Shown piece after piece: positions 1 to 38,528 of a stretch of DNA of 38,528 nt. A program made the translations under genes and the position numbers. The notes below the pieces were generated by a model. That model saw only the letters and a list, made by a program, of their open reading frames with translations. It was not told where the DNA came from and did no database searches. The first letter of the stretch is position 1. Every line of letters begins with the position of its first letter. Source of the DNA: a virus; the IMG/VR virus record IMGVR_UViG_3300009428_000020, positions 1 through 38,528 of that record. The stretch is one strand, 5' to 3'.

Positions 1-1901
1 CTCTCCCCAATACCTTTGTCGAAAGTGTAGGTACCAAAAGAATTTGTGTGTTTGACAACATCAGCAACAAAAGACATTCTAATAAAGGGAACGTATCCGC
101 CTGGATTACCACGGTCATTACTGACCATACAAAGCATCCCATCTAGCATAGTAAGAGCTTTTACGCCCCTTCGCCCAAGCATATCTTTAACATTAAAGAC
201 CCCGGCAAATACCATCCACATTGGCATATCAGGGTCATCACCGTCATATATTGTTACTTTGTTGGTTGAACTCCAATTCTCACCATTGCCCGTAATAACA
301 ATCACAGCCACAGCAGGGAAATCTTTACGAGAACCACGAGTACTAGTATTTAGCGTTTCGTTATACCAACTAGTATGTTGCGTACGGTTTCTCCACGCAC
401 CACCATCACTATCTTTGCTTGTGTCATAGACAAATGTATCTACTAAATTAACAGCGGAGATAGCCTGAGATATCGTTGCACTGTGGGTGTTATTCCATAC
501 GTGACCATACCCTGCATCTCCGTTACCAATATCTATCTGTAGATTACTCTGACTATACCCACTTGAATGTGTTACATCATAATCAACTCGGTACCACTCG
601 CCTTCAATTATATTTACAGCCTGTCCTATGCTTGAGCTTGTAACTCCGTCTACCCGCTCAACACTTCCATTTTCTGCCCATTCAAAATCTGGCTCTGAGT
701 AAGTCCATCCGGTTAAATCAGTATCAAACGTGCTATTAGTCAGCATATTTGCGCCGGTATAGGCGCTAATAGGAGAAGAAAAATCGATTATACTTAAATG
801 CAAAGTACCGCTGTTATGCGTAACATCAAAAGAGATTTCGTATGATTCATTCGTTTCAAAAATTACAGGTGTTTTAACGGCTGCAAAATTTGAACCCCAT
901 TTAGTAGTATCTTCACAGGTAAGCACATCACCGTCTATAGACCACTGGCCTATATAAGAATCCTGAGGGGCGAACCAAGGCGACTTATTTGTATCGCTGT
1001 TAATAACTCCGGACTGCGCAATATCGGCAATTAAGTTAGGTTCTGCGCTAGGAAGTATTAATGTACCAAGTCTTTGGCGCTCTGCGTCAACTTCCCAGTT
1101 AGCTAAAACACCCAGTCCCATTTTAGTAGCTACAGCAAGCTGGGCAGAATCTTCTCCTGAATCTGCAAAAGCACTTTTCGCTTCAAAAGTAATAGGAGCT
1201 GCATACGCTATTGTAGCAATAGACGGAATTGTGCCTACAATATCGCCGTACCAACCACTGTCGTGTATGAAAAAACTAGTGCCGCTAGCTTTTACTGCAG
1301 GGAAAAAGTGGCTATTAGTATTCCCATCCCAGCTAGCACGACCTCCTCGACGAACATCTGGAGCAAGAGCGTATGCATCCCCCGTACAACTAAGGGGCAT
1401 TTTGCTGACGTGTTTTAGGGTTGGGGTAGCTTCAAAACTAGATTGCGACTCTTCAAGAATATAAGCAACACTCGTTCCTGCAAAACTTACAAGGGTTGCA
1501 CTGTTATCTAAGTCTATAGAACCGTTATGTGTCGCATCACCGTAAAAGTAAATGTTGTTCACGGTCATTAAATTAGGCATACGCCCTTTAAATTCCGCTG
1601 CATTTCTAAACGATATACTGCTGTTTTTTGATCTTATAAGAGCAGAGCCAGCAGCTTCTAGACTACTGTTTAATACTAGGTTTCCGTCACTCGCATTCGC
1701 CACACTACTGGCATGCAGGTGCGTAGTTCTAGGCGTTAACTCCGCATTATTATTTCGCTCCACCCGTCCTCGGTGGTGCGTAAATACGTGGGAGTTAAGT
1801 TCTAGATCACTAGAAACGGCGATGTCGGCATTAGCGTATCTTGCACCCTCCAGCAAGACACCTAATAGGCCGACACCTAAAAGCCCAGACCTTAAACGCA
1901 T
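1..1901 (-). CDS. Tail fibre / receptor-binding protein, N-terminal part (runs off the left edge)
   Basis: The minus frame is open from ATG at 1901 to the window edge (about 633 codons). An in-frame TAA directly precedes this ATG. AAGG about 10 nt upstream, overlapping the stop of the preceding gene, serves as ribosome site, so the start is firm. The first 25 residues are hydrophobic and end in ANA, resembling a signal peptide, which is unusual for a phage fibre. Two segments, around residues 340-375 and 390-460, share the pattern Y-x-[IV]-x-[FY]-DVTH-x-SG, and the second begins with an N-x-L-x-N-x-x-F-D-x-D-L-x-G-W block. Both patterns are common in jelly-roll carbohydrate-binding modules. 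The N-terminal 200 residues look beta-rich and repetitive. Inferred role: host-surface glycan binding. Its C-terminus is probably the partial gene at the other window end. I do not recognise the exact family. Confidence 0.7.
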   Translation of the reverse strand, partial: MRLRSGLLGVGLLGVLLEGARYANADIAVSSDLELNSHVFTHHRGRVERNNNAELTPRTTHLHASSVANASDGNLVLNSSLEAAGSALIRSKNSSISFRNAAEFKGRMPNLMTVNNIYFYGDATHNGSIDLDNSATLVSFAGTSVAYILEESQSSFEATPTLKHVSKMPLSCTGDAYALAPDVRRGGRASWDGNTNSHFFPAVKASGTSFFIHDSGWYGDIVGTIPSIATIAYAAPITFEAKSAFADSGEDSAQLAVATKMGLGVLANWEVDAERQRLGTLILPSAEPNLIADIAQSGVINSDTNKSPWFAPQDSYIGQWSIDGDVLTCEDTTKWGSNFAAVKTPVIFETNESYEISFDVTHNSGTLHLSIIDFSSPISAYTGANMLTNSTFDTDLTGWTYSEPDFEWAENGSVERVDGVTSSSIGQAVNIIEGEWYRVDYDVTHSSGYSQSNLQIDIGNGDAGYGHVWNNTHSATISQAISAVNLVDTFVYDTSKDSDGGAWRNRTQHTSWYNETLNTSTRGSRKDFPAVAVIVITGNGENWSSTNKVTIYDGDDPDMPMWMVFAGVFNVKDMLGRRGVKALTMLDGMLCMVSNDRGNPGGYVPFIRMSFVADVVKHTNSFGTYTFDKGIGE

Positions 1902-1913
1902 TTAAAGCTTGCC

Positions 1914-2339
1914 TTAGTTTAAGGTGAAGATAATAGAACCCATTGAAAAGGCCAATACGTCATCAACTGCCAAAGTTTTAGCGCTAGCTAATTCACCGTG
2001 CAATAGCATACTACCGCCATTAGCAGTCCCTGAATCAAAAATCGCGGCATGCGTAATAGTGATAGAAGCTTGGCTAGCATTAGCGTTAGCATCAAACTGA
2101 ATGCTGTTTGAATTAGCCGTCTGGTTACCGTTAAAAAGATCCCAAATCGCGGCCTGACGTGCGTATCCCGTATAGTCCGCTTCATTTACCATACTACCAG
2201 CATCTGTTGGATCTGCAGTAAAGAGTGCTAAATATACCGGTTGTCCTGCTACAGTGCTGTCTCCGGAGGATGGTTGTGTATCCCCTTGTAAGAAGTGCTT
2301 AACGATCTGCCCTTCAAGGTGGTCTGATAAAGCTGCCAT
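1914..2339 (-). CDS. Small phage structural / tail-associated protein, 141 aa
   Basis: A 141-residue protein starting at ATG 2339, with AGGA (2348-2351) suitably placed upstream. The N-terminus (ALSDHLEGQIVKHFL), the middle VYLALFTADP segment, a YARQAAIWDLF segment and a final ITHAAIFD...LLHGEL region match, from memory, a widespread family of small tailed-phage proteins encoded among tail genes. Their exact role is not settled. It is the first gene of the minus-strand block, and its stop overlaps the ribosome site of the tail fibre gene, so the two are probably translated from one message. A structural or fibre-assembly role is inferred from position only. Confidence 0.65.
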   Translation of the reverse strand: MAALSDHLEGQIVKHFLQGDTQPSSGDSTVAGQPVYLALFTADPTDAGSMVNEADYTGYARQAAIWDLFNGNQTANSNSIQFDANANASQASITITHAAIFDSGTANGGSMLLHGELASAKTLAVDDVLAFSMGSIIFTLN

Positions 2340-2357
2340 AAAATTATTCCTGTGTGG

Positions 2358-2367
2358 TTACTAGTAA
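2358..2367. promoter_or_regulatory. Perfect 10-bp palindrome, candidate operator
   Basis: TTACTAGTAA is a perfect inverted repeat 19 bp upstream of the first minus-strand gene start. Its place in the divergent control region, in front of the virion block, fits a repressor or activator site. The only obvious candidate partner nearby is the AlpA-like protein encoded at 2472. The site occurs once here, so it could be chance in A/T-rich DNA. Confidence 0.3.
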
Positions 2368-2427
2368 GTATCCGTAGCCTACCCATCCTCAAAATACTTT
2401 TCTGATTTTATTTATCTCTATTGCTAG

Positions 2428-2440
2428 ATGCCTAAGGCAT
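2428..2440 (+). promoter_or_regulatory. Candidate virion-RNA-polymerase hairpin promoter 1
   Basis: ATGCC-TAA-GGCAT forms a 5-bp stem with a 3-base loop, 32 nt before the first plus-strand gene. N4 virion RNA polymerase recognises small DNA hairpins of this size (about 5-7 bp stem, 3-base loop, purine at the loop centre). Read on plus, the loop centre here is A. No gene ends into this point from either side, so a terminator role makes little sense. The same GCCTA(A/C)GGC core recurs at 4054-4062. The polymerase candidate is encoded at 10544-22066. Confidence 0.45.
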
Positions 2441-2471
2441 TCGGTGATTTTTTATTTTCTAGGAGAACGTA

Positions 2472-2729
2472 ATGCAACAAGAGACCCTAATCGCTCGAGT
2501 CCCCATTGATCCATGGTGGGGAGTAGATACTATCGCTGAATACTTGGACATGGAAAAACGCCAAGTACGAGAAAGAATTACAAAATCGACAGGCTTCCCA
2601 AAGCCTAGTACACTCAAGTTTGGGAAGACAACCAGCCGAGCACGCTGGAAAGCTTCAGAAGTCATTGAATGGGCGAACACGCATTTTCAAAGGGTATCTG
2701 ATGACCAAGAGCACAGGAAAAGCGCTTAA
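2472..2729 (+). CDS. AlpA-like small DNA-binding protein, possible excisionase/regulator
   Basis: An 85-residue protein starting at ATG 2472, with GGAG (2461-2464) upstream. Residues about 14-70 look like a winged-helix/MerR-type helix-turn-helix of the AlpA/excisionase kind: a W-W-G-V-D-T-I-A-E-Y-L start, then a recognition-helix-like R-Q-V-R-E-R-I, a G-F-P-K-P segment, and a terminal R-W-K-A-S-E-V-I-E-W-A. AlpA-like proteins act as excisionases or as activators of integrase-linked genes. It lies just before the attP-like segment and the integrase, where a directionality factor would be expected. It is also the only recognisable DNA-binding regulator in the window, so it may double as a switch protein (inference). 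Confidence 0.65.
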   Translation: MQQETLIARVPIDPWWGVDTIAEYLDMEKRQVRERITKSTGFPKPSTLKFGKTTSRARWKASEVIEWANTHFQRVSDDQEHRKSA

Positions 2730-2765
2730 CTCTATATTTTCCCCACAAAACTCCCCAAAACCAAT

Positions 2766-2791
2766 AAAACCCAAGGTATTCACTGGGTTTT
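2766..2791 (+). terminator. Rho-independent terminator after the AlpA-like gene
   Basis: AAAACCCA (2766-2773) and TGGGTTTT (2784-2791) form a perfect 8-bp stem with a 10-nt loop. The T-run is part of the 3' arm. It lies 36 nt past the stop of the AlpA-like gene and directly abuts the tRNA-like attP core. It would isolate that small gene from the integrase. With A-run and T-run on opposite arms it could work in both directions. Confidence 0.55.
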
Positions 2792-2812
2792 CAAGTCCGG
2801 CCTCCGGTACCA
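2788..2812 (+). other. Candidate attP core: 3' end of a tRNA gene (probably tRNA-Leu)
   Basis: From about 2790 the bases fit the 3' end of a tRNA exactly: T-loop TTCAAGT (2790-2796), 3' T-stem CCGGC (2797-2801), 3' acceptor strand CTCCGGT (2802-2808), discriminator A and CCA (2810-2812). The matching 5' T-stem (it should read GCCGG) is absent; the bases there are GGGTT, so this is not a whole tRNA. Tyrosine integrases often recombine into tRNA 3' ends with the phage carrying just this part, and the integrase gene starts 187 bp downstream. Discriminator A and the TTCAAGT loop suggest tRNA-Leu, which is inference. The unbroken core without host flanks suggests the free, non-integrated form. Confidence 0.6.
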
Positions 2813-2830
2813 TCTACCGAAAAAGCCTAT

Positions 2831-2986
2831 CTACACCCCGCCACACTTTTGTACTCAAAGGCTTTATATGACTGGCTCTCCAGCCAATTAGACAATTAGG
2901 CCTTTACCCCTTTCTTTCACTTGTCTACACTTTGCTACACACGTTTTTGGGGCAATATCCCCCATTAGCTCCCCAATCGACTCCCC
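2831..2986. repeat. Repeats beside attP, candidate integrase arm-type sites
   Basis: This non-coding stretch between the attP core and the integrase holds CTACAC at 2831-2836, 2925-2930 and 2935-2940. The last two lie exactly 10 bp (one helical turn) apart. CTCCCC occurs at 2969-2974 and 2981-2986, with another copy at 2751-2756 on the other side of the core. A small hairpin TGGCT-CTCC-AGCCA is at 2873-2886. Repeats on both sides of a core suit arm-type binding sites of an integrase and excisionase. No open frame of note lies here. Confidence 0.4.
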
Positions 2987-2998
2987 GTGGGACTAAAA

Positions 2999-4021
2999 AT
3001 GGCAAGTATTACGAAGACAGCGAAAGGTAATTGGCGAGTACAACTTTCTGTGAAAGGAAAGCGGGCTTCTGCGTCCTTTGAAACCAAGAGGGAGGCTAAC
3101 CGCTGGGCCAGGGAAGCTGAAGACACCATGCGTTCTGGCGAGTCAGCACAGCCTCCCGTTCCTCAAGTAACCTTAGTTGAATTGTTTCAGCGTTACGCTG
3201 AAGAAGTTAGCCCTACTAAGTCTGGTGAAGAGTATGAAGCAAAGCGGCTGGAGTACCTTCCCCGGGGTCATCCAGTGTTTAAAGAGATCGCCGACCTAAA
3301 GCTCCCTATTATCGATATCACCAGTGACCATATATCCCGCTGGAAGAATTTACGCCTATTAGACGTTAAGACATCTACCCTATTACGAGAAAAAAACCTA
3401 ATCAGTAACGTCTTTAGTATGGCGGTAGAATGGGGGTTACTAGAAGTCAGCCCTTTTAAAGGAGTAAGCTGGCCTAAAGAGCCAGAAGAGCGTGAGCGCC
3501 CTATTAGCCAGCAAGAAATAGATTTAATGCTGCTGTGCTTAGATGACTGGGATAAGAAGACCAAGCCCACTACGGCTAGCCACAGAGTGGCTGCCATGTG
3601 GTGCTTGGCTCTAGAAACAGCCATGCGTCAAGGGGAAATAAAAGACCTCCAGACCCATGAAGTAGATTTAAAAAATCAAGTTATTCGACTCGCCGATAGA
3701 CGCACTAAAGAAAAACGTAAAAAGATGTTAGCTTTAAACACCGAAGCTGTTCGTATCCTCAAACTCTGCCACTGCCCTGATGCAGATAACTGGTTTGGTA
3801 TCAGCCGTAAACTGGCCGTTAGTGGGTATTTCAGGAAAGCCAGGATTAACGCCAACATCCTGGATCTAGTATTCCACGATTCTCGCCATGAAGCCGTTAC
3901 TCGCCTCTCAGAAAAGCTCAGTGTCATGGAGCTATCTCGCCAAACAGGCATTCGTGACCTAAGGATACTAATGCGGTATTACGAAAAACAAGCTGACGCT
4001 TTTGTTGGCAAACTAGACTAA
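2999..4021 (+). CDS. int: Tyrosine-recombinase integrase
   Basis: Inferred to integrate and excise the phage genome at the tRNA-like attP core just upstream. I chose ATG 2999 (340 aa), which has GGGA shortly upstream; a GTG four codons earlier (2987) is less likely. The N-terminal 45 residues look like a small arm-binding domain (NWRVQLSVKGKRASASFETKREA). Residues about 55-165 fit the helical core-binding domain. The catalytic domain shows R210 (ETAMRQGE), the H-x-x-R box with H293 and R296 (HDSRHEA), and the tyrosine at 327 or 328 (MRYYE). The usual second-strand lysine is plausibly in the KEKRKK segment. Length and motif order are normal and the gene looks intact. Its presence implies a temperate life style. 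Confidence 0.92.
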   Translation: MASITKTAKGNWRVQLSVKGKRASASFETKREANRWAREAEDTMRSGESAQPPVPQVTLVELFQRYAEEVSPTKSGEEYEAKRLEYLPRGHPVFKEIADLKLPIIDITSDHISRWKNLRLLDVKTSTLLREKNLISNVFSMAVEWGLLEVSPFKGVSWPKEPEERERPISQQEIDLMLLCLDDWDKKTKPTTASHRVAAMWCLALETAMRQGEIKDLQTHEVDLKNQVIRLADRRTKEKRKKMLALNTEAVRILKLCHCPDADNWFGISRKLAVSGYFRKARINANILDLVFHDSRHEAVTRLSEKLSVMELSRQTGIRDLRILMRYYEKQADAFVGKLD

Positions 4022-4049
4022 CTCACCCACTCCCTTTAGCCCCCTCTCA

Positions 4050-4066
4050 GGAAGCCTACGGCTTTC
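4050..4066 (+). promoter_or_regulatory. Candidate virion-RNA-polymerase hairpin promoter 2 (or integrase terminator)
   Basis: GGAAGCC-TAC-GGCTTTC forms a 7-bp stem with one G-T pair and a 3-base loop whose centre is A. It lies in the 139-bp gap (4022-4160) between integrase and nuclease, the only sizeable gap inside the early block. The core GCCTACGGC matches the hairpin at 2428-2440 except for one loop base. Stem size and loop length suit N4 virion polymerase promoters. It could instead be a short terminator for the integrase, since TTTCT follows the stem. The rest of the gap holds a C-rich run and the ribosome site of the next gene. Confidence 0.4.
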
Positions 4067-4160
4067 TGCGCTTCTTATCGTCTGAAAAAAGTCCAGAAAA
4101 CTTTAATTTGCAGGCGTAACGTCAATACCCCCCCTCATTCCAATATCCATGGAGATAAGA

Positions 4161-5201
4161 ATGTCTGAGTTCCAAAACCAAACAGGTGTGTCTCTATCTG
4201 TAGCAGTTTATTTAGCCACAGATCATTACGATTACGTCCCTGATGCTATTTCAGCCACTGGGCTACTTAAACCAGTAAGAGCCACAGTACTTTCACGCCG
4301 TGTACCGGCAGAGCAACAGTCTATTGATGTCATAGACGTCTTCAAATCGCGCTTAGGTACGTCGATCCACGACGGTATCGAAAAAGTGTGGACTGGCGAT
4401 CATTACAAGCAAGCCATGCGCAAACTGGGGTATACCCAAAAAGTAGTTGACCGTATTGTAGTTAACCCCGCTGATATTCTTACAGAAGCTGGCTATGACA
4501 TAGAAGCCCTTGAAGAGGCGGATACGTTTATTACTCACGGCACCTCACCCAAAGACGCTATTCCTGTCTTTATGGAAATCCGAGGCTTTCGTGAAATTGA
4601 TGGGCAAAAAATCTCGGGTAAATTCGATTTTGCCGCAGAAGGCCGTATCGAAGACTTTAAATCGACGAGTACGTTTACCTTCACTCACCAAACCAAAGTA
4701 GGCGATTACAAGCTGCAAGGCAGCATTTATCGCTGGCTTCACCCTAAAATCATTACCGAAGACCATATCCACATTCAGTATCTATTCACTGATTGGATGG
4801 CAGGTAAAGCCAAAAACAATCCTAACTACCCTCAGTCCCCTACCATACATCAAAGCATTCCGTTGCTGTCACTGGAAGAAACTGAGCAGTTTGTTCGTAC
4901 CAAATTAAGCGCAATTCAACGCTTTATAGATTCCCCACAAGACAACTTGCCAGCGTGTACTGACGAAGAGTTGTGGAGAAAACCCCCGAGCTATAAGTAT
5001 TACAAAAACCCTAAAAAAATGACTCGCTCTACTAAAAATTATACCACTCCGCAAGAAGCGTATAGGCGTCTTGCAGATGATGGGAATGTCGGTTTAGTCG
5101 TAGAAAAGTCAGGGGAAGTTGTAGCCTGTAGATTTTGTCCCGCCGCCTCAGTATGTACACAAAAAGAAAGATACATACTCGACGGCTCACTAGTAATGTA
5201 A
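4161..5201 (+). CDS. PD-(D/E)XK (RecB/Cas4-like) nuclease with likely Fe-S cluster
   Basis: Probable DNA exonuclease for phage recombination or DNA processing. I start it at ATG 4161 (346 aa) because GGAG at 4151-4154 is ideally spaced; an ATG at 4149 overlaps that ribosome site. The nuclease core is visible: D156 in GKFDF, then D165-x-K167 in RIEDFKS, then Q186 in YKLQGSIYRW, the conserved Gln-Tyr helix of RecB-type nucleases. Four cysteines, C266 (PACTDEELW) and C323-x2-C326-x5-C332, have the spacing seen in phage and Cas4/AddB-type nucleases that hold a 4Fe-4S cluster. It is the first gene of the replication set and is followed nine bases later by the ATPase-primase. Assignment to a named subfamily would need a profile search. 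Confidence 0.8.
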   Translation: MSEFQNQTGVSLSVAVYLATDHYDYVPDAISATGLLKPVRATVLSRRVPAEQQSIDVIDVFKSRLGTSIHDGIEKVWTGDHYKQAMRKLGYTQKVVDRIVVNPADILTEAGYDIEALEEADTFITHGTSPKDAIPVFMEIRGFREIDGQKISGKFDFAAEGRIEDFKSTSTFTFTHQTKVGDYKLQGSIYRWLHPKIITEDHIHIQYLFTDWMAGKAKNNPNYPQSPTIHQSIPLLSLEETEQFVRTKLSAIQRFIDSPQDNLPACTDEELWRKPPSYKYYKNPKKMTRSTKNYTTPQEAYRRLADDGNVGLVVEKSGEVVACRFCPAASVCTQKERYILDGSLVM

Positions 5202-5210
5202 GGAGAAGTT

Positions 5211-7397
5211 ATGTCCGCAGCACTCGCTGAAAAATTAGATGAAATTGAAGTAGAGCTAAAGCCCTATGATGAAATGTCATATCACCCCGCCACCGAAAAA
5301 CTGGCAGAACACTTATGCCGTTTAGCAAATAATACGGACCCGTCTTTTTTTAGATTGGCCGTAGCGTATTACTTTGCACAAGTAGCCACCATGATGCGTT
5401 GCAGTATACGTGATGTTAATGGCAAAAAAGTCCCTGTTAACTTATACGCAATTAATCTGGCTACATCAGGTTCAGGTAAAGGCCTCACAGTAAATCTGAT
5501 GGAAGATGAAGTGTTAGACCAGTTTTACCATAACTTCAAAGAAAAAACCTTTCCTCTAATGGCGGCTCAAAATATTCCGACTATCGCTAATAAGCGGTCT
5601 ATTCGTAAATCGACCGATCCAGATGTTGAGCTAGAGCGAGCTGAAAAAGAATTTGAAGCTCAAGGTGAATTGCTTTTTAGTTTTGACGCAGCAACCTCTG
5701 CAGCCATTAAACAGGCACGCCATAAATTACTCATGGCGGATGCGGGTTCAATGAATTTGCAGATAGATGAGATTGGTACAAACCTAACCAGCACCGGAGA
5801 GTCATTTGCACCTTTTCTTGAATTGTATGACTTAGGTAAGATCAAGAATAAGTTAGTAAAAAATACGGCGGATAACGCTCGTAACGAAGAGTTAGTTGGG
5901 CGTACACCGTGCAACATGATGTTATTTGGAACACCCAGCCGTTTACTAGATGGCGGTAAAACAGAAGACGAATTCTACAACATGATGGATGCAGGCTATC
6001 CACGTAGATCTTTCTTTGCGTATTCCAGAAAGCACATTAAAAACGAAGTTATCGATCCTAAAGCCATACTTAAGCAGCAGATAGAAGATACTAATAATAC
6101 TTTTCTTGAAGATCTGTCAGACAGTATGGGTGATTTAGCTGATCCTGCGCTAATGAACACTTCACTAAAACTAGGCGAAGACCTGGCATTGTTGCTTATT
6201 CATTACCGGCTAGATAACGAAGCTAAGGCTGATAGCCTGCCTGAACATGAAGAGTTACGTAAAGCAGAGTTATCGCACCGTCACAATAAAGCCAAGAAGC
6301 TTGCAGGCATCTACGCTTTTACAGACGGCTCGCCTGAAATCACTGAAGATCACATTTACTATGCGATCAAGCTGACTGAAGACTCTGGTAATGCATTCGA
6401 TAAGTTACTTACTCGAGACCGTGCTCACGTTAAGTTAGCGCGGTACGTTGCTGATGTTAAGCGTCCCATTACTCAAGTCGACTTAGTAGAAGACTTGCCT
6501 TTTTATAAAGGCTCAGCAGCGGCTAAAAATGAAATGATGCAACTAGCGATTGCTTATGGCTACCAAAACAACATTTTAATTAAAAAAGCATTTACTGATG
6601 GCGTTCAATTTATTCGTGGGGAGTCTTTAGAGGCTACCGATTTGAACGAAATGCGAGTCAGTTACAGTGATCATATCGCTTATAACTACACTTCTGATGT
6701 CGCTAAGTTTGATCAGTTGCACCAGTTAACTCAAGCAGCTGGTATGCACTGGTGCAGTCACGGGTTTGATGAAGGGCATCGCTGCGAAGATAAAGTGGTA
6801 CCTGGCTTTAATCTAGTAGTGCTCGACATTGATGATGGTGTCCCTATGTCTACTGCAATGATGTTGCTGAAAGACTATAAGGCGCTGTTCTACACAACTA
6901 AGCGGCACACTAACGAAGAGAACCGCTACCGTATCGTTCTACCCACTAACTATAAGTTAGAACTAGACGCTAACGATTATAAAGATTTTATGCAGAATCT
7001 TTTTGACTGGTTACCTTTCGCAGTAGATGACAAAACCAATCAGCGCTCACGTAAGTGGCTGTCGCATAATGGTACTTATGAATACCAAGATGGGCAGTTA
7101 CTGGATGTGCTTCCGTTTATTCCTAAAACCAGTAAAAACGAAACCTACCGCCAAACAATTATCGACCAACAAGGTATGGATAATTTAGAGCGGTGGACTA
7201 TCGCAAATACAGGCGACGGAAACCGGAACAATATGTTACTGCGCTACGCGATGATCCTAGTGGATGCAGGACTTCCATACGAAACCATTCTTTCTAAAGT
7301 GACTGGGCTTAACGATAAACTCCCGGATAAACTAGAAGATGCTGAATTGTTATCTACCGTGATGATTACGGTAAGTAAATCGATTGCTAAACAATAA
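5211..7397 (+). CDS. Replication protein: ATPase (DUF3987-like) fused to AEP-type primase
   Basis: 728 aa. The N-terminal half has a Walker A (TSGSGKG, K90) and Walker B (NLQIDEIG, D186-E187) separated as in DUF3987-type phage/plasmid ATPases, so it may be the replicative helicase. The C-terminal part has archaeo-eukaryotic-primase marks: D539-x-D541 in VVLDIDDG, a basic strand NRYRIVLP (571-578), and D606 followed by SRKW (613-616), as in RepB/primpol-like primases. Proposed roles are DNA unwinding and primer synthesis. A ribosome site (AAGGAG) precedes ATG 5211. ATPase first and primase second is the reverse of the usual primase-helicase order. No DNA polymerase gene is found in the window, so replication probably uses the host polymerase. 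Confidence 0.75.
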   Translation: MSAALAEKLDEIEVELKPYDEMSYHPATEKLAEHLCRLANNTDPSFFRLAVAYYFAQVATMMRCSIRDVNGKKVPVNLYAINLATSGSGKGLTVNLMEDEVLDQFYHNFKEKTFPLMAAQNIPTIANKRSIRKSTDPDVELERAEKEFEAQGELLFSFDAATSAAIKQARHKLLMADAGSMNLQIDEIGTNLTSTGESFAPFLELYDLGKIKNKLVKNTADNARNEELVGRTPCNMMLFGTPSRLLDGGKTEDEFYNMMDAGYPRRSFFAYSRKHIKNEVIDPKAILKQQIEDTNNTFLEDLSDSMGDLADPALMNTSLKLGEDLALLLIHYRLDNEAKADSLPEHEELRKAELSHRHNKAKKLAGIYAFTDGSPEITEDHIYYAIKLTEDSGNAFDKLLTRDRAHVKLARYVADVKRPITQVDLVEDLPFYKGSAAAKNEMMQLAIAYGYQNNILIKKAFTDGVQFIRGESLEATDLNEMRVSYSDHIAYNYTSDVAKFDQLHQLTQAAGMHWCSHGFDEGHRCEDKVVPGFNLVVLDIDDGVPMSTAMMLLKDYKALFYTTKRHTNEENRYRIVLPTNYKLELDANDYKDFMQNLFDWLPFAVDDKTNQRSRKWLSHNGTYEYQDGQLLDVLPFIPKTSKNETYRQTIIDQQGMDNLERWTIANTGDGNRNNMLLRYAMILVDAGLPYETILSKVTGLNDKLPDKLEDAELLSTVMITVSKSIAKQ

Positions 7398-7406
7398 CTT
7401 TAATCA

Positions 7407-7425
7407 GGGCGGCCCATCGCCGCTC
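7407..7425 (+). other. GC-rich hairpin between primase and AAA ATPase genes
   Basis: GGGCGGC (7407-7413) and GCCGCTC (7419-7425) pair over 7 bp (one G-T) with a 5-base loop, followed by TTTG. It lies in the 60-bp gap after the primase stop. It might be a weak terminator, attenuator or RNA-processing site. The T-run is too short for a strong terminator. Confidence 0.35.
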
Positions 7426-7457
7426 TTTGAACACACATACATCAAGAGGATTTTTTG

Positions 7458-8204
7458 ATGAGCATTGGTAATAAAAATATTGTCCTAGTTATGGGCAAGC
7501 CTAATATGGGCAAATCAGCTTCGCTGATGAAAATGAAGAATCAGGACAAGATGATTTATCTGAATACTGATTTAAAAGAACTGCCGTTTGCTGATAATTT
7601 TATTAGCAATATTGAGGTAGCCGACGCTAATGATGTGCTGGGTTATATCGAGCAGATTGAGTCAGCGGAAAAAGTTGAAGGTGCAGTATTAGATACTATT
7701 ACGTTTCTAATGTCGATGTATGAACGCCAGTATGTCGCCAACGCAACTAATGGACAAAAAGCATGGGGAGATTACGGAAACTTTTATCGTGAGTTTATTC
7801 ATGCAATCAAATCCGGAACTAAAGATTATGCCATTTTGGCACATGAAGAGTCCTTCCTAAACGAGCAATCACACCAGATGGAGTCTAAAGTTCCTGTAAA
7901 AGGTTCAGTAGGCAAAACTGGCGTGGAGGCAGACTTCACCACCATCTTAGCTGCTAAGCAGATGCCTGTCAGTAAACTGGAAGAGCACGCCAACGATCTT
8001 CTTCACATCACAGACGAAGAGCGTGAAGATGGGCTGAAATACGTCTTCTGTACGCGGGTTACAAAAGAAACTGCAGGCGAGAAGATGCGCTCAGCTATTG
8101 GTTTATGGGACCGCAAGGAACTGTATATCGATAATGACCTTGAGCAAGTATTCCAGCGTTTGCGTGACTATTACCGTACAGGCAAAAAGCAGGAGGCAGC
8201 GTGA
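7458..8204 (+). CDS. RecA-like AAA_24 / Sak4-like ATPase
   Basis: 248 aa from ATG 7458; AGAGGA seven bases upstream decides the start over a TTG one codon earlier. The Walker A box is GKPNMGKS at residues 13-20, close to the N-terminus, and the Walker B-like strand is GAVLDT with D79. The layout (short N-terminal Walker A, MIYLNTD strand, long acidic/helical middle) resembles the phage AAA_24/Sak4 family. Members of that family promote single-strand annealing or recombination together with phage ssDNA-binding proteins. An ssDNA-binding-like gene and a RuvC-like resolvase sit just downstream, which supports a recombination/replication module. Its stop overlaps the GTG start of the MazG-like gene. 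Confidence 0.75.
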   Translation: MSIGNKNIVLVMGKPNMGKSASLMKMKNQDKMIYLNTDLKELPFADNFISNIEVADANDVLGYIEQIESAEKVEGAVLDTITFLMSMYERQYVANATNGQKAWGDYGNFYREFIHAIKSGTKDYAILAHEESFLNEQSHQMESKVPVKGSVGKTGVEADFTTILAAKQMPVSKLEEHANDLLHITDEEREDGLKYVFCTRVTKETAGEKMRSAIGLWDRKELYIDNDLEQVFQRLRDYYRTGKKQEAA

Positions 8205-8686
8205 GCATTACCCATCCAGAAATGGTCGCTAAGCTCGTTAAGCCCGGTGACCAAATTGCGCGTGAAATGACAAAAAAGGACCTTCAAACGCTTACTGGTT
8301 ATTGCGCGCAGCTAATCTTGGCTGGTTACAGTTTAGATAGCGTTAAAAAGCGCATTATTTATCGCCAAAACAATCAAGACACCGGACGTAAGCAGGCAGA
8401 GATTGAAGGCACACAAGCTCACCTCCTCCACATGGCAGTGGGCATAGCTGGCGAAGCAGCAGAACTACTCGATGCAGTTGTTAAATATGTTGAAGGTGAC
8501 CGCCTCGATATCGACAACTGTATCGAAGAGTTGGGTGACATAGAGTTTTACATGGAAGGTTTCCGTGATGCTTTAAGTTTTACCCGCAAAAATATTCTCG
8601 ATGCCAATATCGAGAAACTATCTGTCCGTTATGACGGACTTAACTATAGCGATCAAGCAGCACAAGATCGCGCCGATAAACAATAA
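8201..8686 (+). CDS. MazG-like nucleotide pyrophosphohydrolase
   Basis: 161 aa, with start GTG 8201 supported by AGGAGG at 8191-8196; GTGA overlaps the previous stop, so translation is coupled. The all-alpha NTP-pyrophosphohydrolase signature is visible: E85-x-x-E88 (GEAAEL) and E110-x-x-D113 (EELGDIEFY), which bind Mg in MazG/dUTPase-like enzymes. Such phage enzymes hydrolyse NTPs or dNTPs to monophosphates, and are thought to adjust nucleotide or alarmone pools in infected cells. The first 60 residues are a helical extension not needed for the core fold. Substrate cannot be told from sequence. Confidence 0.8.
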   Translation: MSITHPEMVAKLVKPGDQIAREMTKKDLQTLTGYCAQLILAGYSLDSVKKRIIYRQNNQDTGRKQAEIEGTQAHLLHMAVGIAGEAAELLDAVVKYVEGDRLDIDNCIEELGDIEFYMEGFRDALSFTRKNILDANIEKLSVRYDGLNYSDQAAQDRADKQ

Positions 8687-8696
8687 GGAGCCTATT

Positions 8697-9443
8697 ATGG
8701 GTGCATTTGCAAAGTTAAAAGACGATACGTCAATCCAAGAAGAAAAAGATGTTTTAGGTGGGGGAAGTAAGTTTGGTCCCGTTGCTTCAGACACTTATAA
8801 CACAACTATTAGCATGATCTATACCCGCACAACCGCTAACGGTGCACGCTATGTCTGCATGACACTTAAAACAGCAGAAGGTCGTGAAATCCGCGTAGAA
8901 GACATGCTAGTTAACTCCGGCAATGCTAAAGGTAATAAGCATTACTACGAAACCAAAGCAGGTGAACGCCGTTACCACAAAGGCTATACCCTGGTAAACC
9001 ACCTAGCAATGTTAACCGCTGAAAAGCACTTAGCTGAACTAGATACCGAAGAAAAAGTCATTAAGCTTTGGAACTTCAAAAGCCGTTCAGAAGAACCAAC
9101 TAAGGTTCCAGTAATTGCTGAGTTGCTAGACAAGCCAATTACAGCAGCCATCTTTAATAAAATTGAAGATAAAACTGCTTACGATGAAGCTTCAGGCAAC
9201 TATCTGGTTACGGGCGAAACTCGTACTTTTAACGAAGTAGATAAGTTCTTTCGTGCTTCTGACAACATGACTGTTTCCGAGCTAAAAGCTGGTGCTGACA
9301 CCGCTACTTTCTACAATACGTGGAAAGCAAAGTGGGAAGGCAAAGTACGCGACTTTTCCTCTAAGGACGCTAAAGCAACTAGTGCGAAAGCATTTGGTAA
9401 AGCAGCAACGCCTACTCCTGAAAAATCGATCTTTGCCGCTTAA
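8697..9443 (+). CDS. Probable ssDNA-binding protein
   Basis: 248 aa from ATG 8697, preceded by AAGGAG directly after the previous stop. The same frame is open further upstream inside the MazG-like gene, but no ribosome site supports a longer form. The protein is rich in Lys, Glu and Thr and ends in a flexible Lys/Ala/Pro-rich tail finishing SIFAA. Its central YVCMTLKTAEGREIRVEDML and RRYHKGYTLVNHLAML stretches look like OB-type beta strands of phage ssDNA-binding proteins (from memory of related podovirus proteins). It lies between a Sak4-like ATPase and a RuvC-like resolvase, the usual place. No single diagnostic motif is present, so the call is a family resemblance plus context. Confidence 0.6.
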   Translation: MGAFAKLKDDTSIQEEKDVLGGGSKFGPVASDTYNTTISMIYTRTTANGARYVCMTLKTAEGREIRVEDMLVNSGNAKGNKHYYETKAGERRYHKGYTLVNHLAMLTAEKHLAELDTEEKVIKLWNFKSRSEEPTKVPVIAELLDKPITAAIFNKIEDKTAYDEASGNYLVTGETRTFNEVDKFFRASDNMTVSELKAGADTATFYNTWKAKWEGKVRDFSSKDAKATSAKAFGKAATPTPEKSIFAA

Positions 9444-10012
9444 TGGCGAATATTACTGTAGCAGGTTTTGACCCCAGCCTGAGAAATTGGGGTTATTGTA
9501 TAGGTAATTACTGCACAGAGTCTAAGGCACTTACTATCGGGGATATAGGGGTCATTTGCCCAAATGTTCCTACCGGTAAACAAATTAGACAAAACAGTAA
9601 AGACCTGGTCTCCGCTCAAGCCTTATACGAAAAAGCCTTTACCCTTGCCATGGGAGTGCAGGCACTTTTTGTAGAGGTGCCTCACGGTTCCCAGTCCTCA
9701 CGGGCAACTGTCTCCTATGCCGTTTGCGTAGGGGTACTGGGTTCAATGCGGGCGAGCGGAAGACCTTTTTATGAATTAACCGCTAACGAAGTTAAGTTAG
9801 CAACAGGATTGCCTAAAACAGCTTCAAAACAAGCAATGATCGACTGGGCAACGAGTAAGTACCCTAATGCTGCTTGGCCTACATATAATAAAAACGGCAA
9901 GACACTAGTTACCGCAGCAAAGGCAGAACACATAGCCGACTCGATCGCCACCATTCATGCGGGACTCCAGTTACAAGAGTTCCAATCACTCATAGCAATG
10001 ACAACACATTAA
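9443..10012 (+). CDS. RuvC-like Holliday-junction resolvase
   Basis: 189 aa; ATG 9443 overlaps the upstream stop as TAATG, so translation is coupled. The RNase H/RuvC fold residues are visible: D10 in VAGFDPSLRNWG, E78 in ALFVEVPHGS, and the C-terminal helix AEHIADSIA with H163 and D166. These form the two-metal site that nicks four-way DNA junctions. In phages such enzymes resolve branched replication intermediates before packaging. The gene is intact and close to cellular RuvC length (about 170 aa). Confidence 0.85.
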   Translation: MANITVAGFDPSLRNWGYCIGNYCTESKALTIGDIGVICPNVPTGKQIRQNSKDLVSAQALYEKAFTLAMGVQALFVEVPHGSQSSRATVSYAVCVGVLGSMRASGRPFYELTANEVKLATGLPKTASKQAMIDWATSKYPNAAWPTYNKNGKTLVTAAKAEHIADSIATIHAGLQLQEFQSLIAMTTH

Positions 10013-10021
10013 GGAATTTTT

Positions 10022-10330
10022 ATGCATATTATAATCAAGCAAGCAGAGCTTGAGGCCGCCGTACGTCAGTACGTTAGCGGGCTTGGCATCACTGCGCCCA
10101 TTAACTCAGTATCGTTTACAGCAAAGCGCGGTGACGATGGTATTATCGCAGAAGTTGATGTGGGGGCTTCTCAGGCGTCCAGCGCATCAGCAGAAGCAAC
10201 TTCCCCTGTAGCTCTCGTAGAAGGAGGAACAGAAACTATATCGGCCGATAGCGGCTTTAGCAGTAATACCTCTTTAACTGAAGAAGGAGACAGCGATGTT
10301 TCTGAAAAATCTTCTATCTTCGGCGGATAG
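10022..10330 (+). CDS. Hypothetical protein, 102 aa, acidic Ser-rich tail
   Basis: Starts at ATG 10022 with AAGGAA upstream. Residues 1-50 look folded (an MHIIIKQAELEAAVRQYV helix and a VSFTAKRGDDGIIAEVDVG strand pair). The remaining half is low-complexity Ser/Ala/Glu/Thr and ends in SSIFGG. I do not recognise the family. The ending, a hydrophobic residue and small residues after an acidic tail, is reminiscent of ssDNA-binding-protein tails, but this is only a resemblance. Its 3' end overlaps the next gene by 35 bp. Confidence 0.6.
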   Translation: MHIIIKQAELEAAVRQYVSGLGITAPINSVSFTAKRGDDGIIAEVDVGASQASSASAEATSPVALVEGGTETISADSGFSSNTSLTEEGDSDVSEKSSIFGG

Positions 10331-10526
10331 GTATTTTCGAGGCCTTTTGATCACGATAGGGGGCGCAGTAGCCTTTTTAGTGGCAGCAGTAATAATAATA
10401 ATAACACTGCTGATCACTTCCCTATCGGGGATCATTACCTCGCTATTTACTTTTATCATGCTCGTTGCTTTGTTTATAGGAGCTTGTATTGCTGACTTGC
10501 TCCCCAATAAAAAAGACAAGCCATAG
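10296..10526 (+). CDS. Small membrane protein with two transmembrane segments (holin candidate)
   Basis: 76 aa, ATG 10296, with AAGGAG six bases upstream inside the preceding gene. Residues about 17-41 and 47-68 are long uninterrupted hydrophobic stretches. The N-terminal 16 residues carry Lys/Arg and the C-terminus ends NKKDKP. Size, two membrane helices and a charged tail are those of a class II holin, and it is the last gene of the plus block. No endolysin gene lies beside it, so the lysis role is only a suggestion; it might instead be a superinfection or membrane-modifying protein. Confidence 0.6.
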   Translation: MFLKNLLSSADRYFRGLLITIGGAVAFLVAAVIIIITLLITSLSGIITSLFTFIMLVALFIGACIADLLPNKKDKP

Positions 10527-10527
10527 A

Positions 10528-10545
10528 AAGCCCCGCAAGGGGCTT
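10528..10545. terminator. Convergent (bidirectional) terminator
   Basis: AAGCCCC (10528-10534), loop GCAA, GGGGCTT (10539-10545): a 7-bp stem with a stable GNRA-type tetraloop. It lies exactly where plus-strand genes (ending 10526) and minus-strand genes (ending 10544) meet. T-rich bases follow on both strands (TTATT on plus, TTTCT on minus), so it can stop transcription from both sides. Confidence 0.8.
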
Positions 10546-13500
10546 ATTCACCTATCCCTAATATCTCTGTCAGAGCATTAACTGGCAGTATCTCAGCAAC
10601 TGCCTCAGGCAGTTGTAACGCCCCACTTCCCACATTTACTGGCCAATGGTCCACAACAGATGAATCCAGTATGTCTGAAACATTAAAGACGTAATCACCT
10701 AAAGCCAGCACGCCAACAGCCCTAGCAGGGTTACGTTTCACGAGCTGTACGATTACCGTCTGAATCCTCACGTAGTACTTAGTAAACCACAACAAACCTT
10801 TATCATTCGCGTACTGAATGCCCTTATGCGTGGGTACGTTATACGAAACAAATGCTTTTCTTGCTTCACGCAATGCAGCTTCTTTAGACATTGGCTTTTT
10901 AGCTTCTTTAGTCAGGTACTCATACATCACATAACGTGAGGTAAAATCACTAAAAGTAGTGGCTTTGTTCATTACTTTATACAAAGTAGTATCGTGAGTT
11001 AAAAACAAGCGCTTAGCCCCAGACTTAACCCAAGGCGGCAACTTCGCAGTCTTCTCATCTGACCATCGGGCTAACTTACTGCTGTAAGAATACGGGTCTT
11101 CTTCTTGGGAGATATCCTCTACTAGCGTACTGTACATACCGTCATCCATTAAATCTTTGACGGGACTATTTTCAATTTCCGTATTAAGCTGAATTATACG
11201 CTGACGCGCAGCATCAGCAGTAATAGGCTTTTTATCCATATCTAGCACTGTATTTGTACCAATAGCTAATTGCTGATTGAGATGAAAAAGCTCTCTCTCA
11301 TGTTCGAGGTAATCCATCGTAAAACCATAGGCTTCAACTTTTTTCTTTGCAATATAATTTACTGGTGCGCCCACCAACATTAACACTGAGGCGTTAGATA
11401 ACTCATTCCCCATTAAAGTAAACCCAGTCTTAATTACCAGGGCATCTTTAATGATTTTGACTGCTTCATCCCACATGGCTCCGCCTTGTGACATCCGAAG
11501 AGCTGCCTGCTTACCTAACGGAACAACTTTGCCGTTACGTATTGTAGGGATTAGATTTTCAGCCAAGCCTACAAATAACTTAGTCATCAAGTCCCGTTCT
11601 TCAGGAATAGTGTCAAACAATGACGCGAGCGTGAACTTGCGATACCCAAACATCATACTGTATGACTGATTATGAATACGAATCGTATCCGTACCAAACT
11701 TCTGACGAATATACGCCTTGGCTTCATCTGGGAGCGTGTTATAGCGATCTCTAATCTCTGGATCGGGAGATTCAGGGCCGAATTGTATAAATGCGTTAGG
11801 TTCTTTAGCAAACTTTTGCTGATACTCTTCGTAAATTGCATCGATACCCCTTTTGTTAGTTATCGGCGTCTGTACCTTATTGAGTGTACTAGCGGCTATA
11901 GTGCCCATTATCTTGTCTACTTGGTTGGTAGGGTTCAACAAAGCACGCTTAGTGTCTAACGACATCATATAGCGGTAATTAACGGCATCGCCTTTGTGAT
12001 CAATAATCGGAACAGTATAAGTTTCTTTGACTTTAGTTGGGTCAAAAGCTTCCCCATTTTTAAACATAGCAGCAATCCCGGCATCGATCTTATCCGTAGA
12101 TTTCTTGTTCATTATCTTGGCGAAGGGATTAACCTCACCATCGACTATGTTAACCTGGCTGCCGCTGTTCAAAGCGTGCCCCCGGCTTTTCTTGGCGGCA
12201 GTAGAAAGAGACCCGCTAACGGTTTCAGCAAGCGCCCTATCTTTTATACGGTATAAATTACGGTTTTCCAAAGTAAAGTCGTTAGCGGCTTTATCCAGTT
12301 TGCCTACCATTTCATAGCCACTATCGATCATGTAATCATGTTTGGCGGCATCTTCGCCAATTACATCGATATAAGGATCATTGATGTCCTTGATATAGCC
12401 CTTAATCATGCTAACTGGGTTACCGTCAAACAGGTGTTTCTTGGCAGATACTTGCATCTCACGGTGGAGTAATAACAACAACTCAACCCCGTTGCCTTTG
12501 TCTTCGCGGTTTATTTCGTCCCGCAAAATTTGAGAGCCTATTTGCCGGACCGGCATAGGCGTATATTTAAGCGCGTACAGGCTAATTAAAGGTTCTAAGG
12601 CGGTAGCAACCGAATCGCCATAAACAGCCCGAGAACGGCTTAATTTGCTCTTTGTGTTGGCTTTGAAGGCTATATTGTGGGTATTCATCATTAGACTAGG
12701 CACAATGACCTTATTTGTCGCCATGTGATAGGCAAGAGCTTTAGCAGAGGTCAAATAATAATCAATATCTCTGTTACCTGCGACGCCCTTGAACGCATTA
12801 ACGGTGTTGAGAATTTCTTTCTCCAATAATGCAGGGTCTGTAAGCATCTGCTCTATCTGGCTTAAGTCATACAAGCCCAATAACGCTTGAGCATCTGTAC
12901 GAACAAACACATCGGTAAGGCTGGACGATTCTTGCTCAGACATTTTTCGGAGGAAGCGGTTCTTTACCAAAGTAGCAGTATTATCCAGTGTCTTCATCAC
13001 ACTTCTCTGCGCTGCATCGGCGGCATTAAGCAGTTGATAGCGCCAAGAGTTTTCTTCTGTCTCGCCTTTGGCTTCGTTGACTAAATCCATGCCTATCCCT
13101 AGTCGCCCAGTAACCATGCGGTTGCGTACTTTATCCAACGCCTTAACAAAATCTTCCACCTGTTCAGAGGCTACAATGTTAACTGCCATACCGGCTGTTT
13201 GGACAAGGGTAGAACCAGACTTAGTAAAAAAAGCTGATTCAGTCGTTTTCTTAATGCCTTCACGGACGGCTGTGGCTAGTTTTTCGCCAGTCGCATCGGC
13301 TAAGTCACTAATAGGGCTGCGACTCGAATAAATGGCCGATTTACGGCGGTTTTCCGCAGTAGCCAAATCAGTGACCATCCGAATAATACTCACGCTGGCA
13401 GATTCACCTGCGTAGGTACGCGTCATTAAGCGGTTGAGGTAAGCCACCATTTTGTCGATAAAAAGCTTAAGCGACTCAGCTAAATTCATGCCTCTACGTG

Positions 13501-16500
13501 TACGACTATCAATGGCTTTCTTCTGATCATTGAGTATTTGCGTCAGAGGTGAATACACCATTGCAGCTGCAGCAAAGCGGCTCAAGTAATCAGCAGAATT
13601 GCCCTTAGCGCCTGTTGTCGAGAAAATAGCGGCATATTCGTCTTTGCTTAGCTTTGCTTTTATATCTGGGTTTTTTCTAGCCTGGTCATAAATCGACATT
13701 AGCTCTTTACGGCGAACTGCTGAGTTCTGTAACGAGCCTCGAATAGCAATCTCTAACGATTCCAGTACAAACTCTTCTTGATGCGATAACTGTAACCTCG
13801 CTGAAACCAGTGAACTAAAGGGTGTATGCCCTGTGGCTTTAGCGTGAAGATACACTTCCTCTGCGGTCGCTGGAGAGTTATTTGCTATCTCGGCCTTAAT
13901 GGGACCTTCGGCACCGTATACGGCATAAACCACGCTAGACAGGATACCCTGCAGCTGTTCCACCCGTTTTGCGCTATGCGGGGTAGCTTGGGTTTTGCCC
14001 AACGCATCCAATACTTGTGCTGAAGTAAAAGTTCTTGCGTCGTTTGATTCCATTTTAAACCTGCGGGCCTTTTGCGCCTTGCCCTCCGGGCGAGCGCTCT
14101 GGCCCAGCAGTTGAAAAGTATTGTGTATGGTTAGTTCCAAAGCTGTTCTTGTTTCAGCATTCTTTTTCGTATTCGGTAAAACCAGATCCACTAACAATTT
14201 CACAAAGCGTTTTAAGGCCGTGGCCATTTCTTGGAAACGCCCGGTCGTATTTTCGACAATCTGCCCTTCTACTTGAATACCCGCCATGTGTTTCTGGAAG
14301 GCAGGATTGGTCATGCCCCAACTAATGAACTCGTGAAGATCTTTTAAGGCTTCTTTGAACTCGCCGTTTTGGGTGCCGTCTTTAACAATATTATATAAAC
14401 CATTAAGGTCATCGATGATTGCCTTGTTTTCTGGAGAGAGTTTTTTCCCTTCTTCCCAGTCAGCAATAGTGTGAGCCACGGCAGCGTGTGTCAGTTCATG
14501 AGCCAGCAGTTCCCCAGTAATACCTGAGTGTACAAAGTCAGGGCTTTTGATGTTTACGGAATCCCCACCAGGATCTATTGAGTACCACCCACGGGCAGTT
14601 TTAAGGCCTTTATCCCGAGAGTTAAACTCAGACTGCGGAGTAATGTATTTGACGGGAATTTGCTCGCTAACATGCGTGCTTAAAGTTTGTAATAACTTGC
14701 CTAAGTACGCGTTGGTTTTGCCTACCTGTTTTGCGGCCTGTCTAGCTAACTGTTTTGCGTTGCCTTTGCGTTGTGCTATGGTTTCTACCAGTTTCACTAA
14801 GTCAGGGTCAGACGGTACACCCGGTGTACCCACTCTACCCCACTCAGTATTAGTTTCGGCTTGCTCAGGCGTAACTCGAGTAGGTACAGGCGTAGATTCT
14901 GTTGCGTCGTCTTTATCAGCGATAGGTGGTACTGCAGCCAGTGCATCACTATTGGTATTCTCAACAAAGCGCGTTTCAAGAAACCCTTCGATGCGTTTTT
15001 GTTCCGCCGCTAAGTTTTTCTTGTCTTGCTCCGTAACAACATAGCTACCGGCACCTTCACCGTTTTTATCGATGGGGGGAAACGCATACTGATCTACTAC
15101 TGTGACCTCTTGAAGAAACTTTAACTTAGACACAGTTGCCTCCGCCGCTTCTTTGGTCCATGCTCCCTCCATTTCTTTAGTGATGGGTACGTTAGCTTCT
15201 TTGAATTTAAAAGTATTTGGATTGAATTCCCATACTTTTATAGTCGCGCTATTAATTGCTTCACTTAACCCTTCGTACTGTCCGCTCAGTTTATCTCCAG
15301 CCAAAAAAGAACGATTAAGTGCGCTCGTCATTTCCATTGGGAGCGAGTAGCCTGCTAGCATCCTAAAAGTGTTTCGATTAAGAGTGGTAGCAGTGTCTAC
15401 CATTTGGCCAACACCGGTGCCTGCCGCATCATGTACGTTAAGTACCGGTTGCTCTGCTACAGTTAGTGTCATAATGGCACTTTCTGTGGCGTGGGTTGCG
15501 CCGATAACAGGCCCTGCCCCAGGCTCAGTTAACGCTATACGTTTACCTGTCGTGGTATAGTATTTTTTACTGGTAGGTGACTGTTGGCCCACTTTAATTA
15601 ATTTTCCTGGTACACCTGGAACAGCTGCGGAGGCATAAGCGTGCTCAGCTTCTGTCCCTACAGCGGTAGTATATGCATGTTTACCTAGATAGATCCCAGC
15701 TGAAATATCTCCGGATAACCGAGATAATGGCGTATGCATGGTAGGTTGAAGCGGGCTCAAAATATCTTCGATTCTTTTTACCGTTTCTGGAGGCAATGCT
15801 TGTAGGGCTACGTCTATCTTAGGAGCAGACTTTTCTTTATGGTATTTTTTAGAAGGGATGCTTCCATCTTTAATACCCTTTTTATAAAAATCCTTAACCA
15901 GAAATTCATAAGCGGCGTTATAGCGTGCCCAAGCAGCTTGCGCCACTTGGTTTAACGTATTACGGGTGCTAAGAAACGATTCAAAACGATTATTTAAAGT
16001 ATCTTTCATCGCAACGCCTATAGAATTGCTAAACGCTTTAAGTATGGCTGCTTCTTCGGTTGACGATAAATCAAGATTCCACGGATTTCTTGGTACTCGT
16101 ACAAGCTGGGTTTTTCCGCTAGGATCTGCCACCTTATTGAGGTTGTTAATCAGGCTTTCTGCAGTAGCATAGTTACCTTCTTGCAACGCTTTCTCGTACT
16201 TGTCATAAAATGTTTCTAGAAAAGACGCTCCCATGCTGTTAATTGCTTTGTTTAAACCAGAACCAAAAATAAGTGCAGTTAAAGGCTGCTTAACAAAACT
16301 TCTGGTGGATTTTGGGTCAGAGCCGACAATAGAGAGAACTGCATGCGCTCTCTGAGATTCTTCAACAGCAAGAAGCCCGGTATTGTTTACCATGCTTTCT
16401 GCTACTTGCTCATACAGGTCTTTCTTATTTTGAGCTTTACGGTCAGCAATACTGCTATCGTTGCCGTCACCAAAAAATCCAAAAGCCTCTGCTTGTTCGA

Positions 16501-19500
16501 TAGTTACCGCACCAAGCCCTACTTGGGCCAAGGCAGGCCCGTTATTCACCCCATCAATTTCATACATGATGTCAGTAAAGAACTGCTGCCTTTCTTGAGT
16601 ATTTTCAAAGCGTGCATAAGTAACCAAGGCATCTAGGGTATGCTGCCGAGCACCCCCAATTTCTACCATAGTGGCAATAGCTTCCTGCTGTGCTTGGTTT
16701 AATTTCTTTTGTACGCCATTTTCATCTAAGCCCGCATCAAAGCCAGCAATAATCGCATCAATCGCTGCTCTGAATTCGGGAGTAAACGTCATTTCTTCTA
16801 ACTCACGAATAACGTCTAGCTGATAACGGGTGTCTGTGTCGATGCCCATACCTTGAGCTACAGCTACCTTAAATAATCGTTGGCTTTTGCTAGAAGGATT
16901 TACTACATCCACCTCCGTAAGCCACTCTTTTTTGGTGACCATGTGACGAACGTATTTATCCGTTTGTGGATTTAACACGTTAGACTTATTGTTAGTGCGT
17001 TGTTGCTTGGTTACAACGGGGGTTAAATAAAACTCTTGGTCTTCTTCAGGACTGTACCATCCCCAAAAGTTATCGATGCCTCTTTCAATACCTCTGTTGC
17101 GTGCTTCTATAGAATTTACATTACGACGGAGCGCAGGCTTGTCTTCGGTAGGACGAACAATGCCTGCAACTGCATCTACTGTAGATCGGTCAAGCACATT
17201 AGAAATTTGTGCCATATCAACACGAGGCGCCCAAGCCTCTTTACCATACTTATCGTAAGCTTCAGCCTGTTTGGCTGGTATACGGGTTACGCCGTTTTTA
17301 ACAATTTTTTGTACGAAATCTGCAGCTACATCAGCTGGAGGAGTATCTCCACTTTCTATGAAGAAAAGTTTATTGAGGAAACTTTGACTGCCTTTACTAC
17401 TAGATACTATGGTTTGTAACCAGTCGCTGTCTGGGTTAACTGAAACAAAATTCTGAGGTTGTTTTAGTACAGACGTATTAGCTCCCAAAAGTTTCTTTTT
17501 ATTTTCTTCGTTAAGAGGAAAAGCCAAAGAAACTGTATTGTGCTGTTTCTCTACTACAATATCGCTATGCGTAAGCACTGCTAAGATATGCTGGCCCAGG
17601 CTCAGCTCTAATTTTACTTGAGTATCCTCTGGTGCCCCTCGATGCGCTTTAAGTCCTGCTGCTTGTGCAGCACGCTTACCCAAATCAGGAACAACTTGGT
17701 TACTCCTCGTACCTATATTTTTAAGCTCTTCGTAAATGGAGTTAGGAAGATGGCCTTCCTTATCTATGTTTAACATCTTTTTAACTTGTTTGCGGGCATG
17801 TAGTTCCATCGTACTACCGTTTTCACCCAAGTAAGTAAAGGCAGCTAAAGCCATAGCAGTAATGTCGTTTTCACTCACTTCGCCTGTAGTTTCGTCAATT
17901 AAAAATTTAGCTACATCTTCATAGCGGTATAGGTCGCTTTTCTTACCCTGCTCTATACTCTGCTTAAAGGCCTTCTTAAACTCTTCGTGAAAACGTAAGA
18001 AGGTAAAAAAAGCATCGCCTTGCTGGGGTGTGCCATTCTCATCGGAAACCAGAAAATCGCCTAGTCGGTTTACATCTACATCACCTTCAGGCGTAAAAAG
18101 AGATGTAATAAAATTTTTGACGGCCGTAAGCGGGTTTAGCGCTTTACTGGTTAGACTACCTTTCTTACGCACAAAATACTCTTTAACCAGATTGGCCGCC
18201 TTAAAGTCTTCTTGTGGAATGGTCCCTGAACGCTTAGGTGACGTTTCGACCTGCTCTTCTACAGATGAGTCTGTAGTTTGGTTTTCAGCCGATTCAATAG
18301 GCGAATCAGCAGATACAACGGTTTCAGTTGTTACTGGGGCTTGCTCAAGTGTACTAGACTCTGCAACAGTATTTTCTTGAGTAGGTTGACTAGAGGTATT
18401 TGGCGTACTGACTGGGACTGCTTGCGACTCAACTGGCGCTTTAGGCTTCTCAGCGGGTTTATCCGCCTGTTGTGGCGGGTTGGGTGCAGGGGCCTTGGTG
18501 CTTACCCAATCCCCTACTGTGCTGGTGCGAAACTTAGGGTCACTCTGCTCTACTAACCAAATTTGTTCCTCTAACGTCGTGCGTTTAGAGCTTTCCGCTG
18601 TTGCTTTGTCATAGGCCACTTTGGCCATATCAATTAATTCTATCTGATAGTTAACTGCAGCATTAAACGCCTCTTCCGCTTCAGAGAATTCTGAAGGGAA
18701 ATCTACGCCCCAAATATCCATCAGCTGTTTGGCTTCGTATGCAGCACGAGGGGATGGCATATAAGAATCCAGCGTAAACTTGGCTTGGCGCCTCATCCAT
18801 GTTTTGACTAACCCAGCTATTTTCTTTTTGCCTTCTGCAGGGTCAACTACGGAAAACAAATCCTGTTCAGTTATAACCTTAATACGTTTTTCATGCTCTA
18901 CTCTATTATCAAACTCTTTTTGTGTAACAGGAAAGTCCCTAGCGGCCTCCTCCTCTTCACTCAAAGCCTTATTTAAAAGTCTATTGTATATGTCAATAAC
19001 GTCGTCATTATTTGTACCTACAGCAATACGCATGCTGTCTACTTGCCTACCCAGTGTACTTAATCTCTCGCTGTCCCGTGCCATCTCCCGAGCATCCGCT
19101 AATGCTTCGTTAGCAGTGGTTCCCACATCCATTGATCGCGCACTTAGTTCCGTAAACCGGTCCAACAGGGCTTTGTACTCCTCGTTTATCTTTGTATATG
19201 CGCCTCTCAGTTTAGCCAAGGCTTCATCGGTAAAACCCTTTGCGATTTCCTTGGCCTCTTTAGAGGAGGTAGTCGGGGCTGTCACACTTTTCTGCGCCAA
19301 CTTAGCCGGTTCTGTACTTTTTTCTGCGGCAGGCTGAGCCGATTGAGCAGCCTTATTCGGCTCACTAGACTTTGGTGCTGGAGTGTCTTTAGATTTTTGT
19401 GCTCTTTCCTGTAACGAAGATGTATTGGTTTCCTGGGTAGGAGTCGCAACATCGGCAACTGCCTCTGAAGACTTATTAATATAATCTCCGCTAACAATGT

Positions 19501-22066
19501 CTGCTTCAACCGCAGTTACTATTTTGCCTGTATTGGTTTTGAACTGTAATTGCGTGATAGGGGCAGAAGGACTTCCGCCTACCTGCTCCACTTTACCGGT
19601 GAATGTGGCTTTAAAGTCTAGAGGGTTTCTACCGCCGTAATTTAATGTAACAACTTTTCCTTTATTAACTTCGGCAATTTTAGTATTTCTAGCGTTATAT
19701 TGAGCGACCAGTTCAGGGGTGTTAAGTCCGCCTTTTACAGCTTCAGGGATTACTATCTCTGATGGCGCCTCTACGGTTTCCGCCTGCACCTGCGGTGCTG
19801 CTTCAACCGTCGGCTCTGCCGAAGCGGTTGGAGTAGTAGCGGCAGTTTCAGTAGGTGTAACTTCAGGGGTGCTTTGTGTCGTTGGTTGAGTGCCCTTGAC
19901 TAAACCAATAGCACTACCGACTTGCTTACCCGCAGAAGTAAGCACAGCTTTTTCTGTAGATAACACATCAACCATTTTCTGAGTGGCTGCTTTGCCCTTG
20001 TCAGACTTGTACGCAACCCAACCGCCATGATCTTTCCCTTTAGGAATTTTATCGCTGATACTCCATTCTTTCGTGGCCGAATCCATTTTTACAAACTGGG
20101 GTTTACCCGTAGATTCAACTAGGTTTTGCGCCTCAGATACGGCTGCTAACTTCTTATCGCGGTTAACGTAAAAAGCGCGTAACTTCTCTAATTCGGTTTC
20201 TGCTGTAGCTGTGTCACCGTCAGACAGCGCAATAGAAGCATCTTGGACATACTGTGAAACACCTTTAAAGCCTTCCCCACCATTGAGCACTTCGCTATTA
20301 ACTTGTTTTAGCGTCTTATTGGCGTTATTAGCTTGCTTAACCTTTTCAAGGTCTTTACGGGTTTGTTGAACGGCACCTACATAATCACGCTCTTCTTGTG
20401 CTAATACTTGTGATTGACCTAAACGGGAGAGGTCTTCGTCGGAAAACTCGTCGGGGGTGCGCATCGCCAGTTTAAGTACACGTTCCTTCTCTTCCGTAAC
20501 CTCTTCTGCTGATTCTGCCGTTTCAATCTTTTCAAGCATTGTCTCCTTTTCTTCAGGTGCCGGTGCGGCTTCTTTTGCTAAACGATTGTTAATCACTTCA
20601 GCACTAGAACGGGTAGCTTTTAGTGCGTTATTGGCTATGCCTAAGTCACGCTTTAATGTGGCTTTCGCTGCTTCATCGGTTTCCTCGGCGAGACTGTTCT
20701 CCAAAGAAGCAATATGTTCTTCTTGGGCTTTAAGAATGCGATTGGAACGTGCACGGATATCTTCAGCAGAACGGGGAGCTTCTTCACCTTCAGCTAAACG
20801 ACGCTCACGATCGGTACTGATAACGTCATTAGCCTGCATGGCGTGAATGGGGCTGTAGGATTCTTTATCTTCTGGGTTTAGTAAGGGAGACTCGTCGCCC
20901 GTAGTAATGGCGCTAACAATATTCTCGCGGCTTTTTTCGGTATTAAGATCAGGACTAACCACTTGCTCAGCAGCAGGGCCGTCTTGAGCTGCATCGGCAA
21001 GCTCATTAGCTACGCCCTTCATAACACCTATACCACCACCGGTGGTTGCACCGCCTAATAAGCCAAGACCAATAGACTCACCTAAGCCTTCAGTAAGCTC
21101 TTGGGACTCGTCTACAGACTGAACAGCGACGTTACCGATAACATTACCCGTACCCTCTTCAAGTACCTCTTGGGCACCTTCAGCTGCACCGCCGACTACT
21201 GTACTGCCGATAACACCCATACCGGATTTCTTGCCAGCACCTGCTAAGGTCTTCTCTAAGACATCGCCGCCGGGTACAACTTTCTGGGTAACCAGGCTAG
21301 CTAAGGTAGCCGTAGCTAAAGCAGCACGCGTTCTATTAGTGGCAATCTGTTTCTTGGCTTCTTCGCGCCCTACAACTTGGGCGAGCTTACGAAACTCAGG
21401 ATTAGCGTCCCAAACATCGTCGCCTAGGCCTATCAGGCTGTCATACGTACCACTGGCGACATCGGCACCGTGTAGCGCGGATGAACCAATTGCACCACCA
21501 CGACCAGCGGCAGTAGCCGCTGCTGTAGCACTGGTAACACCACGTAAAGCATTAACGCCTTTTGCCGCGGCTCCAACACCTTTACCGATAGCACCGCCTG
21601 CAGCTAGATTGGGGAGTTGTTCAACGATGAAATTGGAGAATAGTCGGGGGTTATCTATTGTTGCCCATATTGCAGCATTCGCTTTACCTAAGGTGCCGTC
21701 GGCATTACGAATATCTTCTGCCCGCCTACCTTCCCAAAAAGGAGTAAGCAGGCCTTTTCTCTCGTTGTACCATTCTCTATTTTCTTGGCCGGTATTGCGC
21801 AACCAGTTATCCATATCGCCGGTTACTGCGCCCTGAATGGTACCTGCTCCCTCTAAAATCGCACTAAAGCCCGCCCCTAGGCTTGCTAAGGTATCTCCCA
21901 TTTGGTAGCTAGGGTCTCTTTTACGGCGTGCAATATGATCCAACATTTCCTTTTTGCGTTGGGATTTTGCGGCTAGCCTGCCTTTGCTAATGGCTGCACG
22001 TAAAGCCAATTTATTATTAAAATTAGGGTCAAAAGGGGTAATTTCAGAATAGTCGTCGTTTGCCAT
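10544..22066 (-). CDS. Giant N4-type virion RNA polymerase / ejection polyprotein with zincin domain, 3,840 aa
   Basis: One unbroken gene from ATG 22066. Layout: Gly/Ala-rich, potentially membrane-active region (about 155-345); helical region; Pro/Thr linker (about 725-775); second Pro/Gln/Ser/Thr linker (about 1195-1275); RNA-polymerase module (about 1276-2372); linker (2373-2409); HExxH zincin with H2523, E2524, H2527 and possible third ligand E2579; long helical C-terminus whose last 200 residues resemble a large-polyvalent-protein domain. Polymerase motifs: T1686-x3-R1690 followed by NPQ (DxxGR-like), motif A D1838 (YEIDGVNNG), motif B R1922-x3-K1926-x7-F1934-G1935, motif C H2212-D2213 (NVHDAAGTG). 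T7 motif B spacing is matched exactly. N4's polymerase is about 3,500 aa with a core of about 1,100 aa. Inferred role: injected with the DNA to transcribe early genes. The peptidase role is unknown. Confidence 0.88.
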   Translation of the reverse strand: MANDDYSEITPFDPNFNNKLALRAAISKGRLAAKSQRKKEMLDHIARRKRDPSYQMGDTLASLGAGFSAILEGAGTIQGAVTGDMDNWLRNTGQENREWYNERKGLLTPFWEGRRAEDIRNADGTLGKANAAIWATIDNPRLFSNFIVEQLPNLAAGGAIGKGVGAAAKGVNALRGVTSATAAATAAGRGGAIGSSALHGADVASGTYDSLIGLGDDVWDANPEFRKLAQVVGREEAKKQIATNRTRAALATATLASLVTQKVVPGGDVLEKTLAGAGKKSGMGVIGSTVVGGAAEGAQEVLEEGTGNVIGNVAVQSVDESQELTEGLGESIGLGLLGGATTGGGIGVMKGVANELADAAQDGPAAEQVVSPDLNTEKSRENIVSAITTGDESPLLNPEDKESYSPIHAMQANDVISTDRERRLAEGEEAPRSAEDIRARSNRILKAQEEHIASLENSLAEETDEAAKATLKRDLGIANNALKATRSSAEVINNRLAKEAAPAPEEKETMLEKIETAESAEEVTEEKERVLKLAMRTPDEFSDEDLSRLGQSQVLAQEERDYVGAVQQTRKDLEKVKQANNANKTLKQVNSEVLNGGEGFKGVSQYVQDASIALSDGDTATAETELEKLRAFYVNRDKKLAAVSEAQNLVESTGKPQFVKMDSATKEWSISDKIPKGKDHGGWVAYKSDKGKAATQKMVDVLSTEKAVLTSAGKQVGSAIGLVKGTQPTTQSTPEVTPTETAATTPTASAEPTVEAAPQVQAETVEAPSEIVIPEAVKGGLNTPELVAQYNARNTKIAEVNKGKVVTLNYGGRNPLDFKATFTGKVEQVGGSPSAPITQLQFKTNTGKIVTAVEADIVSGDYINKSSEAVADVATPTQETNTSSLQERAQKSKDTPAPKSSEPNKAAQSAQPAAEKSTEPAKLAQKSVTAPTTSSKEAKEIAKGFTDEALAKLRGAYTKINEEYKALLDRFTELSARSMDVGTTANEALADAREMARDSERLSTLGRQVDSMRIAVGTNNDDVIDIYNRLLNKALSEEEEAARDFPVTQKEFDNRVEHEKRIKVITEQDLFSVVDPAEGKKKIAGLVKTWMRRQAKFTLDSYMPSPRAAYEAKQLMDIWGVDFPSEFSEAEEAFNAAVNYQIELIDMAKVAYDKATAESSKRTTLEEQIWLVEQSDPKFRTSTVGDWVSTKAPAPNPPQQADKPAEKPKAPVESQAVPVSTPNTSSQPTQENTVAESSTLEQAPVTTETVVSADSPIESAENQTTDSSVEEQVETSPKRSGTIPQEDFKAANLVKEYFVRKKGSLTSKALNPLTAVKNFITSLFTPEGDVDVNRLGDFLVSDENGTPQQGDAFFTFLRFHEEFKKAFKQSIEQGKKSDLYRYEDVAKFLIDETTGEVSENDITAMALAAFTYLGENGSTMELHARKQVKKMLNIDKEGHLPNSIYEELKNIGTRSNQVVPDLGKRAAQAAGLKAHRGAPEDTQVKLELSLGQHILAVLTHSDIVVEKQHNTVSLAFPLNEENKKKLLGANTSVLKQPQNFVSVNPDSDWLQTIVSSSKGSQSFLNKLFFIESGDTPPADVAADFVQKIVKNGVTRIPAKQAEAYDKYGKEAWAPRVDMAQISNVLDRSTVDAVAGIVRPTEDKPALRRNVNSIEARNRGIERGIDNFWGWYSPEEDQEFYLTPVVTKQQRTNNKSNVLNPQTDKYVRHMVTKKEWLTEVDVVNPSSKSQRLFKVAVAQGMGIDTDTRYQLDVIRELEEMTFTPEFRAAIDAIIAGFDAGLDENGVQKKLNQAQQEAIATMVEIGGARQHTLDALVTYARFENTQERQQFFTDIMYEIDGVNNGPALAQVGLGAVTIEQAEAFGFFGDGNDSSIADRKAQNKKDLYEQVAESMVNNTGLLAVEESQRAHAVLSIVGSDPKSTRSFVKQPLTALIFGSGLNKAINSMGASFLETFYDKYEKALQEGNYATAESLINNLNKVADPSGKTQLVRVPRNPWNLDLSSTEEAAILKAFSNSIGVAMKDTLNNRFESFLSTRNTLNQVAQAAWARYNAAYEFLVKDFYKKGIKDGSIPSKKYHKEKSAPKIDVALQALPPETVKRIEDILSPLQPTMHTPLSRLSGDISAGIYLGKHAYTTAVGTEAEHAYASAAVPGVPGKLIKVGQQSPTSKKYYTTTGKRIALTEPGAGPVIGATHATESAIMTLTVAEQPVLNVHDAAGTGVGQMVDTATTLNRNTFRMLAGYSLPMEMTSALNRSFLAGDKLSGQYEGLSEAINSATIKVWEFNPNTFKFKEANVPITKEMEGAWTKEAAEATVSKLKFLQEVTVVDQYAFPPIDKNGEGAGSYVVTEQDKKNLAAEQKRIEGFLETRFVENTNSDALAAVPPIADKDDATESTPVPTRVTPEQAETNTEWGRVGTPGVPSDPDLVKLVETIAQRKGNAKQLARQAAKQVGKTNAYLGKLLQTLSTHVSEQIPVKYITPQSEFNSRDKGLKTARGWYSIDPGGDSVNIKSPDFVHSGITGELLAHELTHAAVAHTIADWEEGKKLSPENKAIIDDLNGLYNIVKDGTQNGEFKEALKDLHEFISWGMTNPAFQKHMAGIQVEGQIVENTTGRFQEMATALKRFVKLLVDLVLPNTKKNAETRTALELTIHNTFQLLGQSARPEGKAQKARRFKMESNDARTFTSAQVLDALGKTQATPHSAKRVEQLQGILSSVVYAVYGAEGPIKAEIANNSPATAEEVYLHAKATGHTPFSSLVSARLQLSHQEEFVLESLEIAIRGSLQNSAVRRKELMSIYDQARKNPDIKAKLSKDEYAAIFSTTGAKGNSADYLSRFAAAAMVYSPLTQILNDQKKAIDSRTRRGMNLAESLKLFIDKMVAYLNRLMTRTYAGESASVSIIRMVTDLATAENRRKSAIYSSRSPISDLADATGEKLATAVREGIKKTTESAFFTKSGSTLVQTAGMAVNIVASEQVEDFVKALDKVRNRMVTGRLGIGMDLVNEAKGETEENSWRYQLLNAADAAQRSVMKTLDNTATLVKNRFLRKMSEQESSSLTDVFVRTDAQALLGLYDLSQIEQMLTDPALLEKEILNTVNAFKGVAGNRDIDYYLTSAKALAYHMATNKVIVPSLMMNTHNIAFKANTKSKLSRSRAVYGDSVATALEPLISLYALKYTPMPVRQIGSQILRDEINREDKGNGVELLLLLHREMQVSAKKHLFDGNPVSMIKGYIKDINDPYIDVIGEDAAKHDYMIDSGYEMVGKLDKAANDFTLENRNLYRIKDRALAETVSGSLSTAAKKSRGHALNSGSQVNIVDGEVNPFAKIMNKKSTDKIDAGIAAMFKNGEAFDPTKVKETYTVPIIDHKGDAVNYRYMMSLDTKRALLNPTNQVDKIMGTIAASTLNKVQTPITNKRGIDAIYEEYQQKFAKEPNAFIQFGPESPDPEIRDRYNTLPDEAKAYIRQKFGTDTIRIHNQSYSMMFGYRKFTLASLFDTIPEERDLMTKLFVGLAENLIPTIRNGKVVPLGKQAALRMSQGGAMWDEAVKIIKDALVIKTGFTLMGNELSNASVLMLVGAPVNYIAKKKVEAYGFTMDYLEHERELFHLNQQLAIGTNTVLDMDKKPITADAARQRIIQLNTEIENSPVKDLMDDGMYSTLVEDISQEEDPYSYSSKLARWSDEKTAKLPPWVKSGAKRLFLTHDTTLYKVMNKATTFSDFTSRYVMYEYLTKEAKKPMSKEAALREARKAFVSYNVPTHKGIQYANDKGLLWFTKYYVRIQTVIVQLVKRNPARAVGVLALGDYVFNVSDILDSSVVDHWPVNVGSGALQLPEAVAEILPVNALTEILGIGE

Positions 22067-22085
22067 TAATCTCAGCCATTGCGGT

Positions 22086-22123
22086 AAAAGTAAACCTACC
22101 CTATCGAGAGTGGGTTTACTTTT
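22086..22123 (-). terminator. Strong hairpin just before the giant polymerase gene
   Basis: Arms 22086-22099 and 22110-22123 pair over 14 bp with one G-T and a 10-base loop; the outer arms are AAAAG...CTTTT, so a U-run ends the stem in either direction. On minus it lies after the stop of the preceding ejection-protein gene and only 20 nt upstream of the giant gene start. It probably lowers read-through into the giant gene, or is an RNA-processing site. The rest of the gap (22124-22207) holds smaller imperfect repeats only. Confidence 0.65.
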
Positions 22124-22207
22124 CTGAGATTTTTGCTGAAAGAAGCCTTTAACGGCCTTACCCTAAACGGTAAAAATCACTACCTAAAAGAAAGGAATAA
22201 AGTCCAG

Positions 22208-24055
22208 TTAGGGACGAGGCGGATTACGCCCCCAATAATGGTTGCCCCAGTGTTGTTTGCCAGGCGAAGCGTCGGGCTGAGGCTCTCCAGTCGTAACCAC
22301 CGGCTTCATCTTACCTGCCGCTATATGCGTATTTAAGGACGTAATAGCCATTCCAAGTTGACCTCTACCAGCACTTTGATTTAGCATCGCGTGGTCTTCT
22401 ATAGCGCGTAAGTCCGTTTGGTACTCTAAATACTTACGATAACTGGGAGCAATGTCCTCAGCTACTTTTTCAAATGCGTCAGTAATACTGATATTTTTAT
22501 TAAAGTAATCCGAGTGTACGAGATTCATTGCTCTGTCAAGATGCTCTTCTCTAAACGCTATGTGTTCCGTTACGGTGTCGCCGTTAGTATTTTTGAAAGT
22601 GATGGGGATTCCCTGCCCTAAAGCCTGCGCACTGAGGGTATCGTACTCTTTACGCGCTTTAGGGCTGCCCATCTCTCTGTAAAACATCGCATCATTGCCC
22701 GTTGCTTCCCACAAATCATTACTGTCATTGCGCTTTGCGCCTTTTTCCATTAACTCCGTGTAGGTTCTGTTTATAACGGCTTGGTTACTCTCATTGGAGT
22801 TTCTTGGCGTAAAATAGGTATTGTTTTTGTAACTAACATAATCTCTATCCAGCTGTGTCAAGTTTCGATTATATTCTCTGGTGGCATACACGTTACCATC
22901 TTGGATGAGTGTGCCCCTAACCGCGTTTTTAATTTCCGATACCTCTGTAGAGTTGGGCCTAATGTCTTCATGCCCCTCTGGCCCAATTGTTGACAAAACA
23001 GGCGACATAAGGGTTTTTTCAACTTCCGACAATGACGAAAACTCAGTTTCACTCATTATAGTGTTCAGTTCTTTTACAACTTGCTGCGCTTTGAGCATGC
23101 CTACAGGTGTTTTGTCTGTAAGTAGCTCGTCCAGTCCTGTCCATGACCCATTATTAAAAGAAATGCCTTTATTTGATAAAATTTTAGAGCCACTAATAAC
23201 TGTGCTTAAAGTGGCATTACTACGTTGATTGTGAGCAGCTTTTTCACCTGATGCGTGATTTATCGCTGCATTACCCAAATGCTTTGTCTGAGAATCGACC
23301 AGTGTTTGGGCCTCTCTTCGTAGCGTGTTATTGGTTTCGGCCGCATTTTTCTTATCTGTTTGATCTTTATCTTGTTGCGCTTCCCTATGCGCGGCTAAAA
23401 TTGAGGTTTGGCCCATTTTACTAAATTCATCACCGTACTTTTCTACTAAAGCGTCGCCGCCGGGGTAGTCACCCTTTTGATAAAGGGCTTTAGCCTCTTC
23501 GGCATAAGTACCGTAATCTCTGGACAATCCGGCCACTTCAGCAGCATGAGTACTGGCTTGGTGATCATTGCCCCATTTCTGCATATCGGCAACTTTACCC
23601 CCAAAATGCTCTTTATTGCCGTTCAGGTAATTAAGGCCTTTATCCAAACCTTCAGATGCGACTATAGATTTAAACTGCTCTTCATAAGGTTTACGGAGAA
23701 TACCTTGCTGTGTTTCATTAAAGGCATTGTCAGCTGTAAAAGCCGACTGCAAAGCAGTCTCATGCTTATCTAAACCATCACGGTATACAGACTGATCAAA
23801 GTTGTTATTCTTTCCCTGCGTTAGCTGCTCAAGCCCTGCACGGGTAGCATCGGTACCGACAGTATCTAAAGTCTGATTAGCAATGAAGTTTTTTAACTGA
23901 TCAGTATTTTCTTGCTGTTGCTCTGTGTCTTTAGAGCTAGCCAAATCAGTTAGACTTTGCAAACCTAAAGCCGTCTGAGCGTTGCTACTAACTAGCAGAT
24001 CGTTAGCAGTATCTGAACTAACAGCATTTACATTTTTCCAAGTGATCGCGCTCAT
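22208..24055 (-). CDS. Presumed ejection / internal virion protein, 615 aa
   Basis: ATG 24055 with AAGGAA six bases upstream. The start SAITWKNVNAVSSDTANDLL, followed by helical Gln/Asn/Ala-rich sequence, resembles the second internal virion protein of many podoviruses (T7 gp15-like by position; from memory such proteins often start with a Trp-Lys-Asn-Val segment). No catalytic motif is visible. It lies between a short internal-protein-like gene and the giant polymerase, as T7 gp14-gp15-gp16 do. Proposed role: part of the trans-envelope tube that leads DNA and the giant protein into the cell. Confidence 0.65.
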   Translation of the reverse strand: MSAITWKNVNAVSSDTANDLLVSSNAQTALGLQSLTDLASSKDTEQQQENTDQLKNFIANQTLDTVGTDATRAGLEQLTQGKNNNFDQSVYRDGLDKHETALQSAFTADNAFNETQQGILRKPYEEQFKSIVASEGLDKGLNYLNGNKEHFGGKVADMQKWGNDHQASTHAAEVAGLSRDYGTYAEEAKALYQKGDYPGGDALVEKYGDEFSKMGQTSILAAHREAQQDKDQTDKKNAAETNNTLRREAQTLVDSQTKHLGNAAINHASGEKAAHNQRSNATLSTVISGSKILSNKGISFNNGSWTGLDELLTDKTPVGMLKAQQVVKELNTIMSETEFSSLSEVEKTLMSPVLSTIGPEGHEDIRPNSTEVSEIKNAVRGTLIQDGNVYATREYNRNLTQLDRDYVSYKNNTYFTPRNSNESNQAVINRTYTELMEKGAKRNDSNDLWEATGNDAMFYREMGSPKARKEYDTLSAQALGQGIPITFKNTNGDTVTEHIAFREEHLDRAMNLVHSDYFNKNISITDAFEKVAEDIAPSYRKYLEYQTDLRAIEDHAMLNQSAGRGQLGMAITSLNTHIAAGKMKPVVTTGEPQPDASPGKQHWGNHYWGRNPPRP

Positions 24056-24064
24056 ACGTATTCC

Positions 24065-24688
24065 TTAAATAGTGCCTTGTACGCCATATTTTGCTAAGTG
24101 ATCTGCCGTAGTCAATGAATTAGCTCTTTGTTCATCAGTCAGTAAACTTCGACCATAAGTATGCCGCCGTTCTATTTCAGCATTGGTAGTTTTGGCAGAG
24201 TTTGCCAAATTAGCTTGAGTCAGTCCTTTCATAAAATCTAGCTCGTCCCGTGCTATTTTATTGCCCTGCATGCCATTGTAAGCCGAAAACAGCCCCGCAC
24301 CCGCCTGAAGGCCAGAAGCCAATAAACCCCAATCAAATTGGTTTTTTGTATCTGGAGAATCGAATAAAGAAGGTTTGCGTTTGGCCGCATCTACCCCCCA
24401 CTCTCCCGTTTCTAAGTTAAAATTGCCCAAACCAAGATCGGAGTTTTCAAATTGATTTGTGTCAAAGTTAAGCTGCTTTGAAAAGCCAAGGTCTGGGTTT
24501 TCAAACCCACCAGTATTCAAGTTAAAGGTCTTTCCGAGGCCAAAATCTGAGCTTTCCCATATACCTGTATTTAGATTAAAGCGTTTTTGTAGCCCCACTC
24601 CTGAAGGAGCTCTGGGATCTTGGCCAAGGGATTTCAGACTCTCTAATCTGCGGGCAGAAAGCCCCGTAGAGTCGTATGTAGTTGACAT
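24065..24688 (-). CDS. Presumed small internal virion protein with tandem repeats, 207 aa
   Basis: ATG 24688 with GAGG upstream. Residues 36-97 are four tandem copies of an 18-residue F-N-L-[ND]-T-x-x-[FW]-E-x-x-D-[FL]-G-[LF] motif, the last partial. Then comes a hydrophobic Ala/Gly-rich segment (about 117-137), then a helical region (DELDFMKGLTQANLANSAKT) typical of small phage ejection proteins in the T7 gp14 position. It is followed nine bases later by the next ejection-protein gene. The hydrophobic segment suits insertion into the host outer membrane; function is inferred from position. Confidence 0.6.
   Translation of the reverse strand: MSTTYDSTGLSARRLESLKSLGQDPRAPSGVGLQKRFNLNTGIWESSDFGLGKTFNLNTGGFENPDLGFSKQLNFDTNQFENSDLGLGNFNLETGEWGVDAAKRKPSLFDSPDTKNQFDWGLLASGLQAGAGLFSAYNGMQGNKIARDELDFMKGLTQANLANSAKTTNAEIERRHTYGRSLLTDEQRANSLTTADHLAKYGVQGTI
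24398..24583 (-). repeat. 18-residue tandem repeats within the internal virion protein
   Basis: Units at residues 36-53, 54-71, 72-88 and 89-97 (partial) repeat F-N-L-N-T-G and D-[LF]-G-[LF]. The amino-acid pattern is well kept while some positions differ, indicating old duplications under selection. Confidence 0.75.
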
Positions 24689-24722
24689 AGTGGTACCTCA
24701 AGTAAGCGTTAGAAGGAGTGTC

Positions 24723-27545
24723 CTACACTTTGTATAATTTATCTGAGATATTTACAGCGGGGTAGTCCGGTTCAGGCAGTGTCAAAGCTGTATCGTGGTA
24801 AGTTTCAGCAAAAGATAGCGTGGTAACGCCGGGGTTGGTCTGGTGAATACTGACGTCATAGAAGGTTTCTGGCGACATTTGGCTGTCAAAGTAGCTACTA
24901 CGTCGATTTAGGTATAACGGGTTGAAGTCAGTGGTCTCCAGCAACTCTTCTGCTCGCTTAATTTTTTCCATGACGGCATCAGAGTCTTCTAGCAGCTCTT
25001 CTAGTTCTTTTTGTAGGTCTCTACCGGTATCTATCATGATATCATTAATGGCATCAATACCTGCGGTAGCTATCGCCAGAGCATCTTTAGCAAAGGGCAT
25101 AGCCTTCAGGCTGTCGACAGACCTGGTAAGTGCGCCGTAAGCACTGGTGAGTGCTAACAGAATCAAGACTGTGTCTACACCCAGTTCTTCTGCTAAATAT
25201 TCAATCGCCTCTTTCATAATGTACGTAATTAGTACTTCTTTAAGCGCTGCAAGTACTAATTGAGTAAAACTTTGTATAGCCACTGCTCCAACTGGGTTGA
25301 AAGTCAGCGCGGTTCCTACGACAAAGAGAATACCTTGGAACTGTTTATTTGTGTACCATTCAAGGGTAGTCTGCTGTGCGAGGTAGAAGTGTATGCTCAG
25401 TGATTCGCGGATCAATTCATCACGCTCTGTATAAGGCAACTGCTCCAGCACGCTATCAATAATAGGTATCCAGAAACCAGCTTTACCGGGCGCGTTCATA
25501 GGAGGGTTATGTTCTCTAGGGAGTCGTCCTTGAGCAGCGGAAAGAACGCCTTCAAGGTCACCCCTCCAGGCTCCTGTAGTGTAATTGCTGCTCATGCGAG
25601 GACCTACTAGATAGTCGCCATGATCCTGAGGTATATCCCAATTCCACGTAGTAGCGCCTTTGCTCTTTAGGCGCATCAACAGACCAAATCGGGTGACTAC
25701 ATCCCCAGGTAGATCAGTAGAATCGTATGAGTAGTAGTTAAAGGGAAACCTTAAATTGGTCACCTCCCTGACTTTGCTCAGGGTCATTATATTTTTAATT
25801 AAATACCCCTCAAGCTTTCGGCCTACCTGTTTTTCCATGTACCCATACCAGTGCCGCCCATGCTCTATATTGTAAGCTTCTCCCAGATAAAAAGTGTATT
25901 TAGGGGCATTCCCAACACTAAGTACATTCAGTGAGCGGTATGGGGTGATCGTATCGCAACTGAATATGTGGTTAAAATCCCCCTCCTCTTGCGTAATAGT
26001 ATGTGAGGTGCCGCTAACCTGAGTATGGTAAAGCGTTGTAAAAAATTCCCATGCGTATTTACCACGAATACTTGAATCGCGGTAAATAGAGTGCGCGTCT
26101 AGGTCTATTGCAAAAGTAGCGAAGACTGCATCAAGGTCAGCGACACCTTGGGGATTTTCGCTAATTGACTCCTGTATACTGTCGAAAGAGCCACCTAGTG
26201 CAGTTAACGCTCTGACGGCATTCTGTTTGTCTGTTCCAGTAACCCACTGCTTGTCTTTACGAAGTACCACAACAGGGTACCCCTCACCTTCCAGCTTATA
26301 CGTACTAGTTTGTGTTTTGATTTGTGATTCTTTTAACCCAACAATGGTTTTGTTCACATAAGAATACCGTACATAAGATTCGGCCCATGGCCCTCTTTTA
26401 ATCCAGTTTACGTAATAAGAGGGTTCGGGCTGCGGGAGAGTAAAATCCACCCGTATTAGGGTTGCTGCCCAGGCGGCATACTCGTGGTTATGTGTGTACT
26501 TGCCCGGATAAGGACTAATCCAAGAAAAACTGTATAAGGTGTGCGTAGAATTTTCAATGGAGCCGCGTTGGAATGTGCAGGGGTCAAAGTACAGTGACAT
26601 GTATTTCGGTCTGGAAATTTCATAAGGGCCATAGACATACGTACCATCCTCCATATCGCGTTGAAACATGTTCCACTCAAATCGTGATTGCAGTTGCGCT
26701 GCGGTATCCCAGAAAATAGCCATACCTATAGGGAGATACTTTGTGCCCTGTTTAAGGGTGACCTGCGTTTCCCTCTTCTGTCTTTGAAGCACCTCACCAT
26801 AGTATTTGTAAGGCCCGTTCTCTTCTTCAGCGGTCCAAGCCAGTCCTGTATAGTCTTCCGCTATTAAATTACCGTTGCTATCTCTGCCGATATGTTTTTG
26901 TTGCTCCACTCCGTCTATCCAGAGTGATTGTGCATCAACGTAGGTAGTCGTTGTATCATAAAAATATGAAGGAGTAGGGAGGACATTCGGCGTTTTGTCA
27001 GTGTGCAGCCCCCTAGAAACAGAAGCCGAAGGTAGTTTCGCCTGGGTAAAGTAGTTATACCAAAATGAGTTGCTGGCAGCCTCCCCTATAGCGCCCAGAT
27101 CGGCACGACCGGCAGGCGCCAGTACGTCTTCTAGGGCATTAATGACTGCATCTTCAGTTACAGTTCTTTGCGCTCCGAAGTGGGTACCACGCAAAATTGT
27201 ACCCACTTGACCGGAAGACCTAAAACGGTTTAACGCGTTCTGATAAGATGTAATCTGCGAGGCGGTATCTAAACCAAGGAGTAAATCGGCTAAAGATTCC
27301 CCGGTGAGCACACTTCGTAATACTTTATTTTCTTGAACGATCTCTGGCTGGAGGTAGGTAATAGATACGTCAGTTTTAAGGATACGCTCCGTTTGCCAGC
27401 CGGTAATATCACCGATACCCCGTAATGCACTGTCTAACGCATCGTTTAACTCGTGTAATATGCCAGAGACAATATCTTCGACCACGTCACTGACAAAATT
27501 CCAAGCGTCCGTGATTAGATCAGTTAGAGGATCTAATATGCTCAT
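24723..27545 (-). CDS. Large tail-associated structural protein, 940 aa
   Basis: ATG 27545. I do not recognise a named family. The first 50 residues are amphipathic (LTDLITDAWNFVSDVVEDIV). The middle 150-700 is rich in Tyr, Trp and Thr with many short beta-like strands, typical of tail nozzle or adhesin bodies. Residues about 745-850 contain two strongly hydrophobic stretches (GILFVVGTALTFNPVGAVAI and the VLILLALTSAYGAL region). These could insert in a membrane or pack inside a tail. It sits between the coiled-coil structural gene and the ejection proteins, four bases from the former. Tail hub/nozzle or a tail-tip penetration protein are the leading guesses. Confidence 0.55.
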   Translation of the reverse strand: MSILDPLTDLITDAWNFVSDVVEDIVSGILHELNDALDSALRGIGDITGWQTERILKTDVSITYLQPEIVQENKVLRSVLTGESLADLLLGLDTASQITSYQNALNRFRSSGQVGTILRGTHFGAQRTVTEDAVINALEDVLAPAGRADLGAIGEAASNSFWYNYFTQAKLPSASVSRGLHTDKTPNVLPTPSYFYDTTTTYVDAQSLWIDGVEQQKHIGRDSNGNLIAEDYTGLAWTAEEENGPYKYYGEVLQRQKRETQVTLKQGTKYLPIGMAIFWDTAAQLQSRFEWNMFQRDMEDGTYVYGPYEISRPKYMSLYFDPCTFQRGSIENSTHTLYSFSWISPYPGKYTHNHEYAAWAATLIRVDFTLPQPEPSYYVNWIKRGPWAESYVRYSYVNKTIVGLKESQIKTQTSTYKLEGEGYPVVVLRKDKQWVTGTDKQNAVRALTALGGSFDSIQESISENPQGVADLDAVFATFAIDLDAHSIYRDSSIRGKYAWEFFTTLYHTQVSGTSHTITQEEGDFNHIFSCDTITPYRSLNVLSVGNAPKYTFYLGEAYNIEHGRHWYGYMEKQVGRKLEGYLIKNIMTLSKVREVTNLRFPFNYYSYDSTDLPGDVVTRFGLLMRLKSKGATTWNWDIPQDHGDYLVGPRMSSNYTTGAWRGDLEGVLSAAQGRLPREHNPPMNAPGKAGFWIPIIDSVLEQLPYTERDELIRESLSIHFYLAQQTTLEWYTNKQFQGILFVVGTALTFNPVGAVAIQSFTQLVLAALKEVLITYIMKEAIEYLAEELGVDTVLILLALTSAYGALTRSVDSLKAMPFAKDALAIATAGIDAINDIMIDTGRDLQKELEELLEDSDAVMEKIKRAEELLETTDFNPLYLNRRSSYFDSQMSPETFYDVSIHQTNPGVTTLSFAETYHDTALTLPEPDYPAVNISDKLYKV

Positions 27546-27548
27546 AGC

Positions 27549-28946
27549 TTAATTAATTTTTCCGGCGTTATCCCTTAGTCTCTTGAAAATATCATTCATC
27601 TGCTTATTCCCTACTTCAGTTGGCGCTTCCGTTACCAATCCCTGAGTTTGGGCTATGTTATAAATATCACCGAATACTTTGGCTGCTTTCTGTTCCGAGT
27701 TTCGTGCAAACCCTTCTGTCTGAGCACCATAAAGCGCCTTCTGTTTACCTATAATAGAATCAGTATCTACACCCGTAGATAGTATCTGCGCTTGTTCTGT
27801 AGCCTGTTTTTGCGAGAGTAAACTGGCTTCATTACTAATCTTAGTGCGCTGATGCGCAAGTAAACTTTCTTCACCAATAGCACTCTGATCTGTATTAGCT
27901 TTCTCGGTATTAATCTTGTACATATAAAGCTCTTTTTCTTTCGCCTGAGTCTCTTTTTGAGCACCAAGCAAATTGGTCTCAGCAGTTAGTTTTTTCTGTT
28001 GAGCTACAATAACGTCTTTTTCGCTTTCTGCATTTATTTTTTGCTGAGAAATTAAAGACGTCTGAGCAGTAGTCTGTTTTGCGCCTTCTTCGCTCGCAAG
28101 CACATCTTGCTTGAGTTTGAGCACTTGCTCTGTTGTTAGACTCTTTTCATCTGCAGTTTGTTGTTTAGTGCGTGCTGTTTGTTCTTTGGCTAAAGCCGTA
28201 TCTTGTACAATTTTGTCTTTTTGTTTCTCTGTCGCTGCAGTTTCGGCAACCACCGCAAGAGCTTGTTTGTCAGTTAACGTCTTCTGCGCTTTGACTGCTT
28301 CAGTATCCTCAACAACTTTAAGGGCCTGGTTACCAGTTAAAGTTTTTTGTGCTTGGGATAAAGCTGACTCATCAGCAGTTTGTGTAGCAATCTGAGTAAT
28401 TTGTTTTTCTGTTAATTTAGTATCTTCAAGGACTTTAGCCGCTTGGTTAGTGGTTAAACTCGTCTGTGCCTTAGCTAGCGCAGATTCATCTACGGTCTGT
28501 ATGGAAACCTGAGTAGCTTGGTTTTTAGCTACTTTGGTGTCTTCAACGACTTTAAGAGTTTGCTGCCCAGTCAGAGTAGTTTGTGCAGCAATTTGAAGTG
28601 CATTGGCTTTTACTAGCGCCTCTTCTTCTTGAGTCTTAGTAAGTTGAGCTTGTATTAACGCGTTCTCAGACGTAGATTTAATTTTTTCAATCAGAGCAAT
28701 GTCTTTCTGAACTTGCAGCAATTCTAACTCTGCAGTTAGCTTATCTTTGGTTAACGCAAATTGAATTGCTTTATCCATTGCTGAATTTAAAGAACCCAGA
28801 TATACCTCAGCATAATCTTTTTGGTTAATCCGCCCTGCGCTATACTCCTCTTTAAGATACCCTTTAATGGCATCCATTAAGACGTTTAGCGCACCTTTAT
28901 CGCTGGCGGCTTCAGTGATTATGCTACTTAATTCTATCTGAGACAT
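27549..28946 (-). CDS. Coiled-coil repeat structural protein, 465 aa
   Basis: ATG 28946 with AAGGG upstream. From residue about 80 to 400 the protein is almost entirely Gln, Thr, Ala, Lys and Glu in a helical pattern without Pro, predicting a long coiled coil. Residues 124-240 contain 39-residue tandem repeats. The N-terminal 75 residues and the C-terminal 60 (KAAKVFGDIYNIAQTQGLVTEAP) are less repetitive and may form the attachment ends. It lies among virion genes. A fibre, tail rod or internal head-tail component is plausible; no family can be named. Confidence 0.6.
   Translation of the reverse strand: MSQIELSSIITEAASDKGALNVLMDAIKGYLKEEYSAGRINQKDYAEVYLGSLNSAMDKAIQFALTKDKLTAELELLQVQKDIALIEKIKSTSENALIQAQLTKTQEEEALVKANALQIAAQTTLTGQQTLKVVEDTKVAKNQATQVSIQTVDESALAKAQTSLTTNQAAKVLEDTKLTEKQITQIATQTADESALSQAQKTLTGNQALKVVEDTEAVKAQKTLTDKQALAVVAETAATEKQKDKIVQDTALAKEQTARTKQQTADEKSLTTEQVLKLKQDVLASEEGAKQTTAQTSLISQQKINAESEKDVIVAQQKKLTAETNLLGAQKETQAKEKELYMYKINTEKANTDQSAIGEESLLAHQRTKISNEASLLSQKQATEQAQILSTGVDTDSIIGKQKALYGAQTEGFARNSEQKAAKVFGDIYNIAQTQGLVTEAPTEVGNKQMNDIFKRLRDNAGKIN
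28227..28577 (-). repeat. 39-residue (117-bp) tandem repeats in the coiled-coil protein
   Basis: Units begin at residues 124, 163 and 202 with [TS]-L-T-[GT]-[NQ]-Q-x-x-K-V-[VL]-E-D-T and contain QT-x-DESAL. The third unit decays into shorter repeats to about residue 240. Such runs are prone to copy-number change by recombination. Confidence 0.75.
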
Positions 28947-28963
28947 ACTGGGCCCTTAAATTG

Positions 28964-29548
28964 TTATGCAGCTTCGTTAGATTTACTCATGGCTTGCGCC
29001 TTGGCTAAATCAGCTAACTCTTCTTTAGTAAGATCATCTAAAAGTGCTACAGTGAACTCTTTCGAGATTTTACCTCGACGAGATTCAATGCCGCTTTTAG
29101 GGTCACGTACCGTATAAAATGTTTGATAGGTTTTGTCCTTAATCATGTCATAAATGACCTGAGGAACGTGCCAGTCAGTGTCAAATGGTACCATCTCACG
29201 AATAGTTCCGGTGACACCGGAACTAAATGTAAATATCTGACCGGGCCACTCGTTTTTACGAGAATTCATACAGCTAACGCGAATGCGGCATAAACGCATA
29301 AACTTTCTACGCAGCGCTTTGCGTTGGGCTGATTTACTTAAAACGGGCGCAGCTTTGCTTTTTTCTTCTGCTTTAGGTTTAGTGCTGCCACTTGAAGCCA
29401 GTGCTTCTAAATGGTCTGCAATTTTTTTACGTAAGGTTTCTGTGCCAATATTGCCAGAAAAGGTAATACCCAATTCTGTGGCTTCTGCTTTCAGCACCTC
29501 TTTTTCTTCGAGTGCTGCTTGTTCTTCGGGGGATAATTCGTCAGTCAT
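28964..29548 (-). CDS. Conserved phage structural-region protein with SAP/HeH-like N-terminus, 194 aa
   Basis: ATG 29548 with GGAG upstream. Residues about 18-50 (KAEATELGITFSGNIGTETLRKKI) fit the helix-extended-helix (SAP/HeH/LEM-like) fold common in small phage proteins. The C-terminal domain (RIRVSCMNSRKNEWPGQIFTF, WHVPQVIYDMIKD, GKISKEFTVALLDDLTKEEL) matches, from memory, a conserved protein encoded next to the capsid gene in marine podoviruses. Function is unknown; position after the capsid gene suggests a head or head-tail component. Confidence 0.6.
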   Translation of the reverse strand: MTDELSPEEQAALEEKEVLKAEATELGITFSGNIGTETLRKKIADHLEALASSGSTKPKAEEKSKAAPVLSKSAQRKALRRKFMRLCRIRVSCMNSRKNEWPGQIFTFSSGVTGTIREMVPFDTDWHVPQVIYDMIKDKTYQTFYTVRDPKSGIESRRGKISKEFTVALLDDLTKEELADLAKAQAMSKSNEAA

Positions 29549-29581
29549 TGCGGTTTTCTCCGATGGCTATATAGAAAAAAT

Positions 29582-29605
29582 GGGAGGCAGTTTTACCTGC
29601 CTCCC
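29582..29605 (-). terminator. Strong rho-independent terminator after the capsid gene
   Basis: On minus, GGGAGGCAG, a 6-base loop and CTGCCTCCC form a perfect 9-bp GC-rich stem followed by ATTTTTTC. It begins 8 nt past the capsid stop codon. Genes continue downstream in the same direction, so it is probably leaky, boosting capsid mRNA over later genes as the T7 terminator after its capsid gene does. Confidence 0.85.
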
Positions 29606-29612
29606 GGTTAGG

Positions 29613-30983
29613 TTACATAGGTGCTGCAGTTAAGATACGGCCAATACGTTCTGGACGTTGCTCAAGGAAACCGTAGTACCACTTGATAGACATAAAGCCA
29701 GTCTCGCCAAATGGATCATTACGGTCCGCAGTGTCTACACCAGGCTTCTTGTGAGTGATCTTGAACTTCACAGTCTTCCCGTCAGTTTGGAAACCAATAG
29801 TAGAGAATGCACCATCACCAACAACCAACATTGGAAATACGTCATATCTCTCGTTAGTTTCGTAGCAATCGTCGCCACCACTTGCGTCAGCACCTTTACC
29901 TGAATAAATCATCATTTCAGGTACAACAACTAAGCGGAAGTGACCAATAGTGCCGATCTCGCCGTTTAGTGTAGTGGTACCAGCTGCATACTGGTGTACT
30001 GGGATAAACGCTTGCTTACTGTGCAGGTCTACCATTCCTTCCAACAAAGGTTGAAGTTCTGCACCGATATACATAACGCGACCACCAGCAATAGTGCGAG
30101 TATCGACATAGCGAGTGCCTGTCAGTACCTTGGTTTGCTTAGGCGTGCGGTTTTGATCCAGCAAAATAGACAACTGAAGCAGATCACGGTAACTAACAAA
30201 GTCAGCAGCAGTGTTACCTGAAACAGAACCTACGTTGCTAGAACTACCCGGCCAGCGAGTAGTTGCTTCCGCAACACCTAGCAAATCGATTTGCAAAGCA
30301 TCTTCGCTCAGCTCAGTTGCACCGTTAATCATTTCACGATTAACGTGTTGTAGCAGGTCAGCGTCTGAATCAAAGTCCAAAGACTCTTGGTTGTACTCGT
30401 CGAAGAAACCAAACTTCTCTAAGCTACCTTCAACCAACTTACGGGTGAAACCAACACGGTTAACACGACCACCGTTAGCAGACAACACAGGCATTTTACC
30501 AGTGATGGTGCCGGGGTCTTTAGAAGAACCGTATAAGTTACCACCGTTTTCAGAAATAGAACCAGTACTGCCAGCAGCGGCTTCTGCGGTTGCTTTGTTG
30601 GGGTAATGCCCCGCCGTAACATCATTTGCAGACACCCAGTCGGAGCCACCTGTTATTTCAACACCGTCAGCATCAAACGCAGAATAGGTATTTTTTTCAA
30701 TAACTTTACCTGCCGCATCGATACCTTGGCTGTTGACGTTATCAAGGTCTAACAGTGGTAAGTAGTGATACTTCTTAATCTTTTTACCCATGTTTTTTGG
30801 CATGCCGGTTACGTCAGCCAAAGGAGTAAAAAATTGAAGTTTACGTGCTTCGATCAGGGATTTTTTAACCCAATGATCAGTGCGAGTTTGTGGTCCGATA
30901 TCTGAGTCTACCGGAACGCCGGTATCTGCAGTATCTTCAGGGTTGTTATACCCTTGACCGTTTTCAAAAGGCGAAATAGCCAT
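29613..30983 (-). CDS. Major capsid protein, N4-gp56-like
   Basis: 456 aa, ATG 30983 with AAGGAA upstream. The sequence fits the N4-gp56 family of HK97-fold capsid proteins: an N-terminal arm with WVKKSLIEARKLQFFTPLAD, an internal insertion (about residues 90-165), LSILLDQNRTPKQTKVLTGT, the GGRVMYIGAELQPLLEGMVD segment, then EIGTIGHFRLVVVPEM and a C-terminal KWYYGFLEQRPERIGRI. It follows the scaffold-like gene and is followed by a strong terminator, as expected for the most abundant virion protein. The family assignment rests on recognition of these segments. Confidence 0.85.
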   Translation of the reverse strand: MAISPFENGQGYNNPEDTADTGVPVDSDIGPQTRTDHWVKKSLIEARKLQFFTPLADVTGMPKNMGKKIKKYHYLPLLDLDNVNSQGIDAAGKVIEKNTYSAFDADGVEITGGSDWVSANDVTAGHYPNKATAEAAAGSTGSISENGGNLYGSSKDPGTITGKMPVLSANGGRVNRVGFTRKLVEGSLEKFGFFDEYNQESLDFDSDADLLQHVNREMINGATELSEDALQIDLLGVAEATTRWPGSSSNVGSVSGNTAADFVSYRDLLQLSILLDQNRTPKQTKVLTGTRYVDTRTIAGGRVMYIGAELQPLLEGMVDLHSKQAFIPVHQYAAGTTTLNGEIGTIGHFRLVVVPEMMIYSGKGADASGGDDCYETNERYDVFPMLVVGDGAFSTIGFQTDGKTVKFKITHKKPGVDTADRNDPFGETGFMSIKWYYGFLEQRPERIGRILTAAPM

Positions 30984-31005
30984 AATAATATTCCTTAATT
31001 AATAG

Positions 31006-32163
31006 TTAGATAAAACGCGCATCTAACTTCTCAAACTCTTCATCTGACATAGCCAAAGGGCTATACTCTGAAGGAGTCGAAGAATTTTTCGATGCCTTCG
31101 TTGGGCTTGCTGCCCGCTTTTTGGCATTACGTTTTGCATCGCTAATCTTCGGTTTTGATGCACGCTGGGTTGTTGTAGGTTTGGATTGTTCAGTGTCACC
31201 CTGTAGATGATTAAACTTGCCTCCCTTATGCAACTGGTCACCTACCGCTTGGTAAGCTTGCAAATCGGTCATACCGTCTAAACGGCCAAACATCCGCGCT
31301 TTTTCCACCTCAGTGCTAATCAAGTCGTGTACGCCACTGGCCATGTGATCGTTCAGTACTGTCAATAGTTCAGGTTGTTCAGCTACAAGTTGTCGGCTCT
31401 CGGAGTCCCACTTATTGCCGACGACATCCATCGTACGATCGTAAGTATCAGTGCTCTCAATAGAGGTGATAACTTCATTTAACCGTAACTCGGCGTCGCC
31501 AACAGTATAATCTGGGGCTACGTAATTACTTTTTTCTTCTTCATCGTCTACGTTGAAGTCCATAGGGTCGATCTCACTGTCTTTAAACAGCTTGGCGATT
31601 GCCTCTGGATTCTTCTTATCGATATCAATAAGGAAGTTTAATTTACTTTCATCAAGCAACCCGTTCTTTTCGAGTGTCTTGAGAATTTTCATGTTAGGTT
31701 TCATTGCGTGCATTTTCTGATTGTAATTCGCACCCATTTGCATGAGGCGTACTACATCTTCTGCACTTTCAACCTGCATTTCACGCCCGTTCGCTTTGAA
31801 CGGTTGCATGACTTGTTTAACAAAATCTTCAGAAGTCGCTTCAGTCCTATCTTCAGTAGCTTCTTCATCGTCTTCAGCAACATCTTCTTCATTGCCACTA
31901 TCAGAAGTAAAATCAGCATCTTCGCTAGTGCCTACACCCTCTTCTACTTCTTCAGGATTTTCTAATTCATCGGTTTCTTCAGCTGTAACAACTTCCTCGT
32001 TGCTGTCTTCGTCACCGGCTAACGCCTCAGACTCCGCAGCCTCGGAAGCTGTCTCCAGAAAGGGGTTATCCCCCATTTCCAGAAAATCCTCGTCAGACAT
32101 TTGTAAGGCGGACGCTTCCTGAGTATCCTCGGTATCGGGGTTGAGTTCTTCGTTATCGTCCAT
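31006..32163 (-). CDS. Scaffolding-like protein, 385 aa, very acidic
   Basis: ATG 32163 with GGGGAG upstream, six bases after the previous gene. Residues 1-115 are dominated by Glu, Asp and Ser/Thr; the middle is helical (VKQVMQPFKANGREMQVESAEDVVRLMQMGANYNQKM), and the C-terminal 70 residues are basic with many Lys/Arg/Ser. An acidic helical protein with a basic tail directly upstream of the capsid gene is the normal picture of a phage capsid scaffold. The motif G-x-x-Y-x-x-K-M-H is, from memory, frequent in N4/T7-like scaffolds. Confidence 0.7.
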   Translation of the reverse strand: MDDNEELNPDTEDTQEASALQMSDEDFLEMGDNPFLETASEAAESEALAGDEDSNEEVVTAEETDELENPEEVEEGVGTSEDADFTSDSGNEEDVAEDDEEATEDRTEATSEDFVKQVMQPFKANGREMQVESAEDVVRLMQMGANYNQKMHAMKPNMKILKTLEKNGLLDESKLNFLIDIDKKNPEAIAKLFKDSEIDPMDFNVDDEEEKSNYVAPDYTVGDAELRLNEVITSIESTDTYDRTMDVVGNKWDSESRQLVAEQPELLTVLNDHMASGVHDLISTEVEKARMFGRLDGMTDLQAYQAVGDQLHKGGKFNHLQGDTEQSKPTTTQRASKPKISDAKRNAKKRAASPTKASKNSSTPSEYSPLAMSDEEFEKLDARFI

Positions 32164-32168
32164 CGTCG

Positions 32169-32510
32169 TTACTCCCCGAAGCCGTTTTCAATATCTTCGA
32201 TTTCTTCCTCCGAAGCGCGGATAGCCTGACCGGCCTCACTCGCCTGGAAATCAACTGTCTGGAAAAATGTGTGCAAAGCACCAATGCCATCAATCGCTTT
32301 AGTAATCAGTTCCTGGCTTTCTGCATCTCGAAACTGATACGTCGACTTGAGCTGAACATTCCGTACTGCTTCATCGCGGAAATAACCGTCCATGATGATT
32401 AGTTTAAAATCTTTGTTCTCGCGCAGTCGGTCAAGTGCTTCACCACGCTCAATAAACTCACGCGCTGCTTCAATGTCTAATTCAATTTCTTGGATTTGTG
32501 TTTCGCTCAT
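32169..32510 (-). CDS. Hypothetical virion-region protein, 113 aa
   Basis: ATG 32510 with TAGGAAAA upstream. The protein is acidic and helical (EIELDIEAAREFIERGEALDRLRENKDFKLIIMDGYFRDEAVRNV), ending in Glu/Asp-rich sequence. It sits between portal and scaffold genes, six bases from the latter. Small proteins of similar look occur between portal and scaffold in other podoviruses; no function is known to me. Confidence 0.6.
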   Translation of the reverse strand: MSETQIQEIELDIEAAREFIERGEALDRLRENKDFKLIIMDGYFRDEAVRNVQLKSTYQFRDAESQELITKAIDGIGALHTFFQTVDFQASEAGQAIRASEEEIEDIENGFGE

Positions 32511-32572
32511 ATTTTCCTACCATTGCTAGTTAGTTGATTAGGTTGTGTGAACGCTACCTATTTAAAAAAACT

Positions 32573-34747
32573 TTATCTGAGATTTTTTTCCTTTAAGTGC
32601 TTTTTTAAAGCACTTTCGCCGCTTTCTTGAGATTTCAGAGCGTATTCATGCGATTTTAATTGCATATTGGCGCGTGCTTGTTCGCCTTGCAGCTCTTTTT
32701 GCCGCTCTTGTTTTACCCCTTGTTCTTGTTCAACAAAGTCCAGATCATTAAGATCCGCTTTAGAATCCAGCTCCCTTGCCTTCGCCATTGTTTCAGTAGC
32801 TTTGGCTTGGTTAAGTGTGGCTTCAGAGAACTTATCTTGTGTATTAGCCTGAAGATTTTTAATCTCTTCCAGTAATTTTTGTTTCTGGAGTTGCATTAGT
32901 TCCTGCTGAGCGGGATCAGGCTCTGGTTGGTAATCTTCAATGCGTTTAGCCAGATCAGGCATTTTTCTCAATCGGGCAATTTCAATGAAGATTTCTTTGA
33001 TAACAGTCCAGTCGACGCTATTGCCCAGTGTCTGCAACATGAAACTCAGTTCTTGTGCTTTGGCGCTGTCTTCTTCAGCGGTAGAAACGTCGATTGCGTA
33101 ATCAAATGAGCCAGATAGGTCATCACGACGTACCGGCTCAAATTCATCATTGGTAACTCGAACAACTTCTTCCTCTTCAAGGAATTCTGCGTTCATAGCC
33201 ATAAACTTACGACACACCTGTACTAACCCATCAGACAGTCGACGTAAGTATCCGCTTTCGCGTTTACCCGCCGCATCTAGGGCGCCGCTAATACCTCGTG
33301 CAACTTCTCCCAAAGAGCCGGAGTTAATACCGTTAGAGAACGCTTTAACGCCAGTCATCGCCTCGGCTTCATAATTTTGTGCTTGAATCATAAATTGTGC
33401 TGAAGCAGGGATCTCTGCAAAGGTATGCATGTGAAATGCTGCACGGGGATCACCAGCGGCATTGAACTCATAGTTTTGGCCACGTTGGAATTTACGTTTA
33501 TTAGTCGCATCCAAAGCGCCCTTGAGCATACCCATTTGGCCATTAGCAGATCGCGCCATAACATCGATCATGCCCCGCGTTACTGCGCCAATAATCTTTT
33601 GGTTATCCTCTAGCAATTCGCCATCAGGCTCACCGTAGAGTGAGTTTTTAACTGGCATCAATGGAATAAAGATAAAAGGTAACTCACCCCCTGGAATGGG
33701 GCTTTCTTCCATGCGGATAAGAGTATCGCCTACCCAAGTGGCCACATAAGGCTTAAGCAAACCAGTGCCATCAATATCGTGATATCCCCAATACTCGTGA
33801 GCAAGAATCTTTTTTCGTGCTTTATCTCTGAAATTAAAGCTTTGAGGTACATCGATATCGGCATCGTCGGCTCCTAGGATAGAATTGTTATCCAGGTGTA
33901 TGTATTCGAGGTTAGTGTACTTATCTCCTTCCGCCATCAGCTCGCTATAAGATGTAGGAAAGGTGTAAGCGATGAAGTTTGCTTTTTCCATGTCGCCTTC
34001 ACAGGTAGGGTCTGGGATTACGCGACGGTAATCACAGACTTCAACTGTGGGGTGATTTTTGATAGTCTTTGTGACAGTTACGGATTCGTAACCGACAATA
34101 CTAGGCTCTACGGCTATACCAGTTTCTTGGCTAATGCGGCAGGCTTCTTTGAGATCTTCTGGAATTTCGTGTTCGTAAGAGGTAGGGTCGGTTTGCTTTA
34201 TCTGCAAAACTTCCATCAAAACCTGCTCCATGGCAGGGTTGGGGGTGAATTCGTATATGGGCTGGTCTTCTTCAATTTCGATTTCTTTAAACTCCCAACC
34301 AACCCGTAAAATCGCAGTTCCTTCGTCTACCGCAGCACGGACCACCGTGTCGATAAATTTCTGCTTTTTGATTTTGGTATTAAATTGGTGGTTAAGGATC
34401 AGTCCAGCCTGTATTGCCCCGTCTTTGTCTTCCCAAGTTTCAGGAGAAGCAGCAACCATTTTATCACTGCTAAGAAACGGCTCAGACAGCGCGGCATAAC
34501 GCCATTCCGCTTGTTTGCGAATTAGCTTAGGCTGAACGGCGCTACGCCCTGCATCAGTTTTTACCTTAGCGCTGCCAGAGATATTTAGATTATTTACCCA
34601 TTTATCGATTTTAACTACTTGGGCTTGATGGTCATTACGCGCTTCGGTGAGATCTTCTTTCATCTCGGCCAGCGTAGGCGGATTCTTCCAATTTGTAGGA
34701 ACAACCTTTTTCTCTAAATTTTCGGGCCGTGGAGACTCTTGCTGCAT
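32573..34747 (-). CDS. Portal protein, N4-like
   Basis: 724 aa, the length of N4-type portals. N-terminal signature segments include PTNWKNPPTLAEMKEDLTEARNDHQAQ, SAVQPKLIRKQAEWRYAALSEPFLSS, GLILNHQFNTKI and VDEGTAILRVGWE. A helical, Gln/Lys-rich C-terminal barrel/tail (about 600-724) follows. Portals form the dodecameric ring at one capsid vertex through which DNA is packaged and ejected. The upstream connector gene ends 80 bases before the start, and an inverted repeat covers its leader. Confidence 0.85.
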   Translation of the reverse strand: MQQESPRPENLEKKVVPTNWKNPPTLAEMKEDLTEARNDHQAQVVKIDKWVNNLNISGSAKVKTDAGRSAVQPKLIRKQAEWRYAALSEPFLSSDKMVAASPETWEDKDGAIQAGLILNHQFNTKIKKQKFIDTVVRAAVDEGTAILRVGWEFKEIEIEEDQPIYEFTPNPAMEQVLMEVLQIKQTDPTSYEHEIPEDLKEACRISQETGIAVEPSIVGYESVTVTKTIKNHPTVEVCDYRRVIPDPTCEGDMEKANFIAYTFPTSYSELMAEGDKYTNLEYIHLDNNSILGADDADIDVPQSFNFRDKARKKILAHEYWGYHDIDGTGLLKPYVATWVGDTLIRMEESPIPGGELPFIFIPLMPVKNSLYGEPDGELLEDNQKIIGAVTRGMIDVMARSANGQMGMLKGALDATNKRKFQRGQNYEFNAAGDPRAAFHMHTFAEIPASAQFMIQAQNYEAEAMTGVKAFSNGINSGSLGEVARGISGALDAAGKRESGYLRRLSDGLVQVCRKFMAMNAEFLEEEEVVRVTNDEFEPVRRDDLSGSFDYAIDVSTAEEDSAKAQELSFMLQTLGNSVDWTVIKEIFIEIARLRKMPDLAKRIEDYQPEPDPAQQELMQLQKQKLLEEIKNLQANTQDKFSEATLNQAKATETMAKARELDSKADLNDLDFVEQEQGVKQERQKELQGEQARANMQLKSHEYALKSQESGESALKKHLKEKNLR

Positions 34748-34751
34748 AAAA

Positions 34752-34796
34752 TAGCTTCTCTGTATTAGGATGCATTACTGCCTGACAAAGAAGCTA
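34752..34796 (-). promoter_or_regulatory. Inverted repeat in the portal gene leader
   Basis: TAGCTTCT (34752-34759) and AGAAGCTA (34789-34796) are perfect 8-bp complements separated by 29 nt. On the minus-strand message the 3' arm carries the AGAAG that would serve as ribosome site, 5-10 nt before ATG 34747. Folding would hide it. It lies in the 79-bp gap between connector and portal genes. Confidence 0.4.
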
Positions 34797-34826
34797 CCAA
34801 AGAAGAAAGATTAATTCTGAGATTAA

Positions 34827-35531
34827 TTAAGGCCAATCGTTATAAACCACGCTAAAATTCTCTGCATCTTCATCGATGGCATAATTAAGCGAGTTAAGTA
34901 GCGCACAAGCCGCTTCAAACTTAGCTGCGTAATTATTGCCTTCATGGAAACCTTCAGAGGCGCCTTTAGGGTTAGATACCCGACTGGCCATGTACATAAG
35001 TAACGCTTCTAAATAGGTACCCGGCAAATCTATCGTAACCGCAAGCGGGGCAGATCCCGCTACTGCAGTAGATATCTTGGGATGATCTGCGCGGTACACT
35101 ATCCGTAGTTCGGTAGTTTCTTTTAACCACGGCGCTGCTTTAATATCAGTAGGAACAATAAGCGTCTGGAAGCCAGAAGTTCGGATGCTAGCTGCGTTAT
35201 CCCGCTTATTCAATGGGATTTCATAGCTTTTCCCTCCTACAGTGCCATACACGCGCTCAATTTTGTTGAGATTATCTGCAAAGCTTTCGGGAGCATCTAC
35301 TTTACGGAGCAGTATGTAAGTTGATTTCTCTGCTACCAGGGGAATTGTCACTTCGTCTTCCCGTAGCAAAAAGCGCTTATGCAGCTCGGTTAAGCCTAAC
35401 TGTACCGTAGGTACCAATTTCTTAAAGGCTTCTTCGGGCATGCCGCCTTCTGGAGCATCCAAGTCATGCCCCCAACTAATGTTACTAAACTCGCCGTAGG
35501 CCAGTTGATCGTATATATCTTGTAACTTCAT
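34827..35531 (-). CDS. Head-tail connector / adaptor-like protein, 234 aa
   Basis: ATG 35531 with GAGG upstream, eight bases after the terminase gene. N-terminal LQDIYDQLAYGEFSNISWG, then KLVPTVQLGLTELHKRFLLREDEVTIPLV, a beta-rich middle and a C-terminal helical YLEALLMYMASRVSNPKGASEG segment match, from memory, small connector proteins next to large terminase in marine podoviruses. Such proteins join the portal to the tail. No catalytic motif is visible. Confidence 0.65.
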   Translation of the reverse strand: MKLQDIYDQLAYGEFSNISWGHDLDAPEGGMPEEAFKKLVPTVQLGLTELHKRFLLREDEVTIPLVAEKSTYILLRKVDAPESFADNLNKIERVYGTVGGKSYEIPLNKRDNAASIRTSGFQTLIVPTDIKAAPWLKETTELRIVYRADHPKISTAVAGSAPLAVTIDLPGTYLEALLMYMASRVSNPKGASEGFHEGNNYAAKFEAACALLNSLNYAIDEDAENFSVVYNDWP

Positions 35532-35538
35532 GTGTGCC

Positions 35539-37161
35539 TCACACTATGTAGGAGTTATAGGGTTCGTCGTCGTCTTCATCCAACGGGATTGCCCACATAT
35601 CGTTGGGATCTTGTTGGGCCTCCGCCTCTTCACTTGGGCGGAATACTGGCATAACTGCCAGCATAGAAATCGTGTCGATAAAATCGTCTTTCTTCGACTT
35701 AAAGCCTCTGGGTGTTGCCAGACTTAGTTCGTCTATGGCTTCTTGCAGAATAAGGTCCTCTTTAAATTCGTGAGGAAAATACATCTTTCCCGCCTTAAAC
35801 CAAGGAACCACAGTCTGAAACCGGTCAATCTTTTTAGTAACCGGGCGGATACCTGGTTGATTACTGTTCTTTTCAGAAGCCATATTGAAATAGATATTTC
35901 TATCTATCATCTGGGTTTGTATCCACTCAATAAAGCCTTTCTGCTGGCCGCTAACTTCAACGCCTACAGAGTCGGGCTTGTACTTTTGAACCAGCCTAAA
36001 CAAGTCATTAATGTTTTGATCCATTAACTGTCGCTTACAAACACCGTCCACCCAAAACCAGTCGCCTATATTATTAAACGCCCAGACAGAAATTACTGAA
36101 TAATCGGCAGCTTCTGACGCACTGGTAGCAAAATCAGTAGTTATATAAAAATTAAACCGGTCTTTATTGCGTACTACCGAATGCCAGTCGTACCACCGAA
36201 TGTCAGAATCCAGAATTAAACGGTCTTCATCTGAGATAATGCGTAGCATTAATTCCTGGTTAAACGTATCGACCTTGCCTAACTTCAGTGCAGTGGTGTA
36301 TTGCTCTATAACATAGTCATAACTAAATCGGTCCGACCAACTGCCATGAAAGTCTTCCCGCTCACAGGGAAACTGTTCACATACGGGAAATACATTTACC
36401 TCCCAAGCACCCGACTCTACTGCTTTGTACAAAGGGTCTTTGGAGTTAAAAGGAGTGCCTGACCAGATAATCATGTTCTTTTTAGGATGGAGCGCGTATG
36501 TAACCGCCTTATACACGGTGTCTTCTACGCTTGCGATCACAGTAGGTGATCGTGCATCTTCATCCGAAATCATGTCATCTAACACAGCCATTTGGGGACG
36601 CTTACCCATTTCTTTCGCCCCACGCACACCAGTTTTTGCACCATACCCTTTGACGATGAATTTTTTACCATCGGCGTTGCTAAACTCCCAGCGTAAATCA
36701 GTAAACTTAACCCCCTCTTTGGGCAGATACTCTTGTAAAAAATCAGAATTTTGATAGCGGAACTCCAAATTCTTCCGCATATTTTTAACGCCGTTTTCGA
36801 TGGAGTCCGATACATAGATAGCGAGATCCACAACACCGAAACCAGGTAAATCGCCGTACACCGCAATAAATAAAAACAGGTATTCGGCCATAACCGTTGT
36901 TTTTGCGCTACCCCGATGGCATAAGTTAGCAACGCGGGTACCTCCCCTAGTGATGGTATCGAGCATGTGATAATGCATTACGGGGGTGGTGTTCTCTTCC
37001 CCTTGCTCGCCATTTACTAGTTTAATAAACGTGACAAAAGCCAGTGCAAAATCGGACGGCACGTAATTAGGGTCGATAACATAGTCCACTGTATTCAAGT
37101 GTTGCTCGACTTTGAGTGGCGCGCCGGTAGTTAGCTGAAGTGTTTCGTGGGTTTTATTCAA
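35539..37161 (-). CDS. terL: Terminase large subunit
   Basis: 540 aa DNA-packaging motor. ATPase: Walker A-like CHRGSAKTT (81-89, K87), Walker B MAVLDD (D195, D196). Nuclease of RNase H fold: D343 (ITTDFATS), E402 (VGVEVSG) and D496 (DDFIDTISML). Best start is TTG 37161, overlapping the preceding stop (ATTGAATAA); the next in-frame Met is at residue 62 and would lose the N-terminal domain. Weak AGAGA precedes it, so translation is likely coupled to the upstream gene. The length and motif order suit T7/N4-like terminases. It packages DNA into the head with the small subunit and the portal. Confidence 0.92.
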   Translation of the reverse strand: MNKTHETLQLTTGAPLKVEQHLNTVDYVIDPNYVPSDFALAFVTFIKLVNGEQGEENTTPVMHYHMLDTITRGGTRVANLCHRGSAKTTVMAEYLFLFIAVYGDLPGFGVVDLAIYVSDSIENGVKNMRKNLEFRYQNSDFLQEYLPKEGVKFTDLRWEFSNADGKKFIVKGYGAKTGVRGAKEMGKRPQMAVLDDMISDEDARSPTVIASVEDTVYKAVTYALHPKKNMIIWSGTPFNSKDPLYKAVESGAWEVNVFPVCEQFPCEREDFHGSWSDRFSYDYVIEQYTTALKLGKVDTFNQELMLRIISDEDRLILDSDIRWYDWHSVVRNKDRFNFYITTDFATSASEAADYSVISVWAFNNIGDWFWVDGVCKRQLMDQNINDLFRLVQKYKPDSVGVEVSGQQKGFIEWIQTQMIDRNIYFNMASEKNSNQPGIRPVTKKIDRFQTVVPWFKAGKMYFPHEFKEDLILQEAIDELSLATPRGFKSKKDDFIDTISMLAVMPVFRPSEEAEAQQDPNDMWAIPLDEDDDEPYNSYIV

Positions 37162-37399
37162 TGGGGATAATCTCTGCTTCAGTCTCTATCCACACCCGTG
37201 CGCCGCAGCGCAGCGGTTTATTTATGCTGGTTATAATTTCACACGGACCGTCTATTTTTATTCTGTGGTAATACTCTTTATGCTCACCAGCAACTTCCAC
37301 ACCGATACACGGCTCATGCGCTGATTCATCTTTGTTTTTAATGTTGCGGCGAATAACATGCTGATTCACATGAATGCGTTTCAATGTATTTTTAGGCAT
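37154..37399 (-). CDS. Small conserved phage protein between terminase genes, 81 aa
   Basis: ATG 37399 overlaps the small-terminase stop as TGATG. The protein has a characteristic start (TLKRIHVNQHVIRRNIKNK) and a C-terminal ITSINKPLRCGARVWIETEAEI. From memory this pattern is widespread in tailed phages beside terminase genes, but its function is unknown. Compact beta-rich sequence; perhaps a packaging or regulatory accessory. Confidence 0.7.
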   Translation of the reverse strand: MPKNTLKRIHVNQHVIRRNIKNKDESAHEPCIGVEVAGEHKEYYHRIKIDGPCEIITSINKPLRCGARVWIETEAEIIPIE

Positions 37400-38094
37400 C
37401 AATCTATTCTCTCTGCGGTACCTTCGATAATTACGGCCTGCTCTGCGGTGTCCTGCGCGGTCACTTGGCCTGCGGCCAGTGCCCGACGCTGCTCCGCTGC
37501 CAGTGCTTGGGTAGCCTGACGTAACGCATCGATACTAGAATCTTTCTGCACGCCCAAGTCGATCTCCACTTTCTGTGTTTCAGGCGGCTTAAGGTGCGAC
37601 AAGATAGAGTTAGCCGCGTCACTACGCACTTTCTCTGAGTTAGCGTGGAGCATTAGCTCGGCTTGCGTGTTTAACGCCTTTTGGTAGATATCCTGGTTAA
37701 CAATCCAGCTCGGTGTGAGTGACTGTTCCAATAATAAGGTAACTAACTTGGAATGGTGGTACGCATGCACATAACTAGAGATATCTTTAGTGGTCTTCTG
37801 CAGTGCAGCGTGCCGCTTCATCTTATCTGGAAAGGTTAGTGCGTAGCTTTCAGCATTGGTTTTCGCCATCAGCTTATAGCTGACGTATTTGACGGCCGCT
37901 ACGTAGCTATCAAACTTAAAGCGCCCCTCTTTCATAATCGAGGCGAAGCCTAATAAGTTTTCTCGATACCTATCGTGCATATCAGGATCACTTAATGTGG
38001 CATTTATTCTTTGCAGGGATTCATCCGTTACCGCTTTGCGTACACTCGCTGGTAAAGCTCCCCGCATTTCATCAATCGTTAGCTCTGTGCTCAT
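37399..38094 (-). CDS. Probable terminase small subunit
   Basis: 231 aa, ATG 38094. An N-terminal helical region (about 1-100) fits a DNA-binding domain. The C-terminal segment VRSDAANSILSHLKPPETQKVEIDLG is typical of small terminases in marine podoviruses (from memory), followed by an Ala/Gln-rich tail for oligomer contacts. It would recognise viral DNA for packaging and load the large subunit, encoded one gene downstream. Nested inverted repeats directly upstream could be its DNA target. No strong ribosome site; the closest purine run (GGGGG) lies about 11-15 nt before the ATG, inside one repeat arm. Confidence 0.65.
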   Translation of the reverse strand: MSTELTIDEMRGALPASVRKAVTDESLQRINATLSDPDMHDRYRENLLGFASIMKEGRFKFDSYVAAVKYVSYKLMAKTNAESYALTFPDKMKRHAALQKTTKDISSYVHAYHHSKLVTLLLEQSLTPSWIVNQDIYQKALNTQAELMLHANSEKVRSDAANSILSHLKPPETQKVEIDLGVQKDSSIDALRQATQALAAEQRRALAAGQVTAQDTAEQAVIIEGTAERID

Positions 38095-38101
38095 TACGAC
38101 G

Positions 38102-38196
38102 CAGCCCCCAGTGGATTGTTAGCGGATTTAAAGGTTTATATTCCGTAGCTACATAGTCTCCGGTCTATCAGTATTACGGAGACTATAGGGGGGCTG
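38102..38196. repeat. Nested inverted repeats upstream of terS (candidate pac or leader structure)
   Basis: Inner repeat: ATAGTCTCCG (38153-38162) and CGGAGACTAT (38177-38186), a perfect 10-bp stem with a 14-nt loop. Outer repeat: CAGCCCCC (38102-38109) and GGGGGCTG (38189-38196), enclosing the inner one. An 8-bp palindrome GTAGCTAC lies between (about 38145-38152). The region fills the gap between the tail-fibre end and the terS start. Without a T-run it is not an ordinary terminator. Confidence 0.6.
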
Positions 38197-38228
38197 ATTT
38201 TAGTTTTCTGGGATTATTATCACTTCCA

Positions 38229-38528
38229 TCAAGATAGAGCGTTTTTTGTTGCATTTACGAGCGCATTTTTAAGCGAACTAAACCCTGTGGCGGGAGGGCT
38301 TGCTACTTCACGGCTGTAGATTCCCCAAGCTGGGCAAGGGTCTCTGGTAGAAACACCATTGACTGTCTGGGTATAAGCTTGGGTAAGTGTTGTATATATT
38401 GTCCATGTTGTCACCTTCATTCGATAATAATTACCAGCACCCCCAGTAGTGTGGCCAAAACCATCAAGGCCGGACGTGGCTGCGGACTCCATTCCCAAAT
38501 CCACTGATTGTGTGTAATTGTAAACGCC
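38229..38528 (-). CDS. C-terminal part of the tail fibre gene (enters from the right edge)
   Basis: The frame is open from the window edge to the stop at 38229 (99 codons). A GTG at 38504 could be a start but has no clear ribosome site, so a continuing gene is more likely. The sequence is Tyr/Thr/Gly-rich (YRMKVTTWTIYTTLTQAY, DPCPAWGIYSREV), like fibre C-termini. Same strand, same style and adjacent position on a circle suggest it is the missing end of the gene at 1-1901. Joining the two edges directly leaves the frames one base out of step. Confidence 0.55.
   Translation of the reverse strand, partial: GVYNYTQSVDLGMESAATSGLDGFGHTTGGAGNYYRMKVTTWTIYTTLTQAYTQTVNGVSTRDPCPAWGIYSREVASPPATGFSSLKNALVNATKNALS

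Follow-up and report, generated by a model that had tools for sequence, protein, structure and literature searches.

Giant virion RNA polymerase of an N4-like phage

The 38,528-nt viral contig analyzed here (IMG/VR record IMGVR_UViG_3300009428_000020, positions 1 to 38,528; hereafter, the window) contains a giant minus-strand ORF, and the question raised by this locus is whether its product carries an RNA polymerase and, if so, of which type. N4-type phages carry an RNA polymerase in the particle and inject it into the host, where it switches on their first genes. Our analysis leaves little doubt that the ORF encodes a virion-packaged single-subunit RNA polymerase (vRNAP) of the N4 gp50 type, belonging to an N4-like phage (Schitoviridae). 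The virion RNA polymerase had originally been predicted from motifs in the sequence, and this reading is supported by profile searches, the predicted fold, catalytic residues, the gene neighborhood, and the absence of cysteine. The features of the locus are listed in Table 1.

Table 1. Features identified in the window, in order of position.
Feature	Position	Strand	Basis
Excisionase-like HTH gene	2472-2729	+	
attP-like segment of 23 bp, exact match to a tRNA-Leu(CAA) gene at its 3' end	2790-2812	+	
Tyrosine integrase	2987-4021	+	phrog_1 (9.5e-44); PF00589 (1.6e-15)
Schitoviridae replication block: gp42 exonuclease, gp43 primase, gp44 Sak4-like, MazG-like, gp45 SSB, resolvase	4149-10330	+	N4 order
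Virion RNA polymerase, N4 gp50 homolog, 3,840 aa, cysteine-free	10544-22066	-	phrog_2206 match and zero Cys
HExxH (H2523-H2527), counterpart of HExxH in the N4 C1 domain	14486-14500	-	Comparison with phage vRNAPs; PMC12633501
RNA polymerase module, residues 1276-2372, counterpart of N4 mini-vRNAP (998-2103)	14951-18241	-	Profile against PDB, AlphaFold2, fold match
Motif C, catalytic D2213 (N4 D951)	15428-15430	-	Alignment with phage vRNAPs
Motif B, R1922, K1926, F1934 (N4 R666, K670, Y678); ribose-selection Tyr replaced by Phe	16265-16303	-	Alignment with phage vRNAPs
Motif A, catalytic D1838 (N4 D559)	16553-16555	-	Alignment with phage vRNAPs
R1690 of the T/DxxGR motif (N4 R424)	16997-16999	-	Alignment with phage vRNAPs
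gp51-position ejection-protein candidate, 0 Cys	22208-24055	-	Adjoins vRNAP as in N4; weak phrog_6467 match (function unknown)
gp52-position ejection-protein candidate, 0 Cys	24065-24688	-	phrog_2646; N4-like order
Schitoviridae late block: gp53-gp59 homologs (major head protein, portal), gp67, terminase large subunit, gp69	24723-38094	-	

Sequence homology and protein architecture

The protein matched PHROG 2206, "virion RNA polymerase," over residues 1155-3808 (E = 0, 1,461.8 bits), and tblastn matched 211 phage records, 141 of them covering 80% or more of the module and many annotated as vRNAP or N4 gp50. Comparison of the window group with the N4 group by hhalign gave a probability of 100 (E 6e-49). 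In a PDB profile search with the module and eight phage homologs, N4 vRNAP was the sole significant match (3q0a/2po4, E about 3e-56), and T7 RNAP was not matched. Identity is about 16% to N4 in the module and at most 31% to anything found. No vRNAP match was obtained by single-sequence phmmer of the module against PDB or by hmmscan against Pfam; a weak Pfam match to Bgal_small_N (E 0.005, below the cut-off) was taken as chance. A related-loci search with the single vRNAP protein recovered no loci. For pattern building, a four-sequence alignment was usable, a nine-sequence alignment being too diverse. The expectation that generic annotation would call the protein hypothetical or structural thus stands only in part: PHROGs names it outright, but Pfam and phmmer against PDB give no vRNAP match, and several deposited relatives are annotated as "hypothetical protein."

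The minus-strand frame is real, and low-complexity linkers are present on either side of the module, as had been noticed from the sequence. The ORF has the gp50-type architecture, that is, large size, an N-terminal part, the RNAP, C1 with HExxH, and C2; the C1 and C2 domains of N4 vRNAP have been described previously (PMC12633501). HExxH occurs at a comparable place in all 12 phage vRNAPs compared. Cysteine is likewise absent from each of the 12 reference phage vRNAPs, and a few IMG/VR relatives contain one to three.

Catalytic residues and predicted fold

All residues named in the original prediction (T1686, R1690, D1838, R1922, K1926, F1934, G1935, H2212, and D2213) are in place, and the distance of 287 residues from the motif B Lys to the motif C Asp is correct. 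Equivalent N4 residues were assigned from an alignment with 12 phage vRNAPs. R1690, D1838, R1922, K1926, G1935, and D2213 are invariant in 54/54 aligned relatives; two loci were excluded from this alignment, one from a Sulfolobales MAG (L095) without the motif A and B patterns, and L083, with 17 in-frame stops in the match region, the frame of which is apparently broken or mis-sequenced. When the residues of the 3,840-aa protein were shuffled 5,000 times, the four motifs never occurred in order; single motifs were not rare in such shuffles (motif A in 145 and motif B in 92 of 2,000). The T-motif reads TKQQR, with Gln for the Gly of TxxGR, and its first position is Trp rather than Thr in most of the 54 relatives.

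The AlphaFold2 model of residues 1276-2372 (pLDDT 87.4, pTM 0.88) was compared with known structures, as the original prediction had proposed, and matched both N4 mini-vRNAP and T7 RNAP. The best matches were N4 mini-vRNAP-promoter complexes (Foldseek E 6e-31), with VIA-align superposing 943 residues on 3c46 (Z 36.8, rmsd 5.4), followed by T7 and mitochondrial RNAPs (Z about 24). The module therefore has both the fold and motifs A, B, and C of the single-subunit (T7-like) RNAP superfamily. From the match of about 950 residues to N4 mini-vRNAP, together with the residue alignment, it follows that D1838 and D2213 are predicted to meet in one site. The N4 promoter-contact residues K114, R119, W129, D901, and R904 showed no visible conservation, being not reliably traceable at 16% identity; therefore, judging from the sequence, the promoter code probably differs from that of N4.

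Gene neighborhood and proposed function

Schitoviridae core genes in N4 order (major head protein, portal, terminase, vRNAP, primase, and SSB) flank the vRNAP on both sides. The order of the late block is that of N4 and Littlefix; the N4 tail and lysis genes gp60-gp66 are absent from 24723-38094.

Judged by homology, the catalytic module, which resembles mini-vRNAP, would be preceded by about 1,200 residues and followed by a long C-terminal region consisting of C1, which carries the HExxH, and C2. By analogy with N4, the vRNAP would be packaged in the capsid, and the cysteine-free chain would be threaded through the tail with the gp51 and gp52 ejection proteins. Once in a new host, it would use single-stranded hairpin promoters to transcribe the early genes; the early region with these promoters lies outside the 38.5-kb contig. 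As in N4, the module is expected to be catalytically active and may be autoinhibited by the C-terminal domain.

Two other readings of the giant protein were considered. The single-subunit RNAP fold, common to T7 RNAP, could be explained by a T7-type (Autographiviridae) polymerase fused into a virion protein that is not a gp50 homolog. However, the match to N4 vRNAP is far better (Z 36.8 vs. 24), the sequence profile does not match T7 RNAP, gp50 homology spans most of the protein, and the neighbors are all Schitoviridae genes, so that the probability of such a fusion is negligible. It is also very unlikely that the fold has been kept in an inactive module and that the protein is purely structural or serves ejection only. 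The Gly-to-Gln replacement in the T-motif, Phe at the Y678 position, and low identity to N4 could be cited for this reading, but none of the residues with a catalytic role varies among the 54 relatives, and the reading frame is intact across 3,840 codons. Moreover, Phe is the majority residue at position 678, and is also found in LIT1 and LUZ7, whose virions contain the vRNAP (PMC3715699).

Comparison with known systems

The vRNAP of this phage is divergent but in other respects typical of a family that has been studied well, and it is not a new kind of polymerase. It resembles N4 gp50 (PDB 2PO4, 3C2P, 3C3L, 9PNQ, and 9PNR) in fold, in the order and identity of catalytic residues, in module size, in the HExxH at the equivalent C1 position, and in the lack of cysteine; its gene likewise starts the late cluster, beside gp51/gp52. 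It differs from N4 gp50 in the low module identity, Phe for Y678, TKQQR for TxxGR, promoter contacts that are not recognizable, and about 230 additional residues ahead of the module. T7 and mitochondrial RNAPs share the palm/fingers/thumb fold and motifs A, B, and C; this likeness is at the fold level only, as they have no virion module, and the spacing from motif B to motif C is 181 in T7.

The closest named phages are those of Littlefixvirus and Litunavirus (Littlefix, LIT1, LUZ7, and PEV2), with 27-29% module identity. They share with the phage of the window the Phe at the Y678 position and the relocation of tail genes out of the late block, and the LIT1-type vRNAP has been detected in virions by mass spectrometry (PMC3715699). 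Their vRNAPs are shorter (about 3,370-3,400 vs. 3,840 aa), and, unlike the phage of the window, LIT1-type phages have no described lysogeny module, an integrase being unmentioned in PMC3715699. An N4-like genome with an integrase is also found in the temperate N4-like viruses of PMC10654107 and in IMG/VR contig 3300009425_000073 (loci L014 and L098). The gene order in L098 is the same as here (fibre genes, excisionase, integrase, exonuclease, and primase), and the L014 vRNAP is the sister of the vRNAP studied (SH-aLRT 98); however, the two vRNAPs are only 29% identical, and the integrase sequences differ.

Sugar selection

Position 1934 is Phe, the corresponding residue being Tyr in N4 (Y678) and T7 (Y639). 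Phe is found here in 43 of the 54 relatives and is strongly clustered on the tree, on which the ribose-selecting Tyr and Phe have been exchanged several times. This is a variable site that does not define the vRNAP family, as accepted vRNAPs such as that of LIT1 have Phe; the Y678F replacement in LIT1 and LUZ7 has already been published (PMC3715699). Relaxed sugar selection, which would modify rather than replace the identification as a gp50-type vRNAP, is a possibility that we consider serious, though we lean slightly against it. Besides the prevalence of Phe, it is favored by the T7 Y639F substitution, which greatly lowers discrimination against non-canonical NTPs, and by Syn5 Y564F, which acts likewise (PMC4538805). 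On the other hand, a search for biochemistry on natural Phe vRNAPs found none, other residues may restore discrimination, and the authors who noted Y678F suggested the opposite effect (PMC3715699).

Lysogeny module

With an integrase, an excisionase-like gene, and an attP-like site, the phage appears capable of integration at a tRNA gene of a bacterial host. Excisionase and integrase genes occupy the same position in the nearest relative, and two bacterial genomes contain related loci that resemble N4-like prophages. In the apparent Burkholderiaceae prophage, the integrase lies after tRNA-Cys; insertion at the tRNA-Leu gene of a Gly-Cys-Leu operon, considered for this prophage, was rejected. 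Temperate N4-like phages have already been reported (PMC10654107).

We consider it rather likely that the phage of the window is temperate as well as N4-like and that its induction has to begin in the absence of injected vRNAP. Early genes of N4 depend on the vRNAP delivered by the particle; therefore, a prophage residing in a tRNA gene would have to begin differently. For example, host RNA polymerase might first make vRNAP from the late block.

Significance

Reading of motifs without database searches found a real polymerase missed by Pfam and single-sequence PDB searches, and with this protein the vRNAP family gains a deep branch. The several exchanges between Tyr and Phe provide natural enzymes with which sugar selection by single-subunit RNAPs can be tested. 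Finally, the lysogeny module raises the question of how early transcription of an N4-like prophage starts without injected vRNAP. The proposal that induction begins in this way is testable, given the lysogeny module in common with the nearest relative, the attP-like match to tRNA-Leu, and the bacterial loci that resemble N4-like prophages.

Identification of the Virion RNA Polymerase

Residues 1276-2372 of the 3,840-aa virion protein form a module that belongs, as a distant and apparently intact member, to the N4 virion RNA polymerase (vRNAP) family, a known kind of protein, and this module is placed where it is expected in an N4-like phage. Stops are abundant in the first + strand frame of the module region, and its minus strand is open, forming part of a single ORF (Table). 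The original prediction had quoted motif residues read without database searches; every one was found at the position given, and shuffling the residues of the protein 5,000 times never reproduced the ordered four-motif pattern. Motif A alone occurred in 145 and motif B alone in 92 of 2,000 shuffles; the weight of the motif evidence rests on the combination, not on single motifs.

The protein matches phrog_2206 (virion RNA polymerase) of PHROGs over residues 1155-3808 (E=0, 1,461.8 bits). In tblastn, 211 phage records were matched at 21-28% identity, many of them labeled virion RNA polymerase or N4 gp50, others (several) hypothetical protein; those examined individually belong to Schitoviridae. 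When the full-length protein is aligned with N4 gp50 plus eleven further vRNAPs, R1690, D1838, R1922, K1926, F1934, and D2213 correspond to R424, D559, R666, K670, Y678, and D951 of N4 mini-vRNAP. Profile-profile comparison linked the window group to the N4 group (probability 100, E 6e-49). A nine-sequence profile searched against all PDB chains had N4 vRNAP entries as its sole significant matches (E 1e-53 to 3e-56), while the single module sequence had no match in PDB or Pfam.

An AlphaFold2 model of the module, built with 54 aligned sequences, has a mean pLDDT of 87.4 and a pTM of 0.88. Foldseek ranked N4 mini-vRNAP first (E 6e-31, TM 0.67), with the RNAPs of yeast mitochondria and T7 next (E 1e-12). 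In VIA-align, promoter-bound N4 mini-vRNAP gave Z 36.8 (rmsd 5.4 over 943 residues), the apo form Z 28.9, and the T7 and mitochondrial enzymes Z about 24; the higher score with the promoter-bound than with the apo form suggests an active-like conformation of the model. Lack of a palm/fingers match had been named as grounds for rejecting the assignment; as the model matches all three kinds of polymerase, the finding stands, and profile, alignment, and fold evidence bear out both the observation and its interpretation as a virion RNA polymerase.

Among outlying relatives, a weak vRNAP-like stretch (L095, 10001-11794; 22% identity, 1e-11) lies on a contig from the bin of a Sulfolobales archaeon MAG. 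The motif A and B patterns are absent from this stretch, which possibly reflects misbinning or is a remote relative. In another relative (L083, 10001-13195), 17 stops interrupt a single reading frame of the match region, so this frame is apparently broken by a frameshift or sequencing error.

Conservation and Ejection Features

Residues R1690, E1836, D1838, G1839, R1922, K1926, G1935, and D2213 are invariant in the 54 aligned sequences; at position 2212, 49 have His, three Phe, and two Tyr. Position 1934 corresponds to the ribose-selecting Tyr of N4 (Y678); the window vRNAP has Phe there, as do 43 of the 54 aligned sequences, and 11 have Tyr. The maximum-likelihood tree requires five changes between these states, versus 17 with shuffled labels, and at least three of the five are forced by well-supported branches. 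Phe at this position is already known: Y678F was reported in LUZ7, LIT1, and PEV2 in 2010 and proposed to aid discrimination against dNTPs (PMC3715699). The T7 precedent runs opposite to this suggestion, as Y639F greatly reduced discrimination (PMC4538805). No biochemical test on a natural Phe vRNAP was found in the literature searched; the natural Phe and Tyr enzymes are material for testing sugar selection.

The window vRNAP contains no cysteine in its 3,840 residues, and neither does any of the twelve reference vRNAPs, N4 among them. This absence, seen in LIT1 and LUZ7 vRNAPs, was related to transit of the protein through tail or periplasm (PMC3715699). The gp51- and gp52-position neighbors also lack cysteine, but since some further window proteins share the trait, it is supportive rather than unique. 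An HExxH motif, which marks the C1 domain in N4 (PMC12633501), is present at residues 2523-2527 and at the matching place in each reference vRNAP. In N4, release of vRNAP through gp51/gp52 channels and an autoinhibitory C-terminal domain have been proposed (PMC12633501).

Genome Organization

The minus-strand late genes run in N4 order; the N4 tail/lysis genes gp60-gp66 are absent between portal and gp67, and fibre-type genes are placed at the left end. Comparably, the LIT1 tail cluster is reversed inside the replication module (PMC3715699). The early region is not included in the 38.5-kb record. Over the part common to both, the major head protein and its Littlefix counterpart share 58% identity; the window protein has an insertion of ~50 residues after residue 95, missing in Littlefix.

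Features of the window
Feature	Coordinates	Strand	Remarks
Large fibre-like ORF	3-1901	minus	Continues past left end; borderline carbohydrate-binding domain PF02018
gp80-like fibre protein	1914-2339		Adjoins large fibre-like ORF
Lysogeny module	2472-4021		Between fibre genes and gp42
Excisionase-like HTH gene	2472-2729		
attP-like 23 bp	2790-2812		Between excisionase-like gene and integrase; tRNA-Leu 3' end match
Tyrosine integrase	2987-4021		
gp42 exonuclease, gp43 primase, gp44 Sak4-like, MazG-like, gp45 SSB, resolvase		+	
vRNAP ORF	10544-22066	minus	3,840 aa
vRNAP module	14951-18241	minus	Residues 1276-2372
Codon 1934	16265-16267	minus	Phe
gp51-position gene	22208-24055		
gp52-position gene	24065-24688		
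Major head protein	29613-30983	minus	
gp50-gp59 homologues (including major head protein and portal), then gp67, terminase, gp69 homologues		minus	

Lysogeny Module and Probable Related Prophages

A search of 369 gammaproteobacterial genomes gave an exact match to the 23-bp sequence in one, where it forms the 3' end of a tRNA-Leu(CAA) gene; reversed-pattern controls gave no matches. Because a tRNA 3' end is matched while no tRNA genes were found in the window, the sequence looks like an attP. The nearest relative by vRNAP, IMG/VR contig 3300009425_000073 (SH-aLRT 98), has fibre genes, excisionase, integrase, exonuclease, and primase ordered as in the window. Integrases above the Pfam cut-off were found in 13 of 43 records, the window included.

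Marinobacterium litorale DSM 23545, a cultured isolate, has an apparent N4-like prophage: an integrase related to that of the window (E 3.5e-58) has an open frame starting 64 bp past tRNA-Leu(UAA), in the order tRNA-Gly, tRNA-Cys, tRNA-Leu(UAA), integrase (contig C16; L102, 8917-10359). The same contig encodes N4-like gp67, portal, and capsid genes, and a vRNAP is on a separate contig. In a Burkholderiaceae MAG, contig C129 starts with tRNA-Gly and tRNA-Cys, followed by integrase and excisionase (L104, 1-1867), and also encodes DNA polymerase, N4-like gp69, terminase, portal, capsid, and vRNAP; it probably carries an N4-like prophage adjoining the tRNA-Cys gene.

Temperate N4-like viruses were proposed earlier from 54 genomes and proviruses (PMC10654107); therefore, the lysogeny evidence is corroboration rather than discovery, and the attachment site and the two hosts may be additional. 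It is the lysogeny module that deserves follow-up, because the N4 logic, by which an injected polymerase reads the early genes, leaves the start from a prophage unexplained.
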